This document shows, piece by piece, positions 1 through 64,000 of a DNA stretch of 64,000 nucleotides. The position numbers and the translations under genes were made by a program. A model generated the notes under the pieces. The model was not told the DNA's origin. It worked only from the letters and a program-made list of their open reading frames with translations, and searched no databases. Origin of the DNA: Onthophagus taurus (lineage: Eukaryota > Arthropoda > Insecta > Coleoptera > Scarabaeidae); NCBI RefSeq assembly GCF_036711975.1, contig NC_091971.1, positions 10,547,501 to 10,611,500 of the forward strand, read 5' to 3'. The number at the start of each line of letters is the position of its first letter. The first letter of the stretch is position 1.

Positions 1-601
1 ACATGCTCAAAAAGCTATGGAAGAGTTGCCAGAAATATGTTGTTGCAGAGACTTAACGAGAATATGACTAAAATGAAAATAATTTTCCAATTTTAAGGCA
101 GGTCTTTGAGTTAGGTTGTGATGTTTATGAGATACTCATACTGAAATTGAAGTACCAATCATAATTGATGCAAATTATTTAACTTTTATGTTCATGGCTA
201 AATACTCATGTCTAAAACAAAGTGCACCTCAACTAAGCATATAAAATAGGCGTAAAAGATCGCGACAAAGAACCAACTTGTATGTGATAACATTGCACAT
301 GGTGCCGTTTTGAGCACTCTTGGTTTATAAAGTTAACATCGATTTCACACTTGTCTAAAATCAACCTTAAGATATAAATTAAGTAATTTACATCTTATTT
401 AGACATTAGATATTCAGTTGATAATTTTTGAATTTGATTTATTTGGCCAAAAATTTGATACGAATCTTCGATATTTCCGTTTATGAGTTATTTCAAAATC
501 CGATAACTTCTTTTATTAATTTTAATTAACCCTTTAATAAGTTTGTTTTAGTGCAAATGATTTTACTGTTTTTTTATACTTAAAAAGTCTCAAAATTACA
601 A
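1..601. other. Upstream flank of first carrier gene, no gene seen
   Basis: AT-rich sequence with no convincing coding segment. A short coding-like stretch at 1-56 (AQKAMEELPEICC in one frame) could be the tail of a transposable-element or neighbouring ORF, but it is too short to assign. The first-gene 5'UTR and promoter must lie here; no clear TATA box stands out. Confidence 0.4.
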
Positions 602-1856
602 ATGACCAATAAGAAACTACCACCGCCGACTCAACACAAACAATTTGAGTAAGTAATTTACGATTTGATTTATTGTTGATTAAGAAATCTTTTTAACGTT
701 TAGATTACTCCCAAAAATCATAAATGGGGGTATTGCAGGGATTATCGGCGTTTCTTGCGTTTTCCCCCTTGATTTGGTTAAAACAAGACTTCAAAATCAA
801 CAAAAAGGACAACGCATTTATACTTCCATGTAATAAAAAAAAATCAATATAATGACTTAAATTTTTTTTGTTGCAATTTAGGTTTGATGCTTTAAAGAAA
901 ACTTATAAATCAGAAGGTTTCTTTGGGATGTACAAAGGTGCATCAGTTAATATTCTCCTAATAACCCCTGAGAAAGCACTAAAATTAGCATCAAACGATT
1001 TTTTTCGTCACCATCTTGAAACGAAAGACAAGTATTTTAATAAAAATCGAAACTTTCAATTTAAATATTAACCTTATTTTTAGACAACTTCCTATTACTC
1101 GTCAAATGTTAGCTGGTGGTTTAGCTGGTTTTTGTCCAATCATAGTTACAACACCCATGGAGTTGTTAAAGATTCAAATGCAGGATGCAGGAAGAGTTGC
1201 TGCTGCAGCACATGCAGGTTAAATAATTTTTAAATAATAATGATTTGAATTAATTTATATATTTTTAAGGTGGAGGAACATCACTGAAAGTATCTGCAAC
1301 TCAAATCGCTTTAAATCTATTAAAAACGAAAGGAGTTTTTGGATTGTACAGAGGAACAGCCGCAACAATGTTGAGGGATGTTACTTTTTCAATCATTTAT
1401 TTTCCACTTTTCGCTACTTTAAACTCGTTAGGTCCAAGAGCAAGTGATGGAAGCGGTTAACTCATTCATTCATTTCTAATTGGATCATTTTAATATTTTT
1501 AATTAATTTAGATAAAGCTGTTTTTTGGTGGTCTTTTCTTTCTGGTTGTTTAGCTGGATCAACAGCAGCTCTTTCTGTTACTCCTTGCGATGTCGTCAAA
1601 ACACGTTTGCAATTGTTAACTCATGTACAAGGTGAAAGAAGTTATAATGGAATTGTAAATGCGTTTATGTAAGCATTTAATTAAGTATGACTTGAATATA
1701 ACTTAAATTTTTTGCAGGAGTATACTAAAACATGAAGGTCCCAAAGCTCTCTTCAAAGGTGGAGCTTGCAGAATGATAGTGATAGCACCACTTTTCGGAA
1801 TTGCTCAAATGATTTATTATTTGGGGGTCGCCGAACATCTTTTAGGGTACATCTAA
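602..1856 (+). CDS. Mitochondrial glutamate carrier, SLC25A18/A22 type (copy 1)
   Basis: Seven exons: 602-648, 704-829, 882-1031, 1084-1217, 1270-1455, 1512-1668, 1718-1856; about 312 aa. Three tandem mitochondrial-carrier repeats are visible, each with the signature PX[DE]XX[KR]: PLDLVK (residues 37-42), PMELLK in exon 4 and PCDVVK in exon 6. The start [20 protein letters not shown] and the [20 protein letters not shown] block are typical of the glutamate/H+ symporters GC1/GC2 of the inner mitochondrial membrane, which supply glutamate to matrix glutamate dehydrogenase. Every intron is short (about 50-56 bp), has GT...AG ends and keeps frame. The start is the only ATG giving the short hydrophilic N-terminus of the family. 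A paralogue with the same exon plan lies 4.5 kb downstream. The substrate assignment is from family resemblance. Confidence 0.9.
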
Positions 1857-3600
1857 GAAAATCATAAAAAATATTTCTGAGAAATTATGTAATTAAAAGA
1901 GTAGAAGTAAAGTTTTGATATTTATTTATATAATATGAGTACAAAATCAAAGTTTCGTATCAAGTTTTGGGCCAAATCTAACAAAAATTGTATGCATATA
2001 CAGAGTGGTGCATAAGTATTTTCTAATACAATTTCGAAAAACAATTGAAAAACAAAATAAATGTATCTCGCGCCATCTTTGACACGGTAGATAAACTTCT
2101 CTGTGAACAAATATGTGAACAATTCGACAGAGATATGCTTTGGCGTGCGCTACAACCAGCTGTTATACTCGAAAAAAATCAGTCGGTGCTAGGCACCATC
2201 GTAAAACATCGTATTTTGGTGTATTGCGTCCAAGAAAGAAAATAAACCGAAATAAATTCAGTTTGGAATCCTGTTTTTTAGTGAAGTGTCATACAACGAA
2301 TCAGATTTAAAATTTTGAAAATCAATACTTCGGAGTTTAATTCATTTAATAATCAATAAAAAAGTGTAAGTAGAATTTGTAAATCGATAAAATATTACGT
2401 TTTGATTGCGATAAAATTAAAGTGGAATAAACTTAATTTATTAAAAAGAGATTGTTTGTTAATCAAACAACAGGAAAACGGGTTTTAAAATTTTAATTCA
2501 TCCAAAAAGGTTGACCTTCGACCAATTTTCCTACTCACGAATATATAAATAAAATTTGCTGAACCCAGCTGAACAATTTTTTGCCACAATTATTTTTTTT
2601 ACTAAAAACAAAATAATCGTAAAAGAGATTAATTGTTATCTCGTTGCTACTTGTGATTATTTCTTTCGCACTTGACACTCTGGGTCATTCCGTTTTATTG
2701 ATTTTCCGTTCCATAACTGGAGTTTTACCACGTTTTTGGTTTTCTTACGACAAATTTAAACTAAAAGAGAATTATATTGTGACAATAAATTTAAAAAATG
2801 GAAATGTACCGCGTTACGTCACGATATGTTCAATTTAAATTGACCATTCATAAGGTTTGTTTCAAATAATCATTGACGATGACGAAAGTTTATTTACACT
2901 TAAAAATTGATAACATTTAGTAGAACAAAAAATCTTATGCATATAGACCAGAAACAGCAGTTTGATTACTTCTTTATGATTCATTATTAACAAGATATTT
3001 TGAAACTTTATAATTTTTTTTAACATTTTTGTGTTAATTTAAATTTTATTTTGTCATACTAATTTGTTAATTGAAATGAATGTTATCAAGTTCTTGAAAT
3101 AATCGACGTTTTTATACAAGAGTTGTTATGTAACGTAGATATTTTAGCAATCATTGGCACTTTTTAATCGGCAAAAAATAAGAACCAGTTTTATTATGAT
3201 CTCAAAGTTAATATCTCTACATTTAAATAAGCTAATTAACATCTTTTTTTGACATAAATCATATTTTTCTGGCTTTTAACAATTTTGGCAAAAAATTATT
3301 TCAATCTTTTTCAATGAAAGAACTAGAAGCTTTGAGGTTAAACAATGTGTCCTTTGACAAAATCGAAACTACATTACATTACTTTTCAGAATTTGCTGCA
3401 TTTGCCTTGATTTTTCTATTTTTTTGGTCTGCGACTAAAGCAGCAGAGGAACAATGTGCATGGCTGCTACTGATCGTATAATTGAGTGCACCAACATGAT
3501 ACACAACTTCTAAAATATGAGTATAAAAATAACATGTATTGTAGTAATTAGTTAATATTTTGTGTAATGAATAAAATTATAAAACAAGTACGCAAACTAA
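1857..3600. other. Intergenic, no recognisable gene
   Basis: AT-rich spacer after copy 1. A 66-codon ORF with GC-richer composition lies at 2045-2245 (+), and another frame of the same stretch is open on the minus strand; no family motif was recognised in either. The rest is simple AT-rich sequence. Confidence 0.4.
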
Positions 3601-3624
3601 GATGATAGAAAATGGAAAATAGGG

Positions 3625-4200
3625 AAATATCCAATTCTATGCAGACCTGGCGGTGCTTATAACGGAGAGCGAAGATGATCTCTAGAGGTTACTGACTTAG
3701 TATCAGCTTCAAAACGAAATCTATTAGGACTACCTCCTAGACACCGATCAGATGCAAGCTTATGTCGATGATAAAATCACGTACCAGGAAATGATATACT
3801 TGAGCATTGAGATGTTGAGACGGAAGTAAGGTAGTAGCTGCAAGAGCAGCGGCGTACCTAAATTACACAGTATGGCAAAAGAAGCATATTGCTACTGAAG
3901 GCAAGGCCCAGAGCTGTAAGACTGCAATTAGACCTATACTAACTTATGCAACAGAAACCCGACTCGAGACGTCTAAAACAACTCCTAACTACTAAAACGA
4001 CAAAAGCAAAAAGATAGATATTACAGAAATGAAATAGTGTGTAAAATAGCTGAGAAAAAACTGATGAACAGAAAAAGAAGTGAGAGCATCAGACAAACAT
4101 AGTATAAATAATACCAATTACTTCCAAAGGACAAAATAGGAACAAAGATGAGAACAAAACAGACAATTATGCCTAAATACACAAGGAAAAAGAAGAAAAT
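3625..4200 (+). mobile_element. Decayed RTE-like non-LTR retrotransposon fragment (RT and C-terminal part)
   Basis: Reading across frames gives YADLAVLITESEDDL near 3638-3682, a degraded reverse transcriptase catalytic box (normally YADD), followed near 3920-3985 by TAIRPILTYATETRLETSKT, the conserved post-RT block of RTE/R1-like elements. Stop codons and frameshifts interrupt every frame, so it is a relic. Element clade is inferred from these two blocks only. No ends or target duplications were found. Confidence 0.65.
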
Positions 4201-4309
4201 TACTTATCATGGTCTTTATTTTTATATGGTTTATTATTGTATACTCGTTTATCAACAATTTTTCTCAACATTCCATTACTTTTAGTGCTTATCTTTCTAA
4301 ATTAAAAAA

Positions 4310-4414
4310 TATACAGAGTCATCCACGACGAGTGTCCATTAAAGCTATATAGAAAACTAAATGAAGTGGGGATTTGAAAATTTAATGGACGGTCGTCGTG
4401 GATGACCCTGTATA
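4310..4414. mobile_element. Short MITE-like element with long terminal inverted repeats
   Basis: About 105 bp. The left end TATACAGAGTCATCCACGAC and the right end, reverse-complemented TATACAGGGTCATCCACGAC, are inverted copies that continue to about 35 bp each with few mismatches, leaving a core of about 35 bp. TA-rich ends suggest a TA or TATA target duplication. No coding capacity. The superfamily cannot be assigned. Confidence 0.7.
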
Positions 4415-4679
4415 ATAAATAGTTCGCGTCGACACCCACTTTAAATAAAACAGGTATTTCGTGGAGATGCCTTTTCTACCTAATTAATGCATGGATAAAC
4501 ATTTGCAAAGCTAAATATATTAGTATCTAAAAATACCTAAATTTACCACAAAAATTAAACGGAAACGTAATAACATACAACATACAACATAATGGACAAT
4601 GTAACCGTATGGTTACACTAAATTCAAAGGCATGAATTTTAAACTCCTGATATCTGACAATATCGGGCAACATTACCAT

Positions 4680-5112
4680 GAGGTTTCAACTGTGGTGTTG
4701 GAGCAGGAGTTCTAATAGCTTTGTCGAAATCTTTGCATGATCGTGAAAATGCAAAGCTATTTTTTGATAACTATTTTTCTGGTCTACCGCATTTTCAATA
4801 TCTCAAAGAAAAATGTATTATACATAGTCTTGGAACGTTGCGAAGTAGTAGAATTGCCGGTTGTCCGATTGCAACAGATTAAGTTTAAAAAAAAAGAAAG
4901 GGATCATTTGGATTACAAAGTTGATAAAGAAAAAGGACTAATCATTGTGAAATAGTTTGACAATAAAGCTGTCCTGTTAGGTAGTACTCTGCATGGAATT
5001 GAGCCTTCAAGTGCTGTAAAGAGGTTCCATAAAAATGCTAAAACGAAGATACTGTTCTGCCATAGTAAAGGGATACAATAAATGCATGGGTGGGGATACA
5101 CCCAATGCTTTG
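4680..5112 (+). pseudogene. piggyBac-family transposase relic (central/C-terminal part)
   Basis: Joined conceptually across frameshifts and stops, the stretch shows the piggyBac transposase order: a DNYFSGLPHFQYL block (4755-4795, family DNFFTS), LGTLRSSRIAGCPI (4829-4870, family GTvRxNR), RDHLDYKVDKEKGLIIVK (4903-4955), FDNKAVLLGSTLHGIEPSS (4957-5013, family DNKxVxxlST) and YNKCMGGDTP (5074-5103, family YNxxMGGVD). An in-frame stop after LIIVK and a second frameshift before YNKCMGG show it is dead. The N-terminal half and terminal repeats were not found. Annotated as a relic of a cut-and-paste transposon. Confidence 0.85.
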
Positions 5113-5640
5113 GAGTTTTTACGTCATATTCTTCGCAAGTTTGACATGTGTCTGTTTTCGGTTTTCCAAAACGACGTGTTTTCCAAAGACACTGAACATG
5201 TTATGATGTATAACCTCTTTCAAAATCAAGACAGAAGTCATATCCCAATTTTGCCAAAAGGTAGAGATGTCCATTCTTGCACTGGGGTGTTCAATTGCTA
5301 TTCTGTAATTACTTATGTGATAAAGAACTTCTTTGTGGATCCTACTTTTAATGTTCAACAGTGTGAGAGATCCCATCACTACATTGTAGCTTACAGCTTT
5401 TTTCATTCTTTCCTTATACGCTTCATGATTTGCTCGTTGCATTTATGTTGTATCGGATTTCATCGCCGTACAAATTGCCATCTAATATAGTTTTTATGTA
5501 CAACTTCAAAACGAATTGGGAACCTCTGAAAAATCTTTACGATGGCATTATCTCTGCCTTACCATCGGAACGTTCGTGGTATTTTCTGTCATATACATTT
5601 ATAGAAGATGCAGCCTTAATAATATCTTCTTAACCTAGAT
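5113..5640 (-). mobile_element. Probable second transposon fragment abutting the piggyBac relic
   Basis: On the minus strand, frame-shifted pieces read YGDEIRYNINA (about 5440-5475), RRFGKPKTDTCQTCEEYDVKT (about 5107-5170) and a 107-codon open stretch at 5119-5442. The FxxPKxDTCxxCE pattern resembles a Cys-rich block common in insect DDE-type transposon proteins. Its direct abutment to the piggyBac relic in opposite orientation suggests nesting. Assignment is tentative. Confidence 0.4.
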
Positions 5641-6309
5641 ATCAACATGATATCTGATCAAAAAAGTTAGACCATTGAATGACATGAAGCTTCATTTCCT
5701 CTAGAATCCGTCGTTTAACACTCTTAATTGGACCAACGTATATCATAATCTTCGTTCTTTCTTTTCTCTTCATCAAAAGCTTTTTATATAGCTTTAGAAA
5801 TATAATTATTTGCGCTATTTTAATTGTACGTGTTTTTGCTTAAACTCTTGAACAAGCCCATAAATATTGAACTCATAGAAACGTGGTTTAATATAAAAAC
5901 TTGATTTGTGATTCTTTTATTTTTTAGTAAGTACTATTTATACAACTTTAGTTGTGCGGTTAAACATACATAAAATCCTTGTTATTTTGGATTGTTAACA
6001 ATGCATGTTATGTAAGAAATGAATAAACTGTTTTGTAGCGTATTAAATTCCCGAAACAATTTCAGTTTCAAATATGAACCTCGTAACTAATAAGCTTTTA
6101 AAATTGTTTTAAAATTCCAGTAATAATAATAAAATTATTATTTATGATATACAAACTGGTAAAAGTTTTGAAAAATTATAAACAATTGTCAAACTCAAAT
6201 AAATTTCAAGTTCAAAGTAATATTTTTATTATAATTTTTAATTTATTGCTTTTGTGTTGACGATTTCATAATGTTATTTTATTCTTTTAAAGGAATTTCA
6301 TAAACCCAA
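5641..6309. other. Intergenic spacer before second carrier gene
   Basis: AT-rich, no coding motif seen. It must contain the promoter and 5'UTR of copy 2, but no core promoter element is clear. Confidence 0.4.
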
Positions 6310-8362
6310 ATGACCGAATACAAGCAACTACCGCAGCCGACTCGACAACAACAATTTGCGTAAGTATAAAACACGATCGATCAAATATACTCCTGAGAAA
6401 TTAGCGCGACCTTCAAACATATCTCTTACCCAAGTTTTTTTTTCATTAACTTCTAGTGGCTCGTGGCCTATATTTTTCTCGTTAATAAGTCATAGATAAA
6501 ACGAATAGATAATACATGAACAATTTATTGCACTATAACATATATTTATTTAATTTTTATGTCATTAGATTAATTCCAAAAATTATCAATGGAGGTATCG
6601 CAGGAATTATTGGCGTTTCTTGCGTTTTTCCCCTTGATTTGGTCAAAACAAGACTTCAAAATCAACAAATTGGACCGAAGGGGGAACGGATGTATAATTC
6701 TATGTAATTAAAATTAAAATAAATCAAAATTTCATTTTGATACTTATTTTGCTGCCCTTTAGGTTTGATGCTTTAAAGAAAACTTACAAAGCAGAAGGTT
6801 ACTTCGGAATGTACAGAGGTTCAGCGGTTAATATCTTGCTTATTACTCCTGAAAAAGCAATTAAATTAGCTGCAAATGATTTTTTCCGTCATCATCTTCA
6901 AACGAAAAACAAGTAATAAATTAAAATAATCAAAAAATAATGAGGGGTAATATTTTATTGTAATTTGTTTTTAGGCAACTTCCGGTTACTCGGCAAATGA
7001 TGGCTGGGGGTTTAGCTGGGTTGTGTCAAATTGTTATTACTACTCCTATGGAATTGTTAAAGATTCAAATGCAAGATGCGGGGAGAGTTGCTGCTGCTGC
7101 TAAAGCAGGTGATAAATAATAAATCATTCACTTTGTTGAAATCAGATTAATTTTGAGATTATATAAAAATAAAATTGAAATATTACTGGTAATATAAATC
7201 ATAAAAAAATATAAGTATGCAGACTTTTATAGCCGGTGTTAAATAAAATTCAAAGTAGAACTAACACTATCACTAGAACTAACAACGTCTTTTAAGATGG
7301 CAAAACCCGAATGATTCTAGTTCTAGGTCTAGTGTTAGTTCTAGTTTTAGTTCAATAGAAATATACAACAATCTAGCGCTGAATAACAACTCAAACTAGA
7401 GATAGCACTAGAACTAGAACTAACACTAGACCTAGAACTAGAACCATTCGGGTTTAGCCGCGCGTCTCTTAAGACGGCTAAACCCGAATGATTCTAGTTC
7501 TAGGTCTGCTGCTAGTTCTACTTTTAGTTAATTATCAATATACAACAATCTAGCGTTGAATAACAATTAAAACTAGAACTAACACTAGACCTAGAATTAG
7601 AAAGTTTCGGGTTTAGCCGCTCGTCTTCAAACGTCTTCAACATTTGATGTTAATTTATGACAATTTTTTTCTGAATAGTTGGAAAAACGGTGCCAAAAAC
7701 TTCAGCAACTCAAATTACTTTGGAACTATTAAAAACGAAAGGAATATTCGGATTATACAAAGGAACAGCGGCTACTATGTTAAGGGATGTGTCGTTTTCA
7801 GTCGTTTATTTTCCGCTTTTCGCCACATTAAATTCGTTAGGTCCAAGAAAAAGTGACGGATCCGGTAAGTTTTATTCGCATTTTCATAATATCTATTTTT
7901 GGAAACTTATTGTATAACAACTTTTCACGTCATATCGTCGTTTTACCTGTTTTAAATTTAGTTTTTGGCTGCTAAAGTTAACACTTTTTTATAAATTTTA
8001 GGTGAAGCTGTTTTTTGGTGTTCATTTCTTTCCGGTTGCGTCGCTGGTTCAACAGCGGCCCTCGCTGTGAATCCTTTCGATGTTGTTAAAACACGTTTAC
8101 AATTGTTGACGAAAGCACAAGGAGAAAGAAGTTATAGCGGAATTGTCGATGCTTTTATGTAAAAATTATTCTTGTATTAATATGTTTCAATATTAATATT
8201 TTTTTTTGTAGGAGTATACTAAAACATGAAGGCCCTAAAGCTTTCTTCAAAGGTGGGGCGTGCAGAATGATGGTGATAGCCCCACTTTTTGGAATTGCTC
8301 AAATGGTTTATTTCTGGGGCGTAGCCGAATATCTTTTGGGTTATAATCGAAAGATGACATAA
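6310..8362 (+). CDS. Mitochondrial glutamate carrier, SLC25A18/A22 type (copy 2)
   Basis: Seven exons: 6310-6359, 6569-6703, 6763-6912, 6975-7108, 7679-7864, 8002-8158, 8212-8362; about 320 aa. The three carrier signatures are PLDLVK (exon 2), PMELLK (exon 4) and PFDVVK (exon 6). All six intron positions and phases equal those of the copy at 602-1856, so the two arose by tandem duplication. The N-terminus ([16 protein letters not shown]) and C-terminus (GYNRKMT) differ most; the second repeat has QIVIT where copy 1 has PIIVT. Intron 4 is enlarged to 570 bp by a CTAG-rich palindromic repeat. All key residues look intact, so both copies are probably functional inner-membrane transporters; any substrate or tissue specialisation is unknown. 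Confidence 0.9.
7220..7640. repeat. CTAG-rich palindromic repeat inside intron 4 of carrier copy 2
   Basis: Alternating blocks of AACTAACACTAGACCTAGAA and its reverse complement flank hairpins of the type GTTTAGCCG...CGTCTYTTAAGACG...CGGCTAAAC. Two and a half units are present, spaced by TAACAATCTAGCG-type linkers near 7360-7385 and 7530-7565. The same family recurs at 14055-14410, 35590-36000, 58030-58115 and 59255-59460. The whole block is able to fold back on itself. Confidence 0.85.
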
Positions 8363-9287
8363 AAATGTTTAAATTAAAATTGTTTTGTTAATCAAGTCGT
8401 CAAGATTGAAACGTTCTACTTTAATTTATAAATTAAATCCATAAAAAAAATGTACCTAGGCATAAAAACGTTTTCATTCGTTCGGCTTTTTTCTATATTT
8501 GAATCGTTTTTTCGCTTTTATGAGATACTCTATTTTGAAAAAAATACTTTTTAATACGTAGGCGATTTAGGTTGTTATTGCAGTTCGTTGTAGGACTGTA
8601 TCATTTCGCGTAGATTCGCTATAAGTTGCCTCAATAACGAAATTAATTAACAAAAGGAATTAACTAAATGAGTCAATATTTAAAAAAAAATCTATATATA
8701 AAAATTGGAACGAATTGGATTTGATTATGTTTCTTTTAATTTTATGTGATGCAATTATATCTTTATTTGTTTTCTTTTAATTTTTTGTTAAATTCAGTAT
8801 TAAACACAAATTTATTTTCTATTTTATTACGTTATTTAATTAATCATTGTTAGTTCTTGTTAATTTGGATTATTTTTTTTATTAAAATTTTAAAAATCTG
8901 TATGAAACTAAGACAATATGGTTAAAATTAAAAAAGTTTAATCTTGGTGTAAACGTTAAAACTGGATTAATGGGACAAACAAATAGAAAAAAAGAATCTA
9001 TTATGTTTGTTTCCATTATCTCCAAAAAAAATGTGTTCCAATGTATTCCAATAGGAAATATATCAAGAAAAAATAAATACATAAGTGTTAATTAGCGTTT
9101 ATTTCGTTTCATTTTATTCACCTAATCATACAATAATAAATTATGTTATCAATCAAAAACTAAGAAATCTACAAAACCTACAATTATTTTTAAAAATAGT
9201 GTAAGTCGTCAGTCAATAAATCAAATCAACTCAAAATGCAAATAAATTTATCCTAATCGTTTATCCAGAATTTTTGTTAAAAAAAAT
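8363..9287. other. Convergent intergenic region
   Basis: This is the 3' flank shared by carrier copy 2 (+) and the FAS1-domain gene (-). It is AT-rich, with candidate poly(A) signals such as AATAAA on both strands, and no coding motif. Confidence 0.4.
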
Positions 9288-12200
9288 TTACTGATGACGA
9301 TACATAAAAGCTGATACAGTATGCAAAATACCATTCGTAGCTATTTTATCACAATCTTTAATAACTTGGGAGTTTCCAGTTTGGAATGGATCGCCGAAAG
9401 TTGACCATCTATTGAAAATTTGATCTCCATAACTTAATTCTTGACAACAAACAGGACCTAAAAAAATTATAAAAATGTTATAGGAACATTAAAAGAAATA
9501 AATGAAACATTTAAATATAAATAAGAATTTCGAATTATTAAAAGAAAGTCTTAAAAGATTGTTAAGTTAGCATTTAATGCCTAAAATACTCAAAACTTAT
9601 GAGTGTATTAATGTATCAAATTCTCCTGGTTGCAATTGGAAGAAAAGACCACAACTTTTCCTTACAGATTGCAATATAATGTAAAAGGTAAAAAATTTTG
9701 GCTTTCCTTGATGAAATTGACCACAAAGCAAAAGCAATCAGTCGATTGAAAAACTCGGTTATTAAAAAAAAACTTATGGCAAAAAAATAACATGTCTTCA
9801 TGTAGATCTTAACGCAGCTTACATGAGCAAATCAAGAACTAACTTTGTTTAGACATGATCAACTTTTCTGCGTACTCTTGGAAGAAAGAGGAGGACTTTA
9901 GTTAATGTCAAAACGTGTATGGCAAAAATGTATAAAATACAATTCTCCGAAAAGATGAATAGAACTCTTTTTTATGGTCTAATACCCAATTAATAATTAC
10001 AAACTATACCCAAAATAATTACATACATGCCCAAACAAAACATTTTCTCAACAGGAAATATGGCTCTCAGTAAACTTAAACAATTGTCTTACAAGAATTA
10101 TCCCAGATGGTGAATCCTGCTCTTACTGGTGATTGAGTAATAAAATTAAATGGATTCCTTTCATAAATTAGTACGCGAAAGCAAAAAAAGTGGCAAAATG
10201 CGTTCGATGATTCATCAGATGAAATTGCTTTGCGTCAAAATTAAGCAAATCAGGCAAAGTCAAGTAAGCTTCTTGTAAGAGTTAAGTCGGGTGTTCTGGC
10301 TTTCATTGATATAAGTCAAATTCAACATTATTGTTATAAATTACGATGCGAGAGCAAACTATGTCACCTAGTTGATTTTGGAGCGATGAACAGAACTTCT
10401 GTTAGGAAAATCAGATTCCAGTATACTTCAAAGTGCGAAATATGAGTCATAAATAACACCATTTAACTAATATACAAAATTAAGAAGTTTGGTTGAAAAC
10501 TATAGCTCCAATGAGCATCATACAGCATATCTTGGAAATCCAGTAAATTAACTATTTGTACAAATTCGGGTTTTGGTCAGTGTTAAAACGAGTATAAAAA
10601 AAAAGCGGAGTATCGAAATCCAATTCTGCTTAAGTATCAAAATACACAACTTTTCCAGCAGCCGAATATTGGCTCCCACTGAAATCCAGAAAAATTCCTT
10701 TTAGTTTAGAACAAGCAAGTACCAAAAATTGACTTATTTTGAATCTTAGGACACCGGTTTAAGAATTTTGCCATTTAATACAATTTTGGCATCATTTGTG
10801 TATGAGTCTATCAGTTATGAATCTCCTTGCAGTCCACAATACTGACATACTCAACTTTTGGTAAATGTAAAAAACCCATACGAAAAACTTTCAGAAAAAC
10901 ACCGTTTATGTTAAAACCCAAGTATGATGCAGATCACAATGAAATAGCTAGTAACTGAACAGATAAACTCATGTATTTATGATGCTAACATTTTTATGCC
11001 CGTTCGGAAAATTCTTGCAAAGGTGTTTTGAGGTTCATTTTGAAATTTATGTACTTATTGATGAACAATTTTTGGGAAGAGGGAGATAGACAAAAAGAAA
11101 AAATTGAAAGTGTACAACTAAGTGGCAAACCCAATATTAACATATGCTAGTGAGTCATGAAAACTCCAAGATAAACAGGAAGGAAAGATCACGACAATGA
11201 AAATGAAGTTTTTACGGAAAATAGCGGAGAGAACGAAGCGAGATATGATAAGAAATGAGAAAATAAGACTGGAAGAGGAGCTAATCAGCAAAATAGAGAG
11301 AAAGCAGCTAAAAGGAGCAACTAATTAGAATGGAGCATACCACAATAGTAAAAAAGGTATTTGAAGCAAAGAATAAGGATAAGAGAAACAGGAGAAGACC
11401 TAGCAAGAAGTGGGAGGAAGGAGCAGCAGAAGTTGGGAACAAGAGAGGGAAGACTCTAGCAGATCTAAGGGATTTAGCCAGGAACCAGAGAGAGTGGAAG
11501 ATTTATCAGATGCCATCAGGCAAAAGGATCAAGTGAAGAAGATTTACTTATTGATACTAAGATGAAGTTTGAGTCGTAAGGAATTCTTTGAATGGTTTTC
11601 CACGTTTGCCAAAATTCAGCAGCTAAGGTATATAAAAATAAATCAGAAAAAGAACTTCTTGTGTCAAAATCTAAGTCTCAACCAAATCACAATTAAAGAG
11701 CAAGTAATAAACCTGAGAAATATCAGTGATCGTCTAAACGCATACTAAAATTCTAAAACAACCTTGAAATCCCATGAAATAACTCCATTTATATTCAAAA
11801 ACATAAGGAGAGATAAAGCACATTTTTTCCTGCAGATCACAATACAAGAGCAAGTGTGTGAGCTGACAAACTCAGACTGCAGTATTTGACGGAAATTCAG
11901 TACCCTTGTAATTGAATTTTGACCCTCACTGATAACAAGTTCCATACTTTTCTTAATGTTTGTTCTAGGAAGTCATAAATATAACCCTATATGCTGATAC
12001 AATGCAAGACCACGACGTTAAAGTAACAAACTCAAAGTATAGTAAATATCAAAATAACCCACATCTCTTTGCAAATCACAATACATTCAATCTCATCATA
12101 TGCACTAAGAATGACTCATATCTTAACAGAATAAATCTCATTTGATTTAGACACCAAACAAGACATTAATTTCGATATCCTTCCCTTATTTCTATAACCT

Positions 12201-15200
12201 CACATATTAATTTGATTTCGTTAAAATTCTTATTTATATTTAATTAAATAACAAATTTTTTTTTACGTTTAATAACATGTCTCTTCAAAACGTTATCAGC
12301 CAAAGTTTTATTTTCTCTTAAAGCTTCAAGATCATATTTATATTTTCCAAAAGCATAATTAGTAACAGCTAAAACTGTTAAAGTTTCATTTGCATCTTGT
12401 AATTTCTCTTCCAATTTAGTTCCGGTTAATAATGATCTAAAAGTACTCAATCTGGGATCGTTATCCAAAATTTCCAATAAATTTTGAGTTGGTGGAACCA
12501 AAACTTTATCGATTTCATGAACAACGGCTCCGCAAGCTTTTTCTTCAACGCGTGTTAAAGTCGCGCATTGAACCATCGGTGGCGGTGAAAGGGTTTTTAA
12601 GAAAATGTTACTGAAGAATGGAAAAACTTTAACGCGAAGTTGTTTTCCTTCGACGTTGGTTGGTACTAAACTTGTTTCAACCATATCATCGACTTGCATT
12701 TCTCCTTTAACGATGTGGTATAAAACTAATTCTTTTAATTTTTCTGGGTCATCTTGGATCTTTTCTAAATAATTTTGCGCTTCGGGTTCAGCGAAAGCTT
12801 CATCGAAAGGAACGAAGAAAGTGGCATCTTTTAAGTTTTGAAGAGTTTCGGTTAAACCGGCTTTAGAAACGATTTCTTGGAATTTACTCAAATTTTTATT
12901 TGATAAAACGTCGTTGATTTCTAATGCCGTGTTTGGAATAATTAATTTATCTAAAGAATGAATAACCCCGTCTGTTGCTAAAATGTCACCCTCGATAATT
13001 TTAGCTTTTCCATCGATGAAAACTTCATCGTTTTTACGCTCCATATTGATTATGTCAATATCCATATCATGAACAGTTGCGTTTTGAATTACAGCGGCGG
13101 TACAAACGGTGTGTGTTGTTAAATGATGTTTTAAGATTGCTAAAAATAATTTAAATTAGAAAATAATGATTTTTTTTTATTTTTGGGTAGTTACTTGCAG
13201 CACATCCTTTTCCTGTTAATATTTTTTCTTTCGTTGTTTCATCTAAAGCATCAAAAGCTTCATTTGTGGGTAAATAAACGGTGTGTTGGCCGGGTTCTTT
13301 GAGGATTCCTTGGAGGTCGGAAGCTTCTAAAGCCGATTTAAAGGTGCTAAATTTAGGATTTTGATCGATTATTTCTTGTATGGTCGATTTTGGACTTTCT
13401 ATAGCCGTATCGACCAAATGAACCATTCCATTTGAAGCGAAAATGTTTGCTTTTGGAATTCTAACGCAATTTGCCGTTACTAATTTTCCACCATTAGGAG
13501 TTGGATAAAAATTTAATCTAATTGTGCTGTTGTTGTTTTCACTAAAAATTAGAATTAATATAACATTTTTTATTTTTTTTTATTGTAATTAAATACGTGT
13601 ATAAAATATCTTCGTTTGAGTAATCGTTTAAGTCGATAATTCCCGGAATTATGTGGTTTAAAATCATCTCGTTAGCCGAATTTGACGATTCTCGTTTGGT
13701 TACTTCAATTTGGTTCTAAAAAATTTAATTGTAACTTAATTTTTTAATTTTATTTTTAATTTACCATATCAGATAATTGTTCAACGTATTTGTCTAGAGA
13801 AGAATCTTGAGGTAAAAACACGGTGTAATTGGTTTTAGCGAATTTTTCGTCGAAATTAACATCTTTCACCAAGTTTTTAAAATTTGATCCGTTGTATTTA
13901 TCAAAAACTTCCATTAAAGGTTTCATTTCTTCTTGAAGAATACAGATTTGTTGTCTTCGCGATTTAACATAACCGTGACAACACTTGTATCTTACATTAT
14001 GGGTTTTTTCATCACCATGGACGTTTGTTCTGTAAAAAATACCGTTCGTGACGTCACGCATAAACACTAACACTAGATTTAGAACTAGAATCATTTGGGT
14101 TTAGCCGCACGTCTTTTAAGACGGCGAAACCTAAAAGTTTTTAGTTTTAGGTCTAGTGTTAGTGCTAGTTCATGAAAAGCAGAACTAAAACTAGACCTAG
14201 AACTAGAAACATTTGGATTTAGCCGCACGTCTTTTAAGACGGCTAAATCCAAATGATTCTAGCTCTAGGTCTAGTGTTAGTTCTAGTGCTACTGTTATCT
14301 CTAGTTTTAGTTGTTATTTAGTGTTAAATCGTTGTATATTTTTTATTGAACTAAAACTAGACGGCTGGTCAACACAGATGGATGGCTAAACCTGAAACTT
14401 TCTAGTTCATGCTTTTACTGTACTTACTTTGTGGTGCATTCATATTTATCTGGAGTTTCTATACAACTCGAAAATGTTAGAGCAGCTTCAAAATGATTCG
14501 CTATCGCATCCGGATCAACATTTTCAGTGCTTCTTGTTTCATTTTCAGTATCTTTACCAATTTGGCGACGTTCGATGCAAACATTTGGACTAAAAATGTA
14601 AAATAAAAACATAAATTCAATCTTGTTTTTTTTTTCTAATTAAAAATTAAAATTGGAAATAAACTAGATTTTTTTCTATCAAGATCAAAGTCGGTTTCTA
14701 TTCAAAAGAAAATCTAAAAATAAAACTAATTTCGATGAACACAGATGGTGTTAGATATCCATGACGAATAAAATTGCTTAGTAATTCGTGTTCAACGCTG
14801 CATAAACCTACTCAATGGTTTGTTGAACATAAAACAAATCCTTGGTTAATTATCCGAGGTTAAAACCGATATAATTATAGTAAAAACACAATAAAACAAT
14901 AAGAAAAAGATAATCATAATAATAAAATAAACAATAAATTGAGATTCTAGATTACAGTTATCTTTAATAACGGAATTGAATGAGGGGAACTACGTAAAAA
15001 AAGTACTGTTGTCGCTAAAAACTAATGCAAACGTAATAAGACGAGTTGAGTTCACGTTGAGTGAAAGGTTAACGAACTTGAAAATGCTAAGGAAAAGGAT
15101 TATTTGCAGAAGGAATCTGGTTGCTGCAAGAAACTAAAATTAATGGGTTCTGTAACTTACCCTTTCCACCATGGTTGGGGAGCCGGGCGGAAAAAATTAA

Positions 15201-18200
15201 AATGAGAACCAAAAGGCCAAAATGATCCACCAAATGGATCACCAGCAGCGGCAAAACTAAAACAACAAAAAAATAAATACAATAAAAACATGATTTATTT
15301 AGAACAATTTCATTTTTATTGGGCATTGTTCATTTTCTCCACCAGGTGTTTTGCTGAATTTGTCACGCGCAACCAATAAAAGCCCCCGAAGCTCTGAATT
15401 ATTCAAAACCATAACATAAAAGCCACGTTGTCCATACGAAATTAACGATGTTAAAAACATTAACTTTCAACAACTCTCCATTATAAAAACAAATCCATTT
15501 TAAACCCCCCAAAGAAAAAATCCAATCTCTAAACATTTTAATCATAGCAAGAAAATATTTCTTGACCTTGTGTTACACATACTCACTCATAAAAAAATGA
15601 GTCATCTCAATTAGAAAAGCAAAAACGATTTTACAACACACACATGCCGCGTTTAGTGTAATTAGTAAAACCGTTTCTAGAATCTGGAATAATAAATATG
15701 TTTTGAAACGATGGAAAATAACGTAGTCAATATGTAAAGATTGGATGGTTTTAAAAGAGCCTGGAGAAAATATAATGTCAATAACCAGATTGTAGTGAAT
15801 AAGGACGCCTTTCTAAATTTCGAAAAAAAAAATAAATAAAATGTGTGTCATCCGCCCGCTTATTGTTTGTTCTTCTCTCTTTCTCTCAATGGAAAGACGC
15901 TATTTATTTTTACCTTGACCCTGACTCGACCGAGAAGTCTTCTGAGGTTAAAAAAGAAATTAAAGATGTAGAAAAAAGAAATTGTCTTAATGTTAAATTG
16001 AGAGGATAAATTTTTGTAATTATACAAGTTTCTTTTATGATAGTTCAAGTTTTTTTTTGTAATTATTCAAGTTTTTCGTAATTACTCAAGTTTTTTATTT
16101 ATAAATAAATTAATTTCAGAATTCACTTTGTTTTTTTGAAAAACATTTTCTCCAGGTGTTTGTTAAGTTCTTTTGCGAGTCCTTTTTGAATGTAACAACC
16201 GAACGTCCGTTTCCGTTCAATGCAAATAAAGCAAAAAAATAAATAAGCCGATTACGTGTTATGTAAAAAATAAGTTTTTTTAGTTCAATTATAAGGTCAT
16301 TAGTTCAATTAAGAAGAAACAGTTATAAATTAGAAGTAATTAACGATTCTTTTAAAGATAATATAGAAAAAAAACAGCACTTTTTCTATATTTAGGCAAA
16401 TAGTTTGAATTCCGGGCTGGTTTCGGGGTTAGTTGCTTTGCCTTTACTACTGCTTTATAAAAATGAGCACAAGGATAGGGACCAGAAAAATATGGCAACC
16501 AATTGATACCTAAGTGACCTTTGGATAACTTCTTAAGGCCAGAATACAGTCTTCTAGGACTTTAAACGTTCTATTCGTTAAATAGAAATGCAAAATATTC
16601 CTGCTAATCGATGTCCTGGGGAAAACATTGTCTTCATTCTCTACCAATGAAGATGTAAGAGGGTTGCAAAAAACAGCCAGTGCTTGCAGATAACTACAAG
16701 CATGTTCAGAACGTCTTCTTTGTTGCAACAAAGCGATTCCTATTCCAGTGACCTTTGGATATCTTCTCATGATCAAAATACAATCTTCTAGTATTCTATT
16801 GGTTCGATGAGGTTGCTCCATCCACATTTTTTGAGTTCTGGATCACTTTGGATAATAGAGATGAGACGATTTTCTAATCGCACGTATTATTCCACAACTT
16901 GACATTGCACACCAACAGTGACTTTCTACTTATTGATGTACCCATGAAATGAAAGCGGGCTTCGTCGTTACCCCAACCCATATTCACATCAAATTTTTAT
17001 TTCAGGAACCTTAAACATTATTCAATGGTAATGACTTCTCACTGATTGACTGAGAAGTTTGAATTTTGTAAGGAAAGAGCAGATTTTGAAGAACGATTTA
17101 TCGCAAAGTCACGCGTTAGTTTGGCTGCTCTACAACTAACATTGCAAACAGTGTATCACAAACACTACCAGTTCTTTCGAACTTACCAATCAAGTTTTTG
17201 GTTGTTGTAATGTATGTTTTTTATATCGCTCATTACTTATGACCCCATAAGTGTTTCTTCTGATAAGTACAAGAAATAGAGGCAGACTACGAGATGGAAA
17301 GATAGAGAATAGTGGAGGAAGCCAAAGACAACCTTGGGCTGTAGCAATAACAGAAGAAGTGTTTCTTCTATATACTGTTGTAAGTTTTTAGAATGCAAAT
17401 TTTTATGCTTCTTGATTATGACTCCAGACATATAGGATGGTTCAATTTGCAGTTATTATAATAAACTTCCTAAATGAAACTTACAAGAAATGTTAGATTT
17501 ATGAGAAATCCATATATGAGGTTTTTATGTAGTCTATTTTCAATGACAAAGTTGTTCATCGATAGATAGATACGTTTTAAATGACATTGTTTGAAATCTT
17601 TTTGAAGTTGTCCTTAACACGAAGAAAGAATGTTGTAAAATCTTTATTCAATTAATACCATAAGTTGTTTGCTTTAGCATTGATCACCTTTGATTTCTGT
17701 TGACATATTTGCATGAATTGAAGTGAATGAATCAGAAATACCACCCACTAATGGCGACAAAATTTAGCATACTTCTAGAATGAGGTAAAATAAGATTAAC
17801 ATATTTCTTTACATGTGTATAGCTAAGTTATAAGGGTTGAAAGTAAGAATAAAAATTATAGTTTCGGCGCTACTTCTAAAATGTACTATTGCAGACAATT
17901 TTTTTTTGCTGCCATTTTTCAGAAAAACAGTAAATGAAAAACAAATAATCAAAATACTGGATAACTGTAACGATGATTTCGATAACTCATACGTAAATCC
18001 AATAAAGATTTCAAAACTTGTTTCTGATGACGATTCAGACCTTCTGGATTTAAAAAGCCGATGTAATCATGGTATTATTTCAAATTTGCAATGAGTTGCA
18101 ATCATAATCTTCAATTTTCACATCATGTTGATGACCTATAAGATAAAGTGAGTGTCTTTTACGGTTTGTTATTACAAATTAGATGTGACGCACAACACAA

Positions 18201-19291
18201 TATCTCGTAATTGCAAATTTTACTATCCCTAATCCACCTGGTCAATAATGAAATAGGTTGGGTTCATCTACGAATAGTATTAAAATAATGCAGCATCTTG
18301 TTGCTTTGCTACCACAAAATATTCCTGCTAATCGATGTCCTACCGAAAACATTCTGGCAGAAAAAACTTTTGTCTTTGTTACTAGAAAAATAAACAATAG
18401 ACTTAAAAAACGCTACTCTATAGTGTTGAGTTTCTCTGCCAATGAAGATGTGAAAGAGTTGCCAAAAGCAGCCATAACAATACAAACACATTCAGAACGT
18501 CTCTCATTTGTTGGCAATTTTCTCAGTTGTGTTTATAAACAAGACGATGAATCTAAAAATGAGGTACTTCGGAAATGAAACGACACACCTCTAAATAGTT
18601 GCAATTGACTCCACAACTGACCATTCTGGTTATGCAAAAATCCTAGGCTAATTGATATTTAGACTCGCGAGTTCTGTATTTATATAAGATAAAATAATAA
18701 GGGAATTTGCATTAAAAAAAATGTTTGAAAAATTATTCTCCTATAGAAACTTATAAATTTAATTTCTTTTACAAATTTCTATAGAAAGATTAATTTTAAA
18801 ACAATTAATATAAAGAGAAACCTTCTAAGAAAGCTACTCTCAAATATAAAAGATGTTAAAGCAGACAAAGAACAATAACCAATTTCCATTTTCAACACTT
18901 AAAAAGTCTTAATTTAAACAAAAACACTGTAATTCTTTGTTCTTATTCGCATTGGGATTAATTTACAGTTATAAAACCCATCCAATTGTTACATTTCGTT
19001 CCCAAAGAAAGAAAAAAACAGCTTTAAAAATAATAAAACATGTTGAAACGTAATACTCAATACACCTTTTGAGTTTAACATTTCTTCGCACGATTAAAAT
19101 GCCAACTAAGACAACATTTGTTATTCAATGCAAATTTAAATTACGTTCAGGTTACGTTATTAGAAATAAAAAATATTTACTAACTTAATATAAAAGAAAA
19201 TAAAGTAATTAAAAACTTACTCTAAGATTTGTCCATTGACTTGTAAAAAGAACAAAAGCAGGAAACTGAAAACGATCGCTCTTGAGCCCAT
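9288..19291 (-). CDS. mfas: Four-FAS1-domain secreted adhesion protein (midline fasciclin / TGFBI-periostin type)
   Basis: Eight exons, transcription order: 19291-19221, 15256-15161, 14589-14428, 14029-13765, 13715-13597, 13541-13195, 13139-12267, 9457-9288; about 700 aa, and all splice phases agree. Residues 1-20 form a signal peptide (MGSRAIVFSFLLLFFLQVNG). A short Trp/Phe-rich stretch leads into an EMI-type Cys region with GPNVCIERRQIG and RYKCCHGY, as in TGFBI and periostin. Four FAS1 repeats follow at roughly 115-285, 290-420, 425-555 and 560-695, each with the H2-type ending: NGMVHLVD, DGVIHSLDKL, GAVVHEIDKVL and NGILHTVSAFM. Known family members are secreted extracellular-matrix adhesion proteins. 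Introns 1 (4 kb) and 7 (2.8 kb) hold transposon debris; intron 3 holds a CTAG palindromic repeat. The symbol is by family; orthology to Drosophila mfas was not tested. Confidence 0.9.
9458..12266. other. Last intron of the FAS1 gene, with degenerate repeats
   Basis: 2.8 kb without coding sequence of the host gene. A degenerate motif like GCAGATCACAATACAAGAGC recurs near 10929, 11832 and 12069, with weaker relatives near 10343 and 10834, suggesting an old, diverged repeat. A non-LTR retrotransposon 3' fragment lies at 11125-11550. Confidence 0.45.
11125..11550 (+). mobile_element. Non-LTR retrotransposon 3' coding fragment
   Basis: On the plus strand, antisense to the host gene, frame pieces read MKMKFLRKIAERTKRDMIRN (11199-11258), then RRRPSKKWEEGA (11393-11428) and TLADLRDLARNQREWKIY (11453-11506). 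This matches the usual C-terminal order of RTE/R1-like reverse transcriptase proteins: an E-K-I-LRKI block, then a basic RPxKRWxx block, then LAxDRxxW. At least one stop and a frameshift are present. Dead fragment inside the host intron. Confidence 0.65.
14055..14410. repeat. CTAG-rich palindromic repeat in FAS1-gene intron 3
   Basis: Same family as 7220-7640. Two hairpin centres, CGTCTTTTAAGACG at about 14110 and 14229, are flanked by GTTTAGCCG/CGGCTAAA and by inverted ACTAGACCTAGAACTAGAA blocks. It sits between exon 3 (ends 14428) and exon 4 (starts 14029) of the host gene, about 18-25 bp from each splice border. Confidence 0.85.
16510..16995 (-). mobile_element. IS630/Tc1-like transposase debris with an internal tandem duplication
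   Basis: On the minus strand 16990-16860 reads MGWGNDEARFHFMGTSISRK, then VKLWNNTC, matching the DEAxFHLxGxVNxxNxxxW block of insect IS630/Tc1-mariner-type transposases. Downstream, an open 105-codon stretch contains LEDCILIMRRYPKVTG and, about 237 bp later, LEDCILALRSYPKVT, so part is tandemly duplicated. A block with ISRNILHF, whose other strand reads IPANRCPGE, recurs at 18320 in the same orientation. Confidence 0.5.
17837..18578 (+). mobile_element. Unassigned repeat-derived ORFs sharing sequence with 16590-16710
   Basis: ORFs of 85 and 106 codons at 17837-18094 and 18258-18578. The second contains IPANRCPTENILAEKTFVF and ANEDVKELPKAA. Its DNA at about 18320-18505 is clearly related to 16588-16712 in the same orientation, including ATTCCTGCTAATCGATGTCC in both, with an extra 70-bp segment here. 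This is a dispersed repeat rather than host coding. Family unknown. Confidence 0.4.
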
Positions 19292-19384
19292 CCTTTTAGG
19301 TTGATGACACTCACAACCGCTTGTATTTTATTTTATTTCTGTGTATTTGTGTTTTAAACGCCGTTTTACCTTCCGCTGATTGAA

Positions 19385-19430
19385 CTTACTGTGAACGCAG
19401 GAGTGCAACCGGTTCGTATTTATAAACGAG
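19385..19430 (-). promoter_or_regulatory. Candidate core promoter of the FAS1-domain gene
   Basis: On the minus strand, TATAAATA lies at about 19416-19423 in the context CGTTTATAAATACG, followed about 30 bp downstream by TTCACAGT, which resembles an insect initiator. The ATG is at 19291, giving a 5'UTR of about 100 bp. Spacing is right for a TATA-Inr promoter; inferred only from sequence. Confidence 0.55.
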
Positions 19431-19701
19431 TGTCTTCCTGCGCTGTTCAAAAACTAGAAGGAGGGGAGAACTTAACACTTAAAAAAATATGTATATTACT
19501 CAGGCTGATGTAGAGTTCAATCTAAATTTTAAACCGTTAAATAGTTATTTAGAAGATAAAAGATGCTGATAAACAAAAAAAAATGATTATTTTGATTAAA
19601 AATTATTTTTTTTCTGTGAATAAACTATAAATGAGTTAAAATGGATCGTGATCTTATTTTCTCAGTTGAGATTGGATGTTAAATTGCATAATGACGCATT
19701 C

Positions 19702-19722
19702 GGAACATTTCTAGAATGTTCC
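19702..19722. promoter_or_regulatory. Candidate heat-shock element upstream of the FAS1-domain gene
   Basis: TTTCTAGAATGTTCC contains three contiguous inverted pentamers nTTCnnGAAnnTTCn, the consensus heat-shock factor trimer site, preceded by GGAAC 2 bp out of register. It lies about 290 bp upstream of the candidate TATA box. Binding is not shown. Confidence 0.4.
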
Positions 19723-20356
19723 AATTAGGGTCTCTCTCCTTTTGAAGATGATGATGATGGCACTTTCCTCGTCTACGTTGAGTTTAAACATTTTCGAAGT
19801 CTCTCTTCCAAAGTCGAACGGCCGGAACGACGCTAAAAACTCTGACACTGTGTGGTTCTCGTTCTAACCTACTTTTACTTCACGAACGTGACAATGAGAC
19901 GCTTAAATTCTCTTCTTGCCAGGTAGGAAAGCCCCACAGGTACCAGTCTCCGTCTTCTCGGAAAATAGTTTAACAAATCACGACCTTTCTTTAAATCTTT
20001 AACTCTTAAGTAAATTCCTTAACAAGTTAAAATTGTAGGTTTATTTATTTTATTTTGGACAGTTTGGGGAAAGTAGATCAAAAGATTGATGTTAAAAGTC
20101 GTTGTATTTAATTAGTATTAATGGTTTTGTATACGATTTTGATAACAAAAAGGAAATGCCTATTTTTTGTTTAATTCTGATGAACGCGTAACATTTCATT
20201 TAGAGGATAATTGTTAAATTGTTGGCAATTTCCTCTCTACACAATCTATACTGGAATATTTTAAATGTAAGTGCGAACGTTTTAATTAAGAAAAATCGCT
20301 TCAACTTCAACAATAACAATTATTCTTATACAACGATGCGATAAACAAATTAAAAA
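19723..20356. other. Intergenic, no gene recognised
   Basis: A less AT-rich stretch at 19735-19990 and AT-rich sequence to 20356. No motif recognised. It separates the FAS1 gene promoter from the 3' end of the amino-acid transporter. Confidence 0.35.
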
Positions 20357-21925
20357 TTACAAAACGGTTAAATTATAAATACAAGGACTTGTAAAGTTAC
20401 TAAATATATAAGCATTTTTTAAATTAACGTAAGTAGTCGCTATTGTTCCTAAAATTCCAAAAATTAAAACTAATATGCATATAAAAAATTCGATTTTTTC
20501 GGTTTTTGATAATTTTATGGATGATTTATAACGATTCATATAAGAAAATCCGTATTTTACGTGAATCTCTTGCAATTTAGACGGATCTTGAATGATATCT
20601 TCCATTAATAAATCATCGGATGCGTCACTTTTTAAATGTAACATTTTTATGTAAAAAATCGGGGGAAAAATATAAATTAACGGACCTGTTAAAGTTCCTC
20701 CAATAACCGCCATTACAACATCAAATCTTGGCACAGACTCAGCTATAATTACTCCTAAAATTGTTATAAACGATCTTATTATGCACCTATAAAAATTAAA
20801 ATCTCTTGAAATTCCTAAAGAATTTTCAATTTGTTGGTACAAAGCTGTATTCCCAACAGCTAATGATAAAATTAATTGAAACGCCACTAATAGAGCACAT
20901 AAATGTAAAAAAATCGTTGGTGGTAATGATTCCAATAAACTTTCTGATATACTCATTCCGAATTTGACACAAATTAATTTATACACTACTCCAAACATCG
21001 ATAAAGTAATCAAAAAACCCATAATAATAGTTTTTGAAATATTTTTTTGATTATTCATATCCACTTGAATCGTTAAAATCGTTGGATGGATGTCGAATTG
21101 AAATGAAATTACTCCATAAGCTAAAGCTACATTTTCCAAAAATGTTAAAGTTAAATCGGAAGGAAAATTTCTTGGAGATTCTTCAATTTTAAGTAAACAA
21201 ATTATAAGCAACAAAAACACGAGAATAACAATCATCACAGAAGATGCACATAAACACCTACAAAAGAAACAAATTAATCATTACATTTCTAAGAACCTGT
21301 TTGTTTCATTGTTTTACTTCATATCTTTCGGACTTCCCAACCATAATATCGGACAAATAAATATACCAATAACAATCATCCAATAACAATAAGACAAATT
21401 AAAATCAGAAATTCGTACTCCTAATAATTCCAAGTTTTGTGAAGCTTCAAGTCAAAAATTATTTACTTTTTAATTAATTTTTATTTTGTAATTCTTACCT
21501 ACGATTATATTTGGTACGCCAGCAGTAAAAATAGTAATATTTAACAATAAACTAACAAATCCAGCAACTTTTGTACCACAAGATAATTCAGCTAAAGCTT
21601 TATAAGGGCATCTTTCTTGTATATTATCGTTAATATTTCGAGCAATCATCCAACTTTTTCCCAATAAAATCGCTGTATACATCTGAACTACCACAACAAT
21701 TAATAATATAATAATCCCATATTCGCCTAAAACAAAAAAAGTTAATACAAATTAATTATAATAAATAAAATAAATTTTACCACAATTTAAAATTGGTTTT
21801 GCCAAAGCTACGATGGGAAAAACACCAAAAACGTCGACGATACATATCGCGGCTAAAAATGTCGATAAGCCACTTTTTTTCGGTTCGGGTTTATCTAAAA
21901 GTAGAGCTTTTTCGGGTTGAACCAT
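20357..21925 (-). CDS. Amino-acid transporter, Aa_trans family (SLC32/SLC36/AVT-like)
   Basis: Four exons: 21925-21781, 21726-21499, 21444-21318, 21257-20357; 466 aa, phases consistent. A short hydrophilic N-terminus (MVQPEKALLLDKPEPKKSG) precedes about 11 hydrophobic segments. The first contains GVFPIVALAKP, the family TM1 pattern (G-x-F-P-x-A-x-x-x), and TM5/6 contain FQFDIHPTILTIQVDM and LAYGVISFQF, matching the eukaryotic Aa_trans pattern around F-x-H-x-x-xP. Known relatives are proton-coupled amino-acid transporters of plasma, vesicular or lysosomal membranes. The block LWLGSPKDMK before TM4 resembles insect orphan members. Start chosen as the first ATG after an in-frame break with a good A at -3. 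Substrate unknown. Confidence 0.87.
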
Positions 21926-23090
21926 TTGGACGAGGTTGTGAATGGGTTTAAGTGCGATTGTGAACTGGTTTTTTCGACATGTCTTGTTTATAGGTTGGGA
22001 TGTTGTAAGGTTTCCAAGAGAAATTTATCTTCTAGTTCAACGAGTTCAGTTCAAGCTGGTTGTAACACGATCGTGGATTACATTCTTTTGGTTCTATAAC
22101 GTAACGTGGAGGGTTAATGATCTTGAATTTAATTGAAAATATCATTTTAAAAAATATATTTAAAATAAACTCAATTTTAAATTTCCAATTAACATGCTAT
22201 ACATAAAATTGCTTGGACGATTTTTAACACATCTTTAAAGTCCCACTTATACCAACCATCCGTAATGATTTCCGAACCTATTGATGTTTCTAAAATAACA
22301 TAAACAATGAATGAAATATATATGTTAATACTTACAATTGTTTATCTTCAATACGGTGTATCTTGCAGAATGTATCTGTAATGGTTAAGACGGACGTAGA
22401 CACTTAAGGAAATGTGTACATCGTCTTTAATTTAGAACAGATATGAGTTCAACTCATATTTAATTGTGGGTCGCTAAAAATATCGGATACTAACACAGTA
22501 GTACCCAAAGTGGCTAATACGGTTCCCAATTAATCCCTCAATTCAACTGAAACATTGGTCTCGATTGGATCACACTCATTCTGGATGAAAAGTCTAGAAA
22601 GTTTCATGCGGAGTACCATAGAGATCTTTATTAAGCTATTTGTATGGAATTTGTATTACAAGATAAATCTGAACACGCCTGGAACTTGAGGTGTAAGTAA
22701 TAGAGCATATGGACGAGCTGGCTTTCATGGTTAAGGGCAAAGATGCTACACAACTGCTTTGAAAATAATGTTGCTTACGCAGTTCTACGAGTGATCACAA
22801 GTTTTAAGGAAGTATAATTAAGCAAAACACCTGATTGGTACCATTTCAGGATAGGCAAAAATTAATGAATCTTTACTTGCAAGTTAATAGCATAGAAATA
22901 CTTAGTAATGAAGTATTTGGGTGTTTTTAGATAGAAACATGTGTATGTAATGGAGACCACAAAGGAAGCAATTTTGATGTTGTCTTAAAATTAATCACAA
23001 GTATGAGAGGCCAGTAATCAAGACACGAAGACCAACAATCATAACAGAAGACACCAAATAAACAAAACACTCGCGATAGCTATTGAGAAA
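21926..23090. other. Intergenic, no gene recognised
   Basis: Upstream flank of the amino-acid transporter. Overlapping open frames at 21917-22136 (+) are antisense or shadow readings of the transporter 5' region. 22400-23000 is less AT-rich and may be old transposon DNA, but no motif is clear. Confidence 0.4.
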
Positions 23091-23094
23091 GGTC

Positions 23095-23440
23095 GGAACT
23101 CTACGCAAGAGGAAAGTAAATAATAGAAGAATGCCGAGAGGTGATAAAAGCATGGCAGAGAAGATAGATGGACCGCGATAGCTTACTCAGGTACTAATAG
23201 AGCAGAAAGTGTTTAAGAAATACTTGTTTAAAATAACAAAGGCAGAAAACACAAGAAAGGTATTACCAAAATGAGACACAACTAAATACATTTTGTTTCT
23301 GCGTAAAAAATTGAGTAGACAAAGAAATGCGGGTATACTGAAATAAAGACAACACGATAGGATTAATGCTTAATATAGAAAACGACTGGAATGCAGTTAC
23401 GGAATGGTAGAAAGTATCAGGCAGAAACGATCAAGAGTTG
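23095..23440 (+). mobile_element. Heavily decayed R1-like non-LTR retrotransposon fragment
   Basis: Frame pieces include EECREVIKAWQRRWMDR (about 23131-23180) and IENDWNAVTEW (about 23375-23410), resembling the C-terminal blocks of R1-clade ORF2 (WQxRWD...; ...ENWNAVxxFxExV). Many stops. Assigned from two short blocks only. Confidence 0.45.
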
Positions 23441-23739
23441 TGGAAACATGATTTTTTGCAGACACACGGAAGTAACCCCTTATGGGTCGGTTCCGGGGGA
23501 GAAAGGAAATGGTTTAGATGGGACATAATCCAAACAAATGTGTCTGAGTAATACTAAGAAAAAGATACTTAAGCTACGTAGTGTGTAAAGTTCATAATTT
23601 TGGCAAATTCACTGCTTTCTCGTCTTCTTTATCGCTGCAGCTATTTTCATGGACACCTTTATTTAAGCAAAAAATAACTTCAGTATGTCGTCCAAATATT
23701 TTCGTAAATCTGGTGCTCATTAAATCAGTTAGCAAAAGT

Positions 23740-25160
23740 TCGTAGTTTTGTAACTAATTACCGTTCTATATCTATTTTACAAATAATGGGAAAAATCTTT
23801 TAAAGATTGGTTTACAGCAGGCTATTTTTCCAGATGAAGCCCTGTGTGCGGAGAAACGCGGTTTTTATCCCGGGCGATCTGTGGACACCAACTTGTTAGA
23901 ATATACCGACTTTCTTTTTTCGACTATTGATAAAAACATCCAAGTAGATGCGATATACACTGACTTTAGCAAAGCTTTTGAGAAAGTGGATCATTGTTTA
24001 TTACTGTTGAAATTGGAGCGCGTTGGTGTCGCAGGTGTCCTTTTGAGCTGGTTTGCTGCGTACCTCTCCAATCGCACGCAAGTGATTGGGGTTGGTGGAT
24101 ATTCGTCCGATCCTGTTATCATAGCTTCCGGAGTGTCATCTGGGCCCGCTCTTGTTTACGGTGTACTTAGGTGACATCATCAAGTTTTTTCTTACCTCAA
24201 GATGTCTTATGTATGCTGACGACATTAAAATATTTTCTCCTGTTGCTGTTGTTTCAGACTGCGTTAACCTTCAGAATGACCTGAGCAGATTTTATGATTT
24301 TTGTGAGATTAATAATTTGTCACTTAACATATCAAAGTGTCGGACTGTTACTTTTATGAGAAAAAAGCAGTTCATTAAATTTGATTACCGGTGCGGAACA
24401 TGCTTACTGGATCGTGTTGATACTATTAAAAACCTGGACATTACTTTAGATAGCAAACTACTCAATACGTTGATGCAGTGGTGGCCACATCTAACAGGAT
24501 GCTGGGATTTGTAATGCGCCCTTCCGTCGTTTTGCAGCCCTAGACCTATTATTTCTTTATACAATGCTTTCGTTAATAATATTTTATCGTTCGGCAGTAC
24601 AGTTTGGAAGCCTCAGTATGACGCATACATTAACAGAATAGAGAGGATTCAGATAAGGTTTCTGAAGTATCTCTCGTATAACTTCCTTATACAGATTACC
24701 AATCTGTAAATGTATCATATGGTCACACTTCCGCAGCGCAGAACATGCAGTGATGCCTGCTTTCTGTTCAGGTTAATCAGAGGCTAATGTGATTCTTCCT
24801 ATCTTCTTTCACGCATTGATCTGCATGTTCCCACTCGTCGGCTGTGCTATGACTGTTTTATGCGCCGACTGCTTGGAGAGGACAGTGGACCGCCTTGGGT
24901 TGGACATATTCGTCGTCACGCCGCACAAATTCAAACAAATTATTTGTAATGCCGTGCTCGCCCTACCAGTTGTGTGAGTACATTATCTCGTTGCAGCGGC
25001 TTAAGTTCTGCCTTGAAATGGATTGATCACATATGTTTAAGGCCATTAATTGATCGATTTTTTATTTTGTGTTCATACAATTATTGTATATAATAGTGGA
25101 GTAGCTTTTATGTGGGACTTTGTCCTGTTGCCACCCCCGTCTGTATAAATAAATGAATAA
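23740..25160 (+). mobile_element. CR1/Jockey-like non-LTR retrotransposon remnant with RT domain and 3' tail
   Basis: Reverse transcriptase blocks are in order: YRSISILQIMGKIF (about 23763), a 97-codon open frame 23881-24174 with YTDFSKAFEKVDH and LSNRTQVIGVG, GPLLFTVYLGDI after a frameshift (24141-24178), and YADDIKIFSPV (24210-24243), the intact YADD catalytic box. The usual GVPQGSxL box is shortened to GVSSG, so a small internal deletion joins it. A C-terminal RRLLGED/HIRRHA-like tail follows. The 3' end is marked by CTGTATAAATAAATGAATAA at 25140-25160, a tail typical of this group. Frameshifts make it non-coding. Confidence 0.8.
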
Positions 25161-27090
25161 GAGAGCAATGTGCGCTCGCAGTTGAGAAGTGTCTAAAATC
25201 TGGCGATTCTGTTATTGACGGTTCAATTCCAACACGTGACACAATTACCAGATGGATATAGAATTTTAAAACGATGATATTTGCAATGAATCCAAGCTTC
25301 TGTAGAAAGACTGAGACAAGCAGTAATTGAAAGTCCACAATACTTTGTCTGAAAATGGGCAAAGTTGAGAACATTAAAATGTATTAGAGTCATACTTTTC
25401 CTATTCGCCATGATATATCTCTCTATCGCACTAAATTACTTAGTACTTTTGATCAAACTTCCGTATGATTCAACATCCTCCAAAATAAGATATATTGGTT
25501 AACTCTTACTGCGGCGATGATACATTTTATTTATCACTTTTTTATGCAAATTCACATCTTCGTTATGTCAGGACAACACACTAAGTTGAGATTCAGTATA
25601 TTATAATAGAATTAAAATAAATTTTCTAGCATCTTTATATACACGTTTTGCCTTGAAACATTAGGAAACAACTTATCAATTCAGCGGAATGCCTTATGAA
25701 TATAAAATGAGATTAAATGTTCAGGCACCTCATTAAAATTATTCTCGTGTTTTCTTAATAGTTTCCGCAAGAGTTAAATAGCGGCAGAAAGACGTTAAAA
25801 CCGGTTTTATGGTGAATTGAACGACGAATTCCTTGATATCCTACTTGTTTCAATTTTATTTGAATTAGATTCTTGATATCTGAAAGGTTTTTTTAAATCA
25901 ATTTGAATTAGTTGTATTAACTCCTTAAAGAAAATATCTTTAATTTTATTTACTCCATCACATTTTGTAAGGTATATCAGGAAAGGATACGGAAATGTTT
26001 ATTTTGGCGTTCAGATATTAGGTACCATTAACCTATCAAATTTTATATTTAATTTTTGCATCATTCCAAGTACTTAGAAAGCAGTTTACACGCATACATC
26101 ATCAAAGGCAAAGTTCAGTTAATTCACTTTTAAACACATTTTTAATCTTCTTTTTCTTGAAGTCTTTTAGTACAATTTTTCTCTTAAGATTATTAAAACA
26201 AGGAATACTTTTAGTTTCCATATCCCTAAAAAAGATTATTGAGAGATTATAAAATTGTTGTGGTGAAAATATAAAAATGAAAACAATCTTATAAGATTGT
26301 ATAAGATTTAATAAAGTCATAGAAACATTACACATTAAAACTATGAAATAAAAATGAGTTGATGTGAAACATACAAATAAACGTAAAATAAAATTAAAGA
26401 ACACCATAAAAACAAATAATTGTCGCTTTAATACTATACTTTTTGAGAAAAAACTGATGAATAATACGTAAATTCAATAAATCGATATTTACATGTTAAT
26501 AATACCAAAAAATCTTTAATCTTTTTAACGTGTTCTGTCAGTTGTCTAAAACTTTTTGTATAAAATACATAGTTAAAGATTTTAGAAACTTAAACAATAT
26601 ACACCATACATGTACATTTTGTACAAATCATAATTATGTATAATATTTATATTAATTAATTCGAATCCTTAACAAAATTAAATTAAACGAGACCGTGAAA
26701 AGAAAAAAATTAATTAATAGCACAACTACGTTTCTCTTTAATTAAAAATAATGCACATGTTGACGAATAAATATATTTTTCAATTTGTTTCAAATACTTC
26801 AAATATAACATCCAAAAAGAAAGGCACTTTGTTCCATGTATAACGTGTTGGAAGACGATTTGGTTAATTGAGGTTTTGTCACAATTATATTTCCTTTTTA
26901 ATTTGTAGAGATTAAAACAAGTAATTAAATTTTCTATCACAGCAAATTCACGTAATCACGGTCGTTACGTTATAAATTACCAGTTTCTTTTTTAAACGTA
27001 AGAAAAGTCTCAGCATTTTTTGATCTTATTGTTTAGTCCGTTTTCATCCGCTTGGAATGTTTTTTCCAATAAAATTGAAAGAAACTGGTA
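25161..27090. other. Intergenic / 3' flank of PLXDC-like gene
   Basis: Mostly very AT-rich. The 101-codon (26102-26407) and 76-codon (26710-26940) minus-strand open frames are composed of low-complexity Phe/Ile/Lys codons and have no motif, so they are not called. 26940-27090 is the likely 3'UTR of the plexin-domain gene. Confidence 0.45.
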
Positions 27091-30000
27091 TCACATATGT
27101 ATTGTTGCTGCTGTGTATCGAGCTTCTCCACGTCTCCATCTCCACTGACTTGGACGATACTGAAATTAAAATTATAATAACTAAAATAACATAAAAATGA
27201 CAATTTTTACCCTAATCAACATTTGTCCACTCGTCGTATGTGGATTTCTGTAAGCATAAACCATCCAAAGAACGATGATTGTGGAGATACAAACAAAAGC
27301 AACAAATAGTATCGAAATACTACCCATCGAATTATTTTGGGACTTTGCGTTAATTGGTCGTAATCCGAGCATATCATTTAACGCTTCTTGGTGTCCGTTG
27401 TTTATGTTGATTCCGTGGTCATCATCGTCATCGGTTGTATATAATGATTCGCAAGATAATGCAGAAAATATTTGTTTTTTGTCACAACCTTTTTGGAGCC
27501 ATTCGTGGCGGTAACGATCGACACCACTTGAACATCTCGATGTTGCAAGGCACCAAGTACACTAAATACCAAAAAAAATACTACAAAAATATCCACTAGA
27601 TATTAATACATACTTTAAAGTTTGTATCATCATTCGCAAAACAAGATTTACAATCCCTTTTCTGCTGACAGGTTGGAAGTGCAGTAAGATAAATAACAGT
27701 AGAATTCTTTATATCCTCTTTAGCAAAACTAACTTTGTGGTATTCAAAAATAGTTTTTCTATGAACATCTAAAAAAAAATTACACTCCAATATTATAAAA
27801 TTAAATTTGTTGCTTAATTTTTTCTTACAATGTTCGGCATTATCAATAATATAAGCATCCGAAAGCCCAATTGTAACTGGATGATAAACATCTTGAATCG
27901 ATTTAATAATCTCGGGAACGTTTAAATACGAAAAAACGATATCGCCGTTCTTATGCAATGTTGCTTGAAACGTAAATTTATCGTCTTTCGGGTTATCCTG
28001 CAAACGAACGTTTTCCCATTGCACTGTAAAACTCGTGCCGTTATCCAAAATTTTAATATAACTGTCGTTTGAGAGACTCGTGTCGAAATTAGCCATCAGT
28101 GGGGCGATGTATTGAGTAGCCGCTAACCACGAATGAACGTAATCTCCCGTATAAATAAAACCTCCCGTGGCTACGGTTACATTGCGAATCATATGACCGT
28201 AAAAAGGAAAATCAAAGTTTAATTTTACCGTCTAAAAATATTATACAATCAATTTAAATAAGCAAAAAAACTTTGTTAATACACTTACTGCTGCTCTTCG
28301 ATGTGACGTTGATAAAAGACTGTGAATTATCGCTTTATCATTATCAAAATTAACCCAATATTTACCAATATGAGGAAAAGTAGTAAAGGTGCTATTATAA
28401 TAAATATGAGTATCCGATTTATTTACAGAATAATTTCCGTCTTTGACATTATGCTCAAAATATTTCGTTAAATTATCAAAATTTTCGAAATGATCGCAAT
28501 CATCATCGTAATCAGGTAAAGAAAGACTATTTTTGGTCACATTTAAATTCCCCATTACCTTAGTCAGCATGGGTTTTGTGGCGTTCGCCCATAAAGTACC
28601 AGTTCCATTTTCCCCCAAATTCTTTTTCACCGTCAAAGGCGGAGCTTCGGTATTTATCATCGGTATTTGTTTCTTATTGTTTTTCTTTTCTGAAACGTAA
28701 ACCTTCTTCGTAGTGTTATTGTTTGTTGGAATTCCTGGCTGAAGAGTAGTTCCATTATTCACCTCCCTCCTTTGAATATTATGATTAATTTCCGGTTGAT
28801 TAATTAATTGAAAATCTATCAGTTCTTTGTGCTTTGGAATGGAGTTATCGGAGGTATAAAAATAAATGTCTGAAAATACAAAAAAGAAACAAATTTTAAT
28901 TCTTCGAGAAACCGAACTGACCTTGAATAACGAATGTAAATAGTCTAGTTACACTTGTATAGTATCACAAATGTGCGTTTAGCATTATGCAGATTTTAAT
29001 AGACGACGACGCACACAGTTTCATGATCGTATATTACAAATACAGTCTGTTGGACTTTGAATCCGGTCTCTATAAAGCGAAACACACGGCAAAACAATTG
29101 GAACGGATTCAATTACTACCTTTCTTTTTACTTTATTATTATCTGCGCCGTTATGTATATTACTTATCTTGAATTGTATCAATATAGGATTGTTTAGGCT
29201 ACTCAATGTTTTTAATCAGCTATAATAAACGTTGGTTATACAATTTGTATATAAGGTTAAATAATAAGAGGTCAACGACTGAAGTAAATCGTGAATATGA
29301 AATGAATGAATACACTAATTCCTTTGTGATTTATGAACCAACATAGTTTACTTTTATAACAAAATTCTTTGAATTATATTATCAGCAACGCTTTTTATCA
29401 ATGTTTTGCTAAATATTATTTTATTATCACTTCCAGGAAATTCATTTTAATATAAATATATAGAAGCATATAAACAAATTTAACTTAATTTTATCTATTG
29501 AAATAATTTTTTTGGCAAATAAAAGATAAACCATATTAAAATATATTATTGAATCTACCGTTTTCGAGAACTACAGGTATTTATTACCATCTTTAAATTA
29601 CCAATCAAAAACCCTGTTATCTTAAAAGGTGTTGCAATAAAACTTTGGAAGTCAATAAAGATGGTATCTCAAAGCGAGGTGAAATTGATTTACTCTCTAT
29701 GTCTCCGTTGATTTATTGGTCTCTTGGAGAAAGTTAATTTGGCGAAAAGTTTAAACCATACCTTGTTGCGCACTACGGGAGCTATTTCTTCTCTACCAGT
29801 GCGTAGACTAACTTTAGACTACACATTTTTAAAGACGAAGAAGTAAATTTTTCTCGACCCCCTCTAGGCTATGTCTCCCCAGGGAGTCTGAGGAGTTCTA
29901 AGGGATTCCGTGCTACTATTATATTAAATAGGATCATTGTTTCCACCCAGCTTATTATGAAATGAAAATAATAAAATTGCCAACAAAATAAAACACGAAA

Positions 30001-33000
30001 TCCTGAAGACTATATCTGCAGAGAGCATACCATACCTACAGACTACGTAACAATCGACTGTATAATGGAAATTGTAGCTAAAAACTGTATACAATGTAGA
30101 CTACAGATAGCATACTCCCAACTATAGCTACAGACCATAATCGAAAGCTACAAATTATTAAAAAATTGCAAGTCATACACATAAATTGTACAGCGCAGCA
30201 GGAAACTAGAAATTATAGTTGGAAACTGAACATTGTACTTTGCTTCATAAGTTGTGTATCGCAAACTATACTTGTAGGTCGCATTCCCAAGTATTTGTGC
30301 ATAATTTAAAGCATAGCAGCCAATCATAAACTGCGAATTGTAATTATAGCCGACAAACTATACCTGTAGGGTGCATTCTCAAGTATTCTTGCATATTTTA
30401 AAGCATAGCAGCCGACACAGACTACGAATTGTAACTGTATTCGAGACATTATAGCTGCAGCCTGCATTTCCAAGTATTCTTGCACAATTTAATGGATATT
30501 AGCTGATCACACTACGAATTTTAATTATAGGCGGCAAACTATGGCAATAGGCTTCAATCCCAAGTACGAATACTTAATTTAAAGAACAACAGCCAATCAC
30601 AGACTACGAACTGTAACTTTAAGGCGACAAAGTATAGCTGCAGGCTGCACTTAACTAAATAGATTAAAAGGAGCTTATAGAACGACATTTATTGATACAC
30701 AAACCGTTGTTACTGGAAGGTTTCAAACGGGCATGGAAGTGGAAAAAAAACTTGATATGCTATTTCAAAAGTGGAAATGAAAAAAATAATAAAATTGCTG
30801 AGAAGTAAACCGAAACAAATTTGAGACATTACATTGGCATATCACGGTTGTGAAGTTAGCCATAGATTCTAGCCATAGATTTAAAAATCGAAAAATGACC
30901 GATTTTTACAACTCGAAACGCAAATTAAAATTCATATTTGAGTTTAGCACTCTTAGAATAACCCGTATACAAAAATTTACGGGGGGGTGTTTTCATTTAA
31001 GGGAGTAAAAAATCCCAAAGTTGTGAACATCGCGTGCGCGCGTATACTGTTCGACCAAAATCGAAAAATGACTAATTTCTGCAACTCGAAACGCAAATTA
31101 AAATTCATATTTGTGTTTAGCGGTCTTAGAACAACCCGTATACAAAAATTTACGGGGGGGTGTTTTCATTTAAGGGAGAAAAAAATCCCAAAGTTGTGAA
31201 CATTGCGTGCGCGCGTATACTGTTCGACCAAAATCGAAAAATGACTAATTTCTGCAACTCGAAACGCAAATTAAAATTCATATTTGTGTTTAGCGGTCTT
31301 AGAACAACCCGTATACAAAAATTTACGGGGGGGTGTTTTCATTTAAGGGAGAAAAAAAATCCCAAAGTTGTGAACATTGCGTGCGCGCGTATACTGTTCG
31401 ACCAAAATCGAAAAATGACTAATTTCTGCAACTCGAAACGCAAATTAAAATTCATATTTGTGTTTAGCGGTCTTAGAACAACCCGTATACAAAAATTTAC
31501 GGGGGGGTGTTTTCATTTAAGGGAGAAAAAAAATCCCAAAGTTGTGAACATTGCGTGCGCGCGTATACTGTTCGACCAAAATCGAAAAATGACTAATTTC
31601 TGCAACTCGAAACGCAAATTAAAATTCATATTTGTGTTTAACGGTCTTAGAATAACCCGTATACAAAAATTTACGGGGGGGTGTTTTCATTTAAGGGAGT
31701 AAAAAAATCCCAAAGTTGTGAACATTGCGTGCGCGCGTATACTGTTCGACCAAAATCGAAAAATGACTAATTTCTGCAACTCGAAACGCAAATTAAAATT
31801 CATATTTGTGTTTAGCGGTCTTAGAACAACCCGTATACAAAAATTTACGGGGGGGTGTTTTCATTTAAGGGAGAAAAAAAATCCCAAAGTTGTGAACATT
31901 GCGTGCGCGCGTATACTGTTCGACCAAAATCGAAAAATGACTAATTTCTGCAACTCGAAACGCAAATTAAAATTAATATTTGAGTTTAGCGGTCTTAGAG
32001 TAACCCGTATACAAATATTTACGGGGGGGTGTTTTCATCTAAGGGAGTAAAAAAATCACAAAGTTCTGAACATCGCGTGCGCGCTTGGAAATTCAGAGTT
32101 TTTGATTATTAGGTTGAAAATATGTAAGAACGGATGTGAGAGTGTAGGGGCGCAATCGTTGACTAAAAATGTAGGAATCTCATCTGGGCCAATTGTAGCC
32201 TTTGTCTTGAATTTTTTGAAAGATTCAACCATTTCGTCGTAACTGACTTCGGAGATACCAAAGGTGACAGAATTAGTATCATAAACAGCGTGATCGTTAC
32301 CAGTAGGTTACCAAATGATGCAGGACAGTACATAGCCTCAAAATGATCGACAAATAAGTTAACTACTGTTGGCAAATCGGACACACTTAAGAGAGCCTGG
32401 AGATCTTATATTATTTCTGCTTATATTAACAAAACGCCAAACGTTTTTTGGTTCTTTTCTTATGTCCCTCAGAGATTTGACATAAACTTGTGCGATGATA
32501 TCTGCAATGAGTTTTTCTATACAATTTATGGTGGTGTTTTTTTAATCTAAGCATTCTTATTAGGTTAATTGAATGCAATACAGGATATTTCGAGCTTGCA
32601 TGCTTGCCCTCAGATTTAAGTACGTGAGCGTCCAGGTCGTTGTATAATGCTTCATAAAAAACATTACAGTATTGTTCAACCGATGATAACGTAAATAGAT
32701 GAGTCCAGTCGATGTTAAGCAGTACCTCGTACATGTCAGGCAGATAAGATAACATCTCGAGCTATCAAATGTGTAGGCACCGTTACCGAAATAGTAAGTA
32801 GTAATGCCGATTGGTAATTATCTTCTCGTACCAATGTAAAGTCTCACTGTTTAATTTGAAACTCAAGTTTGAGGAAGCAAGTATCAAATCAAGAGTTCTA
32901 TCAATGATATTCATTACATTATTTAATTGCAGAAAGTCATTATTACTGCAATATTAAAATCACCCATGACTATGGTATCCAAAGACATATCCAACATTGA

Positions 33001-36000
33001 TTCAATGTAATCGAAGGTGTAACTATACATACATTCCTCCAGGTGTAGCAGATGGGAAATAGCAGACAACAATGTTAAAGGCCGATTTCGTCTTTTTAAA
33101 GTCAATCCGTACAGCTTTCAAGTCAATTGATTCAATAGGACAGGAGGCAATCATGATATTCGAAGTAGCAACTCCGGAATTAACAGCCAGTAACATCTCT
33201 CCACCCTTATGGAAAGATCGATCACATCTAAAAACGTCATACCTGTCTGGAAAGATCTCGTAGTCTAGGACGCTCTTCTTGACCCAAGTTTCACTGAGAG
33301 CAATAATATCAAAGTCTGATGCATCGACCAAAGTAAAAAATTTGTTTTGATAGTATATGTTGTACTCTTTCCGTTGGGAAGTTACTAGTTTTTCTTAACA
33401 ATTCTCGGACATCCATTAATGAACTGTATTCTTAAATCATTTTCACCGTATTCAAAATCCGCATCTAACAAAGGAAATGAACAATCAAAGAAAATTTTGC
33501 GTAAACTTGTGGATGGGGCTCATTGGAAATAATTTAATTGGTCCTTATTTTTTGCCGGATGGTTTAACTAGCGCAGCATACAATGAATTTTTACATAACA
33601 ATTTAATAGGCCTGCTTGACCATGTACCTTTAGAAAACAGATGTAATGTGGCTTTCCAGATGAATGCCTTGCACACTATTCCCAAAATGTTGAAAATTCA
33701 TTAAATGAAATGTTTCCTAATGGTTGGATTGGGAGAGGAGATCTAATTCCATAGCCTGCAAGGAGTCTTGATTTGACGCCCCTTGATTTTTATGTGTGGG
33801 GCCACATGAAAGAACATACACCTAACATACACCCTATGTTTACACAAGTCAACTCTAAGGATGAATTAATAGAAAAAATCAAAAACGAAGCATATGTTTT
33901 AAAAACGTTAATTACAATTACCTACCCCCCCATAAATTTTTGTATAGGGGTTATTCTAAGACCGCTAAACTCAAATATGAATTTTAATTTGCGTTTCGAG
34001 TTGCAGAAATTGGTCATTTTTCGATTTTTGTCGAACAGTACACGCGCGCAAGCGTTGTTCATAACTTTGGGATTTTTTTACGCCCTTAAATGAAAACACC
34101 CCCCCGTAAATTTTTCTGTAGGGGTCGTTTTAAGAGTGCTAAACTCGAATATGAATTTTAATTTGCGTTTCGAGTTGCAGAAATTGGTCATTTTTCAATT
34201 TTTGTCGAACAGTACACGCGCGCACGCGTTGTTCATAACTTTGGGATTTTTTTACGCCCTTAAATGAAAACACCCCCCCGTAAATTTTTCTGTAGGGGTT
34301 GTTTTAAGAGTGCTAAACTCGAATATGAATTTTAATTTGCGTTTCGAGTTGCAGAAATTGGTCATTTTTCGATTTTTGTCGAACAGTACACGCGCGCACG
34401 CGTTGTTCATAACTTTGGGATTTTTTTACGCCCTTAAATGAAAACACCCCCCCGTAAATTTTTCTGTAGGGGTTGTTCTAAGAGTGCTAAACTGGAATAT
34501 GAATTTTAATTTGCGTTTCGAGTTGCAGAAATTGGTCATTTTTCGATTTTTGTCGAACAGTACACGCGCGCACGCGTTGTTCATAACTTTGGGATTTTTT
34601 TACGCCCTTAAATGAAAACACCCCCCCGTAAATTTTTCTGTAGGGGTTGTTCTAAGAGTGCTAAACTCGAATATGAATTTTAATTTGCGTTTCGAGTTGC
34701 AGAAATTGGTCATTTTTCGATTTTTGTCGAACAGTACACGCGCGCACGCGTTGTTCATAACTTTGGGATTTTTTTACGCCCTTAAATGAAAACACCCCCC
34801 CGTAAATTTTTCTGTAGGGGTTGTTTTAAGAGTGCTAAACTCGAATATGAATTTTAATTTGCGTTTCGAGTTGCAGAAATTGGTCATTTTTCGATTTTTG
34901 TCGAACAGTACACGCGCGCACGCGTTGTTCATAACTTTGGGATTTTTTTACGCCCTTAAATGAAAACACCCCCCCGTAAATTTTTCTGTAGGGGTTGTTC
35001 TAAGAGTGCTAAACTCGAATATGAATTTTAATTTGCGTTTCGAGTTGCAGAAATTGGTCATTTTTCGATTTTTGTCGAACAGTACACGCGCGCACGCGTT
35101 GTTCATAACTTTGGGATTTTTTTACGCCCTTAAATGAAAACACCCCCCCGTAAATTTTCCTATAGGGGTTGTTCTAAGAGTGCTAAACTCGAATATGAAT
35201 TTTAATTTGCGTTTGGAGTTGCAGAAATCGACTTTAAAATCTATGGCTAGAATCTATGGCTAACTTCACAACCGTTGGCATATCAGGTATTCAGAAACAT
35301 TTTAGTTTCTTCCCTATGTTAGAAATAAGGCTCTACATTCTAAAGAATAAAATTTTTTTTTCGAGACTGACATCTGCTGACTGTCATAGTACCGATGGTA
35401 GATGAGTGGACACCAAATCGATTGCAAAGATGAAGAACCACTGATGAATAGGAAACCACAAGGCTTTTAGTTCTAAGTTTACTTGAGGGAATCGAAGATA
35501 GTACACCAACTGTGCTTCTAAGAAGTGATCGAGCTACGAAACCTGGATAACTGCACAACACTTATAGCAATAAAAATCTTTCATGTTAAATCTTTTTCGA
35601 ATGATTCTAGTTCTAGGTCTTATGTTAGTTCTGGTTTTACACTAGCACTATCACAGACCTAGAACTAGAAACATTCATTAATTCTAGTTTTAGTTCAATA
35701 AAAATATGCAACATAGTGATATGTTAACTAATGCTACCTACCACTATCAGTAGAACTAACACTAGACCGAGAACTATAAACTTTCGGATTTAGCAGCACG
35801 TCTCTCAAGACGGTTAAACCCGAACGATTCTAGTTCTAGGTCTTGTGTTAATTCTAGTGACAGTGTAAAACTAGAACTAACACTAGACCTAGAACTAGAA
35901 CGTTTAGGGTTACGGCTAAGGCACGGCTAAACCCAAATGATTCTAGTTCTAGGTCTAGTGTTAGCTCTAATTTGAGTTGTTATTAGTGCTAGTGTTATTC

Positions 36001-37287
36001 AAAACCTTTTAAGGAACCTGTAAAAGGTTTTGGTAAAGGACACCTGTATACTTATATCTCATTACCATTACATCTAATTATAAAACCACTTATTTTGAAT
36101 GCAATGGGTTCCCTCATCAGTACAAAATTATATACAAAATTACAACAATATTAGTTAAAAATTTCTAATTAGAAACTCACACTTGACCCCAATCAAACAA
36201 AGCAAACCTTAATTTTCGCTTATAACACAAATAATTATCTTAAATTGGTTTGAATTGGGTTCAACTCAATTTCTAGATGTTTCTTTTTAACTCAATCTTT
36301 TAATTTCAAAAATTGACTGGATACCGACTTTTAAGGAAGTAAAGAATATAATATTTTATTATTCAATTTTTTAGATAGTTTTATTTTTAGAATCACGTTT
36401 TGATTGTAAACTTTTGTAATTTCATAGTAACAGCAAACGAACCGTTTCGTTATTCGTCACACGTCTTGCTTGGGATAACAGTTTCCTACCAAGAGGAAGT
36501 CGTGTTCCTATATCGGAAGACAATGGGATGCCTTATGTTCCATGTCCAACTAATTTAACTATCATGGTTCTTCTTTTTATGGTTCAGGAAATAAATAAAC
36601 AGTGAAGTTTTTAGTAAATTAATCAATAATACAAAATCATTGTTCATGGAAGCTATAAAATATGAAGACAACAAAATGTAAATGACGAACAAGTTTTCCT
36701 ACACTTAGAAATTAGCGCGCAAACCTGTTTGTAGGTATAAAAATAAAGTGGATTCTCACGAGGAGGTTTTTTTAAGCATTTCGTGCCCATATACTCTAAA
36801 TAAAACAAAAATATTCTGTAAATAGCCCAAGAATTTTAAACGCAAACTCCGTCTATCTTTATAACTCATAACTTTCAATTGCGATTTCTTTTAAAACGAC
36901 AAGAGATATCTTTCGAGTTCTCCTACAACCAAAAAATAACTTTCTATCCACTTTCCTACTTTTAAAAATCTTTTCTTTTACTCTAAAATGTTAAATTTAA
37001 CGTTCTTACATCTACGCAAGTTACTATTTCATCATTTAAAGTAATAATTTGGTTAAAAAAAGTTAATAAACAACTAAAGACTGAGTGCAACGCACCTTCC
37101 TCCTCTTCCTACGTGAAATTTCTGCGACATTTCAACCGAATTTTAATAACATTTTTGAATTATAACGACATATTTCATATTTAATTTTAAGTTTTTACTT
37201 ACCTTTCGCTAAATACGATTGCAATAATGATAAAATAACCAAAGAATACACTAAGAATATTCTCTCGTAACACACACTTTTCGCCAT
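27091..37287 (-). CDS. Plexin-domain-containing protein, PLXDC1/2 (TEM7/TEM7R)-like
   Basis: Five exons: 37287-37203, 28869-28289, 28231-27614, 27561-27211, 27159-27091; 567 aa, all junctions in phase. A signal peptide occupies residues 1-27 (LVYSLVILSLLQSYLA). A long, Asn-rich, multiply N-glycosylatable linker follows (NGT, NNT, NAT, NVT, NKS). The conserved PLXDC ectodomain has KLNFDFPFYGH, VATGGFIYTGDYVHSW, YIAPLMANFDTS, TSFTVQWENVRL and FQATLHKNGDIVFSY. A plexin/PSI-like Cys cluster spans about 415-465 (KSCF..., CTWC, RCSSGVDRYRHEW). One membrane helix lies at about 509-532 (ILFVAFVCISTIIVLWMVYA), followed by a short cytoplasmic tail ending WRWRRGEARYTAATIHM. Vertebrate PLXDCs are type I receptors, for PEDF among others. 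Intron 1 is 8.3 kb and contains a complete Foldback-like element. Confidence 0.9.
28870..30220. other. 3' part of PLXDC-like intron 1
   Basis: Non-coding. 28987-29206 is open on both strands by chance; neither reading has a motif. 29640-29980 is less AT-rich and may be old transposon sequence. 30000-30220 repeats short ACTATAGCTACAGAC-like words and grades into the tandem repeat that follows. Confidence 0.45.
30225..30660. repeat. Degenerate 92-bp tandem repeat, about 4.7 copies
   Basis: Units start near 30262, 30354, 30445, 30535 and 30628 with CAAACTATACYTGTAGGNYG. Each contains CCAAGTATTYTTGCA and GCAGCCAATCACAGACTACG. Spacing is 90-93 bp and copies are diverged. It lies in PLXDC-like intron 1, 180 bp outside the Foldback-like element. 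Confidence 0.75.
30835..30843 (+). other. Left target-site duplication of Foldback-like element
   Basis: TGGCATATC, repeated exactly at 35276-35284 on the other side of the element. Confidence 0.85.
30885..32085 (+). repeat. Left tandem array (173-174 bp monomer, about 6.9 copies)
   Basis: CGAAAAATGAC recurs at 30889, 31062, 31235, 31409, 31583, 31757 and 31931, giving a period of 173 then 174 bp. Inner copies are nearly identical; the outermost and innermost are more diverged (for example TTTGAGTTTAGC in place of TTTGTGTTTAGC). Each contains GCGTGCGCGCGTATACTG, a GC-rich alternating purine-pyrimidine stretch, and a run of seven G. Confidence 0.95.
32090..33380 (-). mobile_element. CR1/Jockey-like non-LTR endonuclease fragment in the Foldback-like core
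   Basis: Minus-strand pieces: 33331-33023 reads DIIALSETWVKKSVLDYEIF, then DRYDVFRCDRS and GGEMLLAVNSG, the apurinic-like endonuclease start; a frameshifted continuation at 33105-32923 has IVMGDFNI, the catalytic GDFN box. 32755-32426 and 32384-32163 look like the endonuclease-RT linker. The reverse transcriptase itself is missing. Similar in type to, but not overlapping, the remnant at 23740-25160. Confidence 0.75.
33440..33910 (+). pseudogene. IS630/Tc1-like transposase fragment in the Foldback-like core
   Basis: From 33480 it reads NQRKFCVNLWMGLIGNNLIG, PYFLPDGLTSAAYNEFLHNN and LLDHVPLENR, then, after a frameshift and stop, WIGRGDLI (about 33728) and TPLDFYVWGHMKEH (33776-33817). This is the C-terminal half of the insect transposase type ending SPDLTPLDFFLWGHxK. 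The family dinucleotide ends are absent. Interrupted and truncated by the right array. Confidence 0.75.
33923..35240 (-). repeat. Right tandem array (about 173 bp monomer, about 7.6 copies), inverted
   Basis: Reverse complement of the left-array monomer, with units recurring about every 173 bp from about 34021 onward (TCGATTTTTGTCGAACAG). It differs from the left array by diagnostic changes shared among right copies, such as GAGTGCTAAACTCG where the left has the complement of TTTAGCGGTCTTAG, so copies are homogenised within each array rather than between arrays. Confidence 0.95.
35276..35284 (+). other. Right target-site duplication of Foldback-like element
   Basis: TGGCATATC, exact copy of 30835-30843. 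Confidence 0.85.
35590..36000. repeat. CTAG-rich palindromic repeat in PLXDC-like intron 1
   Basis: Three degenerate units with GATTCTAGTTCTAGGTCT and inverted ACTAGACCTAGAACTAGAA. One hairpin centre, CACGTCTCTCAAGACGGTTAAACCCGA-like, lies at about 35795-35822 and a decayed one at about 35910-35930. Same family as 7220-7640. Confidence 0.8.
36001..37202. other. 5' part of PLXDC-like intron 1
   Basis: AT-rich intronic sequence without repeats or coding motifs that I can recognise. The splice donor at 37202-37201 reads GGTAAGT. Confidence 0.45.
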
Positions 37288-37719
37288 TTTTGTTTGTTTG
37301 ATTACTAACTTCGTCGGAATCCAAATACCTACTGATCCGTTGTGACGTTTGTCGCTGTCACAAACATTCTTTTACTCCGCCCGTTTTAGAACGTACCCTA
37401 AATCATAGATTTACAAAATATAAATGTTGACGTTTATTATGATTTTAACATGTTAATTTGAATTAATTTAATTATAAATGTTGATTTTGTTGTTAAATTA
37501 TAACATTTTTAATTCTTTAAGCATTAAAGATATTAAAATTATTTGTTATTTCAATGCTTGAAAGGTCGTTGGACAAACGTCAAAATTATATGAATGGTTA
37601 CCAACAGCTGCAGATCGCAATCTTGCGACAACCAGAAATGAAAATTATCAATTAAAACGATCTGTCTGAGTGTAAAAAAAATAATTTTTAAAAAATGTAG
37701 ATAAATATCTCATCCAACG
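37288..37719. promoter_or_regulatory. Divergent intergenic region, likely bidirectional promoter
   Basis: Only 432 bp separate the ATG of the PLXDC-like gene (37287, -) from the ATG of the membrane micropeptide gene (37720, +). The PLXDC side, 37290-37400, is relatively GC-rich for this window. No TATA box is obvious on either strand. Confidence 0.4.
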
Positions 37720-38009
37720 ATGATTACACCTTTCGATGATTTCGTTTACCTGGTAAACAACGTTTTATTAGGAGAGGAACCAGTACGTTTTTGTAAAAAA
37801 TATATTTTCAGTCAATTAATCACTTTTTAACATTTTAGACTATTGAAGACTTCATCCTATTAATAGGGACAATTGTGGCATTTGTAGCGTTTGTGCTATG
37901 GTGTTGCTTTCCGGTTGTCCCGAAAGAAACCCAAGTACCCATTCACTATGAGGGTAAAGATTACCACATTAAATACAACCAGAGGAAATTAGATTATTGC
38001 TCTACTTAG
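37720..38009 (+). CDS. Small single-pass membrane protein, 77 aa (unassigned)
   Basis: Two exons, 37720-37782 and 37839-38009, with a 56-bp intron (CCA|GTACGT...TTTTAG|ACT) keeping phase 0. Residues 1-21 are hydrophilic to mixed (MITPFDDFVYLVNNVLLGEE), then an acidic TIEDF, a 20-residue hydrophobic helix at about 26-46 (LLIGTIVAFVAFVLWCCFPV) and a polar tail rich in Tyr and Lys. An alternative acceptor at 37811 leads at once to an in-frame stop, which supports the downstream one. Too short for most gene finders. No family recognised; the good splice sites and the balanced, non-repetitive composition argue it is a real smORF gene. A poly(A)-type AATAAA lies near 38250. Confidence 0.65.
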
Positions 38010-38669
38010 GTGATTCTCTAGATATCTCCAATTTTATTCTTATGATATTAAACTGTTGTTAGTTTTTATTTAATATATTTTAATAATAACTTGCTTGATA
38101 CAGTAATGTATTAGTAACGGTTAGGAAAGATTCATTGGGTTGTACCATGTGGCAAAATATTTGTGAACTCTTTAAATGTGTAACTTTTAGACTGAATTCC
38201 TCTAGTCAAATGTAAATTAGATTTTTACGTTTTTGGGTCAATTAAAATTGAAATAAAAAATAAAAGGGAAAAATGTGTCTGCTTAATGAGACCAGTTTTT
38301 TCAAGAATTTTTCGATTGGAAAAAGATTAATAAGAAAATGTATTATGTATTAATAATGTTAAGTCTAAAAAAATGTAATTAATTTTGTAATTTGTTTCTT
38401 ATAAAATAAAATATTTATATAAAACATTGCTTTTATGTATAATTTTTACAACAATAATAATTTTATATGTATCATGAAAATGTTTGATTGTTGCTTTGAG
38501 ATGCAGGTTTAAAAACTGATTTGTTGAGTCAATTAATTAATTAATTTGCAAAAAAACTATTATTGTACCTACATTTATCTTAATCAAATTGTTTATCTTC
38601 CCTTTTTAATCTAGATTCGTTGAAAATTATGAATAATTTTATTTCAATAAATCATCATATGTGCATAAT
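38010..38669. other. Spacer between the micropeptide gene and the P450 fragment
   Basis: 3'UTR of the micropeptide gene followed by AT-rich sequence; nothing coding seen. Confidence 0.4.
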
Positions 38670-39003
38670 GGAAACTTTAAGAAAATATCCCGTATTACCA
38701 TTTTTAGATAGAATGTGTGATAGAATACTGATTATAAATTACCTGGAACTGACATAATAATTGAAAAGGGTACTCCAGTTTATATTCCGATGTTTGGATT
38801 ACATTATGATGAGAAATATTGGAAGAATCCTCAAAAATATGATCCAGAAAGGTTTAGTGATGAAGAAATTAATAAAAGGCATCAATATGCGTATATTCCT
38901 TTTGGATCAGGACCTCATAATTGTATTGGTAAGAAGAGAAAAATAAATGATTTGATTTTTCGTATTATTTAATTTTTATTTTAGGTGAACGTTTCGGATT
39001 GAA
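38670..39003 (+). pseudogene. P450 fragment: inverted duplicate of exon 2 end, intron and exon 3 start
   Basis: Starting at GGAAACTTTAAG (38670) and ending at GTTTCGGATTGA (39003), this is a near-identical plus-strand copy of the 41255-42876 P450, including the complete last intron and the first 20-odd bases of exon 3. Differences are few: a short insertion in TGTGTGATAGAATACTG that shifts frame, and point changes such as AAT for GAT in KNPQ versus KDPQ. It keeps the heme-loop motif FGSGPHNCIG. Retained intron sequence shows DNA-level duplication, not retroposition. It joins a satellite sequence abruptly at its 3' end. Confidence 0.9.
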
Positions 39004-39342
39004 TTTTCATACTCATATTCCAAGAAATAGATTTTAAAAACCGACGCTTACGTCATTAAATTCTTAGAATAATTTTAATTAGTACGCATTTTTATCAGTG
39101 AAAACCACATGGGTTTTCATTTAATTTTTGATTAATACAGAGTTAAAAAAATTTTACGTTAAATTAAATGTTAAAGATTAATTCTTGAATTAATTTCGTA
39201 TTTATAAGAGGTTTAATTAATGAGATTAGTGAGTTTAAAACTTATTAATGTAAAAATTGTTGTTATCAAGCTTATATGTTGATAGAATTGCAATCAAAGC
39301 TCCAAGATAAAGTGAGAAAGATGGAAAATAAGTAGTGATGGA
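39004..39342. other. Junction and spacer before the dimeric satellite
   Basis: 39004-39040 is a 35-bp scrap of the dimeric satellite (TTTTCATACTCATATTCC). The rest is unique AT-rich sequence ending at TAGTGATGGAGCGGATACTG, a border shared with the array at 58180. Confidence 0.5.
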
Positions 39343-40590
39343 GCGGATACTGATTTTTCAATTTAATCGGCGAAAATTGCAAAATTCGAAAAAATTGTCG
39401 ATTATTTCAAAAATGTATTTCTCAAGAACTAAACGTGATTTTTCAAAACGGCTTTTTGCATTAAAAATAACATACTTTAATTAATAATTGGTGATATTTC
39501 CACAAGGATCCTTCAAGAAATGAATTTTATAGCGAATTTTGAAAGTTATCGATGAAAATTGCAAAATCGAAAATTTTATTGAAACTTCAAATACTGTTTT
39601 CTCAAAAACTAAAAGTTATTTTTCAAAACGAGTTTGTTCATTGGAAAGAGGACACTTTTATTAACACTGGGAAATCTTCATACTCATATTCCAAGAACTG
39701 GATTTTATACGAATTTTGAACTTAATCGGCGAAAATTGCAAAATTCGAAAAGATTGTCGATCATTTCAAAAATTTATTTCTCAAGAACTAAACGTGATTT
39801 TTCAAAACGGCTTTTTGCATTGAAAATAACATACTTTAATTAATAATTGGTGATATTTCCACAAGGATCCTTCAAGAAATAAATTTTATAGCGAATTTTG
39901 AAAGTTATCGATGAAACTTGCAATATCGAAAATTTTATCAAAACTTCAAATACTGTTTTCTCAAAAACTAAAAGTTAATTTTCAAAACGAGTTGGTTCAT
40001 TGGAAAGAGGACACTTTTATTAACACTTTGGAAAATTTTCATACTCATATTCCAAGAAATCGATTTTATATGAATTTTTAAAACTTTATCGGCGAAAATT
40101 ACAAAATTCGAAAAAATTGTCGATTATTTCAAAAATTTATTTCTCAAAAACTAAAAGCGATTTTTCAAAACGGCTTGTTGCATTAAAAAGAGGATACTTT
40201 AATTAATAATTGGTGGTATTTCCACAAGGATCTTTCAAGAAATTAATTTTATAGCGAATTTTGAAAAGTTATCGATGAAAATTGCAACATCGAAAATTTT
40301 ATCAAAACTTCAAATATTGTTTTCTCAAAAACTAAAAGCTATTGTTTAAAATGGGTTGGTTCATTGAAAAGAAGACACTTTTGTTAACACTTTGGGAAAT
40401 GTTCATACTTATATTCCAAGTACTGGATTTTATACGAATTTTTAAACTTAATCGGCGAAAATTGAAAAATTCGAGTAAATAGTCGATCATTTCAAAAATT
40501 TATTTCTCAAGCACTGAAAGTGATTTTTCAAATCGCCTTTTTGCGTTAAAAACAGGATACTTTGATTAATAATTGAAGGTGATACAGCTC
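39343..40590 (+). repeat. Dimeric satellite array, about 360-bp repeat, left of P450 gene
   Basis: About 3.4 copies. CACAAGGATC recurs at 39501, 39860 and 40223 (periods 359 and 363). Each 360-bp unit is two diverged half-units of about 180 bp: one with CACAAGGATCCTTCAAGAAA, the other with TTTTCATACTCATATTCC. Both halves share a CTCAARAACTAAAAGTKATT core. The same satellite occurs inverted at 44535-45238 and direct at 58185-59248. Confidence 0.9.
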
Positions 40591-41160
40591 CAGTTCTGTA
40601 CAGTTCTGTTAGTAATGAATCTGGTGATGAACTACAAGCGAAGAGAAGAAAACTAGATGAAACTGCAACAAGAGATTTTATATATCGTATTGGGATTGTT
40701 ACAATGAGGTTGCTAATGACAAACCTGATATAAATAAGGTTGTATTAAATCAAAAAGGTCCTATTGGAGTTGAGCTTGATTATTATCTGCAGTGTCCGAC
40801 ACCTAAAAGAGATACTAATTCCTGTGAATGGTTACTACTACTGTTATTAAAAAAACTATTACTTTTACCTCACTAATGTTGCAGGATACATATACAAATC
40901 TTGCTTCAAACAAGATCTATATTAAAGGAGATAAACAAATTTCTTGGAAAATCCATCTTAAGACTTGAAATAAAATTCTTTCAACATTGCTTGTGTTCGA
41001 CATATACAATTTATTATTGCAACGAAATGATTTTAAAATCGATTCGAGTGAATTCATAACTGAAGTTTCTTTGAAACTAGGTGTAATGTGTTTTTGCCAA
41101 TGTTAGTACAAAGTTATTTGGGATAAAACGACCTTAACTTTACCAAAAATTAAATTTAAA
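40591..41160 (+). repeat. Unique module attached to the dimeric satellite (left copy)
   Basis: From 40591 to about 40830 this matches, inverted, 44535-44270: CAGTTCTGTTAGTAATGAAT, GAAGAGAAGAAAACTAGATG, GATTGTTACAATGAGGTTGC and CACCTAAAAGAGATACTA. One frame reads an acidic then basic peptide with KRRKLDETA, which looks like a nuclear-localisation-like coding remnant. 40840-41160 is not shared. Probably part of a transposable element of which the satellite is a component. Confidence 0.7.
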
Positions 41161-41254
41161 ATCTAAACTACAATTTTTAATAAATTTTATTTTAATAAAT
41201 CACCCCAATATTGGATTATTTAAAATACACACATTCATCGTTAAATTATTAACG

Positions 41255-42876
41255 TTATGCAGCAAAAGATGCACGACGATTACTATCAATAAATTTCATT
41301 GGTAATCCAATTGTTGAGGCCAAAACAAAACTTCTCGCTGAATATTTTAATGGTATCGGTGTATCCGCATTCTTTTCAACTTCAAATCGATTTAAAATGT
41401 TAACCAAACCCAATTTAGTACTGATCAATCCGAAACGTTCACCTAAAATAAAAATTAAATAATACGAAAAATCAAATCATTTATTTTTCTCTTCTTACCA
41501 ATACAATTATGAGGTCCTGATCCAAAAGGAATATACGCATATTGATGCCTTTTATTAATTTCTTCATCACTAAACCTTTCTGGATCATATTTTTGAGGAT
41601 CCTTCCAATATTTCTCATCGTAATGTAATCCAAACATCGGAATATAAACTGGAGTACCCTTTTCAATTATTATGTCAGTTCCAGGTAATTTATAATCAGC
41701 ATTACACATTCTATCTAAGAATGGTAATACGGGATATTTTCTTAAAGTTTCCGAAACAACTTTATCGAGGTATTTCATGCTTTGGATAGCTTCGTAAGTT
41801 ATTTCGTCGTGTTTTTTAAGAACTGATTTAATTTCAGATCTTAGTTTAGTTTGAATTGATTTGTTTAAACACAATTCATAAAGTGTGAAAGCCATCGTTG
41901 AGCTTGTTGTTTCAAATCCGGCTAAGAAAAATTGAATTGCTTGTGCAACAGCAATATCTCCGTCTAAAAAGAAATTGTTTATAATTAAATAAAATAAAAT
42001 TAGTGTGAAATCGTTTTATCTTTTACCAAATTTAACGCCGTCGATATCACCTTGTTGTTTTAATTTTAAAATAATATCGATAACATCGTTTCGTTTTTGT
42101 TGAGTTTTTTCACGAAGATTAATAGTTGACCAAAATATTTGTTTTAAATACTCACTAACATTAGGTGGGATAAATTTAATTTTTAATAAATATACTAATT
42201 CTTGTAAAAAGAAATAAGAAATTCCACGAACTCCGTTTGTGAAGTTTGGTTCAAACATATCTTTACCAACTTGCCGAAATTTCGCGTCCTCTTTTTGAAA
42301 GCATCTTCCTTGAACACCAAAAGCACACGAAGTAATTACATCTGTGGCATATTTAGCACAAATTTCTTTAGACTCAACGGTTGGTAAATTAACTCTTTTT
42401 TCGATGTATTGGACCATTTCATCTCCGGCTTCTGCCATTAATGGAATCATACTTTTAATTTTCCCCGATGTAAAAGCAGGTGTCATCATTTTTCGTATAA
42501 CTTTCCATTCGGGATTACGAAGCACAAAGAGAATATTTGATGAAATAGAGTCGGCTTTTTCATCAGCCGCTACAGTTCGGTCGCTAAAATATTGAAAATC
42601 TTTTACCAAAACCATTTTTATTAGTTCAGGATCCTTAATGACCACGTGTGGTTTATTAAAAACCCAAATTCCAAAAACTTTATCGGGGATTTGTTTGTAC
42701 ATATCTTGTAACATTTCACCTATTGATTTTTTAAAAGTTAAGCACTCGTAAAAATTTCCAAAAATTGGCGTTGGTTTTAAAAATGGAACTTTTCGTTTTT
42801 TCCAATAACCAAAATTTTTCGTGCTGAGTTTGTAGAGGAGAAAAACGATGATAGCAAGAAAAATTGCGATCTCCAT
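41255..42876 (-). CDS. Cytochrome P450, CYP6-like (CYP3 clan)
   Basis: Three exons: 42876-42027, 41963-41499, 41442-41255; 500 aa, the usual length of microsomal insect P450s. An N-terminal membrane anchor (IAIFLAIIVFLLYKLS) targets the ER. Later motifs: WKVIRKMMTPAF (C-helix W-x-x-x-R), AGFETTSST at 298-306 (I-helix oxygen-activation motif, usual AGxxT), ETLRKYP with ExxR at 355-358 (K-helix), PERF (411-414), and FGSGPHNCIG with heme-ligand Cys437. All are intact, so a catalytically competent monooxygenase is expected. CYP6-type enzymes often act on plant toxins and insecticides; the substrate is unknown. The gene lies between inverted copies of a satellite-plus-module repeat, and a duplicate of its exon 2/3 junction lies outside on the left. 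Confidence 0.93.
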
Positions 42877-44269
42877 CTTTAACGATTTCTTTCGCTTACT
42901 ATGAACAAGATTAGATTGTTTGAGAAGCTTTTATTGAAAGGATTTCATGCGGAAAATTAGTTTGGCGTGTCAAAAAATTTCTATAATTATTTCGCAGATC
43001 TATAATTGTATATTCGTGTTAATATTTCCTTCACGTGCATTGTTTGGTAATTATAGACAACTTGTCATAATAATTGCTAAAAATCGTTTAAAAAATACTT
43101 TTATTTCTAATTTGCAAAAATAGGAAACTTTCTAACTTCTTTCGTATTCAAGTCTAAATCTATCATCATAATCATAATACATAACCAATTTTATGGCGAA
43201 CACTTGTTATTTATAGTTTAATCTGAGTTCAAAATCAATTCGAATGCAAGATTTTCTTCGGAAAAGCGAATTGTTTTGCAGCTTAACCAAGGTCAGTGTG
43301 CATTTACTGGGGTGATGAAAACGTTGTTCTCGCTTCGATATCATCGTAAAAGGCCAGTCAAAATATTATGATTACAAGATGATTGGAAGGTCAAATTTTA
43401 CAAGTTAAATTTTAGAAACAGAAGATTTTGTGTATGAAACTAAAGCGTTTGAAATGTTTATAAAAAGATTACAAAAGCTTACACACAAGATGTAATGGGA
43501 TTACTGTAACGGGTCAGTTCAAATTGAATGGCAGTTGCATCCAAACATTTAATGTGACTCGATGAGGTGTTGAAATGGTGTTTTTAGGCAAAAGAAATGA
43601 TAAATAAAGATAGGGAAATATTAGATTTAGTGTTTTCTTGGTTGAAGGTCACAATTTTTGGCGATGCAAAATAAAATTAGCTGAGGACAAAGTGTGTTGG
43701 ACAAAACATGACAATTGGTGACCAGAATTCATGAGCACAATGTCATCGCAACATAGGAAACAGTTTGGTTTATTATTGCAGTCTATTGTTATGTATCCCG
43801 ATTGCCCGCAGTTAAAACACAGGCTTGGTTACATTACCTAGAATGATCTTACTTGGACGTGTTCACAGTAACCCATTTTCAGCACGGTCGCTAACGCTTT
43901 CTTCGATATCCAAAAGCTTTTATCTGATAACTACCTTGAATTCGTCAGCGATAATGACTTCAAAAACATAGCAGGGCTTCAATTGATTAAATATTGAATG
44001 AGATCTAGTACCTAATATTCAAACAAGTCTGGTACAAACATTATTGTCTGTATCTAGAACAAATATGGTGATATCTTCTGAAATATACATTGCAGGTTAC
44101 CTATTTATTGTTGAGAATTCTCCGTTTCCTCATCACAACTCTTAAAATCATGGCTTACAGTTGGTAAAATTTTGCTGATTGCCAGAATAAAATCTTGATT
44201 GTTTTCACATAGTTACGGCTTTGGCCGGATTTTAAAAACCTATTACTTAGTACTCCACCATTCACAGGA
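42877..44269. other. Upstream flank of the P450 gene
   Basis: No coding motif found. On the minus strand, a CAATAAAAGC sequence lies about 60 bp upstream of the ATG and could serve as a weak TATA-like element. 43250-44250 is less AT-rich and may be transposon-derived. Confidence 0.4.
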
Positions 44270-44534
44270 GCTAGTATCTCTTTTAGGTGTTGGACACTGT
44301 AGTCGTAATTAGTAATTATGACTAATTTCTGCACTCATAATAATCAAGTTCAACCACAATATGACTTTTTCATTGAATACGACTTCATTTATATCAGGTT
44401 TGTCATTTGCAACCTCATTGTAACAATCCTAATATGATATATAAAATCTCTTATTGCAGTTTCGTCTAGTTTTCTTTTCTTTGCTTGTAATTCATCATCA
44501 CATTCATTACTAACAGAACTGTTGCTGTTATCAC
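44270..44534 (-). repeat. Unique module attached to the dimeric satellite (right copy, inverted)
   Basis: Reverse complement of the 40591-40830 module with moderate divergence. It has a short insertion near 44300-44330 relative to the left copy. One minus-strand frame reads NECDDELQAKKRKLDETA and RDFIYHIRIVTMR. It abuts the satellite array directly, as on the left. Confidence 0.7.
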
Positions 44535-45240
44535 TTTCGATTATTAATTAAAGTATCCTCTTTTTAATGCAAAAGGTCGTTTTGAAAAATAACTTTTAGT
44601 TTTTGAGAAAACAATATTTGAAGTTTTGATAAAATTTTCGATGTTGCAAGTTTCAACGATAACTTTCAAAATTCGCTATAAAATTCATTTCTTGAAGGAT
44701 CTTTGTGGAAATATCACCAATTATTAATTAAAGTGTCCTCTTTCCAATGAACCAACCCGTTTTGAAAAATCACTTTTAGTTCTTGAGAAATAAATTTTTG
44801 AAATGATCGACAATTTTTTCGAATTTTGCATATTTCGCAGATTAAGTTTTAATAATTCGTATAAAATCGATTTCTTGGAATATGAGTATCAAAATTTGCC
44901 AAAATGTTAATAAAAGTGTCCTCTTTCCAATGAACAAACACGTTTTAAAAAATAACTTTTAGTTTTTGAGAAAACAATATTTGAAGTTTTGATAAAATTT
45001 TCGATGTTGCAATTTTCATTGATAACTTTCAAAATTCGTTATAAAATTAATTTCTTGAAAGATCCTTGTGGAAATATCACCAATTATTAATTAAAGTGTC
45101 CTCTTTCTAATGCAAAAAGCCGTTTTGAAAAATCACTTTTAGTTGTTGAGAAATAAATTTTTGAAATATCGACAATTTTTTCGAATTTTGCAATTTTCGC
45201 CGATTAAGTTTTAAAAATTCGTATAAAATCCAGTATTTAG
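44535..45240 (-). repeat. Dimeric satellite array, right of P450 gene, inverted
   Basis: About two 360-bp units of the 39343-40590 satellite in reverse orientation; GATCCTTGTGG-type blocks occur at about 44698 and 45060. It ends at AAATCCAGTATTTAGG at 45240. Confidence 0.9.
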
Positions 45241-46447
45241 GATAGAACACAATGAAAACATGCATTCTAACTAAATCAATAATTGGTTTCTTTTAGGGTC
45301 AAGTACCCACATAACAAACATTATCAGGAAGATTTACATAACAACGCTATTTACAAGTTGCCATTTCTAGATTATGTAAGACTTCATATATACCACATTC
45401 GTCAACATATACAGAATGTTATTCAATAATTGTCATGCGTTTGAATTTGAATTAAGTATTAGAAAAATAAAAAAACTCTGAATTTTCCTACAACATGATA
45501 GCATCCCTAACTTTTATTTATTTACTTTAACAACATTTTACCGCCCTAAATTTTACATCTTACAGATTCCTACAACATTTTTACCAGTAATCACGCAACG
45601 ACCAGTGTCGTTAGTTCCACCATTCGTTGGTATGTGGCACTGTTGTTTTTAATTTTACATATTTTACATTACTTAATTAATACTTTAAATGGATTAAATT
45701 TTCTTCTAATGTGCATTCCTCATTCTTGCAAAATCAAATTTGATTTCTTAGAAGTCTCACTAACAATTTCAAATATGTAAAATATTAGATTTGTTTTGGC
45801 ATTTTTAGACTATACATTATTATGTTTAGATAAATGCATATTTCTCAGAATTAGAAGCAATGTTTAAAACAGAATTAATGATAATTTTACAGAGTGAACT
45901 TCCCTTGGTTTGCAAATCTCAGTCAATATAGCCCACCTAATTAGATATCAGGCATATTTGAGCTAACATTGGATGCTTTAAGAACAATATAGAATTATAG
46001 AAGAATTCAACCATCGTGTGCACCACATCTTCCCGGACCAAGTGGCTATGATTTAGGTATAATTAGGATTATATTTGCCAAGAACAAGATCTATAGCATT
46101 CGGAAATGTGTTGACATTGAGGACATTGTGGACACAATGTGTGACATTGGAATTGTGCCATTCCAAGAGTAATAGAACATCGAATAGTTAGAATTCCATA
46201 TGACAGCCATAACGGTCGTTATTTACGGAAATAATCGCATCATTGAATCATTAAAAAATTCTAGATAAATGGAAAATTTATCTGATTTGACCAGGAAGAT
46301 AAAAATATGTTCATAAATTCCATGATTTAATGAAATGAAAAGAAATGTTTTTTGTGTTAACTTCTTTTTTAAAAACAATTATGTTTATTTAAAGACTTTG
46401 TTAACTGGGAAACGTTTGTTTGACGTATTGTCAAATAAAAAATAAAA
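45241..46447. other. Intergenic before the SLC6-like gene
   Basis: AT-rich, no coding motif. A local run of GACATTGAGGACATTGTGGA words lies near 46115-46160. The promoter of the SLC6-like gene must be at the right end. Confidence 0.4.
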
Positions 46448-48909
46448 ATGTCGACTGCTCTTGATGTAAAATCTGTAGAAGATTATAATAAAAAAAATAA
46501 ATCAAATAAGAAACAGAAAGATGAAAAATATAAAACTCAAAGAAGAAAAAGAATCACTGAAGTTAAGTTTAGACGCGCCGAAAAGAATTATTGGCCGCAT
46601 AAAAGTCATTATTACTTTTTCGTTATTATGCTCGGGAATGGGCCAGATTTTCTTCCATACATGATCTGCTTCTCGTTGCAAATATCCGGAGGATTGTTTA
46701 TACTAACATATTTATTGAGCGCGTTTCTTCTCGCCATGCCGTTAATATACATGGAAATCTTTTTGGGACGTTACACCTCCTTAACGAACAGCCAAATGTA
46801 TCGAATGGTGCCGATTTTTTTCGGATTTGGCGTGATGATCTTATTAATGAACATGTTTTACATTCCTATTAATATGGTTAATACGAGCCACTTTTTTATT
46901 GACTTTTTAAAATTGATGATCGAACCGGATTTATTTAAAAAATGTCCAGTCGGATCTGATACAAATTTATGCATCGATGGGATTACAAGGAATAAAACCA
47001 GAAAAAGCGTTATTTGTATGCATGGTGATTACCTATGTTCTTCAGGAAAAGGATTAAAATTCGTAACAGATTATATTTATTGGCAAACTTTTAAGTCTGA
47101 GGACCCATCGAATTATCCAATTTGGCAACTTTTAATTTCATTAATCGTTACGTGGATTGTTATTGGAGCATTTATGATTTTAGGTATGAGAGTTATAGGA
47201 GCGGTGGGTTAAAAAAAATGATTACAAATTATTACATTAAAAAGATAATCTTTTAGATGCTGAAAGCAATCACTATAGTTTGTTGGGTAATTTTTACCGT
47301 GATGTATATTATGGCTTTAACAGTTTCTGGTAGTGAAAATGGATTAAAAACGATTATTTCTATTGAGTATAGCAAAATGAATGTTTATAAGGTATAAGGA
47401 AAAACTTTTAAAATTTCATTAATTATTGATGCATTTTTTAGTGTTTAATAATAGCTTTTTATACAATTGGAAAATTGGGGTTTTTAGTACCAACTGGTTA
47501 CATGACAGCTTCTGCTTATGCAAAATTTCCGAAACGATTAGGAACTGGAGCTGAAACTCTCCTTTTAGTAATTTCAAACGTTTTTATTTCACTTTTCTTT
47601 TTATCCGGAATGTTTGCAATAGGAGGAGCTTTAGCTAAACAATTCGATGTAGAAATTCAGGCAGTTATGTCACCATGTAAGATTAATCTTAAATAATTAC
47701 CTAAATCGTTAAAAATTGATTTTTTTAGTAATTGGTTTATATTTATCATTAATTCCTCAATTTTTAACACATATGGAATCACCTTTATCTTTCATGTTAT
47801 GCTACATGTTCTTCTTTTGGTTTATTCAAATTATACGAACGGTAAAAAAATCTTAACCGTCTTGTTAAATAATCAAATTGAATTCGTATGCATTTTGATT
47901 TTAGACGGTCGTCATTCATTTGATCGTTCTCAATCTTTACGATTACCTCCCGCAGTTGAGCTATTTTCCAAATTACGTCGTCATGTCCATTGTGGGTGTA
48001 TGTGGAGTTACAAGCTTAATTTGTTGTCTCCACGTGAGTTATTTTAATTTATTAATCACAAACTATTTATATTTATTATATTTTCAGTTTTTTGTGATGC
48101 TCACTGATCTTCTTGCTGTAAATTATATCATTTTATGTTTAAATTGTCACGTTTTAATAGAGGTAAGAAAAGGAATCATAAAATTTTTTATGCTTAATCA
48201 AATTTATCTTTAAATTATAGTCGTTTAGTGTTTTTTGTTGTTATGGTGTAAAGAGATTATGCGACGACATCCATTTTTTAACCGGGCGAAAACCGATGAG
48301 ATATTGGTCTTTACTTTGGTACACAATTCCTTTCTTTGCCTTGGTAAATTAATTTCATTCCTTTAGTCACAAATTTAATTATTACTTCTTAGGTTTCTTT
48401 TATGGCAATAATTTTAAAATGGGACAATCTAAAAGATATGCAATCAATTCTTGCACATAAGAAATTGTCGAATACTCACATTTACGCGGGAGCTTCAGTC
48501 CTTACGATTACTCTCCTAGTAACTTTTGCGTCATCCTTCTTGTTTGTGGTGTTAAGTTTCCGCACCTCCAACGTAATTCTTTCAATCATTTTTTTCTTGT
48601 TTAATTTAATATCTTTTTTTTAAGACGAATTTATTAAAGCCACAATTTTTCTGGGGGCCAGCAAAACGTGAAATAAGAATGTCCAGAAAATCGTTTGCTC
48701 CAAGAACATCGATAAGATCTCAACCACCCCGTAAAAAGAAACAACGTTTTAGGGTGAGATCAATAAAACAGATGCACGAAAAGGATTTAGCGGAGAAAGT
48801 GAAAAGGGGAAGGATTTTTGTCGATACCGCTTTCTTTAGAAATGTGCATTTGGAAAAGGGGAAATCGGTTCCTTTATCAGTAAACGAACCAACTGTTATT
48901 TATAAATAA
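46448..48909 (+). CDS. Divergent SLC6-like (neurotransmitter:sodium symporter family) membrane protein
   Basis: Nine exons: 46448-47203, 47257-47391, 47442-47676, 47729-47841, 47905-48033, 48088-48162, 48221-48343, 48393-48572, 48625-48909; 676 aa, phases consistent. A Lys-rich N-terminus is followed by about 12 hydrophobic segments. TM1-2 reads MLGNGPDFLPYMICFSLQ, then SGGLFILTYLL, MPLIYMEIFLGRY, recognisably the SLC6 order GNVWRFPY...NGGGAFLxPY...GxPLxxxElxlGQ. Exon 3 carries YTIGKLGFLVPTGYMTASAY. A short Cys-containing loop lies between TM3 and TM4. The C-terminal tail, from about residue 585, is very basic (PPRKKKQRFRVRSIKQM). The canonical W-R of TM1, important for the extracellular gate and ion site, is absent, so classical Na+/Cl- coupling is doubtful. 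Exon 1 donor was taken as GCG|GTGGGT because the next exon requires phase 0. Confidence 0.8.
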
Positions 48910-48936
48910 ATTTTATTGTATTATTTTTTAAATAAA

Positions 48937-51556
48937 TTAGAAATATCCAACATGTTTTGTATCATAACTAAACATTTTTTCCCAAAATAAGTAATCAGTT
49001 TCGTTAATTTTTTCTTTTATTGTAAGTTTTGTGTCTATAGATAAAGCTTTGTATTGAGTTTCCTTTTTATATTGGGGCCATATTATATTATCCAATAAGT
49101 TAATTTCTTTTGGAGTAGGATTTCTATAAAATTACATAACATTTAAAATAGGATGAAATAAAATGATGGAGATTATCAGGACGAACCTAATGAAACAAAT
49201 GATGATAGCAATTCGATGATAATAAAAGAGGGCGAGGTTGAAAAGTGTTTAAAACAAATGAAAAATATGTAACATTACAACCGACTTTGTCACTATAATT
49301 TGCAGATGACCAGGTAGTGTTGCCGCAGGACGCATATGATTTAGAATTTATGATAAAGATGCAACCTCGAACTACGGTAAATCCTACTATTTTCCAGTGA
49401 AACCTAACATTTACCAACTCTGAATGGTAAAAGTTCGAAATATTCTGTGATCATCGGTCATTTCGAACTTTTACCACCATTCACTCGGTAAATCTTAGGT
49501 TTTACCGTAGAGACACGGTAAATGTCGAAAAATAGACAGGTGTTGTTCCGTGTATCTTGTATCAAAAATAACTATATTGTTTTATTCTCAAAACCAACAT
49601 TTACAACTTGTTATTGGTAAAACTTAGCATGTACCAAACTAAAAACCAGAAAAATTATCTCTTGTTTAAAAAATTCTTAGATTTACCAACTCATGTTGGT
49701 AAATCTTAAGATTTACTAGTTAAACCTAAGATTTACCGTAGTTCGGGCTTTTACACTAACATCCTTTCTGTTAGTAATACTTACAAAGTAGTAGCAAAAT
49801 TTGTCCACATAGTAACTAATTGTTCTCGAATTTTAGCATCACCTTCAGGGATATTTTTAGGTTCATTACTATTACGATAGAGATAATTCAGTTCTTCCGC
49901 ATGTCCTACACCTCTTCTATTTGGGTTAAGCGGATCTCCTAAATATCCGATATAAGAAAATTTATAGAAATAAGTTGGTGTATATCTAGATATTAGATGA
50001 GCTTTCTTTAGAACGGGTCTGACTATAACATTATCACTGGTATACTAAAAAATAAAATTACTTATGTAATATGTCAATATACATCAATATTATAAATAAT
50101 TACACGAAGAGTTGAATAATTAAAATCATTTCCTTTATAATAATACTGTTTAATTGTTTCGCCTAATTTTAATTCGGTTGCATTATCTTTCGGATATAAC
50201 GTATTAGGAATTAAAACGGTGCTATCTGTTTTTACTTTTGATGCAATTTGATCAACAAAATCCATTAATGTTAGAGCTTCTAATGAAGTAAATCCAAGCA
50301 TTATTGGTACACGATTATATTCGTCTTTTTCTAATTGTTGTAGAGGTTTACGAGTAATTATTGCATCAGGATGATCAGACTCTATAATTGTTGTAAAAAC
50401 CAAACTTCCTTTCGCTGTAGGAACCTTAAAGATAAAATATTTTTTATTGTTATTTAAAGTTGTTTGTATTAATTACTTTATTTCCTATATCTAATGCTTT
50501 TTTGTAGAGCTCTTTAGAATCAATTTTTTGAAGTTTCTCAATTAATTCTTTAGTATTATTTGTAATTATCCCAAATTCTTCTCCTATTTTTAACGCTCTC
50601 TTCCTAGCATTTACTTGTTGGAGGAAGCTTGCAATATCAGATGCACTTTGTTGAATAGCGGCTCTATAATCGCCTTTTGTCGTTGGAGTGTTAACTAAAA
50701 TTCCTATAGAGGCCGATCCGGCGCTGTGTCCAAATATAGTGATTCGTTCTGGATCACCACCGAAAGCTTTGGCGTTTTGTTTAATCCATTTTAATCCTAA
50801 ACGTTGATCTTTATTTCCGTTATTTCCCGGACAATTCAAATCTTCAGTACTTAAGAAACCTAAATTTTTTTTTTAATTGTTGTCGAGATTTGGGTTATTA
50901 AATTTACCATAAACACTTAATCTATATTGGACAAGTGCTAAAACTACGGATTTTTCCATAAAAATATCTGGGCCGTATTCCTTGAAATTAGGAGATCCTT
51001 CTTTAAAACCACCACCATGGACATAATACATAACCGGGAGAAGTTCATTATTTTTTCTGCGCTGTTTAATTTTTTTTATTATTTATTTAAAAAAATATTT
51101 AATTAGGTACCTTTGGGGTATAAACTCGCATATATAAACAATCTTCACTCCCAATTAAAGTATCATTTTTTCCCATTTGTAGACATGCATCACCTTCTTT
51201 TGTGGAATCGTAAATTCCTTTCCAATTATCAATAAATTGTGGAGGCTACAAAATTTTATTACAGATTTATGCCATAAAAATAATTTTTACCTACTTTAAA
51301 CCGAAGATTTCCAATGGGAGCTTTAGCGAATGGCACTTTTAAAAAAGCTAAATATTCGATGCGTTGGTTGTAAGTCCTCATTAATTTGCCATTTAATAAC
51401 CCACTCGAAATTTTAACAACATTCCTTTTTTCATTAAAAGTCTAAAATAAAGACACAATTAATTCATTTATGTTTAAAATTAAATTAAATCCGTACATAA
51501 CGTGATGTAGAAACTATTATAAAAGCACTAAAAATAACACAATACATTTTATACAT
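48937..51556 (-). CDS. Carboxylesterase (type B, COesterase family), secreted type
   Basis: Eight exons: 51556-51497, 51441-51295, 51245-51111, 51061-50908, 50859-50477, 50424-50083, 50044-49785, 49123-48937; 555 aa, near the family norm. A signal peptide occupies residues 1-17 (MYKMYCVIFSAFIIVS). Catalytic features are intact: oxyanion-hole HGGG at 129-132, nucleophile elbow GHSAG with Ser211, acid Glu342 (FTSLEAL) and His455 (VGHAEEL). Other family blocks: SEDCLYMRVYTP, YRLSVYGF and DQRLGLKWIKQNA. It hydrolyses carboxyl esters; whether the role is detoxification, lipid or odorant turnover cannot be told. It ends 25 bp from the end of the convergent SLC6-like gene. Intron 7 contains a MITE-like element. 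An acceptor 6 bp upstream in exon 4 was chosen because the alternative gives a stop. Confidence 0.92.
49366..49751. mobile_element. MITE-like element in esterase intron 7
   Basis: About 385 bp. The ends CGAACTACGGTAAATC and, inverted, GATTTACCGTAGTTCG match over 16 bp. Internally, TTTACC/GGTAAA words recur in both orientations (for example AACTTTTACCACCATTC and GTTGGTAAATCTTAAGATTT), making the element strongly self-complementary. No coding capacity; target duplication not clear. Confidence 0.65.
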
Positions 51557-51769
51557 TTTCAACACGATCTTTACCGGCGATGTGGCACATTTACGAGAAT
51601 TTCAGTATTTAAAGTCAACGGTGAAAATTTCTTATCGGGTTTTTTTTCCAATTAACATATCATGACTAAAAAAATGTTCCAGGTTTTCATGGAATGTAAT
51701 GACATTCTATTGAGTATCAACTTTTTAATTTTATATTAAAACAATCCACAATACATTTTATATTTTCGT

Positions 51770-53975
51770 ATTTTTCTCGATATCTGTGTATCTGAGCGAA
51801 AAATGTAATTAAGCAATATTGTTAAGCATACAATTTGCTACAACTTTTGTTTTAAAAGTTTTTTTGTAACATACTCAGATTCCCCAGTGTTATCATCAAC
51901 AACTTGAAACAACAACTAATTTGTCAAATTTTAACGTTTTCGTATTTTCCTCGCTATCTATGCATCTGAGAGAAAAAGTACAACAGAACAATATTGTTAA
52001 GCATAAAATTTGCAACAACTTTTGTTCTAAAAGTCATTTTGTAACGTACTCATATTCTCCATTGTTACGATTAGCAACTTGAAACAACAACTAATTCGTC
52101 AAATCTTAACATTTTCGTATTTTCCTCGCTATCTATGCATCTGAGAGAAAAAGTACAATAGAACAATAGTGTTAAGCATCAAATTTGTAACAACTTTTGT
52201 TCTAAAAGTTTTTTTGTAACATACTCATATTCTCTATTGTTACCATCAGCAACTTGAAACAACAACTAATTTGTCAAATTTTAACATTTTTGTATTTTCT
52301 TCGCTATCTATGCATCTGAGAGAAAAAGTACAACAGAACAATATTGTTAAGCATACAATTTGTAACAACTTTTGTTCTAAAAGTCTTTTTGTAACGTACT
52401 CATATTCTCCATTGTTACCATCAGCAACTTGAAACTACAACTAATTCGTCAAATCTTAACATTTTCGTATTTTCCTCGCTATCTATGCATCTGAGAAAAA
52501 AAGTACAACAGAACAATATTGTTAAGCATAAAATTTGTAACAACTTTTGTTCTAAAAGTTTTTTTGTAACATACTCATATTCTCCATTGTTACCATCAGC
52601 AACTTGAAACAACAACTAATTTGTCAAATCTTAACATTTTCGTATTTTCCTCGCTATCTATGCATCTGAGAGAAAAAGTACAACAGAACAATTTTGTTAA
52701 GCATAAAATTTGTAACAACTTTTGTTCTAAAAGTTTTTTTGTAACATACTCATATTCTCCATTGTTACCATCAGCAACTTGAAACAACAACTAATTCGTC
52801 AAATCTTAACATTTTCGTATTTTCCTCGCTATCTATGCATCTGAGAAAAAAAGTACAACAGAACAATACTGTTAAGCATAAAATTTGTAACAACTTTTGT
52901 TCTAAAAGTTTTTTGTAACATACTTATATTCCCCAGTGTTACCATCAGAAACTTGAAACAACAACTAATTCGTCAAATCTTAACATTTTCGTATTTTCCT
53001 CGCTATCTATGCATCTGAGAAAAAAAGTACAACAGAACAATATTGTTAAGCATAAAATTTGTAACAACTTTTGTTCTAAAAGTTTTTTTGTAACATACTC
53101 ATATTCTCTATTGTTACCATCAGCAACTTAAACAACAACTAATTCGTCAAATCTTAACATTTTCGTATTGTCCTCGCTATCTATGCATCTGAGAGAAAAA
53201 GTACAACAGAACAATACTGTTAAGCATAAAATTTGTAACAACTTTTGTTCTAAAAGCTTTTTGTAAAATACTTATATTCCCCAGTGTTACCATCAGAAAC
53301 TTGAAACAACAACTAATTCGTCACATCTTAACATTTTCGTATTTTCCTCGCTATCTATGCATCTGAGAAAAAAAGTACAACAGAACAATATTGTTAAGCA
53401 TAAAATTTGTAACAACTTTTGTTCTAAAAGTTTTTTTGTAACATACTCATATTCTCCATTGTTACCATCAGCAACTTGAAACAACAACTAATTTGTCAAA
53501 TCTTAACATTTTCGTATTTTCCTCGCTATCTATGCATCTGAGAGAAAAAGTACAACAGAACAATTTTGTTAAGCATAAAATTTGTAACAACTTTTGTTCT
53601 AAAAGTTTTTTTGTAACATACTCATATTCTCCATTGTTACCATCAGCAACTTGAAACAACAACTAATTCGTCAAATCTTAACATTTTCGTATTTTCCTCG
53701 CTATCTATGCATCTGAGAAAAAAAGTACAACAGAACAATACTGTTAAGCATAAAATTTGTAACAACTTTTGTTCTAAAAGTTTTTTGTAACATACTTATA
53801 TTCCCCAGTGTTACCATCAGAAACTTGAAACAACAACTAATTCGTCAAATCTTAACATTTTCGTATTTTCCTCGCTATCTATGCATCTGAGAGAAAAAGT
53901 ATAACAGAACAATATTGTTAAGCATAAAATTTGTAACAACGTTTGTTCAAAAAGTTTTTTTGACAGTTAATTCGT
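51770..53975 (-). repeat. 175-bp satellite array, about 12.5 copies, with 872-bp higher-order repeat
   Basis: CTATCTATGCATCTGAGA recurs every 174-175 bp (for example 51954, 52129, 52304, 52478). The segment at about 52421-53000 is copied almost exactly at 53293-53870, a shift of 872 bp or five monomers, including variant marks such as TTATATTCCCCAGTGTTACC. The first copy (51770-51900) and the last (53880-53975) are diverged, as expected at array edges. It begins about 210 bp upstream of the esterase start codon. Short repeated minus-strand ORFs (64 codons) are just readings through monomers. Confidence 0.95.
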
Positions 53976-56900
53976 CAAGCTTATTTTACACTCCTATTCT
54001 AGACTATATTTGGATGCAATTTATATAAGAAAATGACACGAGATAAAAAATGATTTAGTTAAACGTACCAGTAAAAAAGTTTCTTTGAAATGGCAATGAA
54101 TAATAAACACCCCAAAAATACCAAGGAAAATAATAATTAATGTTTGCTATTTTCACACCAGGAAATACAAACTGATACAGAAATAATATGGTAAATAAAA
54201 CAGGAAGATCCTAGTTAATGTTTCGATAACCTTTGCTCTATAAATTAAAATAACAAATAATTTTGCTATTTTTTTTTCAATTTATATACACAGTAATATT
54301 GAATAACAACACTGATATTTTTCATGTTTCCTCTTAAACAACAATATCAGACGGTGTTTATCCTTCAAGAAGTATAAATTAACTTCACTTTATTTTTATT
54401 TGTTTTTACAAGAATTTTATTACGTGCTTGTTATTGTTGTATTTTAATTAGAGTTTACTACGACCTTGTTAATAAACTACGCATCATTAGTATTCTCAAA
54501 AAAAACTCCGCCTCGATTATACTCCAACCAACTAAAACATCTAATTATTAAAACAATACTAAAGATTCCTAGTTTATTCGTATATTTCTAATTTTCCGCT
54601 TCTAATACACGTGTCATGATGAACGGAATAAATTCCAAAAATCGATTTGTAAAGTTAAGGACCCATCGACCACGTGCGGTCGTATTAAAAATATTATGCC
54701 CTTTCGATCACAATTATGGTTAACGAGTGTAGCGAGAACGAAACCTCGAGCGAAAGCTCGCGTGACGTTTAATTGAAACATCGATATTTGTCTTTCGCTT
54801 ATTTTCACTTTATATGCATCGAAAGCCAACCAATAAAATGAAGCTTTAAAATTTAAGCATCGTAATGTGTACTTTCTGCGAATTAGATTTTCGGCTACGC
54901 ATCAAGGTTGACTTGAAGATGCGAATAATACGTTAGAAAAACAAACAGATACATAAAATTCAATTAACAGGTTTACATTTCGATCTTTTACGAATCTGGT
55001 GTGTAGATCCGGTATAAATAACCACGGGTTATTATTAAAAATTTAAGTGGGTTTATGGTTCATATAACCTGCGGGTGAATTTTTTACGACTTGTGGTCTT
55101 ATAACTTTCACCACCCTTAAATTTATTTCTTACATCGTATGATAGCCCTGGTTGTTAAATTTGTATTATTTCATTTTTGTGTTTTTTTTTTGAAATGAGT
55201 GTATGCGAAAAATTTCAAATAAACATTGCTGGAGGAAATTCCAACCCAATTCAGTTTTGTACTCAATTTAAACAATTTAACATTCGGGATTGTTAATGTG
55301 TATTGTAAGTTAATAGTCACTGCAATAAAAGAGTGATAAAAACTTTAACAACGCAATTTTTTTTTATTATGGCTAAACAATTTGTAGAGAAACGAAGGTC
55401 AAAGCGCGCAAAACATTGTTGGTTAAACGATCGACGAAATGTAGATTGCTAAAGCTAATGCATATTTTGAGGCATTTTTTGGGAATGGTTCAAGTCATAT
55501 AAATGTTATTTAGAGAGAAAGAAAAAAAAGAAATTTTTCGTTAAGTATATCCTATATTTAGATTTTGTTGTACCGTAATGTGAAAACGTATTACCTCCTA
55601 CTATTTTAAATCCTTTCATGAACTCTGTAGTTGTTTGATTACAGATGTAATAACTTTGTAGCCAATGAATTGAGTCGATCTGTTTACTTATGGCACTGTA
55701 AAATCTTTTCCGGAAATCTATATCATGTTCTTTGCATACACATTTTGTAATAAGGTCACTTTGTCGTATTAAGTTTTCAAAGATTGCAGTTCTCTATTGA
55801 GGTTTTATTTTTTTAACATTGCATTAGTATACCACATGGCGAACGCAGATTCGTCATAAGCATTATTCTTTTCTAGATTTGTTGCATATCATTTTCTAAG
55901 GGAAACGGCGATGGGATGACAAGACTGAGAAGAGAGGATAATAAAGGGGAAAAGTGGTAGTAATAGAAAACCAAAAAATGTGGCACACAGGCAGGTCATT
56001 AATGAAGTTTGAAGACTTGGAGGAAGATGTAAAGAAGAAGACTGTGTTATAGAGGTTGAGGGCTGCAAAACAGTAATAGTGGAGATGCATCAATTAAGAA
56101 AGAAAATGTAAATAGAGAGGAGATGATAACGAAATGAGGAAATGGGCGAGTTGATACAGGTGATTAATGGAATGACAACATAGAAATGGATAAAATTGGA
56201 AACGAATTGCAGCCTAGGGAATGAAAAGAACGGAAAAAGTATGTCAAAAGTATGACAGGAAGCCCAAGATGAATATTAAACATGATATTCATTTCATATA
56301 AAAATATGCACGAGAATAAGACTAAAGATGAAGGAATGTGAAGTGCCGAAGATTTAGCATTTCTGGAAAATTTGTTTATAACATTGTAGGAAATTTTTTT
56401 AGATATTAAATCTTGGGTAACTTATTTTTATTAAAAAAAAACTGTGTAGCAAAAATTTTGCCAAAAACCATAAAAACAATATTAGTAAAAAATGAAATAT
56501 CAAAACACCAAAACCAAATGTTTATTTATATTATCAAGATTTTTGGGTAAGATTCAAGTCTGCGTGACTTGAATCTATTATTTAGAGAAAAAGGTCAAAG
56601 TAAAGTAAATGTTTTTAAAACTTTTTGCAAAAAATGATTCATTAATGCTATACCATAGGAACTTTTGATTAACCATTATAAAAATTTAATACCACCATAA
56701 AATCGTATTTTTTATTCTAACAATGATTAAATACTTCAAAAACAAATTACAACGATTATAATCTAAATTAAATTTTATATTTAGTTATTAAGAAAACGTG
56801 ATAAAGCGGTTTATGCGATTATAAAACGTTGAAACAATTTTTAACATTGACTCAAACGTAAAGACCCACTACCAGAAGCTTGACCGCATAAATTTTTACG
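53976..56900. other. Gene-poor region, no gene recognised
   Basis: AT-rich. 54600-54960 is CpG- and GC-richer than its surroundings, with CTCGAGCGAAAGCTCG-like symmetry at about 54750, and might be a promoter or 5'-end region of an unseen gene; no exon was confirmed. 55890-56340 is purine-rich on the plus strand and could be a decayed retrotransposon ORF1 or linker. Confidence 0.35.
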
Positions 56901-56919
56901 GCACTTTTTATTTGAATTT

Positions 56920-57145
56920 TTGGCGACTGTGTACACAAAGTGCTACTTTACAACTGTAAATAGTTTACTTTTTTTTCAAAATAGAGCAAACGCAACGCCG
57001 TCTGCCACGTATGCCAGCCCGGAGCATTTTACGATTTATTCGATTCAGCCGGTTGTTTATCATACTTCATCCAACATAGAGAAGTGGCATTTACACTTTG
57101 TTTCCCACATTTCACAACAACACGAAAATCGATCAATTTAGATAC
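56920..57145 (+). other. GC-richer open segment, possible exon or relic (unassigned)
   Basis: Two overlapping plus-strand frames stay open from a candidate acceptor at 56982 (TTTTTTTCAAAATAG) to stops at 57139 and 57152. One frame reads SKRNAVCHVCQPGAFYDLF, the other NRANATPSATYASPEHF. Base composition is more balanced than the flanks. No family motif is certain, so no gene is called. Confidence 0.25.
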
Positions 57146-57425
57146 TCTATAATTTTAAATCAATTTTAATTTATACTCATAATCAAGATGTTTAAATTTT
57201 TTAAACAATATTAGATTTATATTGAAAATGATTGATTTATTTTTAAATAATTTTGATTTATAAATTATTTATTTATTGGAAAGTAAAAGTAAACCTCGAT
57301 AGAGCTCATAGATAGAATCCAACACATCTTCAAATTCCATCTTCATAGATAATCTCGGGGTATTCCCCGAGTTTTCTATATTCTTTCTAGATTTCTATAT
57401 CTATTCGTTAAACGTCAATCGTATC

Positions 57426-57975
57426 CTGGAAGGTAGTCCAATTAGTCATTTTATTTGTTAAGTGACTTGGGCACGTAGTGGATTTTAATGTCTACGTCGA
57501 CAATGAACGGCGAGTGGTCGGATGAAAGGTCAAAACACGGGTATATTTTCAAGTAATTTGTAGAAATCCTCATAATTACACAGGAGTCAATTAGATCGGG
57601 TACTTTTGACATACCGGAAGGCCAATAAGTTGGTTGTCCTGTGGATAATGTTATCAACTTATTTTCTTCTATAGTTTTATACAAATTTCTTCAACTTGGT
57701 GTAACAAGTTGTGAAGATGTTTGCCATTATAGTTGCCTGCAGCTATAAATCGGTATCCTAATGTTGCAAAATATTCTCTGAAGTATTCTTCCTTTATCGA
57801 CTTATTTGGAGGACAGTACTTCAACTGTTGGACATTAAGTTTTGATATTAACGTAATTATGAGGTCGAATACTTTGTACATCCTCTCCATCATTTTTTGA
57901 ATGATCTGTTCAAGATTGTTTGATATAGAAGAGTCAGGGCATGCATTTTGGGTTTCTTGTTGCTGCTGGTGCAAT
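57426..57975 (-). mobile_element. Jockey-type non-LTR retrotransposon fragment (endonuclease C-terminal part)
   Basis: On the minus strand, 57974-57669 ends with YFATLGYRFIAAGNYNGKHL (catalytic G-D/N-x-N-x-K-H block). The next frame, 57684-57451, reads TIEENKLITLSTGQPTYWPS, KVPDLIDSCVIMRIS and FDLSSDHSPFIVDVD. The STGxPTYWP and SSDHSP boxes are hallmarks of Jockey-clade endonucleases. The two parts are in different frames with a small overlap, so it is not functional. RT is absent. Confidence 0.85.
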
Positions 57976-58029
57976 TTCGTATCACTTGGAATAATTCCTC
58001 TGGTAATGTTGGCATAGCTGTCAAGAGAG

Positions 58030-58115
58030 ATGCACGGCTAAACCCGAATGTTTCTAGTTCTAGGTCTAGCGTTAGTTCCTATGCTATTGAACTAAAAGTA
58101 GAACTAACTAATAAA
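58030..58115. repeat. CTAG-family repeat fragment
   Basis: GGCTAAACCCGAATGTTTCT and CTAGTTCTAGGTCTAGCGTT, then ACTAAAAGTAGAACTAAC. One unit of the 7220-7640 family, cut off by the sequence leading into the dimeric satellite. Confidence 0.8.
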
Positions 58116-58184
58116 GAACGCAACGGTGTGGATAGCTGTTCAAATTTGTGTGCATACAAATTATTCATGAAAACTAGTGATGGA

Positions 58185-59248
58185 ACGGATAGTGATTTTT
58201 CAAAACGGCTTTTTGCATTAAAAAGAGGACACTTTAATTAATAATTGGCGATATTTCCACAAGGATCCTTCAAGAAATTAATTTTATAGCGAATTTTGAA
58301 AATTATCGATGAAAATTATTGCAACATTGAAAATTTTCTCAAAACTTCTAATGTTGTTTTCTCAAAAACTAAAAGTTATTTTTCAAATCGTGTTGGTTCA
58401 TTGGAAAGAGCATACTTTTATTAACATTTTGGGAAATTTTCATACTCATATTCCAAGAAATCGATTTTATACGTATTATTAGAATTTAATCGGCGAAAAT
58501 TGCAAAATTCGAAAAAATTGTCGATTATTTCAAAAATCTATTTCTCAAGAACTAAAAGTGATTTTTCAAAACGGCTTTTTGCATTAAAAAGAGGATACTT
58601 TAATTAATAATTGGTGATATTTCCACAAGGATCCTTCAAGAAATTAATTTTATAGCGAATTTTGAGAATTATCGATTAAAATTGCAACAACGAAAATTTT
58701 ATCAAAACTTCAAATATTGTTTTCTCAAAAACTAAAGGTTATTTTTCAAAGCGGGTTGGTTCATTGGAAAGAGGATACTTTTATTAACACTTTGGGAAAT
58801 TTTTATACTCATATTCCAAGAACTGGATTTTACACGAAGTTTTAAAACTCAATCGGCGAAACAGCAAAATTCGAAAAAATTGTCGATTATTTCAAAAATT
58901 TATTTCTCAAGAACTAAAAGTGATTTTTCAAAACGGCTTTTTGCATTAAAAAGAGGACACTTTAATTAATAATTGGCGATATTTCCACAAGGATCCTTCA
59001 AGAAATTAATTTTATAGCGAATTTTGAGAATTATCGATTAAAATTGCAACAACGAAAATTTTATCAAAACTTCAAATATTGTTTTCTCAAAAACTATCAG
59101 TTATTTTTCAAAACGTGTTGGTTCATTGGAAATAGGACACTCTTATTAACACTTTGGGAAATTTTCATACTCATATTCCAAGAAGTGGATTTTATACGAA
59201 TTTTTAAAACTTAATCGGCGAAAACTGCAAAATTCGAAAAAATTGTCC
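58185..59248 (+). repeat. Dimeric satellite array, third locus
   Basis: About three 360-bp units; CACAAGGATC recurs at 58258, 58624 and 58986. The left border AGTGATGGAACGGATAGTGA is shared with 39334. Flanked on both sides by CTAG-family repeat sequence, as though inserted into it. Confidence 0.9.
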
Positions 59249-59254
59249 GAACTT

Positions 59255-59460
59255 TCCGAAACTTTCTAGTTCTAGGTCTAGTGTTAACTCCAGTTTTAAT
59301 TATTATTCAGCGTTAGATTGTTGTATAGCTTTATTGAACTAATACTTAATACTAACACTAGATCGAAAACTAGAAACATTCGGGTTTAGCCGTCTAAAGA
59401 GATGCCAAATGTTTTTAGTTCTTGGTCTAGTGTTAGTTACTATTGAACTAAATGGCAAAG
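59255..59460. repeat. CTAG-family repeat, right flank of third satellite array
   Basis: CTTTCTAGTTCTAGGTCTAG, the TTATTCAGCGTTAGATTGTT linker seen in intron copies, and an inverted ACTAGATCGAAAACTAGAAA, then CGGGTTTAGCCGTCTAAAGA. Confidence 0.75.
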
Positions 59461-59589
59461 TGCAAATTAAAAATGTTTCACATAATGGACTTTTAACTAT
59501 AACGGACAGTCCCATCCCCACATTAATCCGTTATATCGAAGTTTTACTATAATATGAATTGAATTTAAAAAATATTGTTCCTATTAACT

Positions 59590-60230
59590 TTTTTTGATCC
59601 ATAAACGCGTGGTGTGGTAATTGAATTTTTCGATGAAATGCAATTTTGTCCCCTTCGTTCACTTTTTCGCTCGTGAATACGAATGAAAAATATTCGGGCT
59701 TATGGCCACATGCCGTTCTCCTATACACATATTCCCAATAGGCAGTACACGTGTCTTCCATTGTACGGATACCATACATATGACATTTTGAGTGCATTTG
59801 AGGCCGTGTGCACCATTGCCACGTTATTCTATGCCCGACACGATGTCATGTTTTGCAACGTGCTTTTTCCTTAACCATACATTTACTCCCACACCATTTT
59901 ATATTCACCGTTTCATAAACGTTAAATCAACGATAAAAATCTTTGTCTCGATAACCACAACATTTATTATCACACCAATTTATTTATTTAATTTCTTTTT
60001 AGCAAAATTTTTTTATATTTAATTTTATGGATGAATAAATATAATTCGGGTTTGGTGTAAGGTCGTCTTTGATTGTCGATCAAGTGTAAGGATCTTTTAA
60101 CAGTCTTTGATCCTCCCCGTTTCGATGTGTAGCATTCACTGCCGGTGTTAACGGGTTGATCATTTAGGTCAAATAAATTCCAATTTATTTCAAACTTGAA
60201 CGGTTCGCAGACGGGAATCGAAGTCAAGGT
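59590..60230. other. Unassigned coding-like segment cluster (part 1)
   Basis: 59590-59875 has balanced composition and is open on both strands (plus 59683-59874; minus 59797-59531). 60227-59988 (minus) is open with PFKFEINWNLFDLNDQPV, and an upstream piece in another frame reads NFERHDVTLNLQNYNLDF, suggesting a frameshifted older coding sequence. No known family recognised. Confidence 0.3.
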
Positions 60231-60661
60231 TATAATTCTGCAAGTTCAATGTTACATCGTGACGTTCGAAATTAAAACGGGAATCATTTGGGGTGTTTAT
60301 GTGGTTATTAAAAATTCGAATATTAAAATTTTAATGCATTTTCAAAACATATTTTAATTTTTATGTTCTAAGATTGTGTTCTATTTTTATAGTAACAAAG
60401 GAAAGAATTTTTTGTATGTTGTGTTTGTGATTTTGCGTAGGAAATGAATCCATAAAAAAGATGTTTTCCTTCCTGCCACTTGAAGGGATTCCTATATACG
60501 TTTATAAAAGCAAATTGCATTTACATTACCAGGACCAGGAAACTTTCCAGTCAGTATTCAATAACTTTGTAGTGGATATTATTAATTGTATTAATAATAA
60601 ACATAATAATTATTTAAGTATCCAAATACGTATTGTTGTTGTTGACCTGCGTTAACGTGCT

Positions 60662-61495
60662 CTAATAAATTGCTTTATAAAGCTTCTTGTTTAGATTGGG
60701 TCCGTTATAATAGGGTAGTTCCTTTGTGTATATATTAGCTATAATCGAAATTTCCAAACACTGACCTAACTCAAAGGTTTGCACATTGTCCTTTACGTTG
60801 GAGGTATTCATGCTATTAAAGGGTTGGTACTCTATTTCTCCCCCGAGTTCCAGGTAATTAGAACCATAGCAAAACATTTCCTTTGAAATATAAATACAGA
60901 ATGTGGTTTTACGAAATATTTGCCTCACTATTTCCTAAGTCGGAACAGTTCACGGGTAATAAAAAGTTTTCTTGAAAGTAAACACGGGATGTAACAGTTT
61001 TAAATGTGCAATTTTCACTTAATAATTTGGTAGTGATCTTTGATAACGAATCGAACTCATTGAGATTCTATTTTAAAAACTTGGTGTTTACTTCGCGTCG
61101 GATGGACTTTGAACGCGCTCTAAAAACTTTTACTATTTTTGCTTCTTATCCTTTTCTAGAGACGATGTCCTATTTGCGGATTGTTCCTGAATTTTGAAAA
61201 TTAATTCCGCTCAATTTAGTTATATCATAAATGAATATAAATAACTATATAAATTAACTATTGAAGTTGAATCGTATGGTGCCGGTTGAATGGCAATATG
61301 TAAACTGCCTCAATTTCTCTGTAAACTCTTGATGAGTTTACGCAAAGCCCACATAGTGCGACAATCCAAATGGTATAACTGTTGTGTTCAATTCGATGAA
61401 ATGATCGCAGCAATTTGTTGGTTTTGGCGATTTACTACTTTCGTCACTTTCATAAGAAAATTTATAAGCGGAAATAAACACCCAATGACGTGAAA
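60662..61495. other. Unassigned coding-like segment cluster (part 2)
   Basis: Open minus-strand frame 60928-60662 (88 codons, with YLELGGEIEYQPFNSMNTSN), and a frame-shifted continuation upstream at about 60905-61010. Plus-strand open stretches 61006-61197 (RRMDFERALKTF) and 61290-61493 (QSKWYNCCVQFDEMIAAICW). All have more G+C than the flanks. They could be remnants of one degraded insertion or unrelated chance ORFs. Confidence 0.3.
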
Positions 61496-61499
61496 TAAT

Positions 61500-62600
61500 A
61501 GGACCTTGACTGTTAGATATTAATTTAATTGGTGACTAACCAAATCGATTTTAATTTATAATGATGTCATCAAGATAATTTCCTTCAACGGATTTCCTCA
61601 TATCGATTATGGTCCATGAACTTGGATGTTTAAGTTCAATTAAAATAGACGATGGAATTGGAACGATATCGAAACAACGTATATTTTAGTTTATTCGTTG
61701 ACAACAAAAACAACAACAAAAACAAAATTGTTTTGCCTAGACGGTCGTAAAACAATACATCACAATATATGGTTTGTTAAATAGGTTAAAGCTTGGTATA
61801 AAAGCATTATTTTGGGATGTTTATCTGTTTTATCGCAGTGTCTATCAGGGAATGCATACAAAATATACTTTACCCACAGGTATATTTAACAGAAATCGAT
61901 CCTGAAAATACGAAAACAATAACAATTTAATTTATTTTTATGTTCATTGAAAGTATATCTTTATCTAAATAGAAAACCACTTTCTTAAATTTACGATATG
62001 TATATGAGTTTCTTAAAATAGTACAAATAAGTATAATGTTAACGAATTAAATGTTAATGGTTCAAATTCATGAAAACAAGATAATTATTTGAGGTTTTAT
62101 AAAATTCTTCCGTCTTGAGTATAAGATATACAGTTTTTCATTGCCAAATTTAAAATGGTAAAATTAGGAAGAAGTGGTTGATGAAGATAATGAACAATTC
62201 TCGAATTATCTCCTCGAATATGGTGAATTCCTTAAGATACCTCGAATTCCTTGAAGCAGCTTCTACGAATAGCTTTATTTGGAAGCTGACGATGACCGAT
62301 AATAATCGTAATATCTATACTTCTAAAATTCTTTGAGATGGACTTGAGGATAGAACTGCCATCAAATATTTTTCCAACAACTGGTATATTATGCCAACTT
62401 ATATGGCATATTTGCATACCATAAGTCCATATGGCAGCTTTTATGGAGCTGCCATATAGCTTTTTGTGGAATAAATAATGACAATGAATTAAAAAAAAAA
62501 AATTGAACTAATTTATTACAAAATTAGTCCAAAAAAAGTAGTTATTTAACAATAGTTTTAATAAAAAATCAAAACATTCACAATTTTTAAATTTAATAGT
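61500..62600. other. Intergenic, no gene recognised
   Basis: AT-rich. Locally repeated CATATGGCA words lie at 62400-62460 (CCATATGGCAGCTTTTATGG and its inverted echo CATAAGTTGGCATA), a small palindrome-like cluster. No coding motif. Confidence 0.35.
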
Positions 62601-62605
62601 AAAAC

Positions 62606-62869
62606 TTATACTTTATTTGTATAACATTGTAAATCTAAATGTTTAGTTCTATCTTTCGTTTTATATTCGATGAAGAAAGCACGCAAAGTATTCCAATAAA
62701 CCACTCTTGAGTAGAAATCGTAAGTTGCCATACTCAACGTCTTCTTGGTTGATTTGTAGAGTGTTTTCATGCATTTCTGGCCTGTATTCTTTATCGTATA
62801 CTTGTCAACGATATAATTCTCGCATACTGCTCCCAACTCCCAGTTGGGTTGATTGGTGTTTGTTTACAC
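62606..62869 (-). other. Coding-like ORF of about 87 codons, unassigned
   Basis: The minus-strand frame is open from just after a TAA at about 62870 to the stop at 62606. It has a diverse, non-repetitive composition (WELGAVCENYIVDKYTIKN, GQKCMKTLYKSTKKTLSMA, YDFYSRVVYWNTLRAFFIEY) and ends QCYTNKV. The amino-acid spread and aromatic/Cys content are protein-like, unlike the Lys/Asn/Ile/Phe-rich chance ORFs nearby. Could be a last exon or a remnant of a captured gene. Family not recognised. Confidence 0.35.
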
Positions 62870-63197
62870 AAAGAATTTTTAAATCTCCACTGGTATTTAA
62901 TCGTTTCTTGCAATTATCGAGCCTTAATGACCCCGTTAGGTTGTTATTCTTTTGTAATTATCGTCGGTTAAGAAAACAAACCGGGAACGATTTAGATTGT
63001 GATTTCCGTCGGATTTCCCATTTCCTTTTTTTGTATTTCCTAAAATAATTCATGTCCATGCAGATATCATTACAATCACAAATTCAAATGCATTCGATGC
63101 GTATACACATCAAGCACGTTTGACCTAGTTTTTGTTTTATGATTTCGAGAATTCACAAATTCGCACGTCACAGAGAGACCGTCACATTGTTTGCAGT

Positions 63198-63341
63198 CGA
63201 ATAATCCCGCAAAATTTCGATCTCTATACAAACGCGTCGAGGTCTGTTAATTTTAATTTTTATGCTCGTAGCGGATTATATCTAGCGAATTATCCAGAAC
63301 TCGATGACGAACAAAACACTTTCATTGAAAAATTACAATAA
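63198..63341 (+). other. Possible terminal exon (unassigned)
   Basis: Candidate acceptor TTTGCAG at 63191-63197, then an open frame to TAA at 63341 reading PQNFDLYTNASRSVNFNFYA and SGLYLANYPELDDEQNTFIE, with a poly(A)-like AATAAAAATG directly at the stop. Composition is protein-like. No matching upstream exon was identified, so the gene is not assembled. Confidence 0.3.
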
Positions 63342-64000
63342 AAATGTTTTAAAACACCACTCTTTTGATATTTAGAAATTATTGAATAGAATTTTCCACA
63401 ACTTTGCAATTTAGAAAGTGTTTTATTTATATAAATACATAAAGCGTTGAAATGTTTTGATTGGAAGTCTTAAACTAATATTGATGTTTTCGTGTGTGGA
63501 TTTAAAATAAAACTTATACAATGTATGATAAATTCAAAAGATGTCATTTATATATGTTGACGTTGTTAAATTTTCTTTTTGTATATAGACTCAATTAAAT
63601 CTGGTTATGATAACAGTTTCATAAGAGTTGTGATAGGATGTGTAGTACGCACGTGAAACGTGCTAACATCATGACACGATTTCGAAGAGATAAGAACCCT
63701 TTTTACACGAATTTGTTTGTCCTAGGTCGGATAACGTAATACAAAACACGACGTTGCTTGTGTAACGTCAGAAATCCAATAATCGATTCAGTTTGTATTA
63801 AGTTTCTTCAATCATCTTGTAAATGACATCGACACCTCAGACTTGAAAAAATATAAAAAAACAACTTGCTTCAATACAAGGCTTATCGATGTTCGAGAAA
63901 ATTCCATTTCAAATCTTGAAAAATAAAATAGGGTATTAGGATTGAAAAGAAAAAGGAATGTATTCATCAGTTTTAAATATAAACCATTTTAAGTAGCAGA
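63342..64000. other. Right edge, no gene recognised
   Basis: AT-rich; no coding motif or repeat recognised up to the end of the window. Confidence 0.4.

Follow-up and report, generated by a model that had tools for sequence, protein, structure and literature searches.

Onthophagus taurus FB-A: a dispersed family of foldback-type transposons with tandem-repeat arms, and two further families with related tips

The window, that is, the 64,000-nucleotide stretch of Onthophagus taurus DNA analyzed here, contains two inverted tandem arrays bordered by a short direct repeat. The question raised by this locus was whether the whole structure is a transposon or an inverted satellite that formed in place. 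The TIRs of Drosophila Foldback elements contain tandem repeats, and the first-pass annotation had suggested a separate Foldback-type element that probably moved as a unit. Specifically, it had described two inverted arrays of 173- to 174-bp monomers, outer ends with 39 bp of inverted identity, and an exact 9-bp direct repeat around the element, and we recovered all of these features. TRF found a left array (30884 to 32084; period 174, 6.9 copies, 97% matches) and a right array (33924 to 35228; period 174, 7.5 copies, 98% matches). The inverted identity of the outer tips was exactly 39 bp, and TGGCATATC flanked the element on both sides. The longest pairs between the inverted arms were 89 to 90% complementary. 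The results described below indicated that the DNA from 30844 to 35275 belongs to a foldback-type transposon family with dispersed copies in O. taurus, which we refer to as FB-A (Table 1).

Table 1. Features of the FB-A copy in the window (window coordinates)
Feature	Position	Strand	Remarks
Target-site duplication (9 bp), left copy, TGGCATATC	30835..30843		Identical to right copy
Left tip	30844..30882	+	39 bp; inverted match to right tip, identical
Left arm, 7 monomers of 173-174 bp in tandem, types B A5 E	30883..32084	+	
Frame resembling, by eye, a piece of non-LTR reverse transcriptase; spans arm into core	32056..32307	-	Without Pfam support
Core (1.8 kb), common to other FB-A copies	32085..33923		20 near-full-length matches, 93-100% identity, including window copy
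Frame resembling, by eye, a piece of non-LTR endonuclease	33026..33394	-	Pfam Exo_endo_phos E 0.21, below cut-off
Two frames (33423-33701, 33755-33904) resembling, by eye, pieces of mariner-type transposase	33423..33904	+	Without Pfam support
Right arm, 8 monomers of 174 bp in tandem, types o H6 C	33924..35236	-	
Right tip	35237..35275	-	39 bp; inverted match to left tip, identical
Target-site duplication (9 bp), right copy, TGGCATATC	35276..35284		Identical to left copy

Monomer type H of the right arm was at most 93% identical to any match listed outside the window copy. The first-pass annotation had put the putative insertion site in intron 1 of a PLXDC-like gene. Of three minus-strand frames at 27184 to 28948, one gave a nidogen-like match below the cut-off (E 0.00097) and two had no match, and exon 1 of such a gene was not found. 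The window also contained further satellites arranged as inverted arrays; those at 39353 to 45244 had no obvious flanking duplication.

A genome search for the element ends, as proposed in the first-pass annotation, yielded 60 exact and 4 one-mismatch matches to the FB-A tip, and 58 of these 64 formed inverted pairs. There were 19 further matches with two mismatches, and the tip sequence TGTGAAGTTANCCATA had 334 exact ends in the genome. A looser tip search (14-mer, one mismatch) returned at least 152 matches versus 132 for a reversed control; among those listed, 63 were exact, namely the 60 known copies and 3 others. We fetched 36 loci. The 29-copy counts given here refer to two-ended copies and omit one-ended L018, L029, L031, L034, L037, and L043, as well as the tipless relic L044. 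The length of FB-A ranged from 2.1 to 9.2 kb.

Target duplications of about 9 bp, which are typical of foldback elements, were also found in other copies: the 9-bp flanks were identical in 23 of 29 copies (window copy included), differed by one mismatch in 4, and failed to match, with five mismatches, in 2. In the 29-copy counts, L041 and L042 are a single insertion entered as two rows. The direct duplication was absent in copies L033 and L040, and a 10-bp filler accounts for L033 only. When the left and right flanks of different FB-A copies were paired, only 2 of 810 pairings had one mismatch or fewer, which argues that the match within copies is more than chance. The 29 joined flanks were then compared with the fetched loci and the window, all from one assembly, and for three FB-A copies other than the window copy this identified a related empty site in which the target occurs once.

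These data bear on the idea that an inverted satellite arose by local rearrangement and acquired a flanking repeat by chance, with no transposon involved. The inverted satellite arrays at 39353 to 45244, which lack an obvious flanking duplication, speak for this idea, but it was refuted by dispersed copies that had the same tips and different target duplications, and by the related empty sites; we assign it practically no probability. The same findings supported the earlier claim of a Foldback-type element that moved as a unit. FB-A had discrete tips, 9-bp duplications, a dispersed distribution, related empty sites, near-identical copies, and variable arms between fixed end monomers. Thus, the window element is very likely a non-autonomous foldback-type DNA transposon that is moved in trans. 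The transposase would recognize the terminal ~40 bp of FB-A and join the element to 9-bp staggered cuts in the target, presumably in a cut-and-paste step, and unequal exchange, conversion, or slippage would lengthen and shorten the arms, in some cases once the element is already inserted.

A full-length core comparison was made for 14 of the 29 copies. The cores of L012 and L015 showed 0.0% difference and five cores were within 0.2% of one another; because some cores were identical, some FB-A copies are young, and L012, L015, and L035 are such copies. The arms spanned one or two monomers up to eighteen, and the clearest ones had fixed outer and inner monomers with 0 to 16 monomers between them. 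Among the 29 two-ended copies, monomer clustering revealed the pattern B A(n) E in 9 and B A(n) C in 13, and this simple pattern was absent from 20 of the 5' arms and 16 of the 3' arms. The clustering produced 71 types, of which those from the 52nd onward share a single display letter, and an arm is displayed as empty if none of its units stayed below the mismatch limit of the anchor (L016 and L019). It replaced a consensus split into left-arm and right-arm monomer types, which returned the same line from both arms. In L041/L042, an insertion that was duplicated recently, 1987 bp of flank plus element sequence were 99.8% identical, and one arm and ~0.5 kb of adjoining core differed and were out of register.

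We also considered whether the monomers might be repeated binding sites that carry internal copies of the tip. Shuffle tests did not support this idea in FB-A or FB-B, as the best tip copy inside the FB-A monomer (12/18) was equaled by 6.2% of shuffles and the best copy inside the FB-B monomer (11/18) was equaled by 37%, neither of which was significant.

Following the FB-A tips led to two further families in the same genome, FB-B, with 296 end matches and arms of 172-bp repeats, and FB-C, with 69 end matches and a repeat of ~155 bp in the single arm that was read. These families had related tips and other cores, and hence provided the same type of ends on different cores that the first-pass annotation had suggested looking for. 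Long inverted repeats built from tandem repeats around a core were present in FB-A and FB-B, and in FB-C as judged by one arm. All six FB-B and FB-C copies tested had exact 9-bp duplications. Pairwise tip agreement among the three families was 29 to 31 of 40 bases, and none of 100,000 shuffles scored that high. Because the tips were homologous, whereas the monomers that we compared were not, FB-A, FB-B, and FB-C appear to share a transposase or to depend on closely related ones.

The first-pass annotation had regarded the arms as a mobilized satellite array, that is, a pre-existing genomic satellite that was captured and spread by the transposon. The size of the monomers and their homogeneity (monomers inside one FB-A arm differed by 2.2%) are satellite-like, and other satellites lie in inverted arrangement within the window. 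However, the monomer matches listed were all located, by eye, in FB-A copies or relics and not in a long free array (40 of 74 to 76 candidate places were scored), and the FB-C monomer was 68% similar over 104 bp to FB-C subterminal DNA, a resemblance that suggests an origin within the element. Capture of a satellite is therefore unlikely. A tentative proposal, which we put forward at somewhat less than even odds, is that the tip is a portable module of ~35 to 40 bp. On such tips, one unseen transposase lineage may have repeatedly carried new, unrelated arrays of satellite size (174, 172, and ~155 bp), with arms that would be born from subterminal DNA, homogenize within an arm, and be exchanged between copies after insertion. 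If true, the tip module would be a generator of new satellites.

Judged from the 9-bp duplication alone, the likeliest mobilizer is probably an enzyme of the Mutator/Rehavkus class. MULE TSDs are 8 to 11 bp and Rehavkus TSDs are 9 bp (PMC6446971), and the duplications of FB-A, FB-B, and FB-C were within the MULE range. The MULE-type transposase copy that the first-pass annotation had envisaged between the same ends did not appear, since none of 16 PF10551 matches was inside the 90 two-ended intervals checked (those of FB-B drawn from the first 100 of 296 listed end matches). None of 150 listed DUF7869 (PF25273) matches (150 scored of 535 candidates) was in the 90 FB intervals, a comparison of low power, with a chance expectation of 0.225, that lent this domain no support. 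DUF7869 is an abundant domain of transposon-like proteins and was also observed near L037. A SWIM zinc-finger frame (PF04434 E 1.9e-05) adjoining this broken FB-A copy was examined as FB-A's own transposase. Comparison with three related places, L052 to L054, showed that the frame is part of a distinct MULE family, which has tips of its own and adjoins the broken copy, and the candidate was dropped for this reason.

It is conceivable, although we lean against it, that FB-A belongs specifically to Rehavkus, which is Mutator-related and has a PHD-finger transposase (PMC6446971), and not to Mutator proper. Rehavkus-1_TC of Tribolium castaneum is, like FB-A, a beetle element, and its inverted termini contain short arrays of the 164-bp satellite TCsat23, mostly five and eight monomers (PMC10218199). 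Rehavkus elements carry a minisatellite and have TSDs of 9 bp (PMC6446971), and FB-A likewise combines a 9-bp duplication with satellite-like terminal repeats, although this likeness is by description (PMC6446971, PMC10218199). The 9.5-kb length of Rehavkus-1_TC compares with 2.1 to 9.2 kb for FB-A, and the Rehavkus group encodes the PHD-finger transposase (PMC6446971). A transposase of another superfamily, such as the P-related enzyme of Galileo, is quite improbable; foldback forms do arise in different superfamilies (PMC3688188, PMC3169594), but the 9-bp duplication in 23 of 29 FB-A and 6 of 6 FB-B and FB-C copies is that of MULE and Rehavkus elements (PMC6446971).

FB-A, FB-B, and FB-C were unnamed in the titles and abstracts from our literature search, which does not prove their absence from print. 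What had been one odd locus is now a copy series with some identical cores, varied arm lengths, several empty sites, and three families on one tip type, and the origin and change of satellite arrays inside transposons becomes measurable within a single genome. Comparable elements have few complete copies (Tetris, PMC4079207) or are without a known transposase (FB4, PMC8277862). The Drosophila Foldback element FB4 resembles FB-A, by description, in its long TIRs, TSDs of about 9 bp (9 to 10 bp in FB4), and non-autonomy (PMC8277862). Tetris of Drosophila virilis is, like FB-A, a foldback element with tandem repeats (~220 bp) in its TIRs, 8- to 10-bp TSDs, and no transposase found (PMC4079207). 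Three structurally complete copies are described for Tetris versus 29 two-ended copies for FB-A. Tetris repeats also occur in kilobase-sized satellite arrays, whereas no such arrays were among the matches listed for FB-A. The Tetris repeat has 37 bp in common with the outer TIR domain, and Tetris and DAIBAM have tip ends common to both elements (PMC4079207). Tm1, a Mutator/Foldback family of root-knot nematodes, has, like FB-A, TSDs that are mostly 9 bp and composite TIRs in which the number of tandem units varies, but its units are ~14 bp and an element that encodes a Phantom-like transposase is known (PMC3169594). The TCAST transposon-like elements of T. castaneum are also beetle elements with satellite sequence within inverted repeats; unlike FB-A, they duplicate 3 bp (ACT), and their candidate transposase is of the mariner type (PMC3411249).

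In the window (C6:10547501-10611500 of a 290.8-Mb, 33-contig assembly), the first-pass annotation had described two inverted tandem arrays with identical 39-bp tips, as well as a flanking direct repeat, and all of these features were present. The tips of this copy of the FB-A foldback family were identical in inverted orientation over exactly 39 bp, and TGGCATATC flanked the copy on either side. Coordinates are listed in the table, in which the P450 match points to Onthophagus taurus or a very close relative as the host.

Coordinates of FB-A arrays, sister families and neighboring features
Feature	Location	Coordinates	Details
FB-A tandem arrays	window	30884-32084 and 33924-35228	mutually inverted; period 174
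FB-B	L030	1109-3864	tip ACTGGTGTGAAGTTATCC; 172-bp unit; duplication GCTTCGTTT
FB-C	L059-L065		tips ACCAGTGTGAAGTTACCC / ACCCGTGTGAAGTTACCC; ~155-bp repeat
SWIM-bearing MULE family	L037	3607-3849	also at L052, L053 and L054
Decayed MULE-domain stretch, FB-C end	L057, L058	C2:26342950-26343550, C2:26347900-26348040	
Cytochrome P450 frame	window	42019-42930	- strand; 100% identity over 93% length, 'cytochrome P450 6k1-like [Onthophagus taurus]'
Inverted 180/360-bp satellite arrays	window	39353-45244	flanking the P450 frames
Inverted repeat of P450 exon sequence	window	38724-39002 and 41425-41703	279 bp, 99%
Last P450-frame codons	window	38980-39040	resemble 180/360-bp satellite unit
175-bp array	window	51762-53962	12.6 units, 94%

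FB-A is a mobile family. A genome-wide search with the tip ACGGTTGTGAAGTTAGCC yielded 60 exact and 4 one-mismatch matches, and 58 of these 64 ends (a count that excludes 19 further two-mismatch matches) were arranged as inverted pairs. Both tips were found at 29 of the 36 places fetched. These two-tipped copies carried a 9-bp duplication that was exact in 23 cases and had one mismatch in 4; the other two, L033 and L040, showed no direct flank match. Since L041 and L042 represent a single insertion, the number of independent copies is one lower than 29. When flank identity was tested at lengths of 6 to 12, exact matches occurred at 9 only, and mispaired flanks from different copies agreed in 2 of 810 pairings. 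The A+T content was 0.71 in the targets versus 0.68 in the flanks, and target position 2 was A in 17 of 26 cases.

Empty sites for the 29 joined flanks were sought in the window sequence and in all loci fetched, and related unfilled sites with a single target copy were found. The L026 copy lies within a 180/360-bp satellite; four of the places compared lack the insertion and carry a single TTTTATTAA, and the filled copy has TCTTATTAA. For L036, the unfilled relative carries a single GAGGAAGGT. An unfilled relative was also found for L033; it accounts for the odd L033 flanks as a one-mismatch duplication plus, by our reading, a 10-bp filler.

Nearly full-length matches to the FB-A core were found at 20 places with 93 to 100% identity, and 16 of these matches reached at least 97% (the window copy is included in both counts). 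In an alignment of 14 full-length cores, five were mutually within 0.2%, the L012 and L015 cores differed by 0.0%, and the cores of L032, L040, and L041 were 3.4 to 4.2% away. The near-identical cores therefore indicate that some copies are recent. By eye, the minus strand of the core held non-LTR retrotransposon pieces and the plus strand held mariner-type transposase pieces; because Pfam gave a below-cut-off E value of 0.21 for the endonuclease piece and nothing for any other core piece, these possible origins are treated as a lead. Inserts of more than 1 kb were present in 7 of the 29 copies. One was an FB-B element, the L039 insert encoded a Tc5-type transposase (Pfam), and the remainder resembled retrotransposons or other transposons by eye.

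To describe the arms, 285 monomers from the 29 copies were clustered, and each arm was spelled from outer to inner monomer type. The 5'-side arm read B A(n) E in 9 of 29 copies and the 3'-side arm B A(n) C in 13 of 29, with n ranging from 0 to 16; arms outside these patterns had mixed or other monomer types. On average, monomers differed by 2.2% within an arm, by 4.4% when the two arms of an element were compared, and by 4.8% from one element to another. The window copy had a left arm of B A5 E and a right arm of o H6 C. The right arm seems to have been homogenized separately because type H monomers reached at most 93% identity outside the window copy, among the matches listed (from scoring 40 of 74 candidate places).

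The L041 and L042 copies (contig C13) share one insertion within an inverted duplication, and 1987 bp of flank plus element were 99.8% identical. The remainder, which comprises one arm plus some 0.5 kb of the core next to it, was out of register, with best pieces of 93.2% over 944 columns and 96.2% over 886. This loss of register indicates a change after insertion, which may have occurred via unequal exchange or conversion. Another FB-A insertion is present twice through recent duplication (L033 and L034, contig C8), and L034 is without its left end. Both doubled insertions are usable clocks for arm change.

Two sister families have tips related to those of FB-A. The first, FB-B, is a larger foldback family whose arms are built of 172-bp units; its tip had 296 matches genome-wide (control, 0), and two copies, L055 and L056, had exact 9-bp duplications and arms of 3.9/3.8 and 16.8/6.8 units, respectively. 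The empty site of the FB-B copy in L030 was FB-A core (98.6% over 74 bp). In the long arm of L056, the monomer pattern recurred every five units or so. FB-C was found with TGTGAAGTTAMCCATA, a search designed to leave out FB-A and FB-B, which gave 69 further ends (control, 0) and, by our pairing, 19 inverted pairs. Exact 9-bp duplications flanked all three FB-C copies tested. In the one arm stretch read, the tandem repeat was ~154-155 bp in 2.2 copies and was 68% similar to its own subterminal DNA over 104 bp. In register, 29 to 31 of 40 tip bases agreed among the three families, a level reached by 0 of 100000 shuffles, and 334 ends in total matched TGTGAAGTTANCCATA exactly (control, 0). FB-A and FB-B monomers had only short words in common (best E value, 0.049), and the FB-C stretch matched FB-B at an E value of <1e-5 in the tip and nowhere else. 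A decayed MULE-domain stretch lies ~4.7 kb inward of a lone FB-C end, and the two may or may not be parts of one element.

A MULE-type transposase between the same ends, which the first-pass annotation had suggested looking for, did not appear in 90 two-ended intervals (29 FB-A, 42 FB-B, and 19 FB-C; for FB-B, the intervals cover the first 100 end matches in a list of 296). These intervals contained none of 16 MULE-domain matches and none of the 150 DUF7869 matches listed. DUF7869 proteins are very numerous in the genome (at least 150 matches, 535 candidate places). A separate MULE family has a SWIM zinc finger, its own tips, and, close to its 3' end, a tandem array of roughly three 56-bp repeats.

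Known foldback elements with tandem arms and 8- to 10-bp duplications include FB4, Tetris with DAIBAM, Tm1, and Rehavkus-1_TC; several are without a known transposase, and that of Tm1 is known. FB-A joins this kind as a new member. Its 9-bp duplication is compatible with Mutator and Rehavkus elements (PMC6446971), and a Rehavkus element described from a beetle has inverted termini that contain a 164-bp satellite (PMC10218199). This element, Rehavkus-1_TC, is the closest architectural match, and we do not claim Rehavkus membership for FB-A. The value of FB-A lies in its copy number, the youth of its copies, its measurable arm turnover, and its place among three families that combine homologous tips with unrelated monomers.

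Other repeats were noted in the window. The 175-bp array had no inverted partner of at least 40 bp at 50500-60500. The inverted satellite arrays around the P450 frames had no flanking duplication that we noticed. The P450 end matched the flank of the L026 copy over 35 bp at 94%, as if the gene end and the satellite share sequence.
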